Assembly (NCBI RefSeq): GCF_026151205.1
Contig: NC_087079.1
Span: 11,956,635-12,020,634 of the forward strand
DNA from: Bolinopsis microptera
Lineage: Eukaryota; Ctenophora; Tentaculata; Lobata; Bolinopsidae
Direction: 5' to 3'
Length of the DNA: 64,000 bases
The notes under the pieces were generated by a model, which was not told the origin of the DNA, searched no databases, and saw only the letters and a program-made list of their open reading frames with translations. Below are positions 1 through 64,000 of the stretch, one piece after another (the first letter of the stretch is position 1; each line of letters opens with the position of its first letter). Both the position numbers and the translations under genes were made by a program.

Positions 1-273
1 TCGCGCGAGACGTCGAAAGACGCAGCCATTTAGTACATTTCCATTTATTGAACCGAGTAGCGCCATATTTTAATTTGCTTACTAATTGCTGGTGCATACG
101 AAGTTTTGAGCGGCGTACAAACACTTACCGTATTATTTCTATAACGAATGCAAATACAAAGTTGCTTAAGTCAAGTGATAAGACGAATGGTTGTCTTCAA
201 TTGAACGCCCAAATTCCTGGCTTTAGAAGAAACTTGTTTTATTTAATAACCAGTAATTAAAAATATCAGGTAC

Positions 274-447
274 CTGTACATCCCAGAGGGTTGCCAGCAG
301 AAAGACCGTAGTGCTCAGGTTTGCAGGTGTCACATTTAGCGGAGGGTTCAACATTAGCTTTGCAAATACAAGTTCCTGCCTGGACATCATCCTCTGTTAT
401 ACTAGCGCAAATCTCTGATGTAGTTCCAGCTTCGTTACAGTTACATG
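274..447 (-). CDS. Laminin-like gene exon 12: laminin EGF module 3
   Basis: A 174-bp phase 1-1 exon encodes a whole laminin EGF module: [43 protein letters not shown]. The acceptor is TTCCCAG. The donor, GTACCT, is weaker than the others. Bases 1-273 are intron as far as I can see; the next exon lies outside the window. Confidence 0.85.
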
Positions 448-3400
448 CTGGGAAGAACAGAGTCAGTAACTTGTTATTACTTCTTATTATTGTTAAATCT
501 AGGATAATATTTTACATATTCTATTACATCGTCACTGCATTCCACTAACCTACAGTAAAAGGACGTATTTTGAGATTCATTTCATCGATATATGCATGCT
601 CTGAGCGCTCTCTGACCATATTTTAAGTTGGTGATAATTTCGCATATTTTAGTAATCTCATTTCTAGCAACATTTAAAATATGGCAGGAAAGCGTGTTGG
701 GACTTTAAATTGTGTTATAAGAGTAAAAAAGGGGCTGACGATAGAGCGTGTAGTGTGGGACTCTAATGATATTACAATCTGTAAACCAATCAACCTATCA
801 TCTTACAGTCTGTCAGACAGATTACATTATACATACTAGCAAGGGGCAATAAGGCAATACAAGCTGATGGGGGCTGTTTGGTAGAATGTGTCCGGAGTGT
901 ACATCTGGAATGTGTCCTCACACGATAATTGATGGGCCCAGGGCCGGTAATCAGGTTTTCTAAAATGTAGAGAGGTATGTCCTGCATACCTTGCTCGGGG
1001 ACTGGAGCCTAAGTTTATTTATAGACATGATCCAGTTTAGCACAAATCTTATCACTATGATATAATCACAAAACTCATTATGTCTACGCGTAACCCAAAG
1101 CTTATCCCTAAACTTGCAGTCTTTTGCAGCGTTTCCTCGAAATATGAACGTGCCAATTACAATCTTAAGTTTCACCTAAAATCGGCGGATATTTTCAGGA
1201 AATTGAAATCTTGGAAACATGAGATGGGGAGCTCTTAGGAGAGTAAACTTTCAATAATTAGAGGTTTCAATTACTTTCAATAATTAGAGGTTGGGAGATT
1301 GGTGGCTGGAACCCCAGTAGCCCCAATAACCACTTATCATTTACTTAATCATGTGTTGTGCACAGGTCCGACCTTCAGAAATTACATTTGCAAGTTACAT
1401 TTAAGAAGTAAAAACCCAAATCTTCTTTTAAATGCAGGAGCAGCATTTAGATTAGATATTAAAGTTAAGTAACTAATATGCAGTATATATTTAGATTAGA
1501 TAAATTAAAGTTAAGTAACTAATATGCAGCATCGTGAGAATATCAGCTAGCCAACTTAATTTAGCATATTCAGGCAATTTGTGATTTATAGTGTTTTAAA
1601 GCAGGGAAATATGCCCATACTTACGTTGGCAGATATCAGTTTCTGCGAGCTCCTTGCCGTCCACCTGATAGTAACCGTACACACAGCGGTCACAGTGTGC
1701 TCCTGCTGTCGCATGCTCACATTCCATACATCGTCCACCGTCACCTGCACGACATTAGTTAGTCTCTGCATATTCTCTCTGTTTGGGCTACTCAAACAAC
1801 GAGGGATATTCATCAAAAGCAAAGATAATAGATGTGATGCACTATGTAGGATATTACTGATGAAACTATTTTCTACAATATCTGGTCTTAACCAGTAGTC
1901 ACTTTCTCTAGAAACAATACAGTAGCTTTGTATTGACAGTAACTAACAGACCAACTGGCTACAGACAACCTAACAAAATTTGACATAGTGACTACTGTTA
2001 GTTATACTGAGTACTACTAACTATACTGATAATTATAAATTTTATCCTTTAAATAATGTAGACGTTCTCATGATTGTCGTCAAAATAATCCTTATTAGGT
2101 TTAATAGAAAAACTACAAGTATGTATCAGCAATAAAGTCTTTTGCTTTCTTCAGTTAATTTTTAGCTGTAGTTGTGTGTTTTTATAGCTGTTGCCATGAT
2201 GGCAGTGATGGTTGCTATGGTTACAGGTAAGTTGTTGTCATGATGGCAGTGATGGTTGCTATGGTTACAGATAAGCTGAAACCATGATGGCAGTGATGGT
2301 TGTTATGGTTACAAATAAGCTGAAACCATGATGACAGTGATGGTTGCTATGGTTACCGACCTGTTTGTACGTAAAGCTGTTCATCAAACTCGCATCTGTC
2401 CGTGTGTCCGTTACAGGTGCACTCTGAAACATGAAATATTATAACGATGTTATAACAATGATATAATGTGGTAATATAATGTGGTAACCTGTTGTAAAAT
2501 ACTGTTATAATAGTCCCACACTGAGAAAGATTGTATGAGAGGGATCTAAAAGTTAGGAAATATCTAATGTCCTTGAAACTTTAACTATGACTTTAGATAA
2601 TTTCTCCGATCATGCTGAAGATGGGCGGGGCCAGGTCGGAGAATCTGTACATTCCGATCCCGTGAAACTATGCACATTCCGAAGTAGGGTGAATATTTCC
2701 GTTACACCCAACTCCTGTGTGTTAGCTGGGGCTAATTGGTAATTAATTAGGTACACAGTGCAGAAGTGAGTTGACAGATTAGAAAATGCACTCGATATAT
2801 TGGGGCGAGCAAGCTTGCATGGGTTTAGCAAGCAGACCATGCGTTAGACACTAAAATACAGGTTAAACTACATTAGGTGTGCAAACTTGCACAGAGTTAT
2901 TCTGTGTAATGAGCTTTACCCAACTTAGTGATATCATGATCAATAGTGGAATAGTGAACACTATCAAACCAGACAAAGAAAATACCTAGTATTAATAGTA
3001 GAAGTATTATTACTAGTGATAATAGTAGAAGTATATTACTAGTGATAATTTAGAGAAACATTCCGTCTACACCACCCAACTAAGTCTCCATAATATAATT
3101 TATTGTAATATATATAACTCATTACTGTAAAGACTACACACACCATTCAATAGTTTCTAATCTTAGACCTCATATCACTTGTAATCTCTAATCTTACACG
3201 ATTTCATGAATCGTTTTACACTCTCAGCTGATAGCTTATTACGTTTAAATAAGCAGAACCTTGCTTATTAGATTACAAAATCTGGGAGAATCTAATTAAG
3301 GAGGAAGACAGGGTCCCTGAACACAAGAATCAGGGAGCATGTTTGAGTGATGTTTGTGCAGGAATGTACAAGTTACACTCACCGCAACATGTCAGATACT

Positions 3401-6400
3401 CGCAGAATCCTTAAGATAAGGTTTACAAGCTTTTAAGCCAAAGTCTTCTAGACTTTCTGTTGTGGTTAATATAAGGAGAGGAGTGTGTAGATATACACGT
3501 TGGGATCTAGTAGCTAGTAGTAGTGTCCTACTGTAGTGGCTCATCAGTGGAACTAAAGTATTTTAGAGAGGGGTGTACTGGCACAATTCACTGTTCTAGA
3601 CAATTCACTATTCCACTGTCAGGATTGGTCACAATAGAAAATTAACAGAAAATCATTTGAATGCTGGTGGGTGGGGGGGGGGGGGGGGGGGGTACTGTAG
3701 ACAGTCTGTATCTCTCTGTCTGTATCTCTCTCAGGTAGAGGAGATCCCACTAATTGATAATGAATTGTGACAGAAAGTCAGTAAAACTGAGACTGATAGA
3801 TTGAGTGGTATCACATACTAGTTAAACAGGTGGGGTAGAGTCTAGACTAGCACAGCAGATGCGTACAGATCATTTGCTTAAATCCAGGAAACTGATAAAA
3901 ATTATTCCAAGAAGGACACTGTGTCTCAACTCTGCCCAGATTATTATCAAAAACGTTTTTAAATAAGTCTTTGCATAAGTATGCAAAAATTTCTGAATCT
4001 AATGTAATTATGCTGATATCTAAATAAAATGAATGTTTTAACACTCAATGCAAACAAATGTTTCTAAATATAAACATATAGGCTGCAGGTAAATATTGGG
4101 TAAATGTAACAGAAATAGGCTGCAGAATGTGAAAATCGTTTACAGCCCCTGAATCCAGTAAACTCCTAACCAAACATTTCTTTTCAGGCAAAATCATCAA
4201 CTTCTCCTCCTTTTATTGGCCATACAGTAACGTGTAAAAAGAGGAGGTTTACTTGTGGTAGTACCGTTTAAAAAGAAGAGGTTTACTTGTGGTAGAACCG
4301 TGTAAAAAGAAGAGGTTTACTTGTGGTAGTGCCGTTTAAAAAGAAGAGGTTTACTTGTGGTAGTACCGTGTAAAAAGAAGAGGTTTACTTGTGGTAGTGC
4401 CGTTTAAAAAGAGAGGTTTACTTGTGGTAGTACCGTGTAAAAAGAAGAGGTTTACTTGTGGTAGTGCCGTTTAAAAAGAAGAGGTTTACTTGTGGTAGTA
4501 CCGTGTAAAAAGAAGAGGTTTACTTGTGGTAGTGCCGTTTAAAAAGAGAGGTTTACTTGTGGTAGTACCATGTAAAAAGAAGAGGTTTACTTGTGGTAGT
4601 ACCGTGTAAAAAGAAGAGGTTTACTTGAGGTAGTACCGTGTAAAAAGAAGAGGTTTACTTGTTGTAGTACCGTGTAAAAAGAAGAGGTTTACTTGTGGTA
4701 GTACCGTGTAAAAAGAAGAGGTTTACTTGTGGTAGTACCGTGTAAAAAGAAGAGGTTTACTTGTGGTAGTACCGTGTAAAAAGAAGAGGTTTACTTGAGG
4801 TAGTACCGTGTAAAAAAAGAGGTTTACTTGAGGTAGTACCGTGTAAAAAGAAGAGGTTTACTTGTAGTAGTACCGTGTAAAAAGAAGAGGTTTACTTGTG
4901 GTAGTGCCGTTTAAAAAGAAGAGGTTTACTTGTGGTAGTACCGTGTAAAAAGAAGAGGTTTACTTGTGGTAGTACCGTGTAAAAAGAAGAGGTTTACTTG
5001 TGGTAGTACCAGGTAAAAAGAAGAGGTTTACTTGTGGTAGTACCGTGTAAAAAGAAGAGGTTTACTTGTGGTAGTGCCGTTTAAAAAGAAGAGGTTTACT
5101 TGTGGTAGTACCGTGTAAAAAGAAGAGGATTACTTGTGGTAGTAGCGTGTAAAAAGAAGAGGTTTACTTGTGGTAGTACCGTGTAAAAAGAAGAGGTTTA
5201 CTTGTGGTAGTACCGTGTAAAAAGAAGAGGTTTACTTGTTGGAGTACCGTGTAAAAAGAAGAGGTTTACTTGTGGTAGTACCGTGTAAAAAGAAGAGGTT
5301 TACTTGTGGTAGTGCCATTTAAAAAGAAGAGGTTTACTTGTGGTAGTGCCGTTTAAAAAGAAGAGGTTTACTCGTGGTAGTACCGTGTAAAAAGAAGAGG
5401 TTTACTTGTGGTAGTGCCGTTTAAAAAGAAGAGGTTTACTTGAGGTAGTACCGTGTAAAAAGAAGAGGTTTACTTGTAGTAGTGCCGTTTAAAAAGAAGA
5501 GGTTTACTTGTGGTAGTACCGTGTAAAAAGAAGAGGTTTACTTGTGGTAGTGCCGTTTAAAAAGAAGAGGTTTACTTGAGGTAGTACCGTGTAAAAAGAA
5601 GAGGTTTACTTGTAGTAGTACCGTGTAAAAAGAAGAGGTTTACTTGTGGTAGTACCGTGTAAAAAGAAGAGGTTTACTTGTGGTAGTACCGTGTAAAAAG
5701 AAGAGGTTTACTTGTGGTAGTGCCGTTTAAAAAGAAGAGGTTTACTTGTGGTAGTGCCGTTTAAAAAGAAGAGGTTTACTTGTGGTAGTACCGTGTAAAA
5801 AGAAGAGGTTTACTTGTGGTAGTGCCGTTTAAAAAGAAGAGGTCTACTTGTGGTAGTAACGTGTAAAAAGAAGAGGTTTACTTGTGGTAGTAACGTGTAA
5901 AAAGAAGAGGTTTACTTGTGGTAGTAACGTGTAAAAAAAGAAGAGGTTTACTTGTGGTAGTACCGTGTAAAAAGAGAGAGGTTTACTTGTGGTAGTACCG
6001 TGTAAAAAGAAGAGGTTTACTTGTGGTAGTGCCGTTTAAAAAGAAGAGGTTTACTTGTGGTAGTACCGTGTATAAAGAAGAGGTTTACTTGTGGTAGTAG
6101 CGTGTAAAAAGAAGAGGTTTACTTGTGGTAGTAACGTGTAAAAAGAAGAGGTTTACTTGTGGTAGTAACGTGTAAAAAGAAGAGGTTTACTTGAGGTAGT
6201 ACCGTGTAAAAAGAAGAGGTTTACTTGTGGTAGTACCGTTAAAAAAAAGAGGTTTACTTGTGGTAGTGCCGTGTAAAAAAAGAAGAGGTTTACTTGTGGT
6301 AGTACCGTTTAAAAAGAAGAGGTTTACTTGTGGTAGTAGCGTGTAAAAAGAAGAGGTTTACTTGTGGTAGTACCGTTTAAAAAGAAGAGGTTTACTTGAG

Positions 6401-9400
6401 GTAGTACCGTGTAAAAAGAAGAGGTTTACTTGTGGTAGTACCGTTTAAAAAAAAGAGGTTTACTTGTGGTAGTACCGTGTAAAAAGAAGAGGTTTACTTG
6501 TGGTAGTAACGTGTAAAAAGAAGAGGTTTACTTGTTGTAGTACCGTGTAAAAAGAAGAGGTTTACTTGTGGTAGTACCGTGTAAAAAAAGAAGAGGTTTA
6601 CTTGTGGTAGTACCGTTTAAAAAGAAGAGGTTTACTTGTGGTAGTAGCGTGTAAAAAGAAGAGGTTTACTTGTGTAGTACGTGTAAAAAGAAGAGGTTTA
6701 CTTGTGGTAGTAGCGTGTAAAAAGAAGAGGTTTACTTGTGGTAGTAGCGTGTATAAAGAAGAGGTTTACTTGTGGTAGTAGCGTGTAAAAAGAAGAGGTT
6801 TACTTGTGGTAGTAGCGTGTAAAAAGAAGAGGTTTACTTGTGGTAGTACCGTGTAAAAAGAAGAGGTTTACTTGTGGTAGTACCGTGTAAAAAGAAGAGG
6901 TTTACTTGTGGTAGTACCGTGTAAAAAGAAGAGGTTTACTTGTGGTAGTACCGTGTAAAAAGAAGAGGTTTACTTGTGGTAGTGCCGTTTAAAAAGAAGA
7001 GGTTTACTTGAGGTAGTACCGTGTAAAAAGAAGAGGTTTACTTGTGGTAGTGCCGTTTAAAAAGAAGAGGTTTACTTGTGGTAGTACCGTGTAAAAAGAA
7101 GAGGTTTACTTGTGGTAGTGCCGTTTAAAAAGAAGAGGTTTACTTGTGGTAGTGCCGTTTAAAAAGAAGAGGTTTACTTGTGGTAGTACCGTGTAAAAAG
7201 AAGAGGTTTACTTGTGGTAGTGCCGTTTAAAAAGAAGAGGTTTACTTGTGGTATACGTCAGCTGGAAGCCTTAAAAAGAAAGAGATCTCGGATCACGTGA
7301 TGAGAAGTACAGTGACCAGTAGTTACTACACCACTACTGTAGTGGTGTAGTAGTAGCTACTACTACCACACCGGCTACCTTGACATTACACAATTAACTA
7401 GATGACATATCACAGAGCACTTACTGAAACAGGTTGATGAAGTGAGGGGATATAATTATACTACTTGTTCTTATTAACAATCATTACGTACTACACTGTT
7501 ACAGGAACAATACTTTCTTCAGTTAGTTCACGTTTTCAGTCTTTTCGTTTCGCTCCTATTCAGCTTCAGCCTAAAACCCTTGCACTATCCTAACCTTTGA
7601 ATGATAGGGGACGGGGGGGGGGGGGGGGGGGCGGGTACTCTTGGGGGGGGGGGGGGGGGGGGGGGGGTACTACTGGGGGGAGGGAGGCGGGTACTACCTT
7701 GCACTATCCTAACGTTTGAATGGAGGGGGTACTCCTGGGGGGGGGGGGGGGGGTACTCCCGTATGGGAGTACTCCTGGGGACGCTGTAGTACCCCAAACA
7801 ACTCTACTAACTATTACTAAGTACTCTGTTACTAACTATAGCTATTTACTATTATTAACTAACTATAATAACTTAATAATATAACTAAGTAATATATTAT
7901 ATAATTAGTAGTGTAACCTGTCCTAATACCCAGTCAGCAGTATGTAATCCTTGGTCTGTATTACTAAAGTAATCATGATACCACTATTCAGCATTATATA
8001 CCATAATATCAGTTAATTAGTAAAGTTCCTCCTCTAACTTGCCTAGTAGAACACATTAACAGGACTGTAGTCTATAATAAACAAGCACCAGCACACAGTT
8101 GCAGTAGTTCATGTTATTATCTAACCCTTGTAAACTAGATAAAATCTTTGATTCCTTGTATTGGTCAATTAGGGGGTAATTAAAGAGAAATTATAAGTGA
8201 CCAGTGATTAGTGGCCGATTAGGTAGTACTACAGTAGGTAGAAAAGTAGGTACTGTATTAGTAGAGCTCTGCGGGTTACTACGCTAGTTTTCCAGCCAGC
8301 TATTAGAATACTGGTCGTGAAGCAAAGATTTGTAGTAGTAGTTTGTAGTAATAGTTTGTAGTATTAGTTTGTAGTATTGGTTTGTAGTATTAGTTTGTAG
8401 TATTAGTTTGTAGCATTAGTTTGTAGTATTAGTTTGTAGTATTAGTTTGTAGTAATAGTTTGTAGTATTAGTTTGTAGTATTAGTTTGTAGCAGTAGTTT
8501 GTAGTATTAGTTTGTAGTATTAGTTTGTAGGGGGGGGGGGGGGGGGGGTGTTATGTCCGTCTATGTCCGCCTATGTCCTGTCCTTTTTGGATTCTATGAG
8601 ACAACGGACGTGTTTTTTGGGACATTGGCGGACTCGGACGGACATTGGCGGACTCGGACGGACATTGGCGGACTCGGACGGACATTGGCGGACCCAGACG
8701 GACATTGGCGGACTTGGATGGACATTGGTGGACATTAGCGGACATTGGTGGACATTAGCGGACAAACATTTTGAGGACTGAAGAGTACTGAAGAGTACTG
8801 AAGAGTACTGAGGAGGATGGCTGAGAAGGATGGCTGAGGAGGATGGCTGAGGAGGATGACTGAGGAGGATGACTGAGGAGGATGACTGAGAGGGAGGAGA
8901 AGGATCAGGAAGACCCAGGAGGAGGAGGAGGAGGAGGACCCAGAAGGAGGACCTAGGAGGAGGAGGAGGAGAACTGAGGAGGATGACTCAGGAGGAGGAG
9001 GACTCAGGAGGAGGACTGAGGAGGACTGAGAAGGGGGAGGACTGAGGAGGATCGCTGAGGAGGATGGCTGAGGAGGATGACTGAGAGGGAGGAGGAGGAG
9101 GAAGAGGAGGAAGAGGACTGAGGAGGAGGAGGAGGAGGAGAAGGACTGAGGAGGAGAAGGAGGACCCATGAGGAGGAGAACCCAGGAGGAGGAGGACCCA
9201 GGAAAAGGCCCCAGGAGGAGGAGGAGGACTGGGGAGGAGGAGAACTGTTGAGGACTGATGAGGAGGACTGAGGACGAGGAGGAAGAGTAGGAGGAGGACT
9301 GAGGAGGGGAGGAGGAAGGGGACTGGGGAGGATCAGGAAGACCCAGGAGGACCCAGGAGGAGGAGGAGGAGGAGGACCCAGGAGGAGGAGGAGGACTGAG

Positions 9401-12400
9401 GAGGACTGAGGAGGAGGACTGACGATGACTGAGAAGGAGGAGGACTGAGGAGTACTGAGGAGGATGGCTGAGGAGGATGGCTGGGGAGGATGGCTGAGGA
9501 GGATGACTGAGGAGGATGACTGAGAGGGAGGAGGAGGAGGACTCAGGAGGAGGACTCAGAAGGAAGAGGAGGAGGACTCAGGAGGAGGACTTAGGAGAAA
9601 TGAGAAGGAGGACTGAGGAGAACTGAGGAGGAGGAGGAGGAGGAGGAGGACTGAATAGGAGGAGGAGAAGGAGGGGGCATAGGTGCAGATTTCGTTTTGA
9701 GGTGAACTTTTAAGTTCCCGAGAAATTTTCTTAAGTTTGCTTTTTTTTTCCTCCTCGGGCACATTCGTAACCTACGGGCCAGGTAAACCTAAACTACATA
9801 TTGACCGTTATGTACGTCGGTATCTGTTGAGGAGCCAAATCATCTGAAAAGCCCTTAACCTATATTTTGCTCAGGCACGTAGCCAGGATTTTTCTTTGGG
9901 GGGGGGGGGGGGGGGGCTGTCGGCGAGCGAAGCTGCAGGCTGTGGCAGGGGTCTGGGGGCGCGGCCCCCAGCGGGGTCCAGGTAAGGGGCGGACCACATT
10001 GGCGGGGGCTAGGGGGGCGCAGCCCCCCGGAAAAATTTTGCGAAATAGGGTGTTTTAGGCTAAATTGAAAGTTTAATGAATTTACAAAAATGTATGGTTT
10101 GGCATAATCATTGCCTACAATCCTGACCTGAGTAATTTACCCCTTTGAGACTTTATTTTGGGTTGAAAATTAAGTTTATCGAGAGGAAGTGAAAAATCTC
10201 TGGTTCAAATTTGGATTTGAAGCCATGTTTAATGTCAATTTTTTGCGCAGAAAGCGTTCGATTTTAGGGGAAAATATTTATGTTTGCTTTTAATTTTTAT
10301 GGTGCCGACGGCACCTGAAATCGACGAAATCTGCAGGGGTGGGAGGGGGACTGGGAGAGGACTGGGGAGAAGGAGGACTGATGAGAAGGATCAGGAGGAG
10401 GACCCAGGAGGATCAGGAAGAGGACTGAGGACCGAGGAGGAAGAGGAGGAGGATGAAGAGGAGGAGGACCCAGGAGGAGGAGGACTGAGGAGGAGGACTG
10501 AGGAGGACTGAGGAGGACTGAGGAGGACTGAGGAGGATGGCTGAGGAGGATGACTGAGAGGGAAGAGGAGGAGGAGGACTGAGGAGGAGGACTGAATAGG
10601 AGGAGGAGGAGGGGGACTGGGGGAGGACTGAGGAGGAGGATGGAGGACTGAGGAGAAGGATGAGGAGGAGGACTGAGGAGGACTGAGGAGGACTGAGGAC
10701 TGAGGAGGAAGAGGAGGAGGATGAAGAGGAGGAGGAGGACCCAGGAGGAGGACTCAGGAGGAGGACTCAGACCCAGGAGGAGGAGGACTGTTGAGGACTG
10801 ATGAGGAGGACTGAGGACGAGGAGGAGGAGTAGGAGGAGGACTGAGGAGGGGAGGAGGAAAAGGACTGAGGAAGATCAGGAAGACCCAGGGGGAGGGGGA
10901 GGAAGAGTAGGAGGAGGAAGCATCTAAATGTTATTTCCATTTTTGTCCGTTTTTGTCCATTTTTGTCCGCTCTATTTTTTGTCCGTTTTGAAATTAATAT
11001 AGGGTACCGAACGGACACAAAACATGATCCCCCTATAACAGCAAAAATTGAACATTTTATTTAGCAATTTAGGTGTCCATTAATGTCCGCCTATGTCCGC
11101 CTATGTCCGCCTATGTCCGCCTATGTCCGCCTATGTCCGCCTATGTCCGTCTATGTCCGCCTATGTCCTGTCCTTTTTGGATTCTATGAGACAAGCGGAC
11201 ATAGACGGACGTGACACCCCCCCCCCCCCCCCCCTTTGTAGTATAAGTATGTAGTATTAGTTTGTAGTATTAGTTTGTAGTATTAGTTTGTAGTATTAGT
11301 TTGTAGTATTAGTTTGTAGTATTAGTTTGTAGTATTAGTTTGTAGTATTAGTTTGTAGTATTAGTTTGTAGTTAATGAGTTTAGATTGAAATTGGCTAAT
11401 CTCCTCTGAATTGAATACAAATAACACACGTTAGTGCCGACGTTTCGCCTCCATGGCTTCTTCAAGGCGGAACAAAAACTTTGTTACATAGTGACCTGGT
11501 AAATATCCAAATTAATACATAAAACTCTGAGAAACATTAAAAATAAAATGGGAAGATTCTAAGCGGTAGAAAATTTTTCAAAGCAAAAGATAGATGTTAG
11601 GCCAAAGAATCTAGAACTGTCCAATATTTGAGAGCTAGACCAACGTACACAAACCAGCAACAAAAATAGCTTCCTACTTTGTTGCTGGTTTGTGTACGTT
11701 GGTCTAGCTCTCAAATATTGGACAGTTCTAGATTCTTTGGCCTAACATCTATCTTTTGCTTTGAAAAATTTTCTACCGCTTAGAATCTTCCCATTTTATT
11801 TTTAATGTTTCTCAGAGTTTTATGTATTAATTTGGATATTTACCAGGTCACTATGTAACAAAGTTTTTGTTCCGCCTTGAAGAAGCCATGGAGGCGAAAT
11901 GTCGGCACTAACGTGTGTTATTTGTATTCAATTCAGAGGAGATTAGCCAATTTCAATCTAAACTTATAATGATAGACCCTCTGACAAGGGTGTAGAGCAT
12001 ATAATTTCATTTCTTAATTTTAATTCTAATATTTCATGTTTTATTCCTGGACGGCTTCAAATAAACTCATACTAATTTCACAAAGCATTGCCTACAAGTT
12101 TCAACACTTCAAGTTCACACCTATTAGTAATACCTCCCCTACGAATTCATTCTCAGAAACCTTAAGACTAAGTACCTACCTTCACCTTTCACCGTCCTAA
12201 CACTATCTTAACATCAGCCAATGACAATTGAGAAACACGACTCACATGACACTACTTTCGTCTTTCACCTCCATAGCCGTCCGTGGCTACGATTGTAAAA
12301 TAAGTCTGTCTGAACCGTTTTGAGAGATACAAATGAAATTGTGTTTAGTTCCCATATTCTAAAAAGCCTTTGTTGACTTTACCTTTCAAGAAGTCAAACT

Positions 12401-15400
12401 AATATAACGAGTATCACTTTGTATTAGACGCCTAAAAAAGTACTTGAACTAGTCCTCAAGATCCCGGTATAACACCAACCTCTACATTGGTGGAGAACCC
12501 GGGCACTATTTGTTTTTGCTTGTTTTTGCTTGGAACAACTAATCGAACTCAGCTTAACGGCAGTGCAGTGAGGTCATTTTCTAAACGATCCTCGATTTGT
12601 TTTAGTTAATCTCGCTAAGTTACTAATTCTCTTAGTACGTGACCAGTGCGAATCTTTATATTTTTAGAATTTACATTAACTAAATTCTAACTAATTGTGA
12701 TTGTCATTCATCACTAAGCAACATCCGAGTTACTACTAATCATCCACTGAACCTACCGCATTTTGTATCCAAGACGGACTGAACTTGTAATCATCCGCCC
12801 CTGCAACAAAGTCACATCCTTCGAATCTTGTTTCTAATTCCCGGTAACCAAAATCTCTAACCGAACATGGCAACCGTGGAAGCTCTCGGTATCACCGAAG
12901 ATCAGAAAGCCCAAGTAAGAAACCTCATTGAGACTGCTACAAGAAATGCAGGAGCCGCAGCGGTAGAACAAGCTAGGGTGGATTTCAGAGCAGGCGTCGC
13001 TAGAACTCGAAGACCAGAGATTTTTGACCCTGCTAAAACCTCCATCACTGCGTACTTCGAATGTTTCGAACCCTTTAGGCGAGTCGTTGGACTAAAGGAC
13101 GCAAACGCTGTACAATCATTTCAGACTTATCTGGACCCTAAGTCTCTAGCTATAGTTCTAGCTATGGACTCCGCTACCGAGGATGATTGGAACACCTTCA
13201 AAGACGAAGTAATCAGGGCTCTAAGTTCTCCTCGCGAAGCAGTACAAGCAAGGTTCGAATTGAAGAAAGCAATCTAACGAGCTGACGAGACCGTGGCCCA
13301 GTTTGGTGAGAGGCTACGAGACCTGGGAAGACTCGGTTACCGTTCTGACAACCAAGCAGCCATGGAATCAGCTCTGATTGACGCACTCTCGGGTGGAGTT
13401 CTCCGAGATGAAATCTCTATTGTCCTAATAGGGAACGCAGACAACACGTTTGCCAGAAATCTCGAGGTAGCGGTGAAATTGGACTGCGCTTATCGAGCCA
13501 GATCCACTCTCAAAGAAGGCGATGATATCACAGTATCGGTACTATAGAACGAGAGAACCGCTGCAGCAGATACTGCTAGTAACAACTCATTCCTTCCTCA
13601 GCACCCCATTCGAAGACCTGAATTATACGCAAACGATGAAAACTCTGACCACCCCTATAAACACCCTACTGCACATCAATCCGCTTTCTACAAGACCCGA
13701 ATCCCATACGAAGTAACCAGCCTCAGAGCTCTTACAACGACAATCTAAGAGATAACAGACATTCAGGAAGACCCCCTGTTATCTGTTATGGATGTCAGAG
13801 ACCGGGGCATTATATCATCGACTGTCCACTAAAAGATCCTCGCTCCAGTCCACCCAACCGGAACCATCGAAATTTCTCGTGTCACTATTGCGGAATGGCT
13901 GGGCACATAATTCGGAATTGCAGAAACCGGGTTAGTGACCTAAGTAGGTTTCAATCACAGAGAGGATACCACAGTGAAACAGAATTTAGAGGGTATCCGG
14001 GACAAGGCAACCACACCAGACCAGAACTATCTGAAACGAACGTTAGAAATTACGCCTCAAACTAGGATGCTCGAGTACATTTCGATGAAGCTCAGTTACC
14101 TGGACAGCTCTCACCAGACTCACCCACCAACCACTGTACTAATCCACACCTCCCGTACAATGGAATAAATGCATATTCTGATTATGGACCGGCACCCTAC
14201 GACCAAAGTCCAGTGCAAGAATGGAACTGTAATACTCAAGATGCTGCTAGCAACGGCAGATTCTACTCCAAAACTACCTCAACAGTCCCAAAAAACTAGT
14301 TTACCCTTCCCCTGGAGGGAGGGAGGAGCTATCGCCACATACGCTGAAACATGACACATCTGTGAATTCGTGCAATGGATATGTATATCTAGATGCTTCC
14401 ATATTTGACATCCGTACAACCTTTCTCCTAGATTTTTTTTTTTTTTTTTTTGTAACTTTGCGATAAGTTCAGTTTGCTGCTACCGCGTAGTAAGCCTTTG
14501 CGTGTGTATACTTGTACATTACTATACAATGTACACCACGGAGGATGATCTACATTTGACCCGATCTCAGAAGAAACTCAAGGATTTCAACTATGAAGAA
14601 AAGGAAGATGTAGAGGGCTGTGCTGATAGATGGTTCACTTCGATGGCAAGTCTACTGAAATTAGAAAACTTCGAAATTCGTGGAGATATGGACCAAGAAA
14701 TTCTCATGTCTCCGTCTATCTATAAAAGGTATATGGCAGAATGGGTTATGCAAGCAGCAGACCTCGTACGACGGCAGAGTAGTCAGATGAGCGCTATGAT
14801 GGAAATCGTTGAGTGCCTCAAGACGGAAGCACTAGCAGACAAGGAAAAGATGGTCAGGTTGCAGGACCAGTTGCTAGTGCAGAAGGACGAACAACTACAG
14901 TTGTTTAAGACGTCAGTTGAAGAGACAGTACAAACAACGGTGGAGACAGGGATTAAGAGCTACAGTGCCGCTGTACAAAAGAACAGCACAAATGGCGCGG
15001 TCTGCAACAGTAAAATTCTGAAGAATGTTATGAAGAGTGTGGCTGCAGAGGAGGACAGGAGCAAGAATCTGATAGTGTTTGGACTGAAAGAAGAGGATGG
15101 AGAACAGCTTTCAGCTCTGGTAGCGGCAGTATTGGAGGAGATCGGGGAGAAACCTCATTTTGAAGCGACTAGAGTCGGCTGGAAGAGGCCAGGTATCACG
15201 GCTATCCGACCAGTCAAGATCACCGTCCCAAGCTCAACAGCAGTTCATCAGATTCTGATGAAAACAGGGAGACTGAGGATGGCTGATGCACACAAAGATG
15301 TATGGATCTGTCCTGATAGATCCAGTGAAGAGCGTGCAACAAGGAAGAACGTGGTAACTGACCTGAAGAAGAAGAGGGCTGAACAGACTCATCTCGACCA

Positions 15401-18400
15401 CTACATCTGTAACGGGAAGGTCTGTAGCCGTGTTAAGAAGGCACCATGATGACGTAATTCATGTTTCTCGGACACCGATCAGTATAATATGTACTTGTAG
15501 GAGTATTTTAAGAGTTTACGGACGTTATCTGTATTTGAGAGACAATTATATTATATAAATACATTATTATTTGATTGTTTCACACTTTTCACGTTTCATA
15601 ATTTTATTACTAGGTGGAGGTGATGTTATTGAGACTTTGGGCGGCCAAAAAACTTCTGTTCTGAAAGTTGTCCTCTGTACTTGTTTCACTGACCCACGCT
15701 TTTTAGCATTTATACATTTCGGCCCATTTTATATATTTGTTCGAATTGCTGTACATTTGTATACTTGCTATTTTGTAAAAGTTTCAAATCAAATCAGATA
15801 CTGGAGCCTCTATGAACCTAGTAAGCGAAGACTTCGTCAAAAAACATAATCTCTTATACCTGGTTAAAAACGCCACTTTCAAACTAGTAGGGATAACGGG
15901 TATGCCATTACAAGTTCTAGGAGTCATTCGAGGTGCTCATGTCATTATTAAGGGAACTGTTTTCGAAATAGATCTTGTGGTTACATCTAAAATGAAAGAA
16001 GAGTGTATTCTAGGACAAATCTTCTTCGAAAAGTACGGGATGATCCTAGACTTTAATAATAAGACGGTGAGCAACTATTCCTTCATTGCTAATCTTTGCG
16101 AAAGACCACCCAACTCCCAAGAACCACCCTCTCCTATCAAAGAACCACCCTTTCCTGTCAAAGAATTATCCTCTCCTATCAAAGAACCACCTTCTCCTGT
16201 CAAAGAATTATTCTCTCCTGTCAAAGAACCACCTTCTCCTGTCAAAGAACCACCCTCTACTGTCAAAGAACCACCCTCTCCTGTCAAAGAACCACCTTAT
16301 GTTGTCAAAGAATTATTCTCTCCTGTCAAAGAACCACCCTCTACTGTCAAAGAATCACATTCTCCTGTCAACGAACCACTCTCTCCTGTCAAAGAACCAC
16401 CCTCTACTGTCAAAGAACCACCCTCTCCTGTCAAAGAACCACCTTCTACTGTCAAAGAACCACCCTCTCCTGTCAAAGAACCACCTTCTGTTGTCAAAGA
16501 ATTACTCTCTCCTGTCAAAGAACCACCCTCTCCTGTCAAAGAACCACCTTCTGTTGTCAAAGAATTATTCTCTCCTGTCACAGAATCACCTATTCCTGTC
16601 GGAAAGTCACCTCCTCCAGGAGTCCAAAGAGACTCGAGCCTTGAAACTAAGCCGCAATACAGCGTCAAAGATTTAATATTAATGTTTGACCTTAAATCTC
16701 AAAAAGAGCATGATACTGCAGACACGCACACAAAGAAACAGAATAACTTCAAGAAAGAACCTCTCCCTCAACATGCTGTAGAAAATAACCCGGCTTTGAG
16801 AGAGAAAAGCCTATCAAAGTCACCTTTGGTGAACCATACTGCCTTCGAAAGTCTCCCTACACAAACTTACTTTATATGCGTTGCGAACAAAGTGAAGACT
16901 AACAACGAAGATAAAATGGATACCGAATCAGAGGAATCCACTAAACAGGACTCCACTCCAATCAGGAACTCTGATACCCCTATTGATCCTCATGCATCCC
17001 TAAAAACCGATAGCACAGTATATTATAAATCCGGTGCTCATCTCGCTCCAGCCACGTACCACGATATGAAAGACTTGTACAATGTCGTAAGAAACAACAT
17101 TAGTGTAAGTCAAATACGCCACAAGACTTTTCACGATAAAACGAGAAGGTTCCGCAGAACAGACAAAAGAGGTGACAAGGTATTGGTCCTGAAACCTTTA
17201 TCTCCTTCCATCAAACATTACCGTAAATTCAGAAAGTACTACAGGGATCCGTGGTGCATCAAGAAAGTCTTATCTCAATGGACTTATTCATACACCAAAT
17301 GACTGTGATAAATGTCGGTATCGGCCATCGGGAAATCAGTGACCTGGCTAAATAAGTCTGATCTCGAGTAATGCGGAGTCACCATGTGTAGAGGTTTGCT
17401 GTCACAAGGAGCTGGCGCCCTGAGTGGTCAGTAAACCCGCGCCAGACGCACATGGCTCTGTAACTTTACCACCGATTTCCCGTACCCACAGTACCTCTAT
17501 TATAGTCTCCTATCACCTGTAAACCGTAAAATGTCTTCACTATACCTAATAATGAATGTCTAGACACCTCATTTGGTAAAAACTAACTAATCGGACAACA
17601 ATCCTTTTTCGTAATTAGGCGCTAATTTCGAGAATGTTGCTTTGAAACTGCTCTTTTGTGAACATTCCTAAAAAAGCCATAATCATATCAAGCACTTTTG
17701 CGGACCTTGAATATTCCTAATCTCCCTTTTCGAATTCCAACTCTCAAAATACTCATTGCAACTACTAATCAGCCTACTTCCTAAAACGCAATGAGTATTA
17801 ACTAACAATCACCCAGCACCCTTTACCTACAAGATGAATGTGTTAGACTCGGATTCTGAAACGGATACCGATTTGGACTAAATTAATTTTTCTATTTAAA
17901 CTTTTTAATCTGAAAGGGCGCCTAATGCACCCTGGATGATCAGTGAGCCGAATCACATGATTATTTAATGTAACGAATTTATTTTTGTGTAACAAGAACG
18001 AATTTAAAACGAAAGACGAATAGAAGTATACGTGTAGAAGTTAACTTACGAAATGAAACGAATCGATATCGAAGGTTAAGTTAACAGTATAAAACACTAA
18101 CATTTTCGTATGTTTTACTCGTTTAAATTTTTTTAAATGTTTATTAATTGATGTTTTGCAAAAACATCAACTGTAATACCTGTTATTTTATAATCCTAAT
18201 ACATTTTACTAAATTATTGGAGGGTCTTAAATTTTACTAAATTTCTGAACGGAAGATTGTAGAGCATATAATTTCATTTCTTAATTTTAATTCTAATATT
18301 TCATGTTTTATTCCTGGACGGCTTCAAATAAACTCATACTAATTTCACAAAGCATTGCCTACAAGTTTCAACACTTCAAGTTCACACCTATTAGTAATAC

Positions 18401-19898
18401 CTCCCCTACGAATTCATTCTCAGAAACCTTAAGACTAAGTACCTACCTTTACCTTTCACCGTCCTAACACTATCTTAACATCAGCCAATGACAATTGAGA
18501 AACACGACTCACATGACACTACTTTCGTCTTTCACCTCCATAGCCGTCCGTGGCTACGATTGTAAAATAAGTCTGTCTGAACCGTTTTGAGAGATACAAA
18601 TGAACTTGTGTTTAGTTCCCATATTCTAAAAAGCCTTTGTTGACTTTACCTTTCAAGAAGTCAAACTAATATAACGAGTATCACTTTGTATTAGACGCCT
18701 AAAAAAGTACTTGAACTAGTCCTCAAGATCCCGGTATAACACCAACCTCTACAAGGGCAAAGCGTCATATATACGCTACAAACTCAATTAGTATTTAGTT
18801 TGTAGTATTAGTTTTTAGTATTAGTTTTTAGTATTAGTTTGTAGTATTAGTTTGTAGTATTAGTTTTTAGTATTAGTTTGTAGTATTAGTTTGTAGTATT
18901 AGTTTTTAGTATTAGTTTGTAGTATGAGTTTGTAGTATTAGTTTGTAGTATTAGTTTGTAGTATTAGTTTGTAGTATTAGTTTGTAGTATTAGTTTGTAG
19001 TAGTAGTTTGTAGTATTAGTTTGTAGTATTAGTTTGTAGTATTGGTTTGTAGTATTAGATTTTAGTATTAGTTTTAAGTATTAGTTTGTAGTATTAGTTT
19101 GTAGTATTGGTTTGTAGTATTAGATTTTAGTATTAGTTTTAAGTATTAGTTTGTAGTATTAGTTTGTAGTATTAGTAGTATCTATATAGGACAGTCACTG
19201 GGCGATAAAGTGGTTAAGAGACCACTGTCAGTCCCAATTATAAGGATCTAATGATTTTTAGTCACAATAATAGTCACAATGATAGGATTATCAAACAGGA
19301 TTATGTTAGACATACATTTGTGATTGCAGTCGATAAATTTAGTCTCGATATTTTCACTTGTTGACAATGTATTACAAAAGATCCCTTGGAAATGCAGCTG
19401 TAATCCAGCGCCTCAAATATTAACACATTCTTTAAAATATTTTACACCTCAAAACTTAATAATTGTGTTTTAAGAATGCCCAAGAATAGTAAAATAGTTA
19501 GTGTTTGTGATTTCGCGGAACGTTGTTGACAGAAAACGGCCTAAAACCAGGACCCCTCATGCTCACAACCCTTGTTAGTCAGATCATTGCTTCTAACACT
19601 GTTCTTACTGTTGGTTTTAACAGACCTTGTTTGCTAACTTTCTTATAACTCCCTTCAAATTATACCGATTTTCTTTAGTTAGGTTCAGTCACGATGGCTC
19701 GAAGTTCGCAACAATATAATAATAACACAAATATATGATATTAATAAAATATATCCTCATCACAATGACATTGAAGACAATTCACTATTCCACCGTCAGA
19801 ATTGGTCACAATAGAAAATTAACAGAAAATCATTTGAATGCTGGTCTCAGTCCGATAAAGCCAGTAGGAAATAGTAATCCAGAATACTCTCATTTGGG

Positions 19899-19929
<31 letters not shown>

Positions 19930-22900
19930 TGTAGTTGAGGATGGCTCTCTTTGCAGGTTAGTGTTCTTCTGTTGGTTAATTAATAAGCCTGGACATGCAG
20001 CAGGTCTCTGAATGTAGACATGTATCGTGCTACTAGATACATGTAGCCTTATACTACTATGTAGCGTACTACTACTATGTTATCATACAAATCACACACA
20101 CACGGCTTGATCTACATCACGTTGGAGGTCTATACTTGTTTTTGTTCGCTTTGTCAGTAGTTACTAGTGTGAGTTGCAGGTACTGCCTACCCTGCCTGCC
20201 TTGTGCCTCTGTCCTCTTCCCCATACGTATCCTTCTCTTTCTAGATCTCTTTTCTTCAGGATCACATACCAAATATCCGTTATTTTACAGTATTAGTTAC
20301 ATAATGTGGATATTTCTCGCTTGCTCACCACATAATCCTCAGTAATGGATATAGTGAACCATCTCCCCCCTGTTATGAATACAGACAGAGTGAATCCTCC
20401 CTCCCTCCCTCGCTCAACCTCGTATCCCACTCTCAACCACGTGGATAAACAGACCGAACAGCAGATTCTAGGAGACAACTCTAAACAAGACCCTATCTTC
20501 AGCGGGTCCTCTCCTGCAGTTTACAACAGGAAATCCTTTAACTATGTCAATATTTACGTGTCTGGATATTACTTTAAAACACTTGAAGAAACATTGCAGA
20601 GATTCCCTGATACCCTGTTAGGAAACGTTAAGAAGAGAGCAAAGTACTGGGACGAAGAGAGACAAGCTCTGGTGTTCCACAGATGTAGACAATCATTCGA
20701 GTCTATCCTGTACTTCTACCAGAGTCAAGGTAGCTTGATACAGCCCATCAACGTAGAGCAGGATATATTCCTGGAAGAGTCCAAGTTCTTCAAACTCCCG
20801 CTCCTCAACTACTTCATGGTGGATGATCAGGACTCTCTCCCCCGCAAAACCCGACCTCCAAAACAAAGATCTGACTTGCTCGAAAGAGTGCACGCTATTG
20901 TACAAGATACCACTACTATTGGTTGGAAGGCTCTGGCCGTGTTTGACGTGGGGATGACAATAGTGTTTGTTACTCTGCAGTGTCTGAGAACTGAGAACTC
21001 ACTGCAAGGTAGTTCCAATCAAGTACAGATAGTTGCTAGTGAGTCTATGTGTATTATCTGGTTCCTGGGTATATTCATCTTAAGACTCCTCATAGCACCG
21101 GACAAGAAGAACTTTCTCCTGCAGTTCATGTCTGTTGTGGACGTTGTAGTTATCGTCTCTTTCATGGTAGACTTTGGAATGTACCTAAAGGTAACAGAAG
21201 AGGATAAGATAATAGGACTGATAGCCATAGTGCGGATAGGTGGTTTTCTGCGGCTGTTCAACATGGCTCGCTACTCTGAGCTGCTCTTCTCAATGGGAGT
21301 TGCTCTGAAGCGCTCCTTAGCTGACCTAGCTCAGGTCATGGTGCTTATCTTCCTAGTGACGTTCATCTTCGCTACTTTAGCGTATTATATCGAGGAGGAT
21401 GACGCAGATGATGATAAGGATCATTTCAGAACATTTTCTAGTGTGTTCGATGCCATCTACTGGGGCACTATCACTATTGCTACAGTTGGTTATGGAGATA
21501 TCTATCCCAAAACTGCAGGTTAGTTTCAGTTAGAATTGTCAGAAAAGTTGTAGTGTTTCTAAGCAGTATTTGTACCCCCCCCCCCTCACATTAATAACTC
21601 CAGGAGGAAAGTCAGTAGGAGCAGCACTAGCTCTGTTAGGGCTCCCTCTCATTGCCATACCAATGCCTCTGATAATGTCTAAGTTTGATGGGTACTACCA
21701 GGACATCAAGAGAAAGAGGGAAAACAATGAGGTAAAATTAAACACAGGGTCTAAACTAACATTTTAAAGTTGATAGTTCACGAATATAATATTGCCTCGC
21801 TATGACCATAATATAACGGAAGGTATAAACTCTAATCCCAATAAATCAGGAATATGAATGCAGCCTAGATAACCTAATCTTATTTCTCAAGTCTATCTTT
21901 AGCATGACTCTACACAGAATCAATCTTATTATAGCGAATACCACACCTCTACACCGCTTGATCCTGTGTATTAACCTACCTGCCTAACCTGCATAACCGC
22001 AACTAATTAGATTTAGGCCTCCACTTGAGACCCTGTGTGTTTTACAACTGTACCTTTCTTTATTATCATCCTTCGTTCTAAAGCGGTCCTCAAACGGGTT
22101 ATTCTCTACCACAAAGTATTTAATAAGCAAGTTCACTAAAATATATTTAATTTTTACAGGTACGAGAAAAAATTATGGAGGATATGAGGAACTCGGACGA
22201 CGAGGAAGGAGGAGAAGAAGAAATGAGAGAGGGAGGAAGAGGGAGAGGAGGAGTAGGTGGGAGCTTGAATCTGAATGGGGAGGAAGCAAACAGCTCCACA
22301 AGATATAACCTCCACATGAAGAGGAACAGGTCGAATAGCTCACTAACAGAAACCCCCTCAGAGCGTGCCAACATGACCTGGAACCAAGTGGTGAAGGAGG
22401 GGTACGGGTGGGGGATACACCACCCCTCCCCAGGTGGTAACAACACTCTCCACCTAGACAGTAGGATCTGCCTCTCCTTCTCAGACTTGTCTACAATATT
22501 CCCCTCAGTGGAGACAGTCCACCACTCGTCCCAACAAGATTCTAGTTCCCTCCCCTCCCTTTCTGATAACTACCTCTCTCCAATGAGCTGCTACGAGAAG
22601 GTAGACCCCGATACAGCTAGTGTGGAAACGTTACATCTCCTCAAGAAGTAGAGACAGTAAAACGGGGTAAAAACTTCAACTAGCTGCCTTCATGAACAAA
22701 CTATTTAGAGGATATTTTCTAGATTCACAGCTTTGAATGTGGTTACATGAGATTGTAGAAAGTGTGATGAGAGTAACTGTGAGTCACTCTTAAAGCTGAT
22801 GATGTCTAATTCCAGATATAGAGTAGGGAGGCTGCAGTACAGAGGCTGTCTTCTAGATTGTAGTTTTACTAGTTGTAGTAGCTCAGTTAGACATGAACAC

Positions 22901-25900
22901 TGAACAGAGCTTGTAATATGTGAATAATGATCTTAATGTGCTATCAATTAACTGCTGATTGATAAAAGTAGGAAGTTTCAAAAACTTGTAAAGTACTCTT
23001 TACAAGCTAATGGCTTTTGCAAGTGTGATTGACGAACTGAATACATTAAATTACGGTACGGTACATTTTATAAAGAATATATATCAGATTAGGAAGTGTT
23101 AAACGAAGAATCAACAAAAATAAATTATTAATCGTTTTAATTGGAATGTAATAATAGTGTGATACGTCATAATATGGACATATTATATAAATAATATTAT
23201 GTAGATATTGTGACCTATGTATTTAAATGTTTTCTAAATATTGTAACTTCAGTACGTTTCTATAGTTTCCATTTTCAACTACGTATAACCTTCAACCTTA
23301 AGTAAAAGAGAAATCATTCAATCAGTTGCAGTTACCATTAACTTGCTTACAAACAGCAGCAAGTAACTAAAATGACTAACCTTTACAAGAGTGTGCCTCC
23401 CCAGAGTTGGGGTCACCAGGAGACCAGGGCAGGGCGTGGTGGAAGTCCTTACACCGCTCACAGTTACTACCAGCAGTGTTGTGCTCACACTCACACTGTC
23501 CGTTTATCATGTTCTTTATCTGCTCAGAACCTTCCATTCCTGGGACAAGACAGTGGTTACTGTGTGTAACTTAGTTTTACTGTGCTGTAGTGCTGTGTGT
23601 AACTTAGTTTTACTGTGCTGTAGTGCTGTGTGTAACTTAGTTTTACTGTGCTGTAGTGCTGTGTGTAACTTAGTTTTACTGTGCTGTAGTGCTGTGTGTA
23701 ACTTAGTTTTACTGTGCTGCAGTGCTGTGTGTAACTTAGTTTTACTGTGCTGTAGTGCTGTGTGTAACTTAGTTTTACTGTGCTGCAGTGCTGTGTGTAA
23801 CTTAGTTTTACTGTGCTGCAGTGCTGTGTGTTACTTAGTTTTGCTGTGCTGCAGTGCTGTGTGTAACTTAGTTTTACTGTGCTGTGTGTTACTTAGTTTT
23901 ACTGTGCTGCAGTGCTGTGTGTAACTTAGTTTTACTATGCTGTGTGTAACTTAGTTTTACTATGCTGTGTGTAACTTAGTTTTACTATGTTGTTGAGTTT
24001 GGATAAATATTGTTTATTTTCTAGAACCCCGACTCTAAAGCTCTAACAAACCAAGTGTCACACTGACTACTCCTAGTGTTACACCAGTGTTACAGTAGAC
24101 TGTAACACTGGTGTAACACTAGTGTAACACTGAGTACTCACCAGGCAAGGGAGTACACAAATCAGCGTGTCCGTTACAGAAGCAGCTTCCTCGGACTACC
24201 CAATCTTCTACTGCGTAGAAATACCTGGGGAGGAATATTAAGATTAGGGGCTTTTAACCTTCCTTTATGGTAGTAGTAACAGTGGTAGTAGTGGTAGTAA
24301 CAGTAGTAGTGGTAATCATTAATAATATCTTGTACACTACAAAGCAGATATTATCTAATAGTGTCTGCTCTCAATCGTGTTACGTTTAACCTCCGATAGC
24401 CGTGTGTAAAAACGAGGAGGTAATAAAGTTAGGGTCGCTAGGGGGCGGCTAGGAATGTAAGCCTCGTCATTTGTTACTGGAGTCTAATTTTATGGAATGA
24501 ACTGATACTCCTTCGGCGTGATGTTAGAAAGACGGATATGTTAGGACATGATCTTTTCACTTAGGACAGTCAGGTACGCACTGCCTTTAAACATTTAGGC
24601 GATGAGTCATAAGTTTTTAGTTCGCGGTATAACAATTTAACAATGTCAAGAGTAGTTCCAAGTCTAAGATAAATTAATCACAAGGATGCCCTAATAAGGA
24701 GTTTAATCACCAAGATACCTGATATTCTCAAAACGAACAAGTAAAAAGTGACACAGCACGAAGCTAGCTATTGTTGGTACTTTTCAGAGAGAAGTTGTTA
24801 GGATGTGGTTAATATGTTGTTAATAAGTTTTTATTATGTGATTGATAAGTTGTTAATATGCGAGTAAATGTAGAATATGAATATGCACTCACCTCTTCTT
24901 AGCTTCAGCATCGTTAGGGTCCCAAAGGTCGTCTCCGAGAGTATGTAGCTGAACAAACCTCACTCTGAGGTTGGTGAGGAGGAGGAGGTTACGGAGAGAG
25001 GCCCTGTTAGTGTTGCTAGTAGGACGACCTCTTACTACCTGCACACAGAGATCTTGTTAACTGAGATCTGTTCATATATCACGTGTTAAATCTCGTCTGT
25101 TCATATATCACGTGTGAAATCTCATCTGTTCATATATCACGTGTGAAATCTCATCTGTTCAATTCATCACGTGTTAATTGAATCTCTCCTTTTGTAATTT
25201 AACGCCATGCAAATATTTAGGGCTGCTCATTTCGACCTCTTTCATTGCAAAGCATTGTGGCTACAATATTATAATCATTTACATTTTACCATACACACAT
25301 CTTTTTTCTTGAACAATATCCGGCATGATACCTTTATACGAGATGATCTATGACATCTATTTCTATTTTGCGATCAAGATTGCATCATCATAACATGACG
25401 GGAGTTTCCTTTAAAGTTTGCTTGAAGTGATCTCACACTAGTCCTAGTTTGCAGGAATATTAAATTATCCTCCCCAGTTATACATACCAGGAATATGCAG
25501 AGCAAGATACTAATATGTCTGATCGAATAGCACGGGGGGCACGCCTAGTAATAATGAACAACTCTCCCTTACCAATTTACAATGTGAACTCAAAATAAGT
25601 TGGGTGGAGCGAGATAAAATGGAATGAATCAGGCGCCTACTTTTCTTAATTAAATAGCGTATACTAAGGAAAGTGTTTTGTGTATATAACCTTGTAAATG
25701 ACCTCCCCACCCTGAGCAGGCTCTCAGAAACTGTATTTGCTGGTACATACATTCAACACTAACCTTGTAAATGACCTCCCCACCCTGAGCAGGCTCTAAG
25801 AAACTATATTTGCTGGTACAGATAACATCCTCGTCCGGATGACGTCTAACTCCGTACTCGTCCTGCTCCCCCAGCTCCCGCTCTTTCATCCCGAATACCT

Positions 25901-27770
25901 TCTGACAGTCGTACGCGAAATACTGGTACGGCTGAGAGGGAAGTGTTAATTCAAATGCTTATATTTCTTCTTTAACCAGTCTTACGATTAATATTATATT
26001 CTAAGAAGTATCAAATATCACACAACATTCATGAAAATTAAAATTAACACCAAATGCAAAGAAACGATCATTATTCATTGGAAAAGAATGCAAACAGGAA
26101 CATTTTCAAAATATTGAACTTACAATCCAGTTTTTGCCGTAGTCAGTACTCCTTTCGATAACCATAGCACCAGGACGGAAAGAGTAGAAGACCATGATGA
26201 GATGAGTAAACTGGAATGTAGTCTCCAGGTCCAACTGTAGTGTTACCTTGTCCAAACCTGAACAGGTATTCAGGGTAACATGCCTCTCTAATCAAACTAT
26301 ACTGTAGCGAATATTAGTGTTACTTTGTTATAGTATTTAAGAAGAAAGGGAACTAAGACTTATACTACTAGGAGTAATATGTTTATTAGTGTGTCGTGCT
26401 GTGCTTACACTTGTTAACAAAGGATAATTACTTAAACTCTTTGTTACAAGGATAAAGTATTTTATCGACAGGAATGTCTTATTTTGTCTTATTTTGTCTT
26501 ATTTCTACATGAGCGACACTGACGAATATTTACCCCTGGTAAAATGCAACAAAATACCAACATTGTGCACATTTACATTGTCCGCTTCACTAAAACTCTC
26601 AACTGGAGACAGACAAACAGTTCCTGCCCCCCCCTCATTTCAATCATCCTGGACAACTCTTACCATTCTCAGCTTTCCACCAAGTAGTGCGAGACTTGAT
26701 TCTCCTATCTTTCATGTAGTTTGGAGGATGTTGTTTGTAGATGTTACTGGCGTCACAATTGTCACACATGATCTCTTCTCGGTCGTTAGAGATAAGACAA
26801 TATTCCTGCAGTCATTTATATTACTTGGTGGTAATATGTTAATCGAGATTAATTAGTAACTTTTAATTTAAGTCAAGTGTTCAGAAATACTGCTTATTTT
26901 TGGGCATATCATTACCTCAGCACTTTCTTGCCCACAGGTGGAATTAGCTGTAACTCGTCTTCCCTTCAGAAGATTACCCCATCTTGGGTAACAGCTACTA
27001 TTTGCACACAGAGACTCGTACTCATCTGCAGGAGGAATCATGTGATGACTATAGGTAGTTCAAGCGGTTCCAATTATAAGTTATCTTTACTAATCAATGG
27101 AAACACTACTAAAAACATCTCAATTAACGTACCTGTACCAACACCTCTGAATCGGACAGAGGCAGTGTCGACAGACAGGAACATTATAGAATCAACATCT
27201 TGACTCCAGGAGACACTACATTGAGCTTCTTCTGAGCTTTCAAATACATATTCTAGAACAAGTACATCATTGCATTCCAAGGTCAATGAATTGTCCTTCT
27301 TTTTGATGGTCCAGAATTTAGTATCATCCTCAGGTAATGAGCTGAACTTCATTTGAATTGCCGTACACGGAGAGATAGTGTAAGTTGGCTCTGCTCCAAA
27401 AGTAATAGTCAGATCGCCAATCACACTCCCTTCTCCCCAAAAGCGTATTGAGACCTTATCATCACTACCAAGGGATGATTTCGTTTCTATTTGCAGAGGG
27501 TAGGTCATTATATCAAATTCTAGTTTATTATCATGATCCACATCAGCCCAATCTGAAATTATAAAAGTTAATAACATATCATCTTACAGTCTGGATACTT
27601 GATTGAGCCAAATTATGGTAAACGTTATGTTATAACCAATTGTGAAGATGTGTCTTAGCTTACTGACCTGTAAGATCAACGCCTTCATCGTCCAGGACAA
27701 AATCTCCCTCATCAAGAATATTAGCAGAGGAGCGGACAAGAAGGAGGCACGATATCAAGATGCCTATCAT
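274..27770 (-). CDS. Laminin beta-like subunit gene, N-terminal part (12 exons, continues past window start)
   Basis: Secreted basement-membrane protein; beta chains assemble into laminin trimers, and the N-terminal domain drives network polymerisation. Coding exons on the minus strand: 27668-27770, 27133-27552, 26916-27025, 26664-26805, 26124-26257, 25764-25931, 24893-25038, 24142-24224, 23381-23539, 2361-2423, 1625-1744, 274-447. All junctions are AG/GT with matching phases, giving 607 codons plus one base. Order: signal peptide (residues 1 to about 19), an unrecognised 139-residue region, laminin N-terminal domain (about 175-425), then laminin EGF modules. Diagnostic blocks are SCYP near the domain start, [24 protein letters not shown] and [15 protein letters not shown]; the last two match beta chains rather than alpha. 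Intron 9 (2424-23380) is about 21 kb and contains a potassium-channel gene on the other strand. The rest of the protein lies beyond base 1. Assignment is by eye. Confidence 0.9.
1625..1744 (-). CDS. Laminin-like gene exon 11: laminin EGF module 2, second half
   Basis: A 120-bp phase 1-1 exon encodes [19 protein letters not shown], then YGYYQVDG and a terminal DICQ, completing EGF module 2. The acceptor is GTGCAG and the donor GTAAGT, both on the minus strand. The open frames seen here in other phases are shadows of this exon. Confidence 0.88.
2203..2360. repeat. 44-bp tandem repeat, 4 copies, each with an RFX X-box-like motif
   Basis: Motif copies start at 2211, 2255, 2299 and 2343, exactly 44 bp apart. 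Each contains GTTGCTATGGTTAC (third copy GTTGTTATGGTTAC), whose reverse complement fits the RFX X-box consensus GTNRCC-N2-RGYAAC. The last copy overlaps the donor of laminin exon 10. The sequence match is direct; binding is inference. Confidence 0.75.
2361..2423 (-). CDS. Laminin-like gene exon 10: start of laminin EGF module 2
   Basis: A 63-bp exon, too short to be seen as an open frame alone, encodes [21 protein letters not shown]. It is flanked by a TTTCAG acceptor and a GTCGGT donor. It is recognised because its phases join exon 9 and exon 11 exactly and the product matches the CNCNGHS...C...F start of the second beta-chain EGF repeat. The donor overlaps the last unit of a 44-bp repeat array in the intron. 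Confidence 0.85.
2424..4230. other. Intron sequence without recognisable gene
   Basis: AT-rich intron of the laminin gene. It contains a G-run at about 3668-3692. Bases 3598-3665 match 19778-19845 (same strand, about 68 bp), marking a dispersed repeat. Nothing coding seen. Confidence 0.6.
4231..7253. repeat. 34-bp minisatellite, about 89 copies
   Basis: A near-perfect tandem array built on GTTTACTTGTGGTAGTACCG plus TGTAAAAAGAAGAG. Two main unit types differ at ACCGTGT versus GCCGTTT and often alternate. Rarer types have AACGTGT or AGCGTGT, and some units have small A-run length changes. There is no open frame and no unique spacers. It lies in intron 9 of the laminin gene. Confidence 0.95.
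7254..8328. other. Intron segment with G-rich tandem duplication
   Basis: At 7577-7610 and 7691-7725 the sequence CTTGCACTATCCTAAC.TTTGAATG is repeated, each copy followed by long G-runs and GGTACT blocks up to about 7785, giving strong G-quadruplex potential. A short hairpin (CTACACCACTA/TAGTGGTGTAG) lies at about 7326-7352. The remainder is AT-rich with no gene seen. Confidence 0.65.
8329..8530. repeat. 13-bp tandem repeat (TTTGTAGTATTAG), first array
   Basis: About 15 copies of TTTGTAGTATTAG. The array stops abruptly at the poly-G end of an inserted element and resumes at 11235, so both arrays are parts of one array split by the insertion. Confidence 0.85.
8777..10915. repeat. GA-rich low-complexity tract (GAGGA/GACTGAGGA repeats), interrupted
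   Basis: Nearly pure purine on the plus strand from 8777 to 9676 and again from about 10337 to 10915, built from imperfect GAGGAGGATGACT-like units. The interruption is the small element at 9677-10336. A reverse-complement relative lies at about 34985-37015. Confidence 0.85.
9677..10336. mobile_element. Small inverted-repeat element with a CGTAGCCAGGATTTTTCTTT-G(n) core
   Basis: The ends contain TGCAGATTTCGT on the left (about 9682) and its reverse complement ACGAAATCTGCA on the right (about 10324). The interior carries GCACGTAGCCAGGATTTTTC followed by a G-run and GC-rich sequence with hairpins. It splits the GA-rich tract, so it inserted there. Exact ends are uncertain. Confidence 0.5.
11235..11372. 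repeat. 13-bp tandem repeat (TTTGTAGTATTAG), second array
   Basis: Continuation of the array at 8329-8530 beyond element P1, about 10 copies. It ends at the foldback beginning at 11378. Confidence 0.85.
11378..11964. repeat. Near-perfect 287-bp inverted repeat (foldback) with 13-nt spacer
   Basis: The left arm 11378-11664 and right arm 11678-11964 are reverse complements with one mismatch noticed (GACGTTTCGCC against GACATTTCGCC). The spacer is AATAGCTTCCTAC. Each arm includes CTTGAAGAAGCCATGGAGG followed by CGAAA.GTCGGC, a motif resembling the long terminal segments of Penelope-like elements. The family call is a guess. A transcript would fold into one long hairpin. Confidence 0.8.
11991..12486 (+). 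repeat. 5' LTR
   Basis: 496 bp, TG...CA ends within a TGTAGAG/CTCTACA inverted pair. The matching copy is at 18258-18753. Confidence 0.92.
12867..13990 (+). pseudogene. Gag of the LTR element, broken, with two CCHC zinc knuckles
   Basis: The first 136 codons from ATG 12867 read as a gag matrix/capsid-like protein ([33 protein letters not shown]). A TAA at 13275-13277 interrupts the frame, which continues unchanged from 13278 to about 13547 ([13 protein letters not shown]). A later shift moves the reading frame before the nucleocapsid part. Two CX2CX4HX4C knuckles are clear, at 13784-13825 ([14 protein letters not shown]) and 13880-13921 ([14 protein letters not shown]). Gag normally packages element RNA. 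With a nonsense codon and a frame change, this copy should not make a full protein. Confidence 0.75.
14434..15799 (+). mobile_element. ORF1-only LINE derivative inserted in the LTR element protease gene
   Basis: The left end begins with a run of T. The right end finishes in CAAATCAAATC. AGAT stands on both sides (14430-14433 and 15796-15799) as a short target duplication. It separates FLLD from TGAS of the LTR element protease active site, so the insertion is placed to the base. It contains one intact ORF1 and about 350 bp of 3' sequence, but no endonuclease or reverse transcriptase, so it is an internally deleted, non-autonomous element. Confidence 0.7.
14529..15449 (+). CDS. ORF1 protein of a non-LTR retrotransposon (coiled coil plus RRM-like domain)
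   Basis: An intact frame of about 306 residues from the ATG at 14529; an upstream in-frame ATG exists at 14502. The N-terminal half has [10 protein letters not shown] and a long amphipathic stretch rich in K, E and Q ([15 protein letters not shown]) typical of a trimerising coiled coil. The C-terminal half has [28 protein letters not shown] and [16 protein letters not shown], the pattern of RRM-type ORF1 RNA-binding proteins of LINEs. It would bind element RNA. The intact frame inside a broken host element suggests the insertion is recent. No ORF2 follows. Confidence 0.72.
   Translation: MYTTEDDLHLTRSQKKLKDFNYEEKEDVEGCADRWFTSMASLLKLENFEIRGDMDQEILMSPSIYKRYMAEWVMQAADLVRRQSSQMSAMMEIVECLKTEALADKEKMVRLQDQLLVQKDEQLQLFKTSVEETVQTTVETGIKSYSAAVQKNSTNGAVCNSKILKNVMKSVAAEEDRSKNLIVFGLKEEDGEQLSALVAAVLEEIGEKPHFEATRVGWKRPGITAIRPVKITVPSSTAVHQILMKTGRLRMADAHKDVWICPDRSSEERATRKNVVTDLKKKRAEQTHLDHYICNGKVCSRVKKAP
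15812..17302 (+). CDS. LTR element polyprotein remnant: protease, KEPPSPV repeats, integrase C-terminus-like
   Basis: The frame really enters at 15797 with DTGAS, the active site of a retroviral-type aspartic protease; the first ATG in frame is 15812. [15 protein letters not shown] is the second protease landmark. Residues about 104-263 are some 23 copies of a seven-residue unit, KEPPSPV with variants KELFSPV and KEPPSTV (16121-16600). The last 90 residues ([33 protein letters not shown]) resemble the GPY/F-like tail of a gypsy integrase. Everything between, including reverse transcriptase and the integrase core, is missing without loss of frame. The 5' end of the protease is cut off by the LINE insertion. 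Confidence 0.65.
   Translation: MNLVSEDFVKKHNLLYLVKNATFKLVGITGMPLQVLGVIRGAHVIIKGTVFEIDLVVTSKMKEECILGQIFFEKYGMILDFNNKTVSNYSFIANLCERPPNSQEPPSPIKEPPFPVKELSSPIKEPPSPVKELFSPVKEPPSPVKEPPSTVKEPPSPVKEPPYVVKELFSPVKEPPSTVKESHSPVNEPLSPVKEPPSTVKEPPSPVKEPPSTVKEPPSPVKEPPSVVKELLSPVKEPPSPVKEPPSVVKELFSPVTESPIPVGKSPPPGVQRDSSLETKPQYSVKDLILMFDLKSQKEHDTADTHTKKQNNFKKEPLPQHAVENNPALREKSLSKSPLVNHTAFESLPTQTYFICVANKVKTNNEDKMDTESEESTKQDSTPIRNSDTPIDPHASLKTDSTVYYKSGAHLAPATYHDMKDLYNVVRNNISVSQIRHKTFHDKTRRFRRTDKRGDKVLVLKPLSPSIKHYRKFRKYYRDPWCIKKVLSQWTYSYTK
16121..16600 (+). repeat. 21-bp coding tandem repeat, about 23 copies
   Basis: Units encode KEPPSPV and variants. Because the unit is a multiple of three with no stops in several phases, three other frames are also open across it; these are shadows. 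Confidence 0.85.
17303..18257. other. 3' untranslated region of the LTR element
   Basis: AT-rich sequence between the polyprotein remnant and the 3' LTR. A 14-codon acidic frame starts at ATG 17834 ([12 protein letters not shown]) and may be the end of a lost protein. Nothing else seen. Confidence 0.55.
18258..18753 (+). repeat. 3' LTR
   Basis: 496 bp, nearly identical to 11991-12486. The purine stretch GAACGGAAGAT just before it may be a weak polypurine tract. Confidence 0.92.
18787..19180. repeat. 13-bp tandem repeat (TTTGTAGTATTAG), third array
   Basis: About 29 imperfect copies with TTTTTAG and TTTTAAG variants. It follows the LTR element and is the same motif as at 8329-8530 and 11235-11372, so the LTR element and foldback lie within or beside one original array. 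Confidence 0.85.
19181..20344. other. Presumed upstream region of the Kv gene
   Basis: AT-rich. It contains the 68-bp dispersed repeat at 19778-19845 (copy at 3598-3665) and an AGT microsatellite at about 19902-19930. I could not identify a promoter element with confidence. Confidence 0.5.
20345..22651 (+). CDS. Voltage-gated potassium channel, Shaker/Kv1-like (3 exons, complete)
   Basis: Tetrameric plasma-membrane K+ channel subunit. Exons 20345-21518, 21604-21731 and 22160-22651 join in phase to give 597 residues. A T1 tetramerisation domain (about residues 61-150) carries the [15 protein letters not shown] block. S1-S6 follow: S2 with ESMCIIWF, S3 with SVVDVVVI, an unusual S4 at 21221-21271, the TVGYGD selectivity filter at 21482-21499, and S6 with an IPMP kink in place of PVP. 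The C-terminal tail begins with an acidic, glycine-rich stretch and is otherwise unrecognised. The start is the first ATG in frame ahead of T1. An AATAAA at 23119-23124 could be the poly(A) signal. The gene lies wholly inside intron 9 of the laminin gene, on the opposite strand. By eye, S4 keeps only three of the usual arginines, and the S2 glutamate equivalent to Shaker E293 is isoleucine. Confidence 0.92.
22652..23380. other. Presumed 3' UTR and downstream region of the Kv gene
   Basis: AT-rich, no coding frame. AATAAA at 23119-23124 is a candidate poly(A) signal for the plus-strand channel gene. Laminin exon 9 begins at 23381 on the other strand. Confidence 0.45.
23381..23539 (-). CDS. Laminin-like gene exon 9: laminin EGF module 1
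   Basis: This 159-bp phase 1-1 exon encodes the cysteine pattern [18 protein letters not shown] followed by HHALPW and a terminal SCK, the classic first laminin-type EGF repeat of beta chains. The acceptor (TGTCCCAG, minus strand) lies about 20 bp from the edge of a 33-bp tandem repeat that fills the intron upstream. The donor GTTAGT opens the 21-kb intron 9. Confidence 0.88.
23560..23995. repeat. 33-bp tandem repeat, about 13 copies, next to a laminin splice acceptor
   Basis: Units of TGTGTAACTTAGTTTTACTG plus TGCTGTAGTGC, the later ones shortened. It lies in intron 8 of the laminin gene, about 20 bp upstream of the exon 9 acceptor. The open plus-strand frame over it (repeated [11 protein letters not shown]) is an artefact of the repeat. 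Confidence 0.85.
24073..24122. repeat. Perfect 24-bp hairpin with 2-nt loop in laminin intron 8
   Basis: The arms 24073-24096 and 24099-24122 (CTAGTGTTACACCAGTGTTA and on) are exact reverse complements around AG. The hairpin starts 14 nt downstream of the exon 8 donor in the transcript. Confidence 0.8.
24142..27025 (-). CDS. Laminin-like gene exons 3-8: laminin N-terminal (LamNT, domain VI) domain
   Basis: Six exons (26916-27025, 26664-26805, 26124-26257, 25764-25931, 24893-25038, 24142-24224) encode a complete LamNT domain of about 250 residues. Landmarks in order are [15 protein letters not shown], the cysteine pair [93 protein letters not shown] and [14 protein letters not shown]. These align by eye with vertebrate laminin beta-1 and beta-2. 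LamNT domains of alpha, beta and gamma short arms join to polymerise laminin. The last exon begins EGF module 1. The 3' end of exon 25764-25931 is repeated in the following intron. Confidence 0.9.
25064..25175. repeat. 29-bp tandem repeat with CACGTG, 4 copies, in laminin intron 6
   Basis: Units of CTGTTCATATATCACGTGTG plus AAATCTCAT. Each carries the palindrome CACGTG (E-box type). The array begins about 25 bp upstream of the exon 7 acceptor in the transcript. Confidence 0.7.
25683..25825. repeat. Tandem duplication of the 3' end of laminin exon 6
   Basis: About 60 bp covering the end of exon 6 (from CTGTACCAGCAAATA through TTACAAGGTTA, minus strand) are repeated once in the adjacent intron, 74 bp away, with three or so differences. 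The copy keeps a weaker GTTATA in place of the GTTAGT donor. Confidence 0.75.
27133..27552 (-). CDS. Laminin-like gene exon 2: extra N-terminal domain of unknown family
   Basis: This single 420-bp exon (139 codons plus split codons, phase 1 at both ends) sits between the signal peptide and the laminin N-terminal domain. Laminin beta chains normally pass almost directly from signal peptide to the SCYP block, so this is an added module. The sequence looks beta-rich, with alternating hydrophobic residues, four cysteines, an ITFG motif, FWTIKKK, and a closing block with [12 protein letters not shown] and DTASVRFR. It faintly recalls extracellular lectin-like or farnesoic-acid-methyltransferase-type domains, but I cannot name a family. 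Symmetrical 1-1 phases are those of a shuffled extracellular domain exon. Confidence 0.8.
27668..27770 (-). CDS. Laminin-like gene exon 1: start codon and signal peptide
   Basis: The ATG is at 27768-27770 on the minus strand. It opens a short hydrophobic stretch ([16 protein letters not shown]), which is a typical secretory signal peptide, followed by an acidic linker. The exon ends in phase 1 at a GTCAGT donor. The splice acceptor at 27553-27555 continues the frame. No promoter element could be identified upstream, and a 5' untranslated exon cannot be excluded. Confidence 0.85.
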
Positions 27771-29012
27771 TGTCTCTGATTATACTTTCACCAGAACATG
27801 AGACTAGGCTTTCTAAGAAATACCATAAAGTTATTGAATAAACTAAATTTAGCGTTATTTGCTATTCTTTTCATGTCATCAAAAAAATTTATAGTTTGGT
27901 GGAACTTGGGCAATGTTATAATAGAAGCTGGTACAGAAAAATGCCACTCTTCTGCTATAGGTTTTGCAACCTAATAGTACTATACAAATGCATATATAAA
28001 CTTTTGTAGCCTAGAACTTTTGAACTAATTAAGTGACTGTATTCATGCATCACATCGTCCTCTTGTGTGAAAAGAGGAGCCAAAAAGATGACTGTTTTCA
28101 CAGTGTGGTGAGAGGATAGTGATAACACTAAATGCTTTTGAGTCCCAACATGCACAGCAAATTTTGTGAAATACCCCTGCAGAGTAAAAAGATAAAACTT
28201 CAATAAAGTAGTATATCAAGTAGGCACTTCTTGGAAAAGAAAATTTGCGACAAAAACAATACAAATATTTGCATGTTCCTTAAAATTTGTTTTATTTTAT
28301 AATAAACATTAAATTGTACTGAAGGACGCCCCTACAAGATCCATGATCTTTTAACAAGGCCCCCTACTATCCTGTGCCAGTTAATACATACACTATGGGT
28401 AAATATGATTCAACTATGCATATGTATCTAGAGACCACTTAAAAGCAATTTTAAATATATTTATACGTTTTAAAGGGCATCTTGACATACAAGGTAAGAC
28501 CAATTAATTAAGATGATGGGTTATCTTGTTTCGCCTTGTATTAACTGTTAACACTTCCTGAATAGCACGTGAGAGTTATGAAAATAGACGAAGAATGTCC
28601 TATAGGCTTAATGTCGAAGTTATTAAAGTTATTGTCGTGGAGTAATGTTTAGTGTACACATGTTATTGGATAGGTATTATAGTATAGTATGGTATAGTAC
28701 TGTCTTTACAAAACACTACAATTCAGATGTACTGAGGGAGTAACCTAAGAAGGATAATGATTAAGAGCAGCCAGTAAAAACTAAAAAATGTAAACATTAG
28801 TAATAAGCATTTTCGGACTCAATTAACAAACAACAGCAAAAACGTGAATACAATCAAATACTACAGAATGTCGAAAAAGCCTCCATCACCCCCACTATAC
28901 TATACTAATTTTCAGTACAATAGGAAAAATAGCACCAGAGGCATTTCAGTTCTTGTATTGAGGCATCTTGTATTGAGGCATATCTTCAATCACCTAGCAG
29001 AAAAGGCTTGAA
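27771..29012. other. Region upstream of the laminin start codon
   Basis: AT-rich with no gene recognised; presumably 5' UTR and promoter of the laminin gene at the low-coordinate end. No confident motif. Confidence 0.45.
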
Positions 29013-31054
29013 GGTTTACAACCTACCAGGACGCGCGCCGAGTTGGACTCGTCGAACAAATATTTTACGAGTATCACCCGTTGAGAAAAGGCTTGCTCAG
29101 AGCATGTATTATTTTAGGGGGTTATAGGGGAGCAAAAACATTGCAAACTGCTGCAATTTACGACAAAATTTCACACCGATTTCCTTTGTAGCCCAATAAT
29201 AGTGCTACGCCAGGGTAGTCCATTAACAATGGACAATGTAGTAGCTAAAAGTATTATTTGAGTATTCTACCAAGACGCACGCCGAGTTTGACTTGTTTAC
29301 AGTAATATTTGGAGCAAATATTTTTCAAATTTCACCCGTTAAATTTTACCAAACGTGCCTGTCTCTATTGTCTATGCACGGCAATCTTTTATAGATCTTG
29401 CATACATGGTCCTCTATACGTAATAAAGAAGCAAGCAATAAACTAATAAGCCAGGTATAAAGTTAAATCAATACACAAATTATTTGTAGCGCTGTAAAAG
29501 TATCATCCTGGGATCTCAATCCATCAATAATAATAACACCTGGACTTACCACAACTTCCACATCGCCCCTCACTCAATCACAGACCAAACCATCTCATCA
29601 CTCACTCACCAAATTGCCGACCCAATATCTATTGAAGTGGCGAAAATTTTCTAGACAAATGATATTTCGATATTATTGCTGCAGCAGATACAAATACCAA
29701 CATTATTATATTCCCAAACGTTTGAACCTTTAAATTAACTAGGAAAGTCAATCCTCAACTTGATTTTTACTGTTTTAAACAGATATGATGATATTAACTT
29801 AATTTATTATTATTATTATTTTTTTTTTTTTTTTTACATACTCCTTCTTAGTGTGGTGACTTGGGGTCCATAAATATAACAATACAAGCTGATAAACCAA
29901 AAAGAACAACTGGGGTAGGTAGGTAGCCCTGGTGGGTGCGTAAACTTTACGGTCTGCTCTCTCCAAGATCAGCCTGCTTCTCCATTTTACCGTGAGGCCT
30001 AATTTCTAGATTTTATAAAATATACAATGCAAGTGCAGGTTTACTAATCTTAATCTACTTAACAACTCAATAGCCCAAGTCACCATACCCGTAGTATATT
30101 CCATGGTAATAGAAGAGCTTTAAAGTTTTTCAAATTGTTGCTATAATTGATTTAAATAAAAATTTGTTGTTTTCTTGAAAAAATTTGTTGTTTTCTTGAT
30201 GCACTACTGGGTCGCGCGCGCATCCAATAATGCTTCTCGCAACCGCTTAAGCAGATCGGCGAGATGCAAAGGATTGACATCGTGAATCAAACAAATTATA
30301 TTTGAGTATTTAATTTGTATTTGTAGTTTTAGCGCCATGCACTACTGGTGCGCTGCGCATCTTCTCGCAACCACAAATTGGTGGGATGTGCACCAGTACT
30401 AGGCTTTGCCGAGCTACGAATGATCGACATCGTGAATCATTAATGAATATTTATAGTTTCATTCCAATGAAATAAATTTCTAAATTTGGGATTTTGTATA
30501 ATTCCCGTTTATTTATTTGAAGGAGGGATTTAAATTTTGGATAATATTATTTTGTTATACGTTCTGATTCTTATCGTCATTTACCGTGGCAAAAGCCATA
30601 TAGCCAGGATACGGCCGCGTACTTGGTACTCGTGCGCGGTGTGCCCACAACGTGAAAAATATTAACGTAAGCTTTTGCTCTAACCAGAGCCCTCTCGCTT
30701 GCAGTAGCGCGCGACCGCTTGTGAAACAAGCGCGTCACGCAGTACGCGTACACACATGGCTATGTGAACGTAAGCTTCAATAATAGTCTTATTGCTCATT
30801 CATAAAAACTTTATGATAGACAACAGCTTAATTGACGTTGTCAATTCTTCGCAGCTTGGTGAGGCCCAGTAGTGCATTTCGCCGCACGTACGCGCCGATC
30901 GTTGTTGCGAGAAGCATAATTGAGTGCGCGGCGCGGCACAGTTACGCATCGCGCTACATATAAATTTAACGGGTGATACTCGTAAAATATTTGTTCCATA
31001 TATTAGGACCGTCGACGAGTCCAACTCGGCGCGTGTCCTGGTAGGTTGTAAACC
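29013..31054. mobile_element. Terminal-inverted-repeat element of about 2 kb, non-coding
   Basis: The left end reads GGTTTACAACCTACCAGGAC and the right end is its reverse complement (31035-31054). Inverted similarity continues for about 70 bp through GAGTTGGACTCGTCG and TTTTACGAGTATCACCCGTT, the right end having an extra 20 bp. A degraded extra copy of the end lies at about 29272-29350. The interior has a T-run at 29822-29835, GCGC-rich repeats and no transposase. A lone right end recurs at 62036-62140. Confidence 0.65.
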
Positions 31055-31205
31055 TACACCATATAAAGGCCATTAAAGCATTTGAATCAGTTAAAAAAGT
31101 TTCAGTTTTATATCTTGTACGGTTTTTGCGGAAACCCGAGTTAAAGTTGATGCCGTGGTGTCAGTAAAATGGTGCGGATAAATAAATATATATATATATT
31201 AATTT

Positions 31206-33147
31206 GAGACAGAAATTTTGGACAATTTATCTGCTTACGTGTAATTTCAAACTCTTATCAGTTACCATGTCTTTTATCTAATTTTTATCAGCAGAGTTAT
31301 AAATCTGCTGTTCATTTGTAGTTATTACCTTGCTAGTTATGAGTAAATTTTTGCCTTCCATCAATTGAGTGCAGCTTTCAGTTTTAAAATTTTCAGTTTA
31401 TTCAGATTTTTCGTTTTCGATATTGCAAATTTTTAATAAATCATGTTCAGATTATGGTGATAATGGATGTAAAGGTACTTCAACCGAATTAACAATCCAA
31501 CCGTGTGTATGACGTGTCCCAGTAGCCAATCATAATATATGTATTTCTACCGGTGACACATTTAGATGGCGGTTAGATGAGTACACTACTCTCACAAGCA
31601 TCTCGAGTCTCTCGGTGATCCTGCCTCCACACCACACTCAGTCTGGACTCCCTTCCGGCCGACCGAACTATTTTCCTAATATCTCCTAATATAACTTTGA
31701 TCGAACAAGCCTAAATTCATGATGCACTATAAACTTGATTAGAGACAGAAATTTTAGACAATTTATCTGCTTACGTGTAATTTCAAACTCTTATCAGTTA
31801 CCATGTCTTTTATCTAATTTTTATCAGAAGATTTATAAATCTGCTGTTCATTTGTAGTTATTACCTTGCTAGTTATGAGTAAATTTTTGCCTTCCATCAA
31901 TTGAGTGCAGCTTTCAGTTTTAAAATTTTCAGTTTATTCAGATTTTTCGTTTTCGATATTGCAAATTTTTAATAAATCATGTTCAGATTATGGTGATAAT
32001 GGATGTAAAGGTACTTCAACCGAATTAACAATCCAACCGTGTGTATGACGTGTCCCAGTAGCCAATCATAATATATGTATTTCTACCGGTGACACATTTG
32101 GATGGCGGTTAGATGAGTACACTACTCCCACAAGCATCTCGAGTCTCTCGGTGATCCTGCCTCCACACCACACTCAGTCTGGACTTCCCTTCCGGCCGAC
32201 CGAACTATTTTCCTAATATCTCCTAATATAACTTTGATCGAACAAGCCTAAATTCATGATGCACTATAAACTTGATTTGAGACAGAAATTTTAGACAATT
32301 TATCTGCTTACGTGTAATTTCAAACTCTTATCAGTTACCATGTCTTTTATCTAATTTTTATCAGAAGATTTATAAATCTGCTGTTCATTTGTAGTTATTA
32401 CCTTACTAGTTATGAGTAAATTTTTGCCTTCCATCAATTGAGTGCAGCTTTCAGTTTTAAAATTTTCAGTTTATTCAGATTTTTCGTTTTCGATATTGCA
32501 AATTTTTAATAAATCATGTTCAGATTATGGTGATAATGGATGTAAAGGTACTTCAACCGAATTAACAATCCAACCGTGTGTATGACGTGTCCCAGTAGCC
32601 AATCATAATATATGTATTTCTACCGGTGACACATTTGGATGGCGGTTAGATGAGTACACTACTCCCACAAGCATCTCGAGTCTCTCGGTGATCCTGCCTC
32701 CACACCACACTCAGTCTGGACTTCCCTTCCGGCCGACCGAACTATTTTCCTAATATCTCCTAATATAACTTTGATCGAACAAGCCTAAATTCATGATGCA
32801 CTATAAACTTGATTTGAGACAGAAATTTTAGACAATTTATCTGCTTACGTGTAATTTCAAACTCTTATCAGTTACCATGTCTTTTATCTAATTTTTATCA
32901 GAAGATTTATAAATCTGCTGTTCATTTGTAGTTATTACCTTACTAGTTATGAGTAAATTTTTGCCTTCCATCAATTGAGTGCAGCTTTCAGTTTTAAAAT
33001 TTTCAGTTTATTCAGATTTTTCGTTTTCGATATTGCAAATTTTTAATAAATCATGTTCAGATTATGGTGATAATGGATGTAAAGGTACTTCAACCGAATT
33101 AACAATCCAACCGTGTGAGACGTGTCCCAGTAGCCAATCATAATATA
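31206..33147. repeat. 537-bp tandem repeat array, 3.6 copies
   Basis: Units begin at 31206, 31742, 32279 and 32816 (GAGACAGAAATTTT), spaced 536-537 bp and almost identical. The last is cut at about 33147, before a SINE. No open frame; satellite-like or a tandemly duplicated element. Confidence 0.92.
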
Positions 33148-33160
33148 TATATATATTTAA

Positions 33161-33504
33161 GCGGCCAGGTAGCGCAGTTGGTTAGAACGCCTGTCTTACA
33201 ATCGTTAGGTTGCGAGTTCGAAACCCACTGACTGCCTGGTCGTGGGGTGAGCGTCGTCGACGTTCAGCTAAGGATCATGAGTGGTCTATGCAGCCTCCCG
33301 GTCTACTCAGCCGAATACTCGAGAAATCGGGTGTGAGGGTTAAATGAGGAGCTGCACATTGCAGCAAAGTCTCGGACGAAGAAAGTATGGTACACACTAC
33401 CTTAACCGTCACTGGCCAAAAAAGATCCTTCGGCTTCCTGTAATTGGCTGGTTGCACTTGTGTAACATTGTGGCTGTTGGAATACACCGAAGAAAAATAA
33501 GTGT
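33161..33504 (+). mobile_element. tRNA-derived SINE
   Basis: The head has a polymerase III A box (TAGCGCAGTTGG) at about 33170 and a B box (GAGTTCGAAAC) at about 33215 in the right spacing, within a degenerate tRNA shape whose acceptor and T stems no longer pair fully. About 270 bp of unrelated body follow. A poly-G-ended element has inserted into its tail at 33505. Confidence 0.65.
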
Positions 33505-34428
33505 GGGGGGGGGGAGTAATGACTACTTTTGGGGACTTGGGGAATTACGTCAACGATTTTACCCCGAGTCCCCATGATTTTTAGTCCCCATTAGTCCCCA
33601 AAAGTCTCCATTAGTCCCCATTTAGATTTCAAAAAATCTGGCTTTTCCAGACCAGATCGTAAACTTCTCAAGACTGAAGTCTAGAATATTTATAAATGGT
33701 CACTGGACATTCCTGACTTCTTGGGAGCTACTTGAGGGCTGTTAGAGTACCTCAGGTAAATTAAGGGAGGGGGCGGGGGCGACTACCTATACCAATGACA
33801 ACATTGAGGAGACATATTGCATATATACGCTTATTTTATCAGATTGATCTAGTAACACGAGTTGTAGCGCAAGGAAAATAAACGCATTATCAATTTTTCT
33901 TATTACTTTTGTATTGATTTGTTGAAATGATATGCTCAGTAATTTGAAATTGGCGTTGGTTTCTTTTGTTTTTGACGATCATTTATGGAAATATTCACAA
34001 AAAGGATATTGGAAAGCCCTGTCAGGTGGTGCAGTACCGTTACTCTAGAGACCTGTGCATCGTGCAAGGAGGGGGGGGGGGGGGTCCAACCCGATTTCCG
34101 ATATGAGGGTTGATGAGGCCAAAATCGGAATCGGAAAAATCGGAAAATTGAGAAATTTACAGAATCGATCTCCCGACTACCATGAGCCTAAAACCTCTAT
34201 ATTGTTATGTTTTATGTGTTTTTCCACTGCAGGGGCTAGTATGCTCACTACTAGTCGGAGTTGTCATGTACTCCCAGACCCGAGTGCTTCGGCCTCTTGA
34301 CGTGAGATCGATTGTTTCTGCTCATTAATTTTATCCCTGTTACTTGTTTTTATGTATTAGTACAACACTAGGTACCGGGTTATATTTTGTGGTCCGGTCT
34401 TTAAACATACCATAATATCACTAGTACA

Positions 34429-34827
34429 GGGGAGGGGGGGGGGAGCCAAGCGGATATTTGTAGATATTTGGATAATGTCATCCACTTTTTTCGTGAATTA
34501 TCCATTACAATAATGTACAAATATCTACATTTATCTACAAAAAATGTATATCTCAAATATGTGCCCAGAAATTCTACTGAATTTTTGGAAATAAATGTAT
34601 AAATTTGTAGAATTTGTAGAATTTTCGTGAATCATCCATTGACAATAATCTACAAATATCTACATTATTTTATCTACAAAAAATGTAATATCAAATATGT
34701 GCCCAGAAATTCTACTGAACTGTTGGAGATAAATGTCTAAATTTGTAGAATGTCATCCACTTTTTTCGTGGATTATCCATTCTACATTAATCTACAAATA
34801 TCTACAAATATCCACTTGGCTCCCCCC
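34429..34827. mobile_element. Poly-G-ended MITE P3, 0.4 kb, nested in P2
   Basis: Ends: a G-run then AGCCAAGCGGATATTTGTAG, and the inverted copy with AGCCAAGTGG. CTAGTACA flanks both sides (34421-34428 and 34828-34835), an 8-bp target duplication. The interior is made of repeated ATCTACAAATATC sequence and inverted copies, and would fold back. Confidence 0.82.
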
Positions 34828-34984
34828 CTAGTACACTGCACCTTAAATGTATAGTCAATTACATTTGTATTGTAACACATGCTTGGCTGGGGGATCATGT
34901 TTTGTGTCCGTTCGGTACCCTTTATTTTCAAAACGGACAAAAAGTAGGGCGGACAAAAACGGACAAAAACAGACAAAACATTTC

Positions 34985-37015
34985 GATGTCCTCCTACTCC
35001 CTAGTCTTCCTCCTCCTTCTCATCAGTCCTCTTCCATCTCCTCCTCCTGAGTCCTTCTCCTCCTGAGTCCTCTTCAGTCCTCTTCCTGGCTCTTCGTCCT
35101 CCTCCTCGTCCTTCTCCTCAGTCCTCCTCAGTCCCCTCCTCCTCAGTCCTACTCCCAGTCCTTCTCCTCCTCCTCCTCATCCTCATTTATCATCCTCCTC
35201 CTCCTTCTCCTGGCTCCTCGTCCTCCTCCTCGTCCTTCTCCTCAGTCCCCTCCTCCTCGGTCCTACTCCCAGTCCTTCTCCTCCTCCTCCTCCTCCTCAT
35301 CCTCATTTCTCATCCTCCTCCTCCTTCTCCTCCCCATCAGTTCTCCTCAGTCCTCCCCATAGTCGTCCTCCTCCTGAGTCCTCCTCATCCTCCTCCTGAG
35401 TCATCCTCCCCAGTCCTCCTCCTCCTTCTCCTCCTCCTCCTCATCAGTCCTCATCCTCTGTCCTCCTCATAATCGTCCTCGTCCTCATCCTCGTCCTTAG
35501 TCCTCCTCCTCCTTATCGTCCTCCTTAGTCCTCCCCCAGTCCTCCTCCTCATTCTCCTTGTTCTCCTCATCCTCCTCATCCTCTTCCTCCTTCTCCTCTT
35601 TCTTCTCCTCCTAATCATTCCTCCTCCTCAGTCCTCCACTAGTCATGCTCGTCCTCGTCCTTAGTCCTCTTCCTCCACCTGAGTCCTCCTCCTCCTCCTC
35701 TTCAGTCCTCCTCCTCTTCAGTCATCCTCCTGAGTTCTCCTCCTCATCCTCCTCCACCTCCTTAGTCCTCCTCCTGAGTCATCCTCCTCTTCTTCCTCCT
35801 CAATCTCCTCCTTATCCTCCTCTTCCTTCTCCTCTTCTTTCTCCTGATCAGTCCTCTTCCTTAGTCCTCGTTATCATCCTCCTAATCCTCGTCCTTAATA
35901 CTCGTCCTCATCCTCTTCATTCCTCCTCCTCAGTCCTCCTCCTCCTTCTCCTCCTCATCAGTCCTCCTCCTCCTCAGTCCCCCTCCTCCTCAGCCTCCTC
36001 CTCCTCCTCCTTTGTCCTCATCCTCAGTCCTCCTCTTCCTCATCCTCCCTAGTCCTCTTCCTCAGTCCTCATCCTCTTCCTCCTCAGTCCTCCTCCTCAG
36101 TCCCCAGTCCTCCTCCTACTCGTCAGTCCTCCTCCTCCTCATCCTCCTCCTCCTCCTCAGTCCTTCTCCTCCTCGTCAGTCCTCCTCCTCCTCCTCCTCC
36201 TTCTCCTCCTTCTCCTCCTTCTCCTCCTTCTCCTCCTTCTCCTCCTTCTCCTCCTTCTCCTCATTCTCCTCCTTCTCCTCCTTTTCCTCCTTCTACACCC
36301 GAAGTCCTCCTCCTCCTCAGTCCTCCTCCAGTCCTCCTCCTCATCTGCATCAGTCCTCCCCCAGTCCTCCTTCTCCTTCTCCTCATCCTCGGTCCTCCTC
36401 CTCATCATCTTCCTCCTCATCATCCTCCTCAGTCCTACCCCAGGCCTCCTCCTCAGTCCTCCCCAAGTCCTCCTCTTCCCCAGTCCTCCTTCTCCTTTTC
36501 CTCATCCTCAGTCTTCTTCCTCCTTCTCCTTCTCATCAGTCCTCCTCCTCAGTCCTCCTCCTCCTCATCTTCGCTCTCGTCCTCCTCCTCAGTCCTCCTC
36601 GTCCTTAGTCCTCCTCCTCCTCCTCCTCCTCCCCGTCCTCAGTCCTCCTCCTCCTCCTGAGTCCTCCTCCTCCTCATCATTCCTCCTCCTCCTCTTCAGT
36701 CCTCCTCCTGAGTCCTCCTCATCCTCCTCCACCTCCTGAGTCCTCCTCCTGAGTCTTCCTCCTCCTCCTCCTCCTCATCAGTCCTCATCCTCCTCCTCAG
36801 TCCTCTTCATCCTTAGTCCTTCTCCTCCTCCTCCCCGTCCTCAGTCCTCCTCCTTCTCCTCCTTCTCGTTTTCCTCCTCCTTCTCACCAATCCTGCTCCT
36901 CTTCCTCAGTCCTCCCTCTCCTCTTCAGTCCTCCTCCTCCTCAGTCCTCCTCGGTCCTTCTCCTCCTCCTCAGTCCTCCTCAGTCCTCCTCTTTCTCCTC
37001 AGTCTTCCTCCTTCT
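34985..37015. repeat. CT-rich low-complexity tract
   Basis: Nearly pure pyrimidine, built of TCCTCCTCAGTCC-like units, with a regular 12-bp CCTTCTCCTCCT stretch at 36200-36290. Together with 34888-34977 (ATCATGTTTTGTGTCCGTTC) it is the reverse complement of material in element P1 (10925-11035 and the GA tract). Serine- and arginine-rich frames here are artefacts. Confidence 0.85.
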
Positions 37016-37451
37016 GGGAGGAGTAACTGTAAGATTCTAAGGAGGAGTAACTGTAAGATTCTAATCGATCATCATTTTCCCCGATAATGTCCATGCTGAT
37101 GGGTCAAAAGATTCAAGAGTTCAGCGAGTCGGCTACTTCTACCTTCACGAGAGCTAAACTTCAATTTACCTCAATCTGAACTGACTTGTACAGTGGTAGA
37201 ACACATTACAACCGGGCTTATCATTTTACTTTTAAGTCAGATTTATCCTACTCTTATCTTGGACAAAACATCTCGATCGTATCGTTATTAAACTAACTTG
37301 AAAACCATAAATAACTGTCAAAAATTCTGGGGACTTATGGGGACAAATGGTGAATTACGTCAACGAGTTGACCTCTAGTCCCCACGATTTTTAGTCCCCA
37401 TTAGTCCCCAAAAGTCTCCATTGGTAGTCATTACTCCCCCCCCATAAGTGT

Positions 37452-38307
37452 CTAGAAAAAAATATATATATCGTCTCGCTTTATATATAGTTGATACAAC
37501 GGCGCGCGCTTCGCGCGAGAAAAGTGGCATGCAACTTATGTCAAATATATAGTAAGATGAGGCTTCTCACACTTTAAACGGATCCGTAAATGATATTCAT
37601 TTTTGGTATGTTTCGGACGAAGTATTAGGAAAGATTGAGGGATTAAATTATGCTACTAATAAAGAGAAGCACAATGAATATCTTGTGTGTCATCCTCATG
37701 TTGCTAAGAAACGCTTTATTAACTTATATAGTAGTGGAAAGTATGTAAATTAGATTCATTTTATCTTGGTTGTTTAGGCCAATAGATTTAAGATATTTTA
37801 AAAATTTTAGTAGATATATTTTTGATGATGTGTGATGATGTTTGTGTCATTATATTTTGATTTATGATTTTTGATCTGGCTAGATCGGCGAGATGCGCTA
37901 CTGTGCCGCGCCGAGCTGCCATGAATTGACATCGTCAATTAACTGTATTATATACTGCATGAAACCACGATCACATCGACTTTGAACTTAAACGCTAATT
38001 TCCGCAAAAACTGTAAAAGATATACAGTTGAAACCTTTTTAGCTCAGTCAAATGATTTTATGGCCTTTTAATCATTTCAGTTTGAAGAAATACAAATTTG
38101 GCTAAAGAATACAAATTTTATGTCCCGAAATTTGAACCCCTAAATGGTTTTAAAATTGCAAAATACATAAATATTGTTGTTTTGCTACACTTTGTACCCT
38201 TTTGCCAGGATTTTGCGGCCGGCCGACAGGGGTTGCAGCGTGTGTCAATTGTTGTTTCTTGACACCACTCACTGTAGGGCCGGTTGAACAGTTTCCTGCT
38301 AGTAAGG
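37452..38307. other. Repeat-derived sequence without a gene
   Basis: AT-rich with a GCGCGCGCTTCGCGCG hairpin at about 37502 and a segment (37880-37950, GATCGGCGAGATGCGCTACT) related to sequence inside the element at 29013-31054. No coding frame. Confidence 0.5.
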
Positions 38308-38464
38308 AACTAGACAACTATGGAATACGTGGAAACGCCAATAGACTCATCGCTAGTTATCTCTCTAATAGATATCAATATGTCTCTGTACTGGGCGAAG
38401 AGTCTGACAAGCTGCCTGTTCTCTTTGGAGTTCCCCAAGGCTCTTGTCTCGGACCCTTGCTATT
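38308..38464 (+). pseudogene. C2 ORF2 fragment (reverse transcriptase, GVPQGSCLGPLLF)
   Basis: Homologous to element C at about 53800-53960 (minus strand). The 5' truncation point of C2 is near 38308; earlier sequence shows no similarity to the element. Confidence 0.78.
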
Positions 38465-39069
38465 TCAATGAAACAAGAAATTTCAATGAAACAAGAAATT
38501 TAATTTTTAGCACATTTTACAGAGTAAAGAGATGTAAAACAATTTATAAAAATATAATGCTCATTTGGTGTATGACTTTTTGTCCTTGACTGTTAGTTTG
38601 ATTTTGAAGGGACAGGCAACTAACGGGGCAGGGAATGTGCGTGCCTGAAAGCTTTTGCACACACCAAAACGCTAGTTCAGTTGAGTTTTTAGAGACAGGG
38701 CTCATATGAGGATCAGAAGAAAATTGTTAGCAGACGTTAGGGGTTCTGTTTGTGTTTGTTACTATGGGTTACAGTCTTGTTGTGACAGAAAGTCTACACT
38801 ATATATATGCCTAAGTTTAAATTGTGTAGTTTGAGGATATAAGATGCAACTTTAAGATGGATATTGGAGAGCTGTTGAAAAATTATGTTCGTTGTATCAA
38901 TGGTTATAATAAGCTAATATAAATATCTTAAACTAAACAGTGCTAATTAAAAATTTCTTTATACTGCATTATCAAATTAAATGTTAAAAATTCAAAAATA
39001 TTCATTCATTTTATTTTATTAAAGACTTTCTCACACATACTTTTCTCACAGAACAAGACTTGGAAAACA

Positions 39070-42000
39070 CTAGACTAGGGGAATTTCGCTGACATGTGTG
39101 TGACCAGCAAGTAGTGATCTTTCGAAGACAATATTGTTGCAGTCAAAATCTTTGATTGTCCAATCAAGCGGGGCGTGGCTGTGTTGATTATTTATTAGTG
39201 CACGTTTAAGCTTTCCCCGCAAACACATAACACTCATGGTAAAGTCATCCATTCTAATTTTTGGAGTAATCATGTTAAAAATTTTGGTTGATCTTGTATT
39301 ATGGTTATCAGGTGGGTCAGCCTGACAAATAAGTAGGGTCGGCTTCCTTGTCGAGCATGTGTAGCCTTCATGTAAGGATATTGGAGCACGAAATTTCATT
39401 ATCTTGTAGAGCTCGAGGTAACAGTGGTATGTATAGAGATTTTGGATAGCTAGGATATTATTATGTTTGAATAGCGGTTTAGTATGTTCTTTTATGAAAA
39501 ACTTGTTGTTAAGTCTTTGGTGCCCTATTGGTCTGGTACGTGCACAGGTCTTAAACTTATCAAGGTAAGCCTCCCTATCACCGAACATAACCCTAAGACA
39601 GTACTTCTGGGCGGTAAACAGAGAGCTTATACGATGCTTCGCTGCCCCACCCCAGACAGATATACAGTAAGAGAGATGGGATTCAAACAAAGTATAGTAT
39701 AGTTGTTGATGTAGAAATTCTGGAAGGGAGCAGCGAAGTCGACATAAGGTGGAAGTGGAATGATTTAGATTTCGCTTAAGGGCTTTAATGTGTTCTTCCC
39801 ATGAAAGGTTTTCATCAATTATAACTCCAAGGAATTTAGTGCATGAAACTTTTTTTATCGGAAAGTTGTCTATAGTAAGTCCTACTTCATCATCTGATAG
39901 AGTCTCTGACTTAGAACCTTTCATGGGAGGCTTGAAGTGTATGTAGCAGCACTTGGACATATTTATATGTAACTTATTTGCTCGCATGTAAGACTGCAAT
40001 GATGAAAGAAGCTTATTTCCACGTTCATAGGCCTCACGTTTTGTTTTTCCTACAACAAATATATTGGTATCATCAGCAAATGTAACAAATGATCCTAGTT
40101 TAGAACTGTTTGAGATGTCGTTCATGTAGAGGAGAAATAGGAGAGGTCCAAGTATTGAACCCTGCGGGACACCAAATTGAATAGATAGGGTGTCTGATTT
40201 TTCTCCCACAACTTCGGTGTATTGTAGTCTATTTGTTAAGTAGCTTTTTATAAGGTTATTTGCTACTCCTCTAATTCCACAGCCCTCTAATTTTATAAGT
40301 AGTGTTGAATGATCGATAGTGTCAAAGGCTTTGCTTAAGTCAATGAATATTCCTAGAACATGATTCTTGAGTTTAAGAGATTTTGTAATTAAATCTACAG
40401 AGTAATTGACTGCATGAGATGTAGAATGGGATTGCCTAAATCCAAACTGTGTCTCCGATATGGCTCCTCGAGAGCTAACAAATCCGTATATTCTTGAGTA
40501 AATGAGCTTTTCGAAGATTTTACCGAAGACAGACAGTGTGGAGATAGGACGGTAGTTCTCAATTTCTTCAGGGTTACCTTTCTTATATACAGGTGTTATC
40601 TTACCAGTTTTCAGGACATCTGGAAATATACCTTCGGCCATAAGGATATTGAAGTAATTTGATAAGACAGGTGCAATTATATGAGATGACTTTTTTATTA
40701 CACTTATTGGAATGTCACTAGCTTTGCCGTTTTCAAACTGATTTATAATTTTCAATATTTCGGTCGGGGAGCAATCTTCTAGCATAATAGTTTTTTCATT
40801 TCTTTTATTCAGGAAGTCATAAAAAGTTTTCATGGGTAATATAGGCATGCCATGAGATAGGTCATTAAGCGTCTCATTCAGCTTGGGTGCAATAGAGACA
40901 AACCAAGCATTGAATCCATTAGCGATTGTCCTTCTATCAACTATTCTTTGATTATCAATGATAAACGGGGGTTTGGTTTGTCTCTTCTTCTTGCCTCTAA
41001 GTTCATTGATAATTTGCCAAGTTTTCTTGCTGTTTTCACAGTTGTTGAGGATTTCGTTGCAGTAATGCGAACGTTTGGCAGCTTTAATGATGGCTTTAAG
41101 CATCCTACGATAATTGCTGAATACTTGGTAGAACAAGAGATTACCACCAGGGTTCTTATTGGTAACAGTGTCAGACCACTCCTTACGTAGTTCATGTTTT
41201 CTTTCTACCGACTGGATGATACCGTCTGTAATCCATGGGTTGAGTTTCGGAGTTCTTTTTGTCACTTTTGGTACTTCCAGTTTACAGTGTTTATCAAGTG
41301 TCTGGTCAAAACATGCCGTAAACTCATCAAATTGTGTCGAAGGAGTCAGCTGGTTTACCTTCACCTCAAGTTCAGTTACGAAACTTTTTAATTTGGAGCT
41401 TGAGTAATCATAATATCGGACATGTTTCTGGGGCTCTGTATTGCGAGGGGTCTCTGCTGAGGTAAAGGTAAATATAGGGGCATGCTCACCAAGCCGCTCC
41501 TCGATAACACCTGATAAGACTACATTCTCTATTTTATTTGTTAAAATGTTATCAATACATGAACTTTTACAGTTTTGACGAAAATGTGTTGCAATGGATA
41601 TAGTCGGATAGAAGCCATTTCTGTACAATGTATCCTCAAAGAGCTGGGAACTGGTAGAAATATTAAGTATGTTTGAGTTAAAGTCGCCCAACAAATTGAC
41701 AGTTTTTCCATTTAGCTGTCTTGCAATTAACTCCAGCGTTTCACAAAAGCTGTCAAAGCAGCCATTTGGGGGTCGGTACATGACTCCATGAACAATTTTG
41801 CAGCCTGCGCTATCTGTGGTTTCAACAAAGAGGCTTTCAATATTTGGAGTACAATGTGATACTTTTTCTAAGACCACAGTGTTTAGATTGTCAGATACAT
41901 AGAGTGCAACACCAGTGCCTTTCTTCTTGCCCGCCAATGTTTCCCCATAGAATCCTGTGTATGCTGGAATTTGATACAGACCCTGCTGCGCAGGATCAGT

Positions 42001-42477
42001 ATTGGTTTCAGCAAGGCCTATCATATCAAACGAGTGTCCTATACTTCTGAGCTCAATCAAGAAGCTATCAAAGTTGGATGCATTTCCATCCACATTGTAG
42101 AATAGAGATGATAACATGGGTTTTTTTAAGGAATTAAGCTGCTTAATTGCATTTAGAAATTCAATTTTAGAGTAGCGACGACAGCGTTCAAGTACAAGGG
42201 AATACGATGCAATCAGGGTATCCTCCTGGTTCCTATTTTCATAGAATCTGTCAGAGTCATAAGATTCTTCATTAGATGGAAATGGATAGTATCGTTCCTC
42301 TGCAGAACTAGCACACTCGTAACACATCCACAGACCATTTTTGCAAGAATATTTGGCAGATTTGAAGCATTTGGTATGGATTGCATTATTGCAGTTTTCA
42401 CACTCCAGTAAAGGTTGTCCAATGTTAATAGATCTGCTGCATGGGCCACACACATCTTTAATCAGTTTTATATTCAT
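39070..42477 (-). CDS. Element A ORF2: PHD finger, AP-type endonuclease, reverse transcriptase (intact, 1135 aa)
   Basis: Makes the nick and copies the RNA in target-primed reverse transcription. Residues 1-60: a C4HC3 PHD-like finger (CGPCSRSINIGQPLLECENC, HTKC, MCYEC). About 135-345: EEP endonuclease with YNVDGNASNF, the catalytic Glu in AETN, YRPPNG, GDFNSN, CIDNILTN and GEHAP. About 560-900: reverse transcriptase with TPVYKKGN, NYRPIST, FGFRQSHSTSHAVNY, FIDLSKAFDTIDHS, GVPQGSILGPLLF, FADD at 40069-40080, and KFLGVIIDE. A CR1-type cysteine-containing tail follows. No RNase H is seen. The full length without stops suggests recent activity. Confidence 0.92.
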   Translation of the reverse strand: MNIKLIKDVCGPCSRSINIGQPLLECENCNNAIHTKCFKSAKYSCKNGLWMCYECASSAEERYYPFPSNEESYDSDRFYENRNQEDTLIASYSLVLERCRRYSKIEFLNAIKQLNSLKKPMLSSLFYNVDGNASNFDSFLIELRSIGHSFDMIGLAETNTDPAQQGLYQIPAYTGFYGETLAGKKKGTGVALYVSDNLNTVVLEKVSHCTPNIESLFVETTDSAGCKIVHGVMYRPPNGCFDSFCETLELIARQLNGKTVNLLGDFNSNILNISTSSQLFEDTLYRNGFYPTISIATHFRQNCKSSCIDNILTNKIENVVLSGVIEERLGEHAPIFTFTSAETPRNTEPQKHVRYYDYSSSKLKSFVTELEVKVNQLTPSTQFDEFTACFDQTLDKHCKLEVPKVTKRTPKLNPWITDGIIQSVERKHELRKEWSDTVTNKNPGGNLLFYQVFSNYRRMLKAIIKAAKRSHYCNEILNNCENSKKTWQIINELRGKKKRQTKPPFIIDNQRIVDRRTIANGFNAWFVSIAPKLNETLNDLSHGMPILPMKTFYDFLNKRNEKTIMLEDCSPTEILKIINQFENGKASDIPISVIKKSSHIIAPVLSNYFNILMAEGIFPDVLKTGKITPVYKKGNPEEIENYRPISTLSVFGKIFEKLIYSRIYGFVSSRGAISETQFGFRQSHSTSHAVNYSVDLITKSLKLKNHVLGIFIDLSKAFDTIDHSTLLIKLEGCGIRGVANNLIKSYLTNRLQYTEVVGEKSDTLSIQFGVPQGSILGPLLFLLYMNDISNSSKLGSFVTFADDTNIFVVGKTKREAYERGNKLLSSLQSYMRANKLHINMSKCCYIHFKPPMKGSKSETLSDDEVGLTIDNFPIKKVSCTKFLGVIIDENLSWEEHIKALKRNLNHSTSTLCRLRCSLPEFLHQQLYYTLFESHLSYCISVWGGAAKHRISSLFTAQKYCLRVMFGDREAYLDKFKTCARTRPIGHQRLNNKFFIKEHTKPLFKHNNILAIQNLYTYHCYLELYKIMKFRAPISLHEGYTCSTRKPTLLICQADPPDNHNTRSTKIFNMITPKIRMDDFTMSVMCLRGKLKRALINNQHSHAPLDWTIKDFDCNNIVFERSLLAGHTHVSEIPLV

Positions 42478-42482
42478 TTTTA

Positions 42483-44550
42483 CTAAGTGGGGTTGTTAGA
42501 CCCCACTGACTGGTTGTGTTTTCCACGTCTTGTCCACTCTTGCCTCGCTCTCACATACACCCAGTGCTTCACACATCTCACAAATTTTGCAATACCATAA
42601 ATACCTAAATGTATATCATCACCACTTCTGGTCAGATTAGTGGCAAGGAGTCCACTACTGTCCAGAAAGTGGCCAACTCCAATGTGCCATACAGTCTGGT
42701 TAAAGTTGGCACTCAACAATTCATCGACTAGTCGGTTGAAGATCATGATGTTCTTGTTCATTTGGGGCAGTCTGGTTGGGAGGACTGCGGTGACAAAGAG
42801 TTTGATTTTAGGGGAGAGCTTTTTTATCTGTTCAATCTTCATGCGGAGAATGTCAACCAGCTGATAGATTGCATTCTCTCCTCTAAGGTTGTCTACTCGA
42901 AGGTCATTTGTACCACACACAATAACAGCATTGCTGTATCCGATACAGTGACATGGGTCAATCAAACCAACTTTGCCCGCCTTAACTCTTTCGCCAGGGA
43001 AAGACTGACCCATAGTACCAACACCGCTCCCAAACTTGATAGTTTTGGTGTTGGAATCTCCAAGTATGATGGTGCTTCTTCGAAATTTTTTGTCAACTGT
43101 TCTAAGGGTAATTGAGTAACGTCCTATGGACGGGGTTACCTTGGTCTGTTGGGTAGCTTTAATACCATGTTTGAACCATGCCTGTGAGGAACGTGTCATG
43201 ATATAAACTGAGTTTGATTCCAGGGACATTTCAGTGTTTTTTTGTGGGTGTTTGTCCTTCGTGGATGGGCATGAAACTTATTTTTCTGACCTCTCCTATG
43301 GAAATTGTGGCTATGTCAGAGTCAGCGAGGATCTCTGGCTCGTCATCACAGTGAAAGGGCAACATACTTTCCTCTGCACCGCTGCTTGGAGGGAAGTAGT
43401 TTATGAGCACAGAGTTAGGCCTGTGCGTGAGTTTGCACTGAGACGTGACTCTATCAATGGCAGCTGTTAAAACTGATGGAATGGCTGCTGATGACGGGGC
43501 ATTTGAGTCTCCAGAATAGTTGTAGCTTTCGCCGTATTTGAGGACTGCCCTTCCATTCATCTGGCTAAACTTACCAGAATCTTTGCTCTCAGTGAGAAAT
43601 CTGGATACCTCATCAAGCAGATCTTTGTCCAAGATGTCTACTTGGTAGTCCTTTATCGGTGGCTGTACACATTTAGGGAGAGCTACTGACGGCTTACTCT
43701 CTCGTTTCACTGCTGCATCATGGGTAGAGGCGAGATGATTCCTTGATTTTTGGAAGGAGTGGATCTCTTCACTCAGTTGTGAAAGTCTGGCCTCCAATGA
43801 AGATATCTCCACAGTGGGTATGCTGTTAGATACAGCACTCGAGATGGCATCAGATACAGCTTGGATGTTTTTACTGTAGTCAACACTAGACTGGAGAGCT
43901 TTATCAAATTTAGACGCGGTGCTGCTGTTTGGTTTGGGATGAAATGACGTGAAGCACCATGGACATTCCCAGTACTGAAGGATGGCATCAAGATCAATCT
44001 GACCAATCTGGTTTGATCCCTTCAGGTTGCTGCAGGAGGCGTGCCAATGCTGAGAGCATCTGCAACATTTGAGAAGCCATTCTTTGCCCTCGGAGCTTGC
44101 TCTACAAGGGCAGTTACCTTTGTTGGCACGTTGCGTTGGACTTGGTTGATCCTTTTCTTCTTCTTCTACATGGAAGGGTGGGAATGGTTTGTAGATAGGG
44201 CTCATAGGGCTCTGCGGACTATCTTTTAGGCAAACAGGGTCTATTACATGGCTAGGACTGATTTTTAGGATGAGAGATGAAGGTGGCTGTAAAGTTGATG
44301 GTCCCAATGGAGAAACAGTAGCCTGCTTTGCAGCTGACTTAGTTGGTAGACTGTTAGATCTTCGTCGTCCTGAGATGTTGGCTGCAGGGTTCTTTAGATT
44401 AGCCTTATTGGCGAGAGGGCTCTTCCTGTGAAGAGGATTAGTCACTTTAGGAGAATGAGGTGGAGTAGCCTTAGCCTTAACAGATGCTGCAGGAGAGGCG
44501 TTTCTGGGCGAGCGTCTGGTTTCTGGTGGTGGTGGTGGAGTACTCTTCAT
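42483..44550 (-). pseudogene. Element A ORF1: PHD-like finger, AlkB-like dioxygenase, SGNH hydrolase; one frameshift
   Basis: The likely start MKST is at 44550; the open frame extends to 44709 but there reads 5' terminal repeats. A basic proline/serine-rich N-terminus is followed by a PHD-like finger (CPCRASSEGKEWLLKC to YWECPWC), then a short helical segment. The AlkB region has PNSVLINYF, PFHCDDE (iron-ligand His codon at 43351-43353), FKHGIK and RYSITLR. The SGNH hydrolase has GDSNTK, CGTNDLR and DDIHLG. A run of seven A (43237-43243) shifts the frame between HxD and the second iron-binding His, giving a stop at 43231-43233 and a second open frame from 43229. A run of six would keep the frame, so this is one recent lesion or a base-calling slip. 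ORF2 starts 5 nt after the ORF1 stop. Confidence 0.8.
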
Positions 44551-44717
44551 GACTGTTGATTGATCAAGGGGATGAGCTGAGTGCCCTCCAGGCTGCCACC
44601 ACGTGACACGCGCTACTGCAAGCAAGAGGACTCTGGTTAGAGCAAAAATTTGATTACCTGGGGACCTCAGGCTATTAGGATACAAGGATACAAGGATACA
44701 AGGATACAAGGATACTT

Positions 44718-44960
44718 GACTTATTTAGAACAACTGATCTGGGCAAGTTCATACTATTTGCAGATGACACAAACATATTCGTAGTAGATGAATGTAGAAA
44801 AAAACTGTATGAAAGAGCAAACGAAATTCTCCGTTTGTTACACCAGTACATGAAATGCAATCTATTACATATAAATATAAAGAAATGCTGCTACATTCAC
44901 TTCAATCCGTCACGTACAGCTACTGATAATGAGGCAGTTAACGAATCAGAATATATACTA
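44718..44960 (+). pseudogene. C2 ORF2 fragment (reverse transcriptase FADD region)
   Basis: Reads TTDLGKFILFADDTNIF then the MLHQYMKCNLLHINIKKCCY block, the same as in element C. It lies between element A and element B and is not part of either, though its frame happens to run on into element B. Confidence 0.8.
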
Positions 44961-45122
44961 AAAACTGCTCATCTTGATTTCAAATTACTTTTCTTCTTTA
45001 TATCACTCACTCATATGTCAAAACTCTTTTACTCTCATCATCTTATTTTCAGGCTGCTGGCTGGTTCTATGGTGCCCTGGTCCCGATCTCATCATGTGCT
45101 CCTTGCTAACCATACACTAATA

Positions 45123-47018
45123 ATGCAGAAAAACACAGAAAAGAAAACTCTATCCTCTGGATCACCCACCCAGAAGTCCTCGAACCTACAAGCCAAACGT
45201 CGTCAAAGCCCACGTGGTGTAAGTCCTCTGGCGAAAGGAGGACAAGCCAGTCCCCTCGCAAACAAATCTACTACTCCCAAGTCAAGTTCAACAAGCTCCA
45301 ATGAGCAGAAAAACAGTAGTGATCAGACAAAGAAAAAGTCAGAATCTACTAAAAAGACCTCTTGCCCATGTAGCAGTTCCCTAGACGGAAAAGACTGGGT
45401 AATACAGTGCTCAGACTGTAAACAATCATGGCATGCCTCTTGCGGTAATCTACCTGGTACCAATAAACTCTCCCAGGGTGATTTAGACTGCATCAGCCAA
45501 AAATGGCTATGTCCCTGGTGTTACACTTGCATCTTTCCTAGGCCTAAGAACCACCCATCTGCTAAAAAAGAAAAAATTCTTGCTGAAGAAGCCATTACCT
45601 GTGCCACAGCAGTTCAACTCAACGAGAGCACCCTCCTGGAAAATTCATTGCTCCAGAAGATAAGTGAATCAGTTAAAGAAACCATTGAAAGGTCAATTCC
45701 GAGCGTCGACATTACATCCCTGAATGCTCGACTAGAAGACCTTAACAATGAAATTCAGGAGTTCAAAGGAAGAACAAATGCATCCCCTCAGCTTAACTTC
45801 AGAGAACAACCTAGACCTGTTATTCCATCACCCACCAAAAGAAATCTAAAATGTCCTGAACAGCCTTACGAGCAGTACAAAGAGTTATACCTGACAGACA
45901 AGGAACTGAGCAGTGTAGGAGACCTTCTAGGTTATCTGAAGGACTCTGGAGACTTCATCGAAGAGAATGGCCACAGCGTCCGGCTGTATGGAGAGCCCTA
46001 CAGCTACACTGGTTCCCAGCCCCCTAAAGAACACGAGCCTATCCCACCTGAACTTGTTTCTATTATTGACAGGTTCTCCTCAGAACTACAACTCGAGCAC
46101 AAGCCAAACTCGGTCCTCATTAACCACTACCCTTCCTCAGACAGACTCTCTCCATCCCAAAGCTACCTAGCTATGCATTCTGATGATGAATCCACTATTC
46201 TTGCCAACTCGAAAATCGTCACGATCTCAATTGGTGCGACTAGAACTGTGCTTTTTGAATCCAAACAAGACAAAGACCTAGATCCTAGTGAGCTTGATGT
46301 GAAGTCTAACTCACTTTACACTATGACAAGGTCTTCACAAAATTGGTACCGCCACGGTGTGCCAAAATTACCTGATGATAACCCAACAGAGGAGAGATTT
46401 TCGATCACCTTCAGATCTCTCAGCAGCCAGTCTCGACGAAGCATCGTTTTAATCGGTGATTCGAATACCAAAGATGTCAACTTTGGGGATGGTGCAGGTA
46501 AAGTCGGTCATTCCTTCCCTGGTAAACGAGTCAAGGCTGCCCGTGTCAAAGACATCGATCCACACCTGTGTGCTGGATTCTCCAACGCTTTCCTTATGTG
46601 TGGTACCAACGATCTACGCTGTGAAAACGTAAGAAATGTCTCAGATATCCACGAGACAGTGTCAACTTTAAAGAACAAACTAACTGAAATACGTCAATTG
46701 TGTCCACTTACTAACATTTTTGTTGTACCTGTTTTACCATCAAGAATCCATGAAATGAATAAAAATATAATGCTCTACAACAACTTGGTACAGGAGATGA
46801 TAAAGAACTGTTTTCCTAATATTTGGTTTCAGGGTATGTATGGTTTTTTAGATAACAATAGGCTATTATCGGTTAAGTTCACTAGGGGTAACGACACGAT
46901 TCACTTAGGAAGTAGAGGTTTAGCTAAGTTTGTAAGCCACATGAAAAACTGTGTGTTTCTGAAGGAAAAGGTGTCTAGGGAGTCAGCACAGAGGGTTGGA
47001 TCCACTGGTCCAACCTAA
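45123..47018 (+). CDS. Element B ORF1: PHD-like finger, coiled coil, AlkB-like dioxygenase, SGNH hydrolase (intact, 631 aa)
   Basis: The start is ATG 45123 (MQKNTEKK). The frame is open further upstream, but that part is C2 sequence and element 5' UTR. A basic Ser/Lys-rich N-terminus is followed by a PHD-like finger (CPCSSSLDGKDWVIQC, WHASC, WLCPWC), then a predicted helical segment (about 170-230). The AlkB domain has PNSVLINHYP, HSD iron ligands at 46176-46184, a second His at 46353-46355 (YRHGVP), and RFSITFR at 46395-46415. The SGNH hydrolase has the nucleophile Ser in GDSN at 46461, GTND at 46602-46613, and DTIH ending at 46904. PHD and esterase domains are known in CR1-like ORF1; the dioxygenase is the addition. 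Likely role: RNA-binding/packaging protein with two enzyme activities (inference). Confidence 0.88.
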   Translation: MQKNTEKKTLSSGSPTQKSSNLQAKRRQSPRGVSPLAKGGQASPLANKSTTPKSSSTSSNEQKNSSDQTKKKSESTKKTSCPCSSSLDGKDWVIQCSDCKQSWHASCGNLPGTNKLSQGDLDCISQKWLCPWCYTCIFPRPKNHPSAKKEKILAEEAITCATAVQLNESTLLENSLLQKISESVKETIERSIPSVDITSLNARLEDLNNEIQEFKGRTNASPQLNFREQPRPVIPSPTKRNLKCPEQPYEQYKELYLTDKELSSVGDLLGYLKDSGDFIEENGHSVRLYGEPYSYTGSQPPKEHEPIPPELVSIIDRFSSELQLEHKPNSVLINHYPSSDRLSPSQSYLAMHSDDESTILANSKIVTISIGATRTVLFESKQDKDLDPSELDVKSNSLYTMTRSSQNWYRHGVPKLPDDNPTEERFSITFRSLSSQSRRSIVLIGDSNTKDVNFGDGAGKVGHSFPGKRVKAARVKDIDPHLCAGFSNAFLMCGTNDLRCENVRNVSDIHETVSTLKNKLTEIRQLCPLTNIFVVPVLPSRIHEMNKNIMLYNNLVQEMIKNCFPNIWFQGMYGFLDNNRLLSVKFTRGNDTIHLGSRGLAKFVSHMKNCVFLKEKVSRESAQRVGSTGPT

Positions 47019-47031
47019 CCGACACATAACT

Positions 47032-50000
47032 ATGATCATGAAATTAATCAAGGAGGTCTGTGAGCCATGCTCAAGGCCCATCAACATTGGGCAGCCCCTA
47101 CTGGAATGTGAAGCCTGTCGGACAGCTATTCATACTAAATGTTTTAAAGTAGCAGGTTTCTGCCCCACCAATGGTCTATGGGTATGTAAGGTTTGTTCAC
47201 TGAACGTGATACCACGCTACAACCCCTTCTCTGGGATGATTAGTGATGGTGGTGATAAATTCTACGATGATGAAGGTGGATGTGATGACGAAACTATTCA
47301 AAAAATTTCGAATGTTCTAGACCAATGTCAGAGCTACTCTACAACTGATCTTAATAGGGTAGTCAGGGAGCTTCAAAACACATGTAATCCTTCATCCACA
47401 CACTCAAAATTCACATCCTACTTTGTCAACTTAGATGGTAACAAAACCAACTTCGATTGTCTTAATGTTGAACTCAAACGGATTGAACTAAATTTCTCTG
47501 TAATTGGTATCGCTGAAACAAACACAGATGAACCTCTTAAAGAACTATACAGAATACCGCAATACAACAGTTTTTATCAGGTCACTCAGGAGAACAAGCT
47601 GAAAGGGACTGGTGTTGCCCTGTATGTAGCAAATCACCTTAATGCAGAAGTCATAGAAAATCTTGGCTACTGCACGCCTGATATTGAATCAATCTTTGTT
47701 AAGATCACTCAATCATCCAGCAAGCTCACACTCATCTCAGGGGTCATCTATCGCCCTCCTAATGGTGACATTCATAATTTCCTTAAGTCATTTGATCACA
47801 TATGTAAACTCCTCCCTAAATCTGGTATACGTATAATGGGGGACTTTAATGTTGACCTTCTTAAAGTGAATGGTGACGCTGGTCATGGCAACTATACTCT
47901 TTTTGAAGAATGCTTATTTAGAAATGGTTTCGCTCCCGTTATTTCGATACCTACACATGAGAGACCAAATTGCAAACCATCTTGTATTGACAACATCCTC
48001 ACGAATGACCCTGGTAACTGTGTTCTCTCAGGTTGTATAACAGATAGAATTGGTGACCATGCTCCAACATTTGAATTCACTGACATCGAATTTGAGGTTG
48101 GTCCAAAAAGTGAAAAACATGTCCAGTACTACGACTTCAGTAATGCCAACCTTAATAAATTCCTAACCCTACTGAACACTGACCTCTCAAAGCTCCACAC
48201 TTCTCATGAATTCTCGGATTTTACTAAATTATTTGATCGTGTACTTGATGCAACATGCAAACTTGTAAAGCCAAAAACTACTAAACGGAATCCTATCAAT
48301 AACCCCTGGATAACAGATAGTATCTCAGCAGCTGTTGAAAAAAAACATGAATTAAAAGATAACTGGATTACATCTAAAACTAAGGCAAACCCTGATGGAG
48401 ACCATGTTCTCGAACAAACCTTCAAAGTATACCGAAGGATCCTCAAATCTGTAATTAACTCTGCAAAAAATACTTACTCTTGCAACCAAATCATAGAAAA
48501 TAAGCACGACCGTAAGAAGACATGGCAGATCATTAATGAACTTAGAGGGAAGTGTAAAAAGACTATAAAACCCTCATTTATAATCGACAACAGAAAAATA
48601 ACAGATAGAAGGGTTATTGCAAACGAGTTCAACAAATACTTTAACTCAATTGCCTCCACTCTAAATGAATCAATAGCTGACCTGCCTATACAGGCTTCTG
48701 AATTTTCAACATTTGAAGACTACCTCCTGCCATCCAACAATAACTCTATATTCCTATCTGACTGTTCACATACTGAGCTCATGGAAATAATTTCCAAGTT
48801 GGAAAATGGCAAATCTAGTGATATTCCGATCCGTATAATCAAAAAGTCAGCTCATTTAATCTGCCCTGTTTTAGCCCAACATTTCAACAAACTCATGATG
48901 AGCGGGGTATTTCCTGATGTTTTGAAAGTTGGGAAAGTTACTCCCATATTTAAGAAAGGAAACCAAGAGGATGTAGGAAACTACAGACCTGTCTCTACAC
49001 TGCCTATATTTGGTAAGATATTTGAAAAAGTGATATACAGCCGTATCTACAGTTTCGCTCTGTCACAAAATATCCTTGATGAAAACCAATTTGGCTTCCG
49101 CAAGTCCCATTCTACTAGCCATGCTGTTAACTACTCTGTTAGGATTATTGAAGATAGCATAAAAAAACGAAACCATGTTCTAGGAATATTTATAGATTTG
49201 AGTAAAGCATTTGATACAATCGACCATAGTACACTCCTAACAAAACTAGATAGGTATGGAATAAGAGGCAATGCAAACTGTCTTATTAAAAGCTACTTAT
49301 CAAATAGAACACAGTATACAGAAGTCCTTAATGAAAAATCCGAAAACCTTATCATTAAATATGGAGTTCCACAAGGCTCTGTTTTGGGACCGCTCCTTTT
49401 TCTTCTATACATAAATGATATTGCCAATTCCTCGGATTTAGGAACCTTCATACTATTTGCTGACGACACCAATATTTTTATTGATGGAAAAACTGTAGAA
49501 GAAGCTTATGAGAAAGGCAACAAATTGCTAAGCTGTATAAAAAAGTATATGATCCTTAACAAACTTCACATCAACATGTCAAAGTGCTGTTATATGCATT
49601 TTAAACCAAAGGCTAGTAAATCAGTAGAATTGCCAGATTCGCTTCAACTCCATATTGATGGCTTTCCAATTAAAAAAACCAAAGCAACTAAGTTTCTTGG
49701 AGTTGTTATTGACGAACAGCTTTCCTGGGGGCCTCATATAACAGCACTTAAACGAAAGTTAAACTATGCCTCTGCCACCTTAAATAGAATTAGGGACTCT
49801 GTACCAAAGGAACTCCATAAAGACCTCTACCACACACTATTTGAATCCCACCTCACATATTGTATCTCAGTTTGGGGTGATGCAGCACTCTTTAGGACAG
49901 CAAGTATCTGGCTGTCTCAGAAGCACTGTGTACGGGTCCTCTTTGGTGATAAAGAGGCATACCTAAACAAGTTCCTTACATGTGCAAGAACAAGAGAGTT

Positions 50001-50427
50001 TGACAGCCAGGCACTTGACCATACATTCTTCCAACTAGAGCACTGTAAACCACTTTTCAAGCAACAAAACATCCTGGCTTTCAAAAATTTATATACATAT
50101 CACACATTTATGGAAGTTTTTAAAATACTAAAACTAAGGTGCCCAGCATCACTGCAACAGCATTATCAGTCATCTTCTAGAAAGGAAACCACTATCATTT
50201 CACAACTCCCATCTAATGACTTTATATCAAGATCCACCAAAATTTGGAACACAATTGCACCTAAACTTAAGCTCTTTGACTACTCCTACAAGATTAGCCT
50301 TGCTAAAAGTCGCCTGAAAAAGGCACTTCTAAAGCTGCAACATGCTTATAATGATTCGGCATGGACCACAAGCGATTATGACATAATGCAGCTGTCATTT
50401 GAAAACAATCCCCTTCATCAAATTTAA
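47032..50427 (+). CDS. Element B ORF2: PHD finger, AP-type endonuclease, reverse transcriptase (intact, 1131 aa)
   Basis: ATG 47032 is chosen because MIMKLIKEVC aligns with MNIKLIKDVC of element A; an in-frame ATG at 46996 overlaps ORF1 by 23 nt. PHD finger: CEPCSRPINIGQPLLECEAC, HTKC, VCKVC. Endonuclease: NLDGNKTNFD, IAETNTD, GVIYRPPNGD, GDFNVD, SCIDNILTN, GDHAP. Reverse transcriptase: GKVTPIFKKGN, NYRPVSTL, FGFRKSHSTSHAVNY, FIDLSKAFDTIDHS, GVPQGSVLGPLLF, FADD at 49456-49467, ATKFLGVVIDE. The C-terminus contains the CR1-type FGDKEAY and CARTRE blocks. All catalytic motifs are present. Confidence 0.93.
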   Translation: MIMKLIKEVCEPCSRPINIGQPLLECEACRTAIHTKCFKVAGFCPTNGLWVCKVCSLNVIPRYNPFSGMISDGGDKFYDDEGGCDDETIQKISNVLDQCQSYSTTDLNRVVRELQNTCNPSSTHSKFTSYFVNLDGNKTNFDCLNVELKRIELNFSVIGIAETNTDEPLKELYRIPQYNSFYQVTQENKLKGTGVALYVANHLNAEVIENLGYCTPDIESIFVKITQSSSKLTLISGVIYRPPNGDIHNFLKSFDHICKLLPKSGIRIMGDFNVDLLKVNGDAGHGNYTLFEECLFRNGFAPVISIPTHERPNCKPSCIDNILTNDPGNCVLSGCITDRIGDHAPTFEFTDIEFEVGPKSEKHVQYYDFSNANLNKFLTLLNTDLSKLHTSHEFSDFTKLFDRVLDATCKLVKPKTTKRNPINNPWITDSISAAVEKKHELKDNWITSKTKANPDGDHVLEQTFKVYRRILKSVINSAKNTYSCNQIIENKHDRKKTWQIINELRGKCKKTIKPSFIIDNRKITDRRVIANEFNKYFNSIASTLNESIADLPIQASEFSTFEDYLLPSNNNSIFLSDCSHTELMEIISKLENGKSSDIPIRIIKKSAHLICPVLAQHFNKLMMSGVFPDVLKVGKVTPIFKKGNQEDVGNYRPVSTLPIFGKIFEKVIYSRIYSFALSQNILDENQFGFRKSHSTSHAVNYSVRIIEDSIKKRNHVLGIFIDLSKAFDTIDHSTLLTKLDRYGIRGNANCLIKSYLSNRTQYTEVLNEKSENLIIKYGVPQGSVLGPLLFLLYINDIANSSDLGTFILFADDTNIFIDGKTVEEAYEKGNKLLSCIKKYMILNKLHINMSKCCYMHFKPKASKSVELPDSLQLHIDGFPIKKTKATKFLGVVIDEQLSWGPHITALKRKLNYASATLNRIRDSVPKELHKDLYHTLFESHLTYCISVWGDAALFRTASIWLSQKHCVRVLFGDKEAYLNKFLTCARTREFDSQALDHTFFQLEHCKPLFKQQNILAFKNLYTYHTFMEVFKILKLRCPASLQQHYQSSSRKETTIISQLPSNDFISRSTKIWNTIAPKLKLFDYSYKISLAKSRLKKALLKLQHAYNDSAWTTSDYDIMQLSFENNPLHQI

Positions 50428-51146
50428 TTCAGTGATCTCGGCCCACAGGCTCCTCCTATTAAACAATTTTGATTTTGGTAAATGTGTGCTGACTCCACCA
50501 CCTATGTATTTAACCTAATATTTAGTGTATTACAGGTAGAAATTGACTTAGGTAGGTATTTTTATCTTAGGTAGATATTAAGAATTTGGATAATTTCTTA
50601 ATTGTATGACTATTTCCATTACTGAGACGTTTTTAATATTTAATTTAGGAGGGTTTTTGGAATTTTTTTAGGACTGGTTCACAGAGTGAACAGATTCCAG
50701 ATTTATATATTTTTAAACTGATATTTAATAAATGATTAAAAGAACAAATTTTAAAGTTGCCATTAGATCCAAAAATACACCCATTATGCTCACTTAAAAA
50801 CAACTCTAAATCAGTAGGCTGTCACTCTATTAATGCACCACACCGCTACCTCCACTGCACTAATAGTTATACAATAAATTCTACAATCCTAATTTTGTGT
50901 CGTGATGGAGACCGGTGTTCATACAAAACATTTACTAGGTTGCCGTTTGGTGTGAGCAATAGCGAACAGCACGCACACTCCTTTGCCCCGTCAACCTATA
51001 TCTAATATATTTAAAGAGTGACAACCATACTGCACATTGAATTAGGATTCCGTTTAATATCAAATTGATTTATTGTAAACTTGTTTAATCTGTAATAAAT
51101 GGCATAAAATTGAAATTTTTGTTTAACTGAAATTTTTGTTTAACTG

Positions 51147-51780
51147 ACTAACTCTGAATAATACGGTAATAAAGCAAGTTAGAGAGACCAAGTTTTTAGG
51201 TGTTATTATTGGAAAACAAATTTTTGGAAAACAAATTTAAATTTTGGTATTTATTAATAACAATCAAAACATATCATATCATAAAAATAAAGCCGCGCGT
51301 TGGTTGACTGCCTCAGTAAGGTGAATAATTTAAGCTTGAGGGTGTCCTGCGCATTTACAGAACCTTATGCGGCGATCACATATTCACGAGGACCTGTGAG
51401 CGCCAAAATTAATTTAAAGTTTCTAGAAATCATACATCACTAATGAGGCAGTTAACGAATCAGAATGTATACTAACTCTGAATAATACGGTAATAAAGCA
51501 AGTTAGAGAGACCAAGTTTTTAGGTGTTATTATTGGAAAACAAATTTTTGGAAAACAAATTTAAATTTTGGTATTTATTAATAACAATCAAAACATATCA
51601 TATCATAAAAATAAAGCCGCGCGTTGGTTGACTGCCTCAGTAAGGTGAATAATTTAAGCTTGAAGGTGCCCTGCGCATTTACAGAACCTTATGCGGCGAT
51701 CACATATTCACGAGGACCTGTGAGCGCCAAAATTAATTTAAAGTTTCTAGAAATCATACATCACTACGAGTTACTCATGC
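51147..51780. repeat. Tandem duplication (about 330 bp) of the C2/element C insertion junction
   Basis: C2 sequence AATGAGGCAGTTAACG... plus the end of element C appears twice: once as 44926-44960 joined across element B to 51147-51441, and again at 51442-51774. The copies differ at a few bases. Element B lies inside the first copy only. Confidence 0.8.
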
Positions 51781-53069
51781 TTTTGGATTATAAGAGTGCG
51801 GATTGTCAGGTATTTCATTCATTCATACTTAATCGGTTTAAAGCTGTATATTTAGAACTCACTATTGTTTAAACTACGAAAGCAGAACGTAGATAATGGA
51901 CAATATACCGACGACAATACCAAGGACCTGAGTGCCGCATTGACTTTTCCGGATCCGTTTTTACCGAAGGCTTATCCACCAGTTACTCGTGCTGCATGTA
52001 TAGTCTGATCATATTTTGTCTTATCTCTAGCAAGCATTCTGTAAATTGAAGTGTCGTATTTATTATAGAAGAGCCAGCCAACCTCCGCATTATAATCTTT
52101 TGTGTGCCAAGTTCGTTTATAAAATCTAATCATATGATAAGATTGATCCAATAGTCTAAGATGAACGGTATATCATAGCTCATCGTTATTAAAATCCGAA
52201 TGGATGAATTAATCAAGTAATGTTCCCTTTCAACACAACTAAACAACAAACAAATGCTTGCTCACCAGTGATGACGCAATCGTAGGGGCATGCAGTTGGT
52301 TCAGATAACTCTCACCCCGACGACGGCGTCGAGAAATTATCAAATTATGCATTTGCGCCATACTGGACACATTTTATATTTAATATTTTGTGGTTTGTAG
52401 AAATTAGTGTCATCTACAGTACAGTATAGCTTAACTGGCGAGCAAGCATCGTCCCACTCGGCCGGGACGAAAATACCGAGTCCAATCACAGAAAGTTAAC
52501 CAAAAGATAAAAATAAGAGCTCGGATATCAACAAAAATCACACGCTCCAGACGACGGGGAAGAGAGGAAAGGAAGTAAGCTGCTGGGCTCAACAAATTTT
52601 GATAACTGTAAACAAATTCGTTCTTGTGCCCTATAATAATTTGGTATTGAGGTATGACCCTGTACTGTGCGTGATAGTGAAAATGAAAGTGAATGTGAAT
52701 CTATAATGCAAACGAAATGAGTTATGGCCAGACGATTCTTCAATTTCAAAATAATAAAGTCAAAGGACTCTTTTTAAAAAATACAAGCTCATTCTTATCG
52801 AAGTTTAATTCTATCCATTCTAATTCTTCGTACCTGGACTGTATCTTGAGTAGCTCACTTTTCAGTGTTACTTTAACTAAGTTCGTTGACTTAGTAAAGC
52901 TTATCAAACTGTCAATTTTTCGACAGTCGTTCCACATTTTTGTTGATTGATAAATGAAAGAGGATGATGGGTTCGGGGTGATGAACTGGTCTGAACGTCT
53001 TTGTGATGGTGATCTGTGAAGTAAAGATAGGAGTGAGATTGGAGATTCTAATCTGACAATTTTGAACAG

Positions 53070-56000
53070 TTATAATAGACAAGTGTATTTGTACAGGTTG
53101 TGGACGGTAAGAAGGCCGTTCTTGTTAAACAACGGCTTTGTATGCTCTTTTTCAAAGAATTCCCTTCCTAGGATTTGTTCATCTATACAACGTGTTCTGG
53201 CACATGTTCTAAATTTATCTAGATATGCTTCAAGGTCACCAAATAGTATTCTGATACATTTTTTTCTGAGTGATGAAGATAGGTTGAAGCATATTGTTAC
53301 TCGACCCACCCCATACCGATATTCCAAATCTTAGGTGTGACTCAAATAACGTGTGGTACAGTTCTTTATGGTGTTTTTTTGGGATAACGTGTCGTATTCT
53401 ACTGAGTCTTCCGATCTCACACCTAAGTTTCGAGTTGAGGGCTCTTATTTGAACATCCCATTTTAGCTTTTCGTCAATAATAACACCTAAAAACTTGGTC
53501 TCTTTAACTTGCTTTATTACCGTATTATTCAGAGTTAGTATATATTCTGATTCGTTATCTGCCTCATTATCAGTAGCTGTACGTGAAGGATTGAAGTGAA
53601 TGTAGCAGCATTTCTTTATATTTATATGTAATAGATTGCATTTCATGTACTGGTGTAACAAACGGAGAATTTCGTTTGCTCTTTCATACAGTTTTTTTCT
53701 ACATTCATCTACTACGAATATGTTTGTGTCATCTGCAAATATAGTATGAACTTGCCCAGATCAGTTGTTCTAAATAAGTCGTTAACATATATTATAAATA
53801 GCAAGGGTCCGAGACAAGAGCCTTGGGGAACTCCAAAGAGAACAGGCAGCTTGTCAGACTCTTCGCCCAGTACAGAGACATATTGATATCTATTAGAGAG
53901 ATAACTAGCGATGAGTCTATTGTCGTTTCCACGTATTCCATAGTTGTCTAGTTTATTAAGTAGTTTTACATGTGAGATCGTGTCAAACGCTTTAGATAGA
54001 TCAATAAATATTCCAAGTACATGCAGTTTTTTGCTAAGTCAGGATTCTATGTAATTCACTGAGGAGTTGAGGGCATGGCTTGTGGAGTGATTTTTTCTAA
54101 ATCCGTACTGGTTCTCGTAAATCATTTTCTGGGACTGAAAGAAGCTATACAGTCTGTTGTAAATAATTTTTTCAAATATCTTACCAAAAACAGCTAAGGT
54201 TGATACTGGCCTATAGTTTTCCAGCAATTCCTCATTATCCTTCTTATAGATCGGACTGATTCTCCCAGTCTTTAAATCATCTGGGAATACTCCATTCCTC
54301 ATGCATTCACTGTATAATAAAGATAGTATAGGACAGATCACTTTAGACGATTCTTTAACTATATGTATTGGGATGTCGGATGACTTCCCATTCTTCAGTT
54401 CAGATATAATCATTCTAACCTCGTCAGCTGTACAGTCATTCATCAAAATACTGGACGTGTTTGCTCTAGGCAGGTAGTCATAAAAACTAGGAAGAGTGTT
54501 AATAGTTAGTTCTCCAATTTCATTATATGCCCCGTTTAAATTAGACGCTAGAGAAACAAAATACTTATTAAATTCATTGGCTATTACTCTACGATTGGTT
54601 ATCTTCTCATTGTTTATAGTAAACAGTGGTTTTATTTGCCGTTTCTGTTTGCCCCGTATTTGATTAATCAGTTCCCATGTCTTCTTACTATTACCGTTTG
54701 TGTCTGCAAATTTTCCCATAAAATACTTAGTTTGAACATCTTTGCGATTTTTTTTTAACCATCCTTCTATAATCCTTATAAGTTTTGTATCTAGAACGTT
54801 TTTCACAACATTTCAAGCATTGACATGTTCAACCTTTATAATCAGTTTCACCAAGTTTACATTTTTTCTTTCTAACTTTAGCCCAATTGTCATAGAGTTG
54901 GTGCTGATGCTTGATTTTGGCTATAAGCCCAGGTGTGATCCATGGGTTATTTTGTGTAGTTCTTTTGGAAGACTTAGGGGTTGCCAACTTACACGTTTTA
55001 TCGATACTACTTTTGAAAACATCATGAAATACCGTGAAGTTGTCAATTACTTTATTCTCTAATTCATGTTCCAAGTCCTTTACAAAAGAGGTAACATTAG
55101 ACTTACAGTAGTCGTAATATTGTTTATATTTTAGGTTACTCTTAGTGGATCCCATACTCTTTTCAAATATTTGAAAGACTGGTGAGTGGTGGGATATACG
55201 ATCAGTAAGTGTGCCTGAGGCTATTATACTCTCTACATCGTTAGTTATAATATTGTCAATACAACCTGGCTTCTCATGAGTTGGCAGAGATATTAGGGGA
55301 AAAAATTCTCTACTGAACAGGATTTCCTCATAACGTTTTACAATCGCATTATCCTTATTATGTAGATCAATGTTGAAATCACCTGCCAGGTAACTGCATT
55401 TCGGCAAATTATCGAGAATTGCTGAGAGTTCTAATAATGCAACATTTACATTGACACCACTTGGAGGGCGATAAACTACACCAACAGTGACCGGAGTATT
55501 CTTGCTGCTTATCGTGACAAATAGAGTTTCTAGGTTTTCAGATATATGGGACAAATTGCCATTTACTGTAGCACTGAGGGTATCACATACATAAAGAGCG
55601 ACTCCAGAGCCTTTTCTTTTATCTTGCAAAGTGTTTTGGTAGAAACTATTGTATCCAGTCAGTTGGTAAAGGTCACTTAATTCGGGGCCTTCATTTGTTT
55701 CTGCTAAAGCAATGATCGAAAATTTCATATATCTCTGTAGTTCTATTGCCAGAGTATCAAAGTTAGATTTATTACCATCAATATTTTGAAATAATAATGA
55801 TGAGTACTCGTTCATTTGGTTGCAAAATGTTTTATTAAATTCTTTAACACTATATGGGTTACAGTTATTGAGTAATCGGTTGATGTTTACAAGTGTTTCA
55901 TCAATGTCAGTACTATTATTTTCAGAGTCAGTATCTTCAATATATAAACGGATTGTAACGAGTACTTGCTAAGTGTACACAGTTAGGGCAGTAAAAATCT

Positions 56001-56140
56001 TCATATATTTTGTTTGTACTGGATTTAGTATAGCATTTATGGTGCATAGCACAGTCACACCTACAACATTCAGCAATGAATTGGCCAATGGAAATGAATT
56101 TTGTACAGACAGGGCATACCTCTTTGGTCAATTTATTCAT
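53070..56140 (-). pseudogene. Element C ORF2: PHD, endonuclease, reverse transcriptase; several frameshifts and a stop
   Basis: ATG 56138-56140 overlaps the ORF1 stop as ATGA. The PHD finger (CPVCTKFISIGQFIAECCRC, CPNC) runs to a stop at 55937. Endonuclease part 54829-55815 (NIDGNKSNFD, LAETNEG, VVYRPPSG, GDFNID, CIDNIITN, SHHSP). Reverse transcriptase begins 54039-54806 (NYRPVSTLAVFGKIFEK, YGFRKNHSTSHA) and stops at an in-frame TGA just after VNYIES. Compared with C2, a two-base insertion breaks the FADD region at about 53745, and an A7 in place of A6 shifts the frame near 53262. Dead copy. Confidence 0.85.
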
Positions 56141-58374
56141 GGGTACGGTACGTAACCTTCCCCTAGTTGAGTCGCAGCAGCAGCAGGAGAGGAACCACCC
56201 ATCGTCTGGGAGTATAAGCGATTGTCAACTTTATCCGATCTCTTCTTCCTTCTATCAGTCCCTCCATTCATCCTTAAAAGTATTGTATCACGTATAAGAA
56301 CCCCCAGTTTTGCTGTACCACTCCAATTGAGGTGTAAATAGTCCGGTCTCTGGTTTCGTCCAATGTTCCTAGAGAATTGCTGGCTTAGGAGCCCAGCCTC
56401 ATCACAGAACATGTCAAAACCAGGTACCAAAGTCACACCAAAGTTGGAATGGAGCAGCTCCTTAAAAATTAATTCATTATAATGTACAACTTTACGATTT
56501 AGCTCAACGAGTTTGGTTGGCAGCAGCGGACACACAAATATATTCGCTTTGGGGTTAAGCGCTTGGATCATTTCTACTTTCTGAACAAATGGTGTAAAAA
56601 TATTGTTCTTTATATCAGCGGTATTTTTGATCTCAGGTTTCCTGATATCATTTATACCACACATCAAGAGAACATTCCTGTATCCACATGAAACTATAGG
56701 ATTTATATCCCCCACTACCGGAGCAAAATACGGTTTTCCGGGGAGCCACTGCCCAAATGATTTTTTGGGGTCCAGCCCGAATTTGAGACCACCAGTATGC
56801 GAGTCTCCGATGATGCATGTAGAGTTCCTGTTCCTAAAGCTAACTGAACGAAAAGTTAGGCTGTATCTCACCCCACCAGTTATTGCCCCATCCTCGATAC
56901 AGTGGCTGTAGAACTCTTGGCTACGTCGAGTCATGCGATACATGGATCTTGGCACACATGTATGGTCAAGAGCCATATGATCCGTCTTCTTATCAAAGAA
57001 TTTGATGTTGCACTGGCCTCCAATAGACACAGTGAAAATTTCGGATTCAGGGTGGATGGTAGCTTCATCATCTGAGTGTTTCGGTAGGGAGCCATCCTCT
57101 TTGAAGCGGTTGATCAGCAGGCTATTGATCTTCGGTTTTTCACCACTACAGAATGCACCATTGATTTTGTCCACTAGATTGGAGAAGCTAGTTAAAGCTA
57201 GTTGGCCATTGGATGACTTGGAGCCATTATACTTGTATGGTTCTCCCAAAGAATACACAGCACGAGCTCCCTCCACAACAAAATCCTCCTCAAGTGATTG
57301 GCAGGCAAGGAGGAGAGTTTCCTGCTCTTCTGTGGTAATAAACTCTTCTATAGCGCCTACAACTGGTTCTTCTTTTGATTGGAGATGCTCATTAGCTATT
57401 AGGTCTGGGCCAGGGGCAAGTGAAAAACTGGTAAGTTGGATGTTTAAATGGTCAGAAGAAGCCAAAGAATTTCGCTCAAGAGTGTTCAAAGACTGTCTAA
57501 TGGCTGTTAGCTCCTGATTCGTCTCCAGAGACTGCTTGGAATTTAGCTCATGGAGATTCTTCTCTATTTTTTCCATGAGATCATTGGTCTTGGATGAAGA
57601 TTGAGCACTTACTTGAGGAATAGAAAAGTCCTGCAGTTGCTTGTTCGACACTTTAATCTGATCTGTTAGGCCACTATCAGTCTCAGAAACCTTTCCGAGT
57701 GTAGAGTCAACTGAAGTTTTCAGCTGCTTTAAATCTCCTTCCATCACTTCAACCCATGCTGGAGCAGTGCCCTTGTCACTAACCAGTAGGTGCTTGATAT
57801 GGAGGTCAAGGTTCTGGATGGCAGCAATGCTGTCGTTTAGACTGTCAAAGTCAACCTTGGCAAGCTTTTCACCAAAAGCTGTGATGGTATTAAGCTTCTC
57901 TGTGGCAATAGCTGTCTCACACTGACTGTTAGATTTTTGAAGTGTCAGACTGTTCCTACACACATAACACACATCTGCATCAGTTTCGAGTGTGGGAATT
58001 GGTGAAACCAAACAAAAAGGGCAGTGCCAATTGGTCATGCTGTTGACATTTTTCTGGTTGAGTCCATTCATAGTTAGACAGTCTATGTGCCAATATTGCT
58101 TGCACTTTACACAGTCAATCTTCCATGACGATATTGACTTACTACATGGACATTTCGTCTTGTCCCTGTGTGAACTGTCAAACTTTGGGGGTGTTACATC
58201 ACTGTCTACAACAATAGTTTCACAAGATACGTCCTTTCCCTTCGCCTCTGGTCCTGGAGTGTTGTTCTTGATTCGGGACTTTGCCTTTTTGTCCGCAGGG
58301 GAAGGAATCCGAGACATATTGGTAATAGATGAGGCTCTCTTGTTACTCTTGTTGTTGTCACCCATACTCAGCAA
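56137..58374 (-). CDS. Element C ORF1: PHD-like finger, coiled coil, AlkB-like dioxygenase, SGNH hydrolase (intact, 745 aa)
   Basis: Starts at ATG 58374 or 58365. A basic N-terminus is followed by a PHD-like finger (CPCSKSISSWKIDC, YWHIDC, WHCPFC), a further CYVC pair, and a long helical region (KIEKNLHELNSKQSLETNQE). The AlkB domain has INSLLINRF, KHSDDE (first iron-ligand His codon at 57076-57078), YSHCIE and RYSLTFR, the last closely matching the AlkB RxxLTFR signature. The SGNH hydrolase has GDSHTG, CGINDIR and DYLHLN. The protein is much diverged from A and B yet keeps every catalytic position of both enzymes, which argues for selection on them. Its frame is intact although ORF2 is broken. 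Confidence 0.87.
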   Translation of the reverse strand: MLSMGDNNKSNKRASSITNMSRIPSPADKKAKSRIKNNTPGPEAKGKDVSCETIVVDSDVTPPKFDSSHRDKTKCPCSKSISSWKIDCVKCKQYWHIDCLTMNGLNQKNVNSMTNWHCPFCLVSPIPTLETDADVCYVCRNSLTLQKSNSQCETAIATEKLNTITAFGEKLAKVDFDSLNDSIAAIQNLDLHIKHLLVSDKGTAPAWVEVMEGDLKQLKTSVDSTLGKVSETDSGLTDQIKVSNKQLQDFSIPQVSAQSSSKTNDLMEKIEKNLHELNSKQSLETNQELTAIRQSLNTLERNSLASSDHLNIQLTSFSLAPGPDLIANEHLQSKEEPVVGAIEEFITTEEQETLLLACQSLEEDFVVEGARAVYSLGEPYKYNGSKSSNGQLALTSFSNLVDKINGAFCSGEKPKINSLLINRFKEDGSLPKHSDDEATIHPESEIFTVSIGGQCNIKFFDKKTDHMALDHTCVPRSMYRMTRRSQEFYSHCIEDGAITGGVRYSLTFRSVSFRNRNSTCIIGDSHTGGLKFGLDPKKSFGQWLPGKPYFAPVVGDINPIVSCGYRNVLLMCGINDIRKPEIKNTADIKNNIFTPFVQKVEMIQALNPKANIFVCPLLPTKLVELNRKVVHYNELIFKELLHSNFGVTLVPGFDMFCDEAGLLSQQFSRNIGRNQRPDYLHLNWSGTAKLGVLIRDTILLRMNGGTDRRKKRSDKVDNRLYSQTMGGSSPAAAATQLGEGYVPYP

Positions 58375-58510
58375 AAGTTAAAACAAACAGCCAGCAAAAG
58401 TCAAAACAATCAGCTGTTAAAGCAACGTGTAAACTTACGACACCCTTTTGAGGGAATTACGACATACTTTCCCTGAACTCAAATTATTTGTTATATAGCA
58501 GCGCTGAAAG

Positions 58511-58919
58511 TATTGACGAAAAGCTAAAATGGGATGTCCAAATAAGAGCCCTCAACTCGAAACTTAGGTGTGAGATCGGAAGACTCAGTAGAATACGACA
58601 CGTTATCCCGAAAAAACACCATAAAGAATTGTACCACACGTTATTTGAGTCACACCTAAGATTTGGAATATCGGTATGGGGTGGGTCGAGTAACAATATG
58701 CTTCAACCTATCTTCATCACTCAGAAAAAATGTATCAGAATACTATTTGGTGACCTTGAAGCATATCTAGATAAATTTAGAACATGTGCCAGAACACGTT
58801 GTATAGATGAACAAATCCTAGGAAGGGAATTCTTTGAAAAAGAGCATACAAAGCCGTTGTTTAACAAGAACGGCCTTCTTACCGTCCACAACCTGTACAA
58901 ATACACTTGTCTATTATAA
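58511..58919 (+). pseudogene. C2 ORF2 C-terminal fragment
   Basis: From DEKLKWDVQIRALN to the stop after YKYTCLL, with the CR1-type blocks LYHTLFESHL, FGDLEAYLDKF and CARTRC. The frame is clean, unlike the same region of element C, so C2's copy is less decayed here. Confidence 0.82.
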
Positions 58920-59446
58920 CTGTTCAAAATTGTCAGATTAGAATCTCCAATCTCACTCCTATCTTTACTCCACAGATCACCATCTCAAAGACGTTCAGAC
59001 CAGTTTATCACCCCGAACCCATCATCCTCTTTCATTTATCAATCAACAAAAATGTGGAACGACTGTCGAAAAATTGACAGTTTGATAAGCTTTACTAAGT
59101 CAACGAACTTAGTTAAAGTAACACTGAAAAGTGAGCTACTCAAGATACAGTCCAGGTACGAAGAATTAGAATGGACAGAATTAAACTTCGATAAGAATGA
59201 GCTTGTATTTTAAAACAGAGTCCTTTGACTTTATTATTTTGAAATTGAAGAATCGTCTGGCCATAACTCATTTCGTTCGCATTATAGATTCACATTCACT
59301 TTCATTTTCACTATCACACACAGTACAGGGTCATACCTCAATACCAAATTATTATAGGGCACAAGAACAAATTTGTTTACAATTATCAAAATATGTTGAG
59401 CCCAGCAGCTTACTTCCTTTCCTCTCTTCCCCCGTCGTCTGGAGCG

Positions 59447-60604
59447 CCCAGCTCAAGATTTATGCGAGATTGCGAGCCGGACTCATCGCACAAAATTTGT
59501 AAATAAATGAGGAAACAGAAAAAGTTTAACTTAAAAGTTGAGGTAATTAGGAACTTAACATGTATTTTATCACTTGTTTATAGCGTGAAAACTTCGACGT
59601 AACGCGTGCGAGATTTTTGCCAGATTTTTGCGAGTTTCGTTTAAATCTCATAGTATAGCTAGGCTCACGATATCGTGAGATTCTCCGCGAGATTTCGGCA
59701 TCCTCTTTCAGCACTACATATTCGGTCGCGCGCTTGCATTTTCATCGCTTTTCAGCGTGTTTATTCACTGTACTGTCTAAGTCTTAAAGGATACTAGTTG
59801 TTATAAGATCAAGATTCACAGTGGTTACTATAGTTACCATGGTTACCATTAAAGGAGGTACTATTCCTGGCTACAGTCTACTCAATCTTTCTCAGAATAT
59901 ACTTGATACTGCCATAGGCATAGTGAATTAAAAGTTTGAGAAAGGGTCTCTTCAACTGGAGAACTGACTTATTAATCCTAGCAGGTAATTAACTCTGGAT
60001 CCTCATCACATTGATTCCATTCTAAATTCTAGCCATAAACAAAACAAACATTACCAGATAACTCCGTTTACAATAATTTGACATGTTCCAGTGTGAACGA
60101 GGCCTTCCCCGGACAAATCCTTAAATGCCAGTCTTCTTTTGATCTTAGTTCTCTAGATGAAGTACGAACAGTATAATCTATCGGATAACGTATATAACAA
60201 GGTGCTCTGATAATAATTTTAGTAAAATAATTAATAATTGCCAAAAGAATGACCGCTGACGAGACTCGAACCCGAGTCAACTGCTTGGCGAGCGCGCCCT
60301 AAACTATCGGGCTACGTGAGGCTTACCATAATTACAATATGTAACATAATATAATTCATAAAAATACGCACGTAAATTTTTCGTTATTTATGGATCCAAT
60401 AACAGTGACATACTTTTCGCTTACAAAGGGACTCGCGAAATCTTTTTAAATACAAAATAATAAGTGGGGCAAGAAATCTTGCAGGCTGGAGGGGGGGGGG
60501 GGGGGGTGGGGAGTACATTTCGCCACTGCACGTGACACGTGAAAATCGCACTTCTAGTGTCAAAATCCAATCTCATCGCACTTTTTTTAGAATCTTGATA
60601 GGGG
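59447..60604. mobile_element. Non-autonomous DNA transposon with 8-bp target duplication, in C2 3' UTR
   Basis: CTGGAGCG is repeated at 59439-59446 and 60605-60612, and the same position in element C has it once. The ends are CCCAGCTCAAGATTT and, inverted, CCCCTATCAAGATTC. No transposase. hAT-like by the 8-bp duplication. It contains a G-run at 60490-60507 and a tRNA-like segment. Confidence 0.75.
60251..60322 (-). other. Degenerate tRNA-like segment
   Basis: On the minus strand, GTAGCCCGATAGTTTAGGGC resembles an A box with D stem, and GACTCGGGTTCGAGTC a B box/T arm. The 5' and 3' acceptor halves do not pair, so this is not a working tRNA gene; probably a SINE head carried in the transposon. 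Confidence 0.45.
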
Positions 60605-62035
60605 CTGGAGCGTGTGATTTTTGTTGATATCCGAGCTCTTGTTGTTTTTATCTTTTGGTTAACTTTCTGTGATCGGACTCGGTATTTTCGTCCCGGCCGA
60701 GTGGGACGATGCTTGCTCGCCAGTTAAGCTATACTGTAGATGACACTAATTTCTACAAACCAAAATATTAACCAAAATATTAAATATAAAATGTGTCCAG
60801 TATGGCGCAAATGCATAATTTGATAATTTCTCGACGCCGTCGTCGGGGTGAGAGTTATCTGAACCAACTGCATGCCCCTACGATTGCGTCATCACTGGTG
60901 AGCAAGCATTTGTTTGTTGTTTAGTTGTGTTGAAAGGGAACATTACTTGATTAATTCATCCATTCGGATTTTAATAACGATGAGCTATGATATACCGTTC
61001 ATCTTAGACTATTGGATCAATCTTATTACATGATTAGATTTTATAAACGAACTTGGCATACAAAAGATTATAATGCGGAGGTTGGCTGGCTCTTCTATAA
61101 TAAATACGACACTTCAATTTACAGAATGCTTGCTAGAGATAAGACAAAATATTATCAGACTATACATGCAGCATGAGTAACTGGTGGATAAGCCTTCGGT
61201 AAAAACGGATCCGGAAAAGTCAATGCGGCACTCGGGTCCTTGGTATTGTCGTCGGTATATTGTCCATTATCTACGTTCTGCTTTTGTAGTTTAAACAATA
61301 GTGAGTTCTAACTATACAGCTTTAAACCGATTAAGTATGAATGAATGAAATACCTGACAATCCGCACTCTTATAATCCAAAAGCATGAGTAACTCGTAGT
61401 GATGTATGATTTCTAGAAACTTTAAATTAATTTTGGCGCTCACAGGTCCTCATGAATATATGTGATTGCCGCATAAGGTTCTGTAAATGCGCAGGACACC
61501 TTCAAGCTTAAATTATTCACCTTACTGAGGCAGTCAACCAACGCGTGGCTTTATTTTTATGATATGATATGTTTTGATTGTTATTAATAAATACCAAAAT
61601 TTAAATTTGTTTTCCTAAAATTTGTTTTCCTAAGGATAATGTATCAAGTGCTAAGTTTTTAATATATACTAAGAATAACTCATTTTGGGCTCATTCATCA
61701 TCGCAGCCGAAAAACTGCATGATTTTTGTATGTTGCATGATACACATCTATTTTTTATTTATATCATGCAACGTATATATTATATATTTATAGTAAGAAG
61801 ATTGTAGTAACTTTTCCAATGTTGCAAAATGTTTGCAATGACCACATTTATATAAGACTTATGAATCATAATATGCTTTTATAATTTAACTTGATTTTAA
61901 AGATATCGACAAAGATCGTGATCGGTTATCTTTTCGCTGCATATTTTAATACTAAAATTGTCAAGAGCTCAGAGACTGTTCTAAATTTTAAAGTCAAATT
62001 AGAAGAACCCACTTAATCCACATGCCTTGCAAACT

Positions 62036-62140
62036 TACATTAACGGGTGATACTCGTAAAATACCTGTTCCATATATTAGGACCGTCGACGAGTCGAAGT
62101 CCAACTCAGCGCGCGTCCTAGTAGGTTGTAAACCTACAAA
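62036..62140. mobile_element. Solo end of the 29013-31054 element family
   Basis: TAACGGGTGATACTCGTAAA through GGTTGTAAACCTAC matches the right end of the element at 30958-31054 with few changes. The opposite end was not found nearby. Confidence 0.6.
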
Positions 62141-62586
62141 AACTTACAGCACGGTATTTGTAATGGTTTGAGTTCCTAATACTCACAAAGATGGTTCCTC
62201 TCTAGCCAATCGTAGGAGAAGAAAGCTTAACAGCAAATTAGGTGGCTGCATTTTGTTTAGAAATTTAGAAATTTTTCCCTGTAGGACTAGGACTACCGAT
62301 TCAAATTGGGTATCCCATACCTAGATGATTTTGGTTTAGAATGACCCAATGAAAGACTCTGGGTGGTAAAAAATTGTGTACATCGAAGTTCACATTCAGC
62401 TACACTCTGCTACTAGAGTAATTGTTCGGTGTTAATTTGTATTATTTCCCAATAATTGTACAAAACGACTCTCTTTTGTATATGAAAATCAAGTGTTTCA
62501 GCCATGTGAAATTACACTGACATTATTTTTATGTACAACCAATGGAAAAAAAGGTACTGCAATATAAGTTGCATACTTATTTCTAT

Positions 62587-62835
62587 GATTGAACATTATA
62601 AATAAAAATGTAGATTTTCCAAATCCTAACTTTCCCATATACTATATTAGCAACTATCTAAACTAGAAAAATAAACTTGATTAAATGTAATAATTAATTT
62701 TTCGCGGTTGAACCAACACGTCATAGCTGGAGCCACATTAATGTTGGGGACGTCTCATAGCAAACATCTTTTTGTATTTTCCCATAATATAGTATATGAG
62801 AAAGTAAGGATTTGGATTATTTATAATGTTCAATC
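62587..62835. repeat. Foldback repeat, arms of 50-63 bp
   Basis: 62587-62649 (GATTGAACATTATAAATAAA to CATATACTATATTA) is the reverse complement of 62785-62835 apart from a 12-bp gap and a few changes. Possible MITE remnant. Confidence 0.6.
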
Positions 62836-63465
62836 ATTTTGGTGCATGGTTCTAACATCGAATATAATGTTTTAACGTAGAATGATTTTGGTTCATAGTG
62901 AACTAAAATGCTGTTAAAACAAAGAATTATTTAGCTTCAAAGTTTGATTGGGAAATGAAGAGGTGATGGAATGCGCTAACCCTGTACAGTTGTACAATTT
63001 CCTCATTTGTACGACTGGTACTGTCATAATCGACTGCCGGCCTGAGGAGAAATATTTAAGGTGAATTTATTTAGCAGTTTTTTATTGACAATATTTGCGT
63101 TATTATATTATGATGATTATCCATTTCCTTGCTATTATTGTCCTAGAACTTAGATTAATCAATAAAATATAGATTATAGTTTTATATGTATAGTGTATAC
63201 ACTATACAATATACATATAGGTATATAAGTTTAAGCAACTCTTAATAGCTATAGTCTCTAGACAAAACATTTAAATTACATTTCAGCCTATTTAATATTT
63301 TCAGTATAATGGTCGTTGCGTTGCCCCCTCACTCGTGGTTATAACCATGTTAAAATGTAACTCTATATTAGATAATAGCAGTAACCATTGCATGGTAACA
63401 TGGTGTAGAAGGGGTATGTGATTTGGTTTGTTAAAATACATTCCAGCACTACATATAAATAAACT

Positions 63466-63545
63466 ACATATAAATGAACTACATATAAATGAACTACATA
63501 TAAATGAACTACATATAAATGAACTACATATAAATGAACTACATA
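63466..63545. repeat. 15-bp tandem repeat (CTACATATAAATGAA), about 6 copies
   Basis: Direct repeat read from the sequence. The minus-strand frame with repeated ICSSF is a product of it. Confidence 0.8.
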
Positions 63546-63858
63546 TATTATTATAACTTAATAGCAAATATAATTGCAGGCACAAGTTGAAGTACCCCCT
63601 GTTGATACCTCTGCTCCTTGACAAGTTACCAGATCTTGGCTGCTCCAGGAAGTGGAGTAATAGATATGACACTGGATCCTCGGCGCTCACTTTAAGTTGG
63701 TTCAGAATGCGCGAGTGCAGCAAGGTTTTTTCTACGGCCTTTTGTATTGTCATAACCATAATCATTGACCCAAAATCACCTCAACAATCCAACTATTATG
63801 GTAAATTATCTAACACTAACCTACTTAGGAAAGAAGGGTCACTCCGAAAATTCTCACC

Positions 63859-63918
63859 GCTATGGACTCCGATTGATTTTCCAAAGGAAAACCAGCCTGC
63901 GGACCACAAGGACACTCC
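63859..63918 (-). other. Possible exon on the minus strand
   Basis: A pyrimidine-rich acceptor (TTTTTGCAG) is followed by 60 open bases (ECPCGPQAGFPLENQSESIA) and a GTGAGA donor. It is cysteine-containing and could belong to an extracellular protein, but there is no second supporting exon. An open plus-strand frame overlaps it. Weak. Confidence 0.2.
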
Positions 63919-64000
63919 TGCAAAAACGACATCTATTCTGACACAATAGCATTATGATGTCATCTATAACATTAGCGGCCTCTCCATTCCGGGTGACTCA

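Follow-up and report, generated by a model that had tools for sequence, protein, structure and literature searches.

CR1/L2 LINEs have been described with a PHD finger or an SGNH esterase in ORF1 and with an APE-type endonuclease and a reverse transcriptase (RT) in ORF2 (PMC4120745), and ZfL2-1 is an example of the esterase-type ORF1 (PMC3905857). The main text of the first of these papers, a survey of 448 elements, does not contain the terms AlkB, oxygenase, 2OG, Mnemiopsis, or ctenophor; an earlier description may exist elsewhere, for example in Repbase Reports. The orchid Ty3/Gypsy element Gypsy_Pa_2799 encodes an AlkB-family 2OG dioxygenase for which demethylase activity has been shown in vitro, and the same paper mentions plant RNA virus replicases with AlkB domains (PMC9289625). 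In a paper that covers both AlkB and Helitron, alkB2 is a host gene (PMC11294593).

Results

Architecture of the elements

We analyzed a 64,000-nucleotide stretch of Bolinopsis microptera DNA, hereafter the window, and describe three of its elements, A, B, and C. These are two-ORF LINE retrotransposons with CR1/L2-like architecture, in which ORF1 carries AlkB followed by an SGNH esterase. The initial annotation had called them CR1-like; the two-ORF architecture and the 5-bp target-site duplication fit CR1/L2, which makes this a provisional assignment. The traits of CR1/L2-type LINEs that we found comprise two ORFs, an APE-type endonuclease and RT in ORF2, and a short target-site duplication plus a 3′ short tandem repeat. 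Such a repeat is a trait of CR1/L2-type LINEs. Pfam at E values up to 1 reported no RNase H.

The block at 42483-47018 required a small correction to its first description: it holds two opposed elements, A on the minus and B on the plus strand, and ORF1 of A is frameshifted. Element B (44962-51146, plus strand) is inserted in a C-like LINE ORF2 fragment, with the 5-bp sequence ACTAA on either side (44957-44961 and 51147-51151) as its target-site duplication (repeat pairs and flanks were inspected by eye). Its ORF1 (45123-47018; 631 aa, P0001) carries a weakly matched PHD-like zinc finger at residues 81-133 (45363-45521; PF00628 E = 0.0029, below the cut-off). There follow the AlkB-type Fe/2OG dioxygenase domain at about residues 256-433 (45888-46421), placed by PF13532, the envelope of our own profile, and comparison of the model with ALKBH3/ALKBH2, and the SGNH (GDSN) hydrolase domain at about residues 440-610 (46440-46952). 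The GDSL Pfam match fell under its cut-off, and the SGNH assignment is backed by the predicted fold and a match to 4c1b (0.0084). Thirteen nucleotides separate the ORF1 stop from the ATG of ORF2 (47032-50427), which encodes an N-terminal PHD-like finger, an endonuclease (Exo_endo_phos_2, 1.9e-5, slightly under the Pfam cut-off), and an RT (RVT_1, 4.8e-38). The 3′ end of B carries 2.2 copies of the 17-mer TGAAATTTTTGTTTAAC in tandem (51111-51147).

Elements A and C both lie on the minus strand. ORF1 of A is split into a first open piece with the PHD-like finger and the N-terminal half of AlkB (43231-44724; PF13532 3e-7, 31.3 bits) and a second, in a different frame, with the C-terminal half of AlkB and SGNH (42483-43277; PF13532 1.9e-5, 25.4 bits, and PF00657 0.0052, both under cut-off). 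Its motifs are accordingly divided between the two frames (HCDDE 43339-43353, His 43167-43169, RYSITLR 43101-43121), and its ORF2 (39070-42495) matched RVT_1 (1.4e-36) and, above cut-off, Exo_endo_phos (9.2e-6). In element C, a 746-aa ORF1 (56137-58377; PF13532 4e-11) encodes AlkB and a GDSH variant of SGNH, with HSDDE at 57064-57078, SHCIED at 56890-56907, and RYSLTFR at 56848-56868. The ORF1 stop overlaps the start of ORF2 in ATGA, and ORF2 (52761-56134) lies in several broken frames. In an alignment search that found 15 proteins, LOC134813758, annotated as an uncharacterized B. microptera protein, was 99% identical to this ORF1.

The AlkB domain and its active site

The initial annotation had proposed an AlkB-type domain in ORF1 of all three elements from motif order and spacing, and both the motifs and PF13532 matches were located in each. 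For B, PF13532 (2OG-FeII_Oxy_2) matched residues 291-431 at E = 4.6e-21 and 76.3 bits (cut-off 31.2 bits), and our LINE-AlkB profile reported none of 1000 shuffled versions of the B protein. The predicted model has a double-stranded beta-helix fold and matches ALKBH3/ALKBH2. The profile match and the predicted fold, the two computational checks proposed with the initial annotation, thus both came out in favor of AlkB, and the AlkB identity of the domain is almost certain.

We aligned 108 rows, comprising the window protein and 107 of the 119 protein-search matches, with identity down to 29%; P0044, P0052, P0053, P0054, P0057, P0058, P0062, P0063, P0071, P0082, P0083, and P0098 were omitted, the last having the motif and no PF13532 match. 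The iron ligands of B lie exactly where first annotated, with H352 (46176-46178) and D354 (46182-46184) in HSD (46176-46184) and H411 at 46353-46355, and all three are present in 108/108 rows. The same holds for the position of RFSITFR (46395-46415), in which R425 occurs in 108/108 and R431 in 107/108 rows; by analogy we take these arginines to bind 2OG, the R-x5-R arrangement serving 2OG and substrate. In the N-x-Y motif, N334 was found in 105 of the 108 rows, and position 336 held Y in 73 rows and F in the other 35. E356, two residues after the Asp ligand (HxDxE), was present in 107/108, and such an acidic residue is a trait of the ALKBH2/3 direct-repair class. The domain is very probably an active enzyme.

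In sequence and predicted fold, the domain is nearest to ALKBH2/ALKBH3; ALKBH8 also matched (4.1e-13), scoring below ALKBH2/ALKBH3. In a viral structure library, many viral AlkBs matched as well as cellular ones did (best 2.0e-13), with AlkB domains of plant RNA virus replicases among the fold matches, so the fold alone is silent on the source of the domain. A scan of viral contigs gave 11 pattern matches, none of which was confirmed. Searching with the AlkB domain alone found nine proteins, four of which (P0121-P0124) had PF13532 and at least 61% identity, while P0127-P0129 were more distant AlkB proteins.

Spread, linkage, and selection

ORF1 matched at least 71 dispersed places, with several copies at least 98% identical. 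Among the matches listed, 44 of 71 ORF1 places had RT downstream and 40 of 102 RT places had ORF1 upstream, the latter rising to 32 of 47 for RT frames of at least 1110 aa. Eight of the 15 unlinked long-frame RT places were inspected: three had partial AlkB and SGNH, one SGNH only, one a nearby AlkB frame without SGNH, and three no recognized ORF1, and no complete ORF1 lacking AlkB was recognized among these eight. Element A, despite its AlkB, was scored as unlinked among the matches listed.

The AlkB domain in Bolinopsis LINEs is under purifying selection. The dN/dS rows were element C and 23 of the first 30 loci, omitting L006, L008, L010, L011, L013, L014, and L015 (partial or in pieces); contrasts of L016, L017, and L019 with L020-L023 and L025 amount to effectively one contrast because these copies are near-identical. 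A Mantel test of AlkB against RT (n = 7) gave rho 0.69, with 54 of 2000 permutations equally high, and L049/L050 run against strict AlkB-RT co-inheritance.

The same pair of domains in Helitrons

SGNH and AlkB also occur together in Helitrons, at loci L041/L045, L042, and L043. The Helitron Rep-like domain PF14214 (3.6e-23) was found in both loci tested, L041 and L042, and a PIF1 helicase (2.9e-8 and 1.4e-9) in the one tested, L045, which continues the frame of L041. In a tree of 39 chosen AlkB domains, which included five cellular rows and no members of other ALKBH families, LINE and Helitron domains formed a group separate from those five rows (100/99). The Helitron domains fell inside the LINE set, with weak support and a long branch (2.97). 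Clade tests, picked after tree inspection, rejected grouping the Helitron domains with host ALKBH2 or with two host ALKBH3-like proteins and did not reject a LINE-only clade (p-AU 0.324). The LINE and Helitron domains may thus share one transposon-specific origin.

Discussion

The best overall explanation, which we consider slightly more probable than not, is a CR1/L2-like LINE whose ORF1, with an AlkB of the ALKBH2/ALKBH3 type and SGNH, demethylates or dealkylates element nucleic acid. We see about an even chance that the substrate class is methyl or alkyl groups on the base-pairing face (m1A, m3C) of that nucleic acid; such lesions block copying. AlkB would travel within the ORF1 ribonucleoprotein and would strip these groups oxidatively from the single-stranded RNA template and first-strand cDNA. 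Helitron single-stranded DNA would be equally vulnerable to copy-blocking lesions. More tentatively, SGNH and AlkB might form a transposon-borne enzyme pair that has spread between two unrelated transposon classes of ctenophores, LINEs and Helitrons, and that directly reverses the alkylation or methylation of bases, so that the single-stranded intermediates of transposition can still be copied.

AlkB could instead serve counter-defence and repair no damage, erasing host-placed regulatory marks (m6A, m1A, or 6mA) that tag or silence element RNA or DNA. We consider this unlikely, as the nearest sequence and fold are ALKBH2/ALKBH3 and not ALKBH5, and ALKBH5 itself suppresses human L1 retrotransposition (PMC7873242). 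The substrate might also be a protein, an element-used tRNA, or a lipid-linked molecule on which AlkB acts together with the SGNH esterase. The two enzymes are paired in LINEs as well as in the unrelated Helitrons and so might catalyze coupled steps, and ALKBH8 does score; yet the nearest relatives are nucleic-acid repair enzymes and the ALKBH8 score is lower, making such substrates improbable.

It is more doubtful still that the AlkB fold is a non-catalytic, single-strand-binding module replacing an RRM. RRMs mediate RNA binding in many ORF1 proteins (PMC4120745) and Pfam at E values up to 1 reports none in ORF1 of B, but invariant iron ligands and first Arg across all 108 rows are more than binding would require. 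The domain could resemble AlkB by chance, or a host gene could have been misread, as the annotation of element C ORF1 as an uncharacterized protein might suggest. Both readings have a vanishingly small probability given the Pfam E value of 4.6e-21, the dispersed and near-identical copies, the downstream RT, and the target-site duplication; we ruled them out by the Pfam match, the dispersed copies, and the predicted fold.

The many copies with intact catalytic residues suggest that comb jelly LINEs bring their own nucleic-acid repair enzyme. A second, nucleic-acid-modifying enzyme would give ORF1 a directly testable chemistry, so that its ill-defined function could be approached with a demethylation assay. 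In an animal phylum that branched off early, the presence of SGNH and AlkB in Helitrons as well points either to a need common to elements with a single-stranded stage or to a conflict in which the methylation of bases is at stake. If the enzyme-pair proposal is true, these are transposons carrying their own nucleic-acid repair.

Human ALKBH2 and ALKBH3 resemble the LINE AlkB in fold and active site and are stand-alone cellular repair enzymes. Plant RNA viruses are, like these LINEs, selfish replicators with their own AlkB, but carry it in replicase polyproteins and do not reverse transcribe; we know of no SGNH in those that bear AlkB. Fungal DNA transposons with a TET/JBP dioxygenase likewise encode an enzyme acting on bases, differing in enzyme family, transposon class, and host (PMC12730594). 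In bdelloid rotifers, as here, a GDSL/SGNH extra module is common to different retroelement classes, and the word AlkB is absent from the main text of that paper (PMC5408684). Gypsy_Pa_2799 shares with the Bolinopsis LINEs a retrotransposon-encoded AlkB-family 2OG dioxygenase, but it is a plant LTR element with a separate AlkB ORF nested with plant ALKBH5 homologues (PMC9289625), whereas the Bolinopsis enzyme is a LINE ORF1 domain, nearest ALKBH2/3 and joined to a PHD-like finger and SGNH. Compared with PHD- or esterase-type CR1/L2 elements, the Bolinopsis LINEs place AlkB between the PHD-like finger and SGNH.

AlkB domains in ORF1 of the LINEs

The initial annotation held that the CR1-like elements of the window encode an AlkB-type dioxygenase beside an SGNH hydrolase in ORF1. 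We searched Pfam with the ORF1 product of element B, an open frame of 631 residues (ATG at 45123, plus strand), and found 2OG-FeII_Oxy_2 (PF13532) at residues 291-431 (E value 4.6e-21; 76.3 bits, cut-off 31.2). The motif positions proposed for this protein proved exact, with the iron ligands H352, D354 and H411 at 46176-46178, 46182-46184 and 46353-46355, and RFSITFR at 46395-46415. PHD (0.0029) and GDSL lipase (0.0019) matches in the same protein were each below their cut-offs. When the B protein was shuffled 1000 times, a LINE-AlkB profile reported none of the shuffles. The ORF1 of element C (56137-58377, minus strand) is open and matches PF13532 at 4e-11. Element A, on the strand opposite to B, likewise has an AlkB-bearing ORF1, split over two frames; queried separately, the two pieces matched PF13532 at 3e-7 (just above the cut-off) and 1.9e-5 (below).

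Public records annotate the element C ORF1 as LOC134813758, an uncharacterized host protein of Bolinopsis microptera, which is 99% identical to it. The named animals among the protein matches were Bolinopsis microptera, which is a ctenophore, and Mnemiopsis leidyi. Two further ORF1 proteins, P0044 and P0082, carry the name AlkB of a Moritella metagenome bin; these are probably animal LINE contamination within the bacterial bin.

The ORF2 of element B contains a reverse transcriptase (RT; 4.8e-38), and an APE-like endonuclease was detected in B at 1.9e-5 (slightly below the cut-off) and in A at 9.2e-6 (above). A PHD-like finger at the ORF2 N-terminus stayed below the Pfam cut-off (0.004-0.007). 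Stop and start codons of ORF1 and ORF2 overlap as ATGA in C and are separated by 5 nt in A and 13 nt in B, and translation of the two frames may be coupled. Element B has inserted into a C-like ORF2 fragment; the 5-bp sequence ACTAA is duplicated on either side of the element (44957-44961 and 51147-51151), whose 3' end carries 2.2 copies of a 17-mer. Directly 3' of it is a tandem duplication (51147-51766; period 324 bp, 1.9 copies, 99% alike) inside which the target sequence recurs. Inverted C-like ORF2/3' regions, 97-99% alike, flank element C (52556-53479 and 58511-59432). Elsewhere, at 35886-36971, open frames overlap amid repeats of 9- and 19-bp period.

Linkage, abundance and selection in the genome

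Linkage to REVERSE TRANSCRIPTASE was scored for 102 of 7128 candidate RT places, so that all counts are lower bounds: a listed ORF1 lay within 6 kb upstream in at least 40 of the 102, and upstream of at least 32 of the 47 RT frames of 1110 aa or more. Of the 15 long-frame places without a listed ORF1, we inspected eight: AlkB in part together with SGNH was present at three, SGNH alone at one, a nearby AlkB frame lacking SGNH at one, and no recognised ORF1 at the other three. Five further AlkB loci, from groups of differing frame lengths, all had RT downstream, with identity to the B RT down to 28%. The LINE SGNH profile matched four of these; the fifth, L046, whose RT downstream of ORF1 is the one 28% identical to B, gave a faint Pfam GDSL match (0.0079). 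In the divergent L046 ORF1 (3474-5999, minus strand; 842 aa), AlkB is placed towards the N-terminus (residues 160-336) and the faint SGNH towards the C-terminus. An additional AlkB-bearing LINE, L044, has an ORF1 frame of 1162 residues.

The B ORF1 has at least 71 match places in its own genome, some copies occupying two or three rows, and several of the copies have an open frame and share 98-99% identity with B. PF13532 has at least 151 matches (150 of 587 candidates scored), at least three of them host genes; all among the matches listed exceed the cut-off. The whole AlkB motif was covered in 23 of 24 rows, and H, D, D, E, H, R, S, T and R were intact in all 23; the remaining row, L012, covers only the second part of the motif and keeps it. 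By the Nei-Gojobori method, omega between two subfamilies (L016, L017 and L019 vs L020-L023 and L025) was 0.08-0.09 for AlkB, 0.10-0.12 for SGNH, 0.14-0.17 for the PHD region and 0.22-0.25 for the linker. Inside the B family, AlkB omega was 0.14-0.29, with few changes. This is purifying selection, in effect resting on one main contrast.

The same enzyme pair in Helitrons

At least six of the PF13532 matches listed fell inside open frames of more than 2000 residues. We inspected two such loci, L041 (frame 3283-9900) and L042 (3503-9901), together with L043 (1732-4764; 1012 residues). All three are Helitron frames with SGNH near the start, followed by AlkB. DUF6570 comes next in L041 and L042, along with a Helitron Rep-like domain (PF14214, 3.6e-23 in either locus); the frame of L041 runs on into L045, which encodes a PIF1 helicase. 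PF13472 (SGNH) gave E values of 8.6e-7, 1.2e-7 and 5.2e-8 in L041, L042 and L043, only the last exceeding the cut-off; the LINE SGNH profile, run against just five sequences, detected the Helitron SGNH at 7.2e-9 to 2.9e-7. With SGNH and AlkB ahead of Helitron domains, the enzyme pair of the LINEs also occurs, in reversed order, in a DNA transposon within this genome.

Origin and exchange of the module

A tree of 39 AlkB domains (31 LINE, three Helitron and five cellular rows) separates the LINE and Helitron rows from the cellular rows with support of 100/99. The cellular rows include host ALKBH2 (L031; 207 bits to human ALKBH2), host ALKBH3 (L032; 139 bits) and an ALKBH3-like protein (L033; 99 bits). 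The Helitron rows nest within the LINE rows; the branch leading to them is long and this placement weakly supported, and a LINE-only clade was not rejected (p 0.324). The tests did reject a group of Helitrons plus host ALKBH2 (p 0.011) and one of Helitrons plus the pair of ALKBH3-like host proteins (p 0.0027). Given the tree and the clade tests, and judging only by the rows used, the elements did not acquire AlkB recently from present host genes.

Reticulate evolution of ORF1 is described for CR1 and L2 LINEs (PMC4120745). Here, L049 (minus strand) and L050 share ORF2 at 96-100% identity in 200-base steps and are 51-72% alike upstream of the ORF1/ORF2 boundary, with a sharp break at about L050 position 2000. 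Both ORF1 versions retain AlkB; in this pair, ORF1 was exchanged as a whole unit.

Possible function and comparison with known elements

The lesions m1A and m3C, which lie on the base-pairing face and are reversed by ALKBH2/3-type enzymes, form in single-stranded nucleic acid and block polymerases. LINEs expose an RNA template and first cDNA strand, and Helitrons expose single-stranded DNA. An AlkB carried in the particle might keep this exposed RNA, cDNA or single-stranded DNA copyable. An acidic residue that is almost invariant, two positions past the Asp ligand, favours the ALKBH2/3 class. The enzyme might instead erase host marks such as m6A. The AlkB of an orchid Gypsy element does so in vitro (PMC9289625), but that protein is ALKBH5-like. 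The SGNH esterase of ZfL2-1 binds phospholipids, and a role at membranes has been proposed for it (PMC3905857).

A survey that covered 448 elements of the Jockey superfamily (PMC4120745) does not have the words AlkB, oxygenase, 2OG, Mnemiopsis or ctenophor in its main text, and in paper searches that covered mainly open-access journals, and not Repbase Reports, neither LINEs nor Helitrons turned up with an AlkB. We regard the AlkB-bearing ORF1 as a new ORF1 type. Retrotransposon AlkB as such is already known from the orchid Gypsy element (PMC9289625), and the stranger part of the finding is the parallel in Helitrons.
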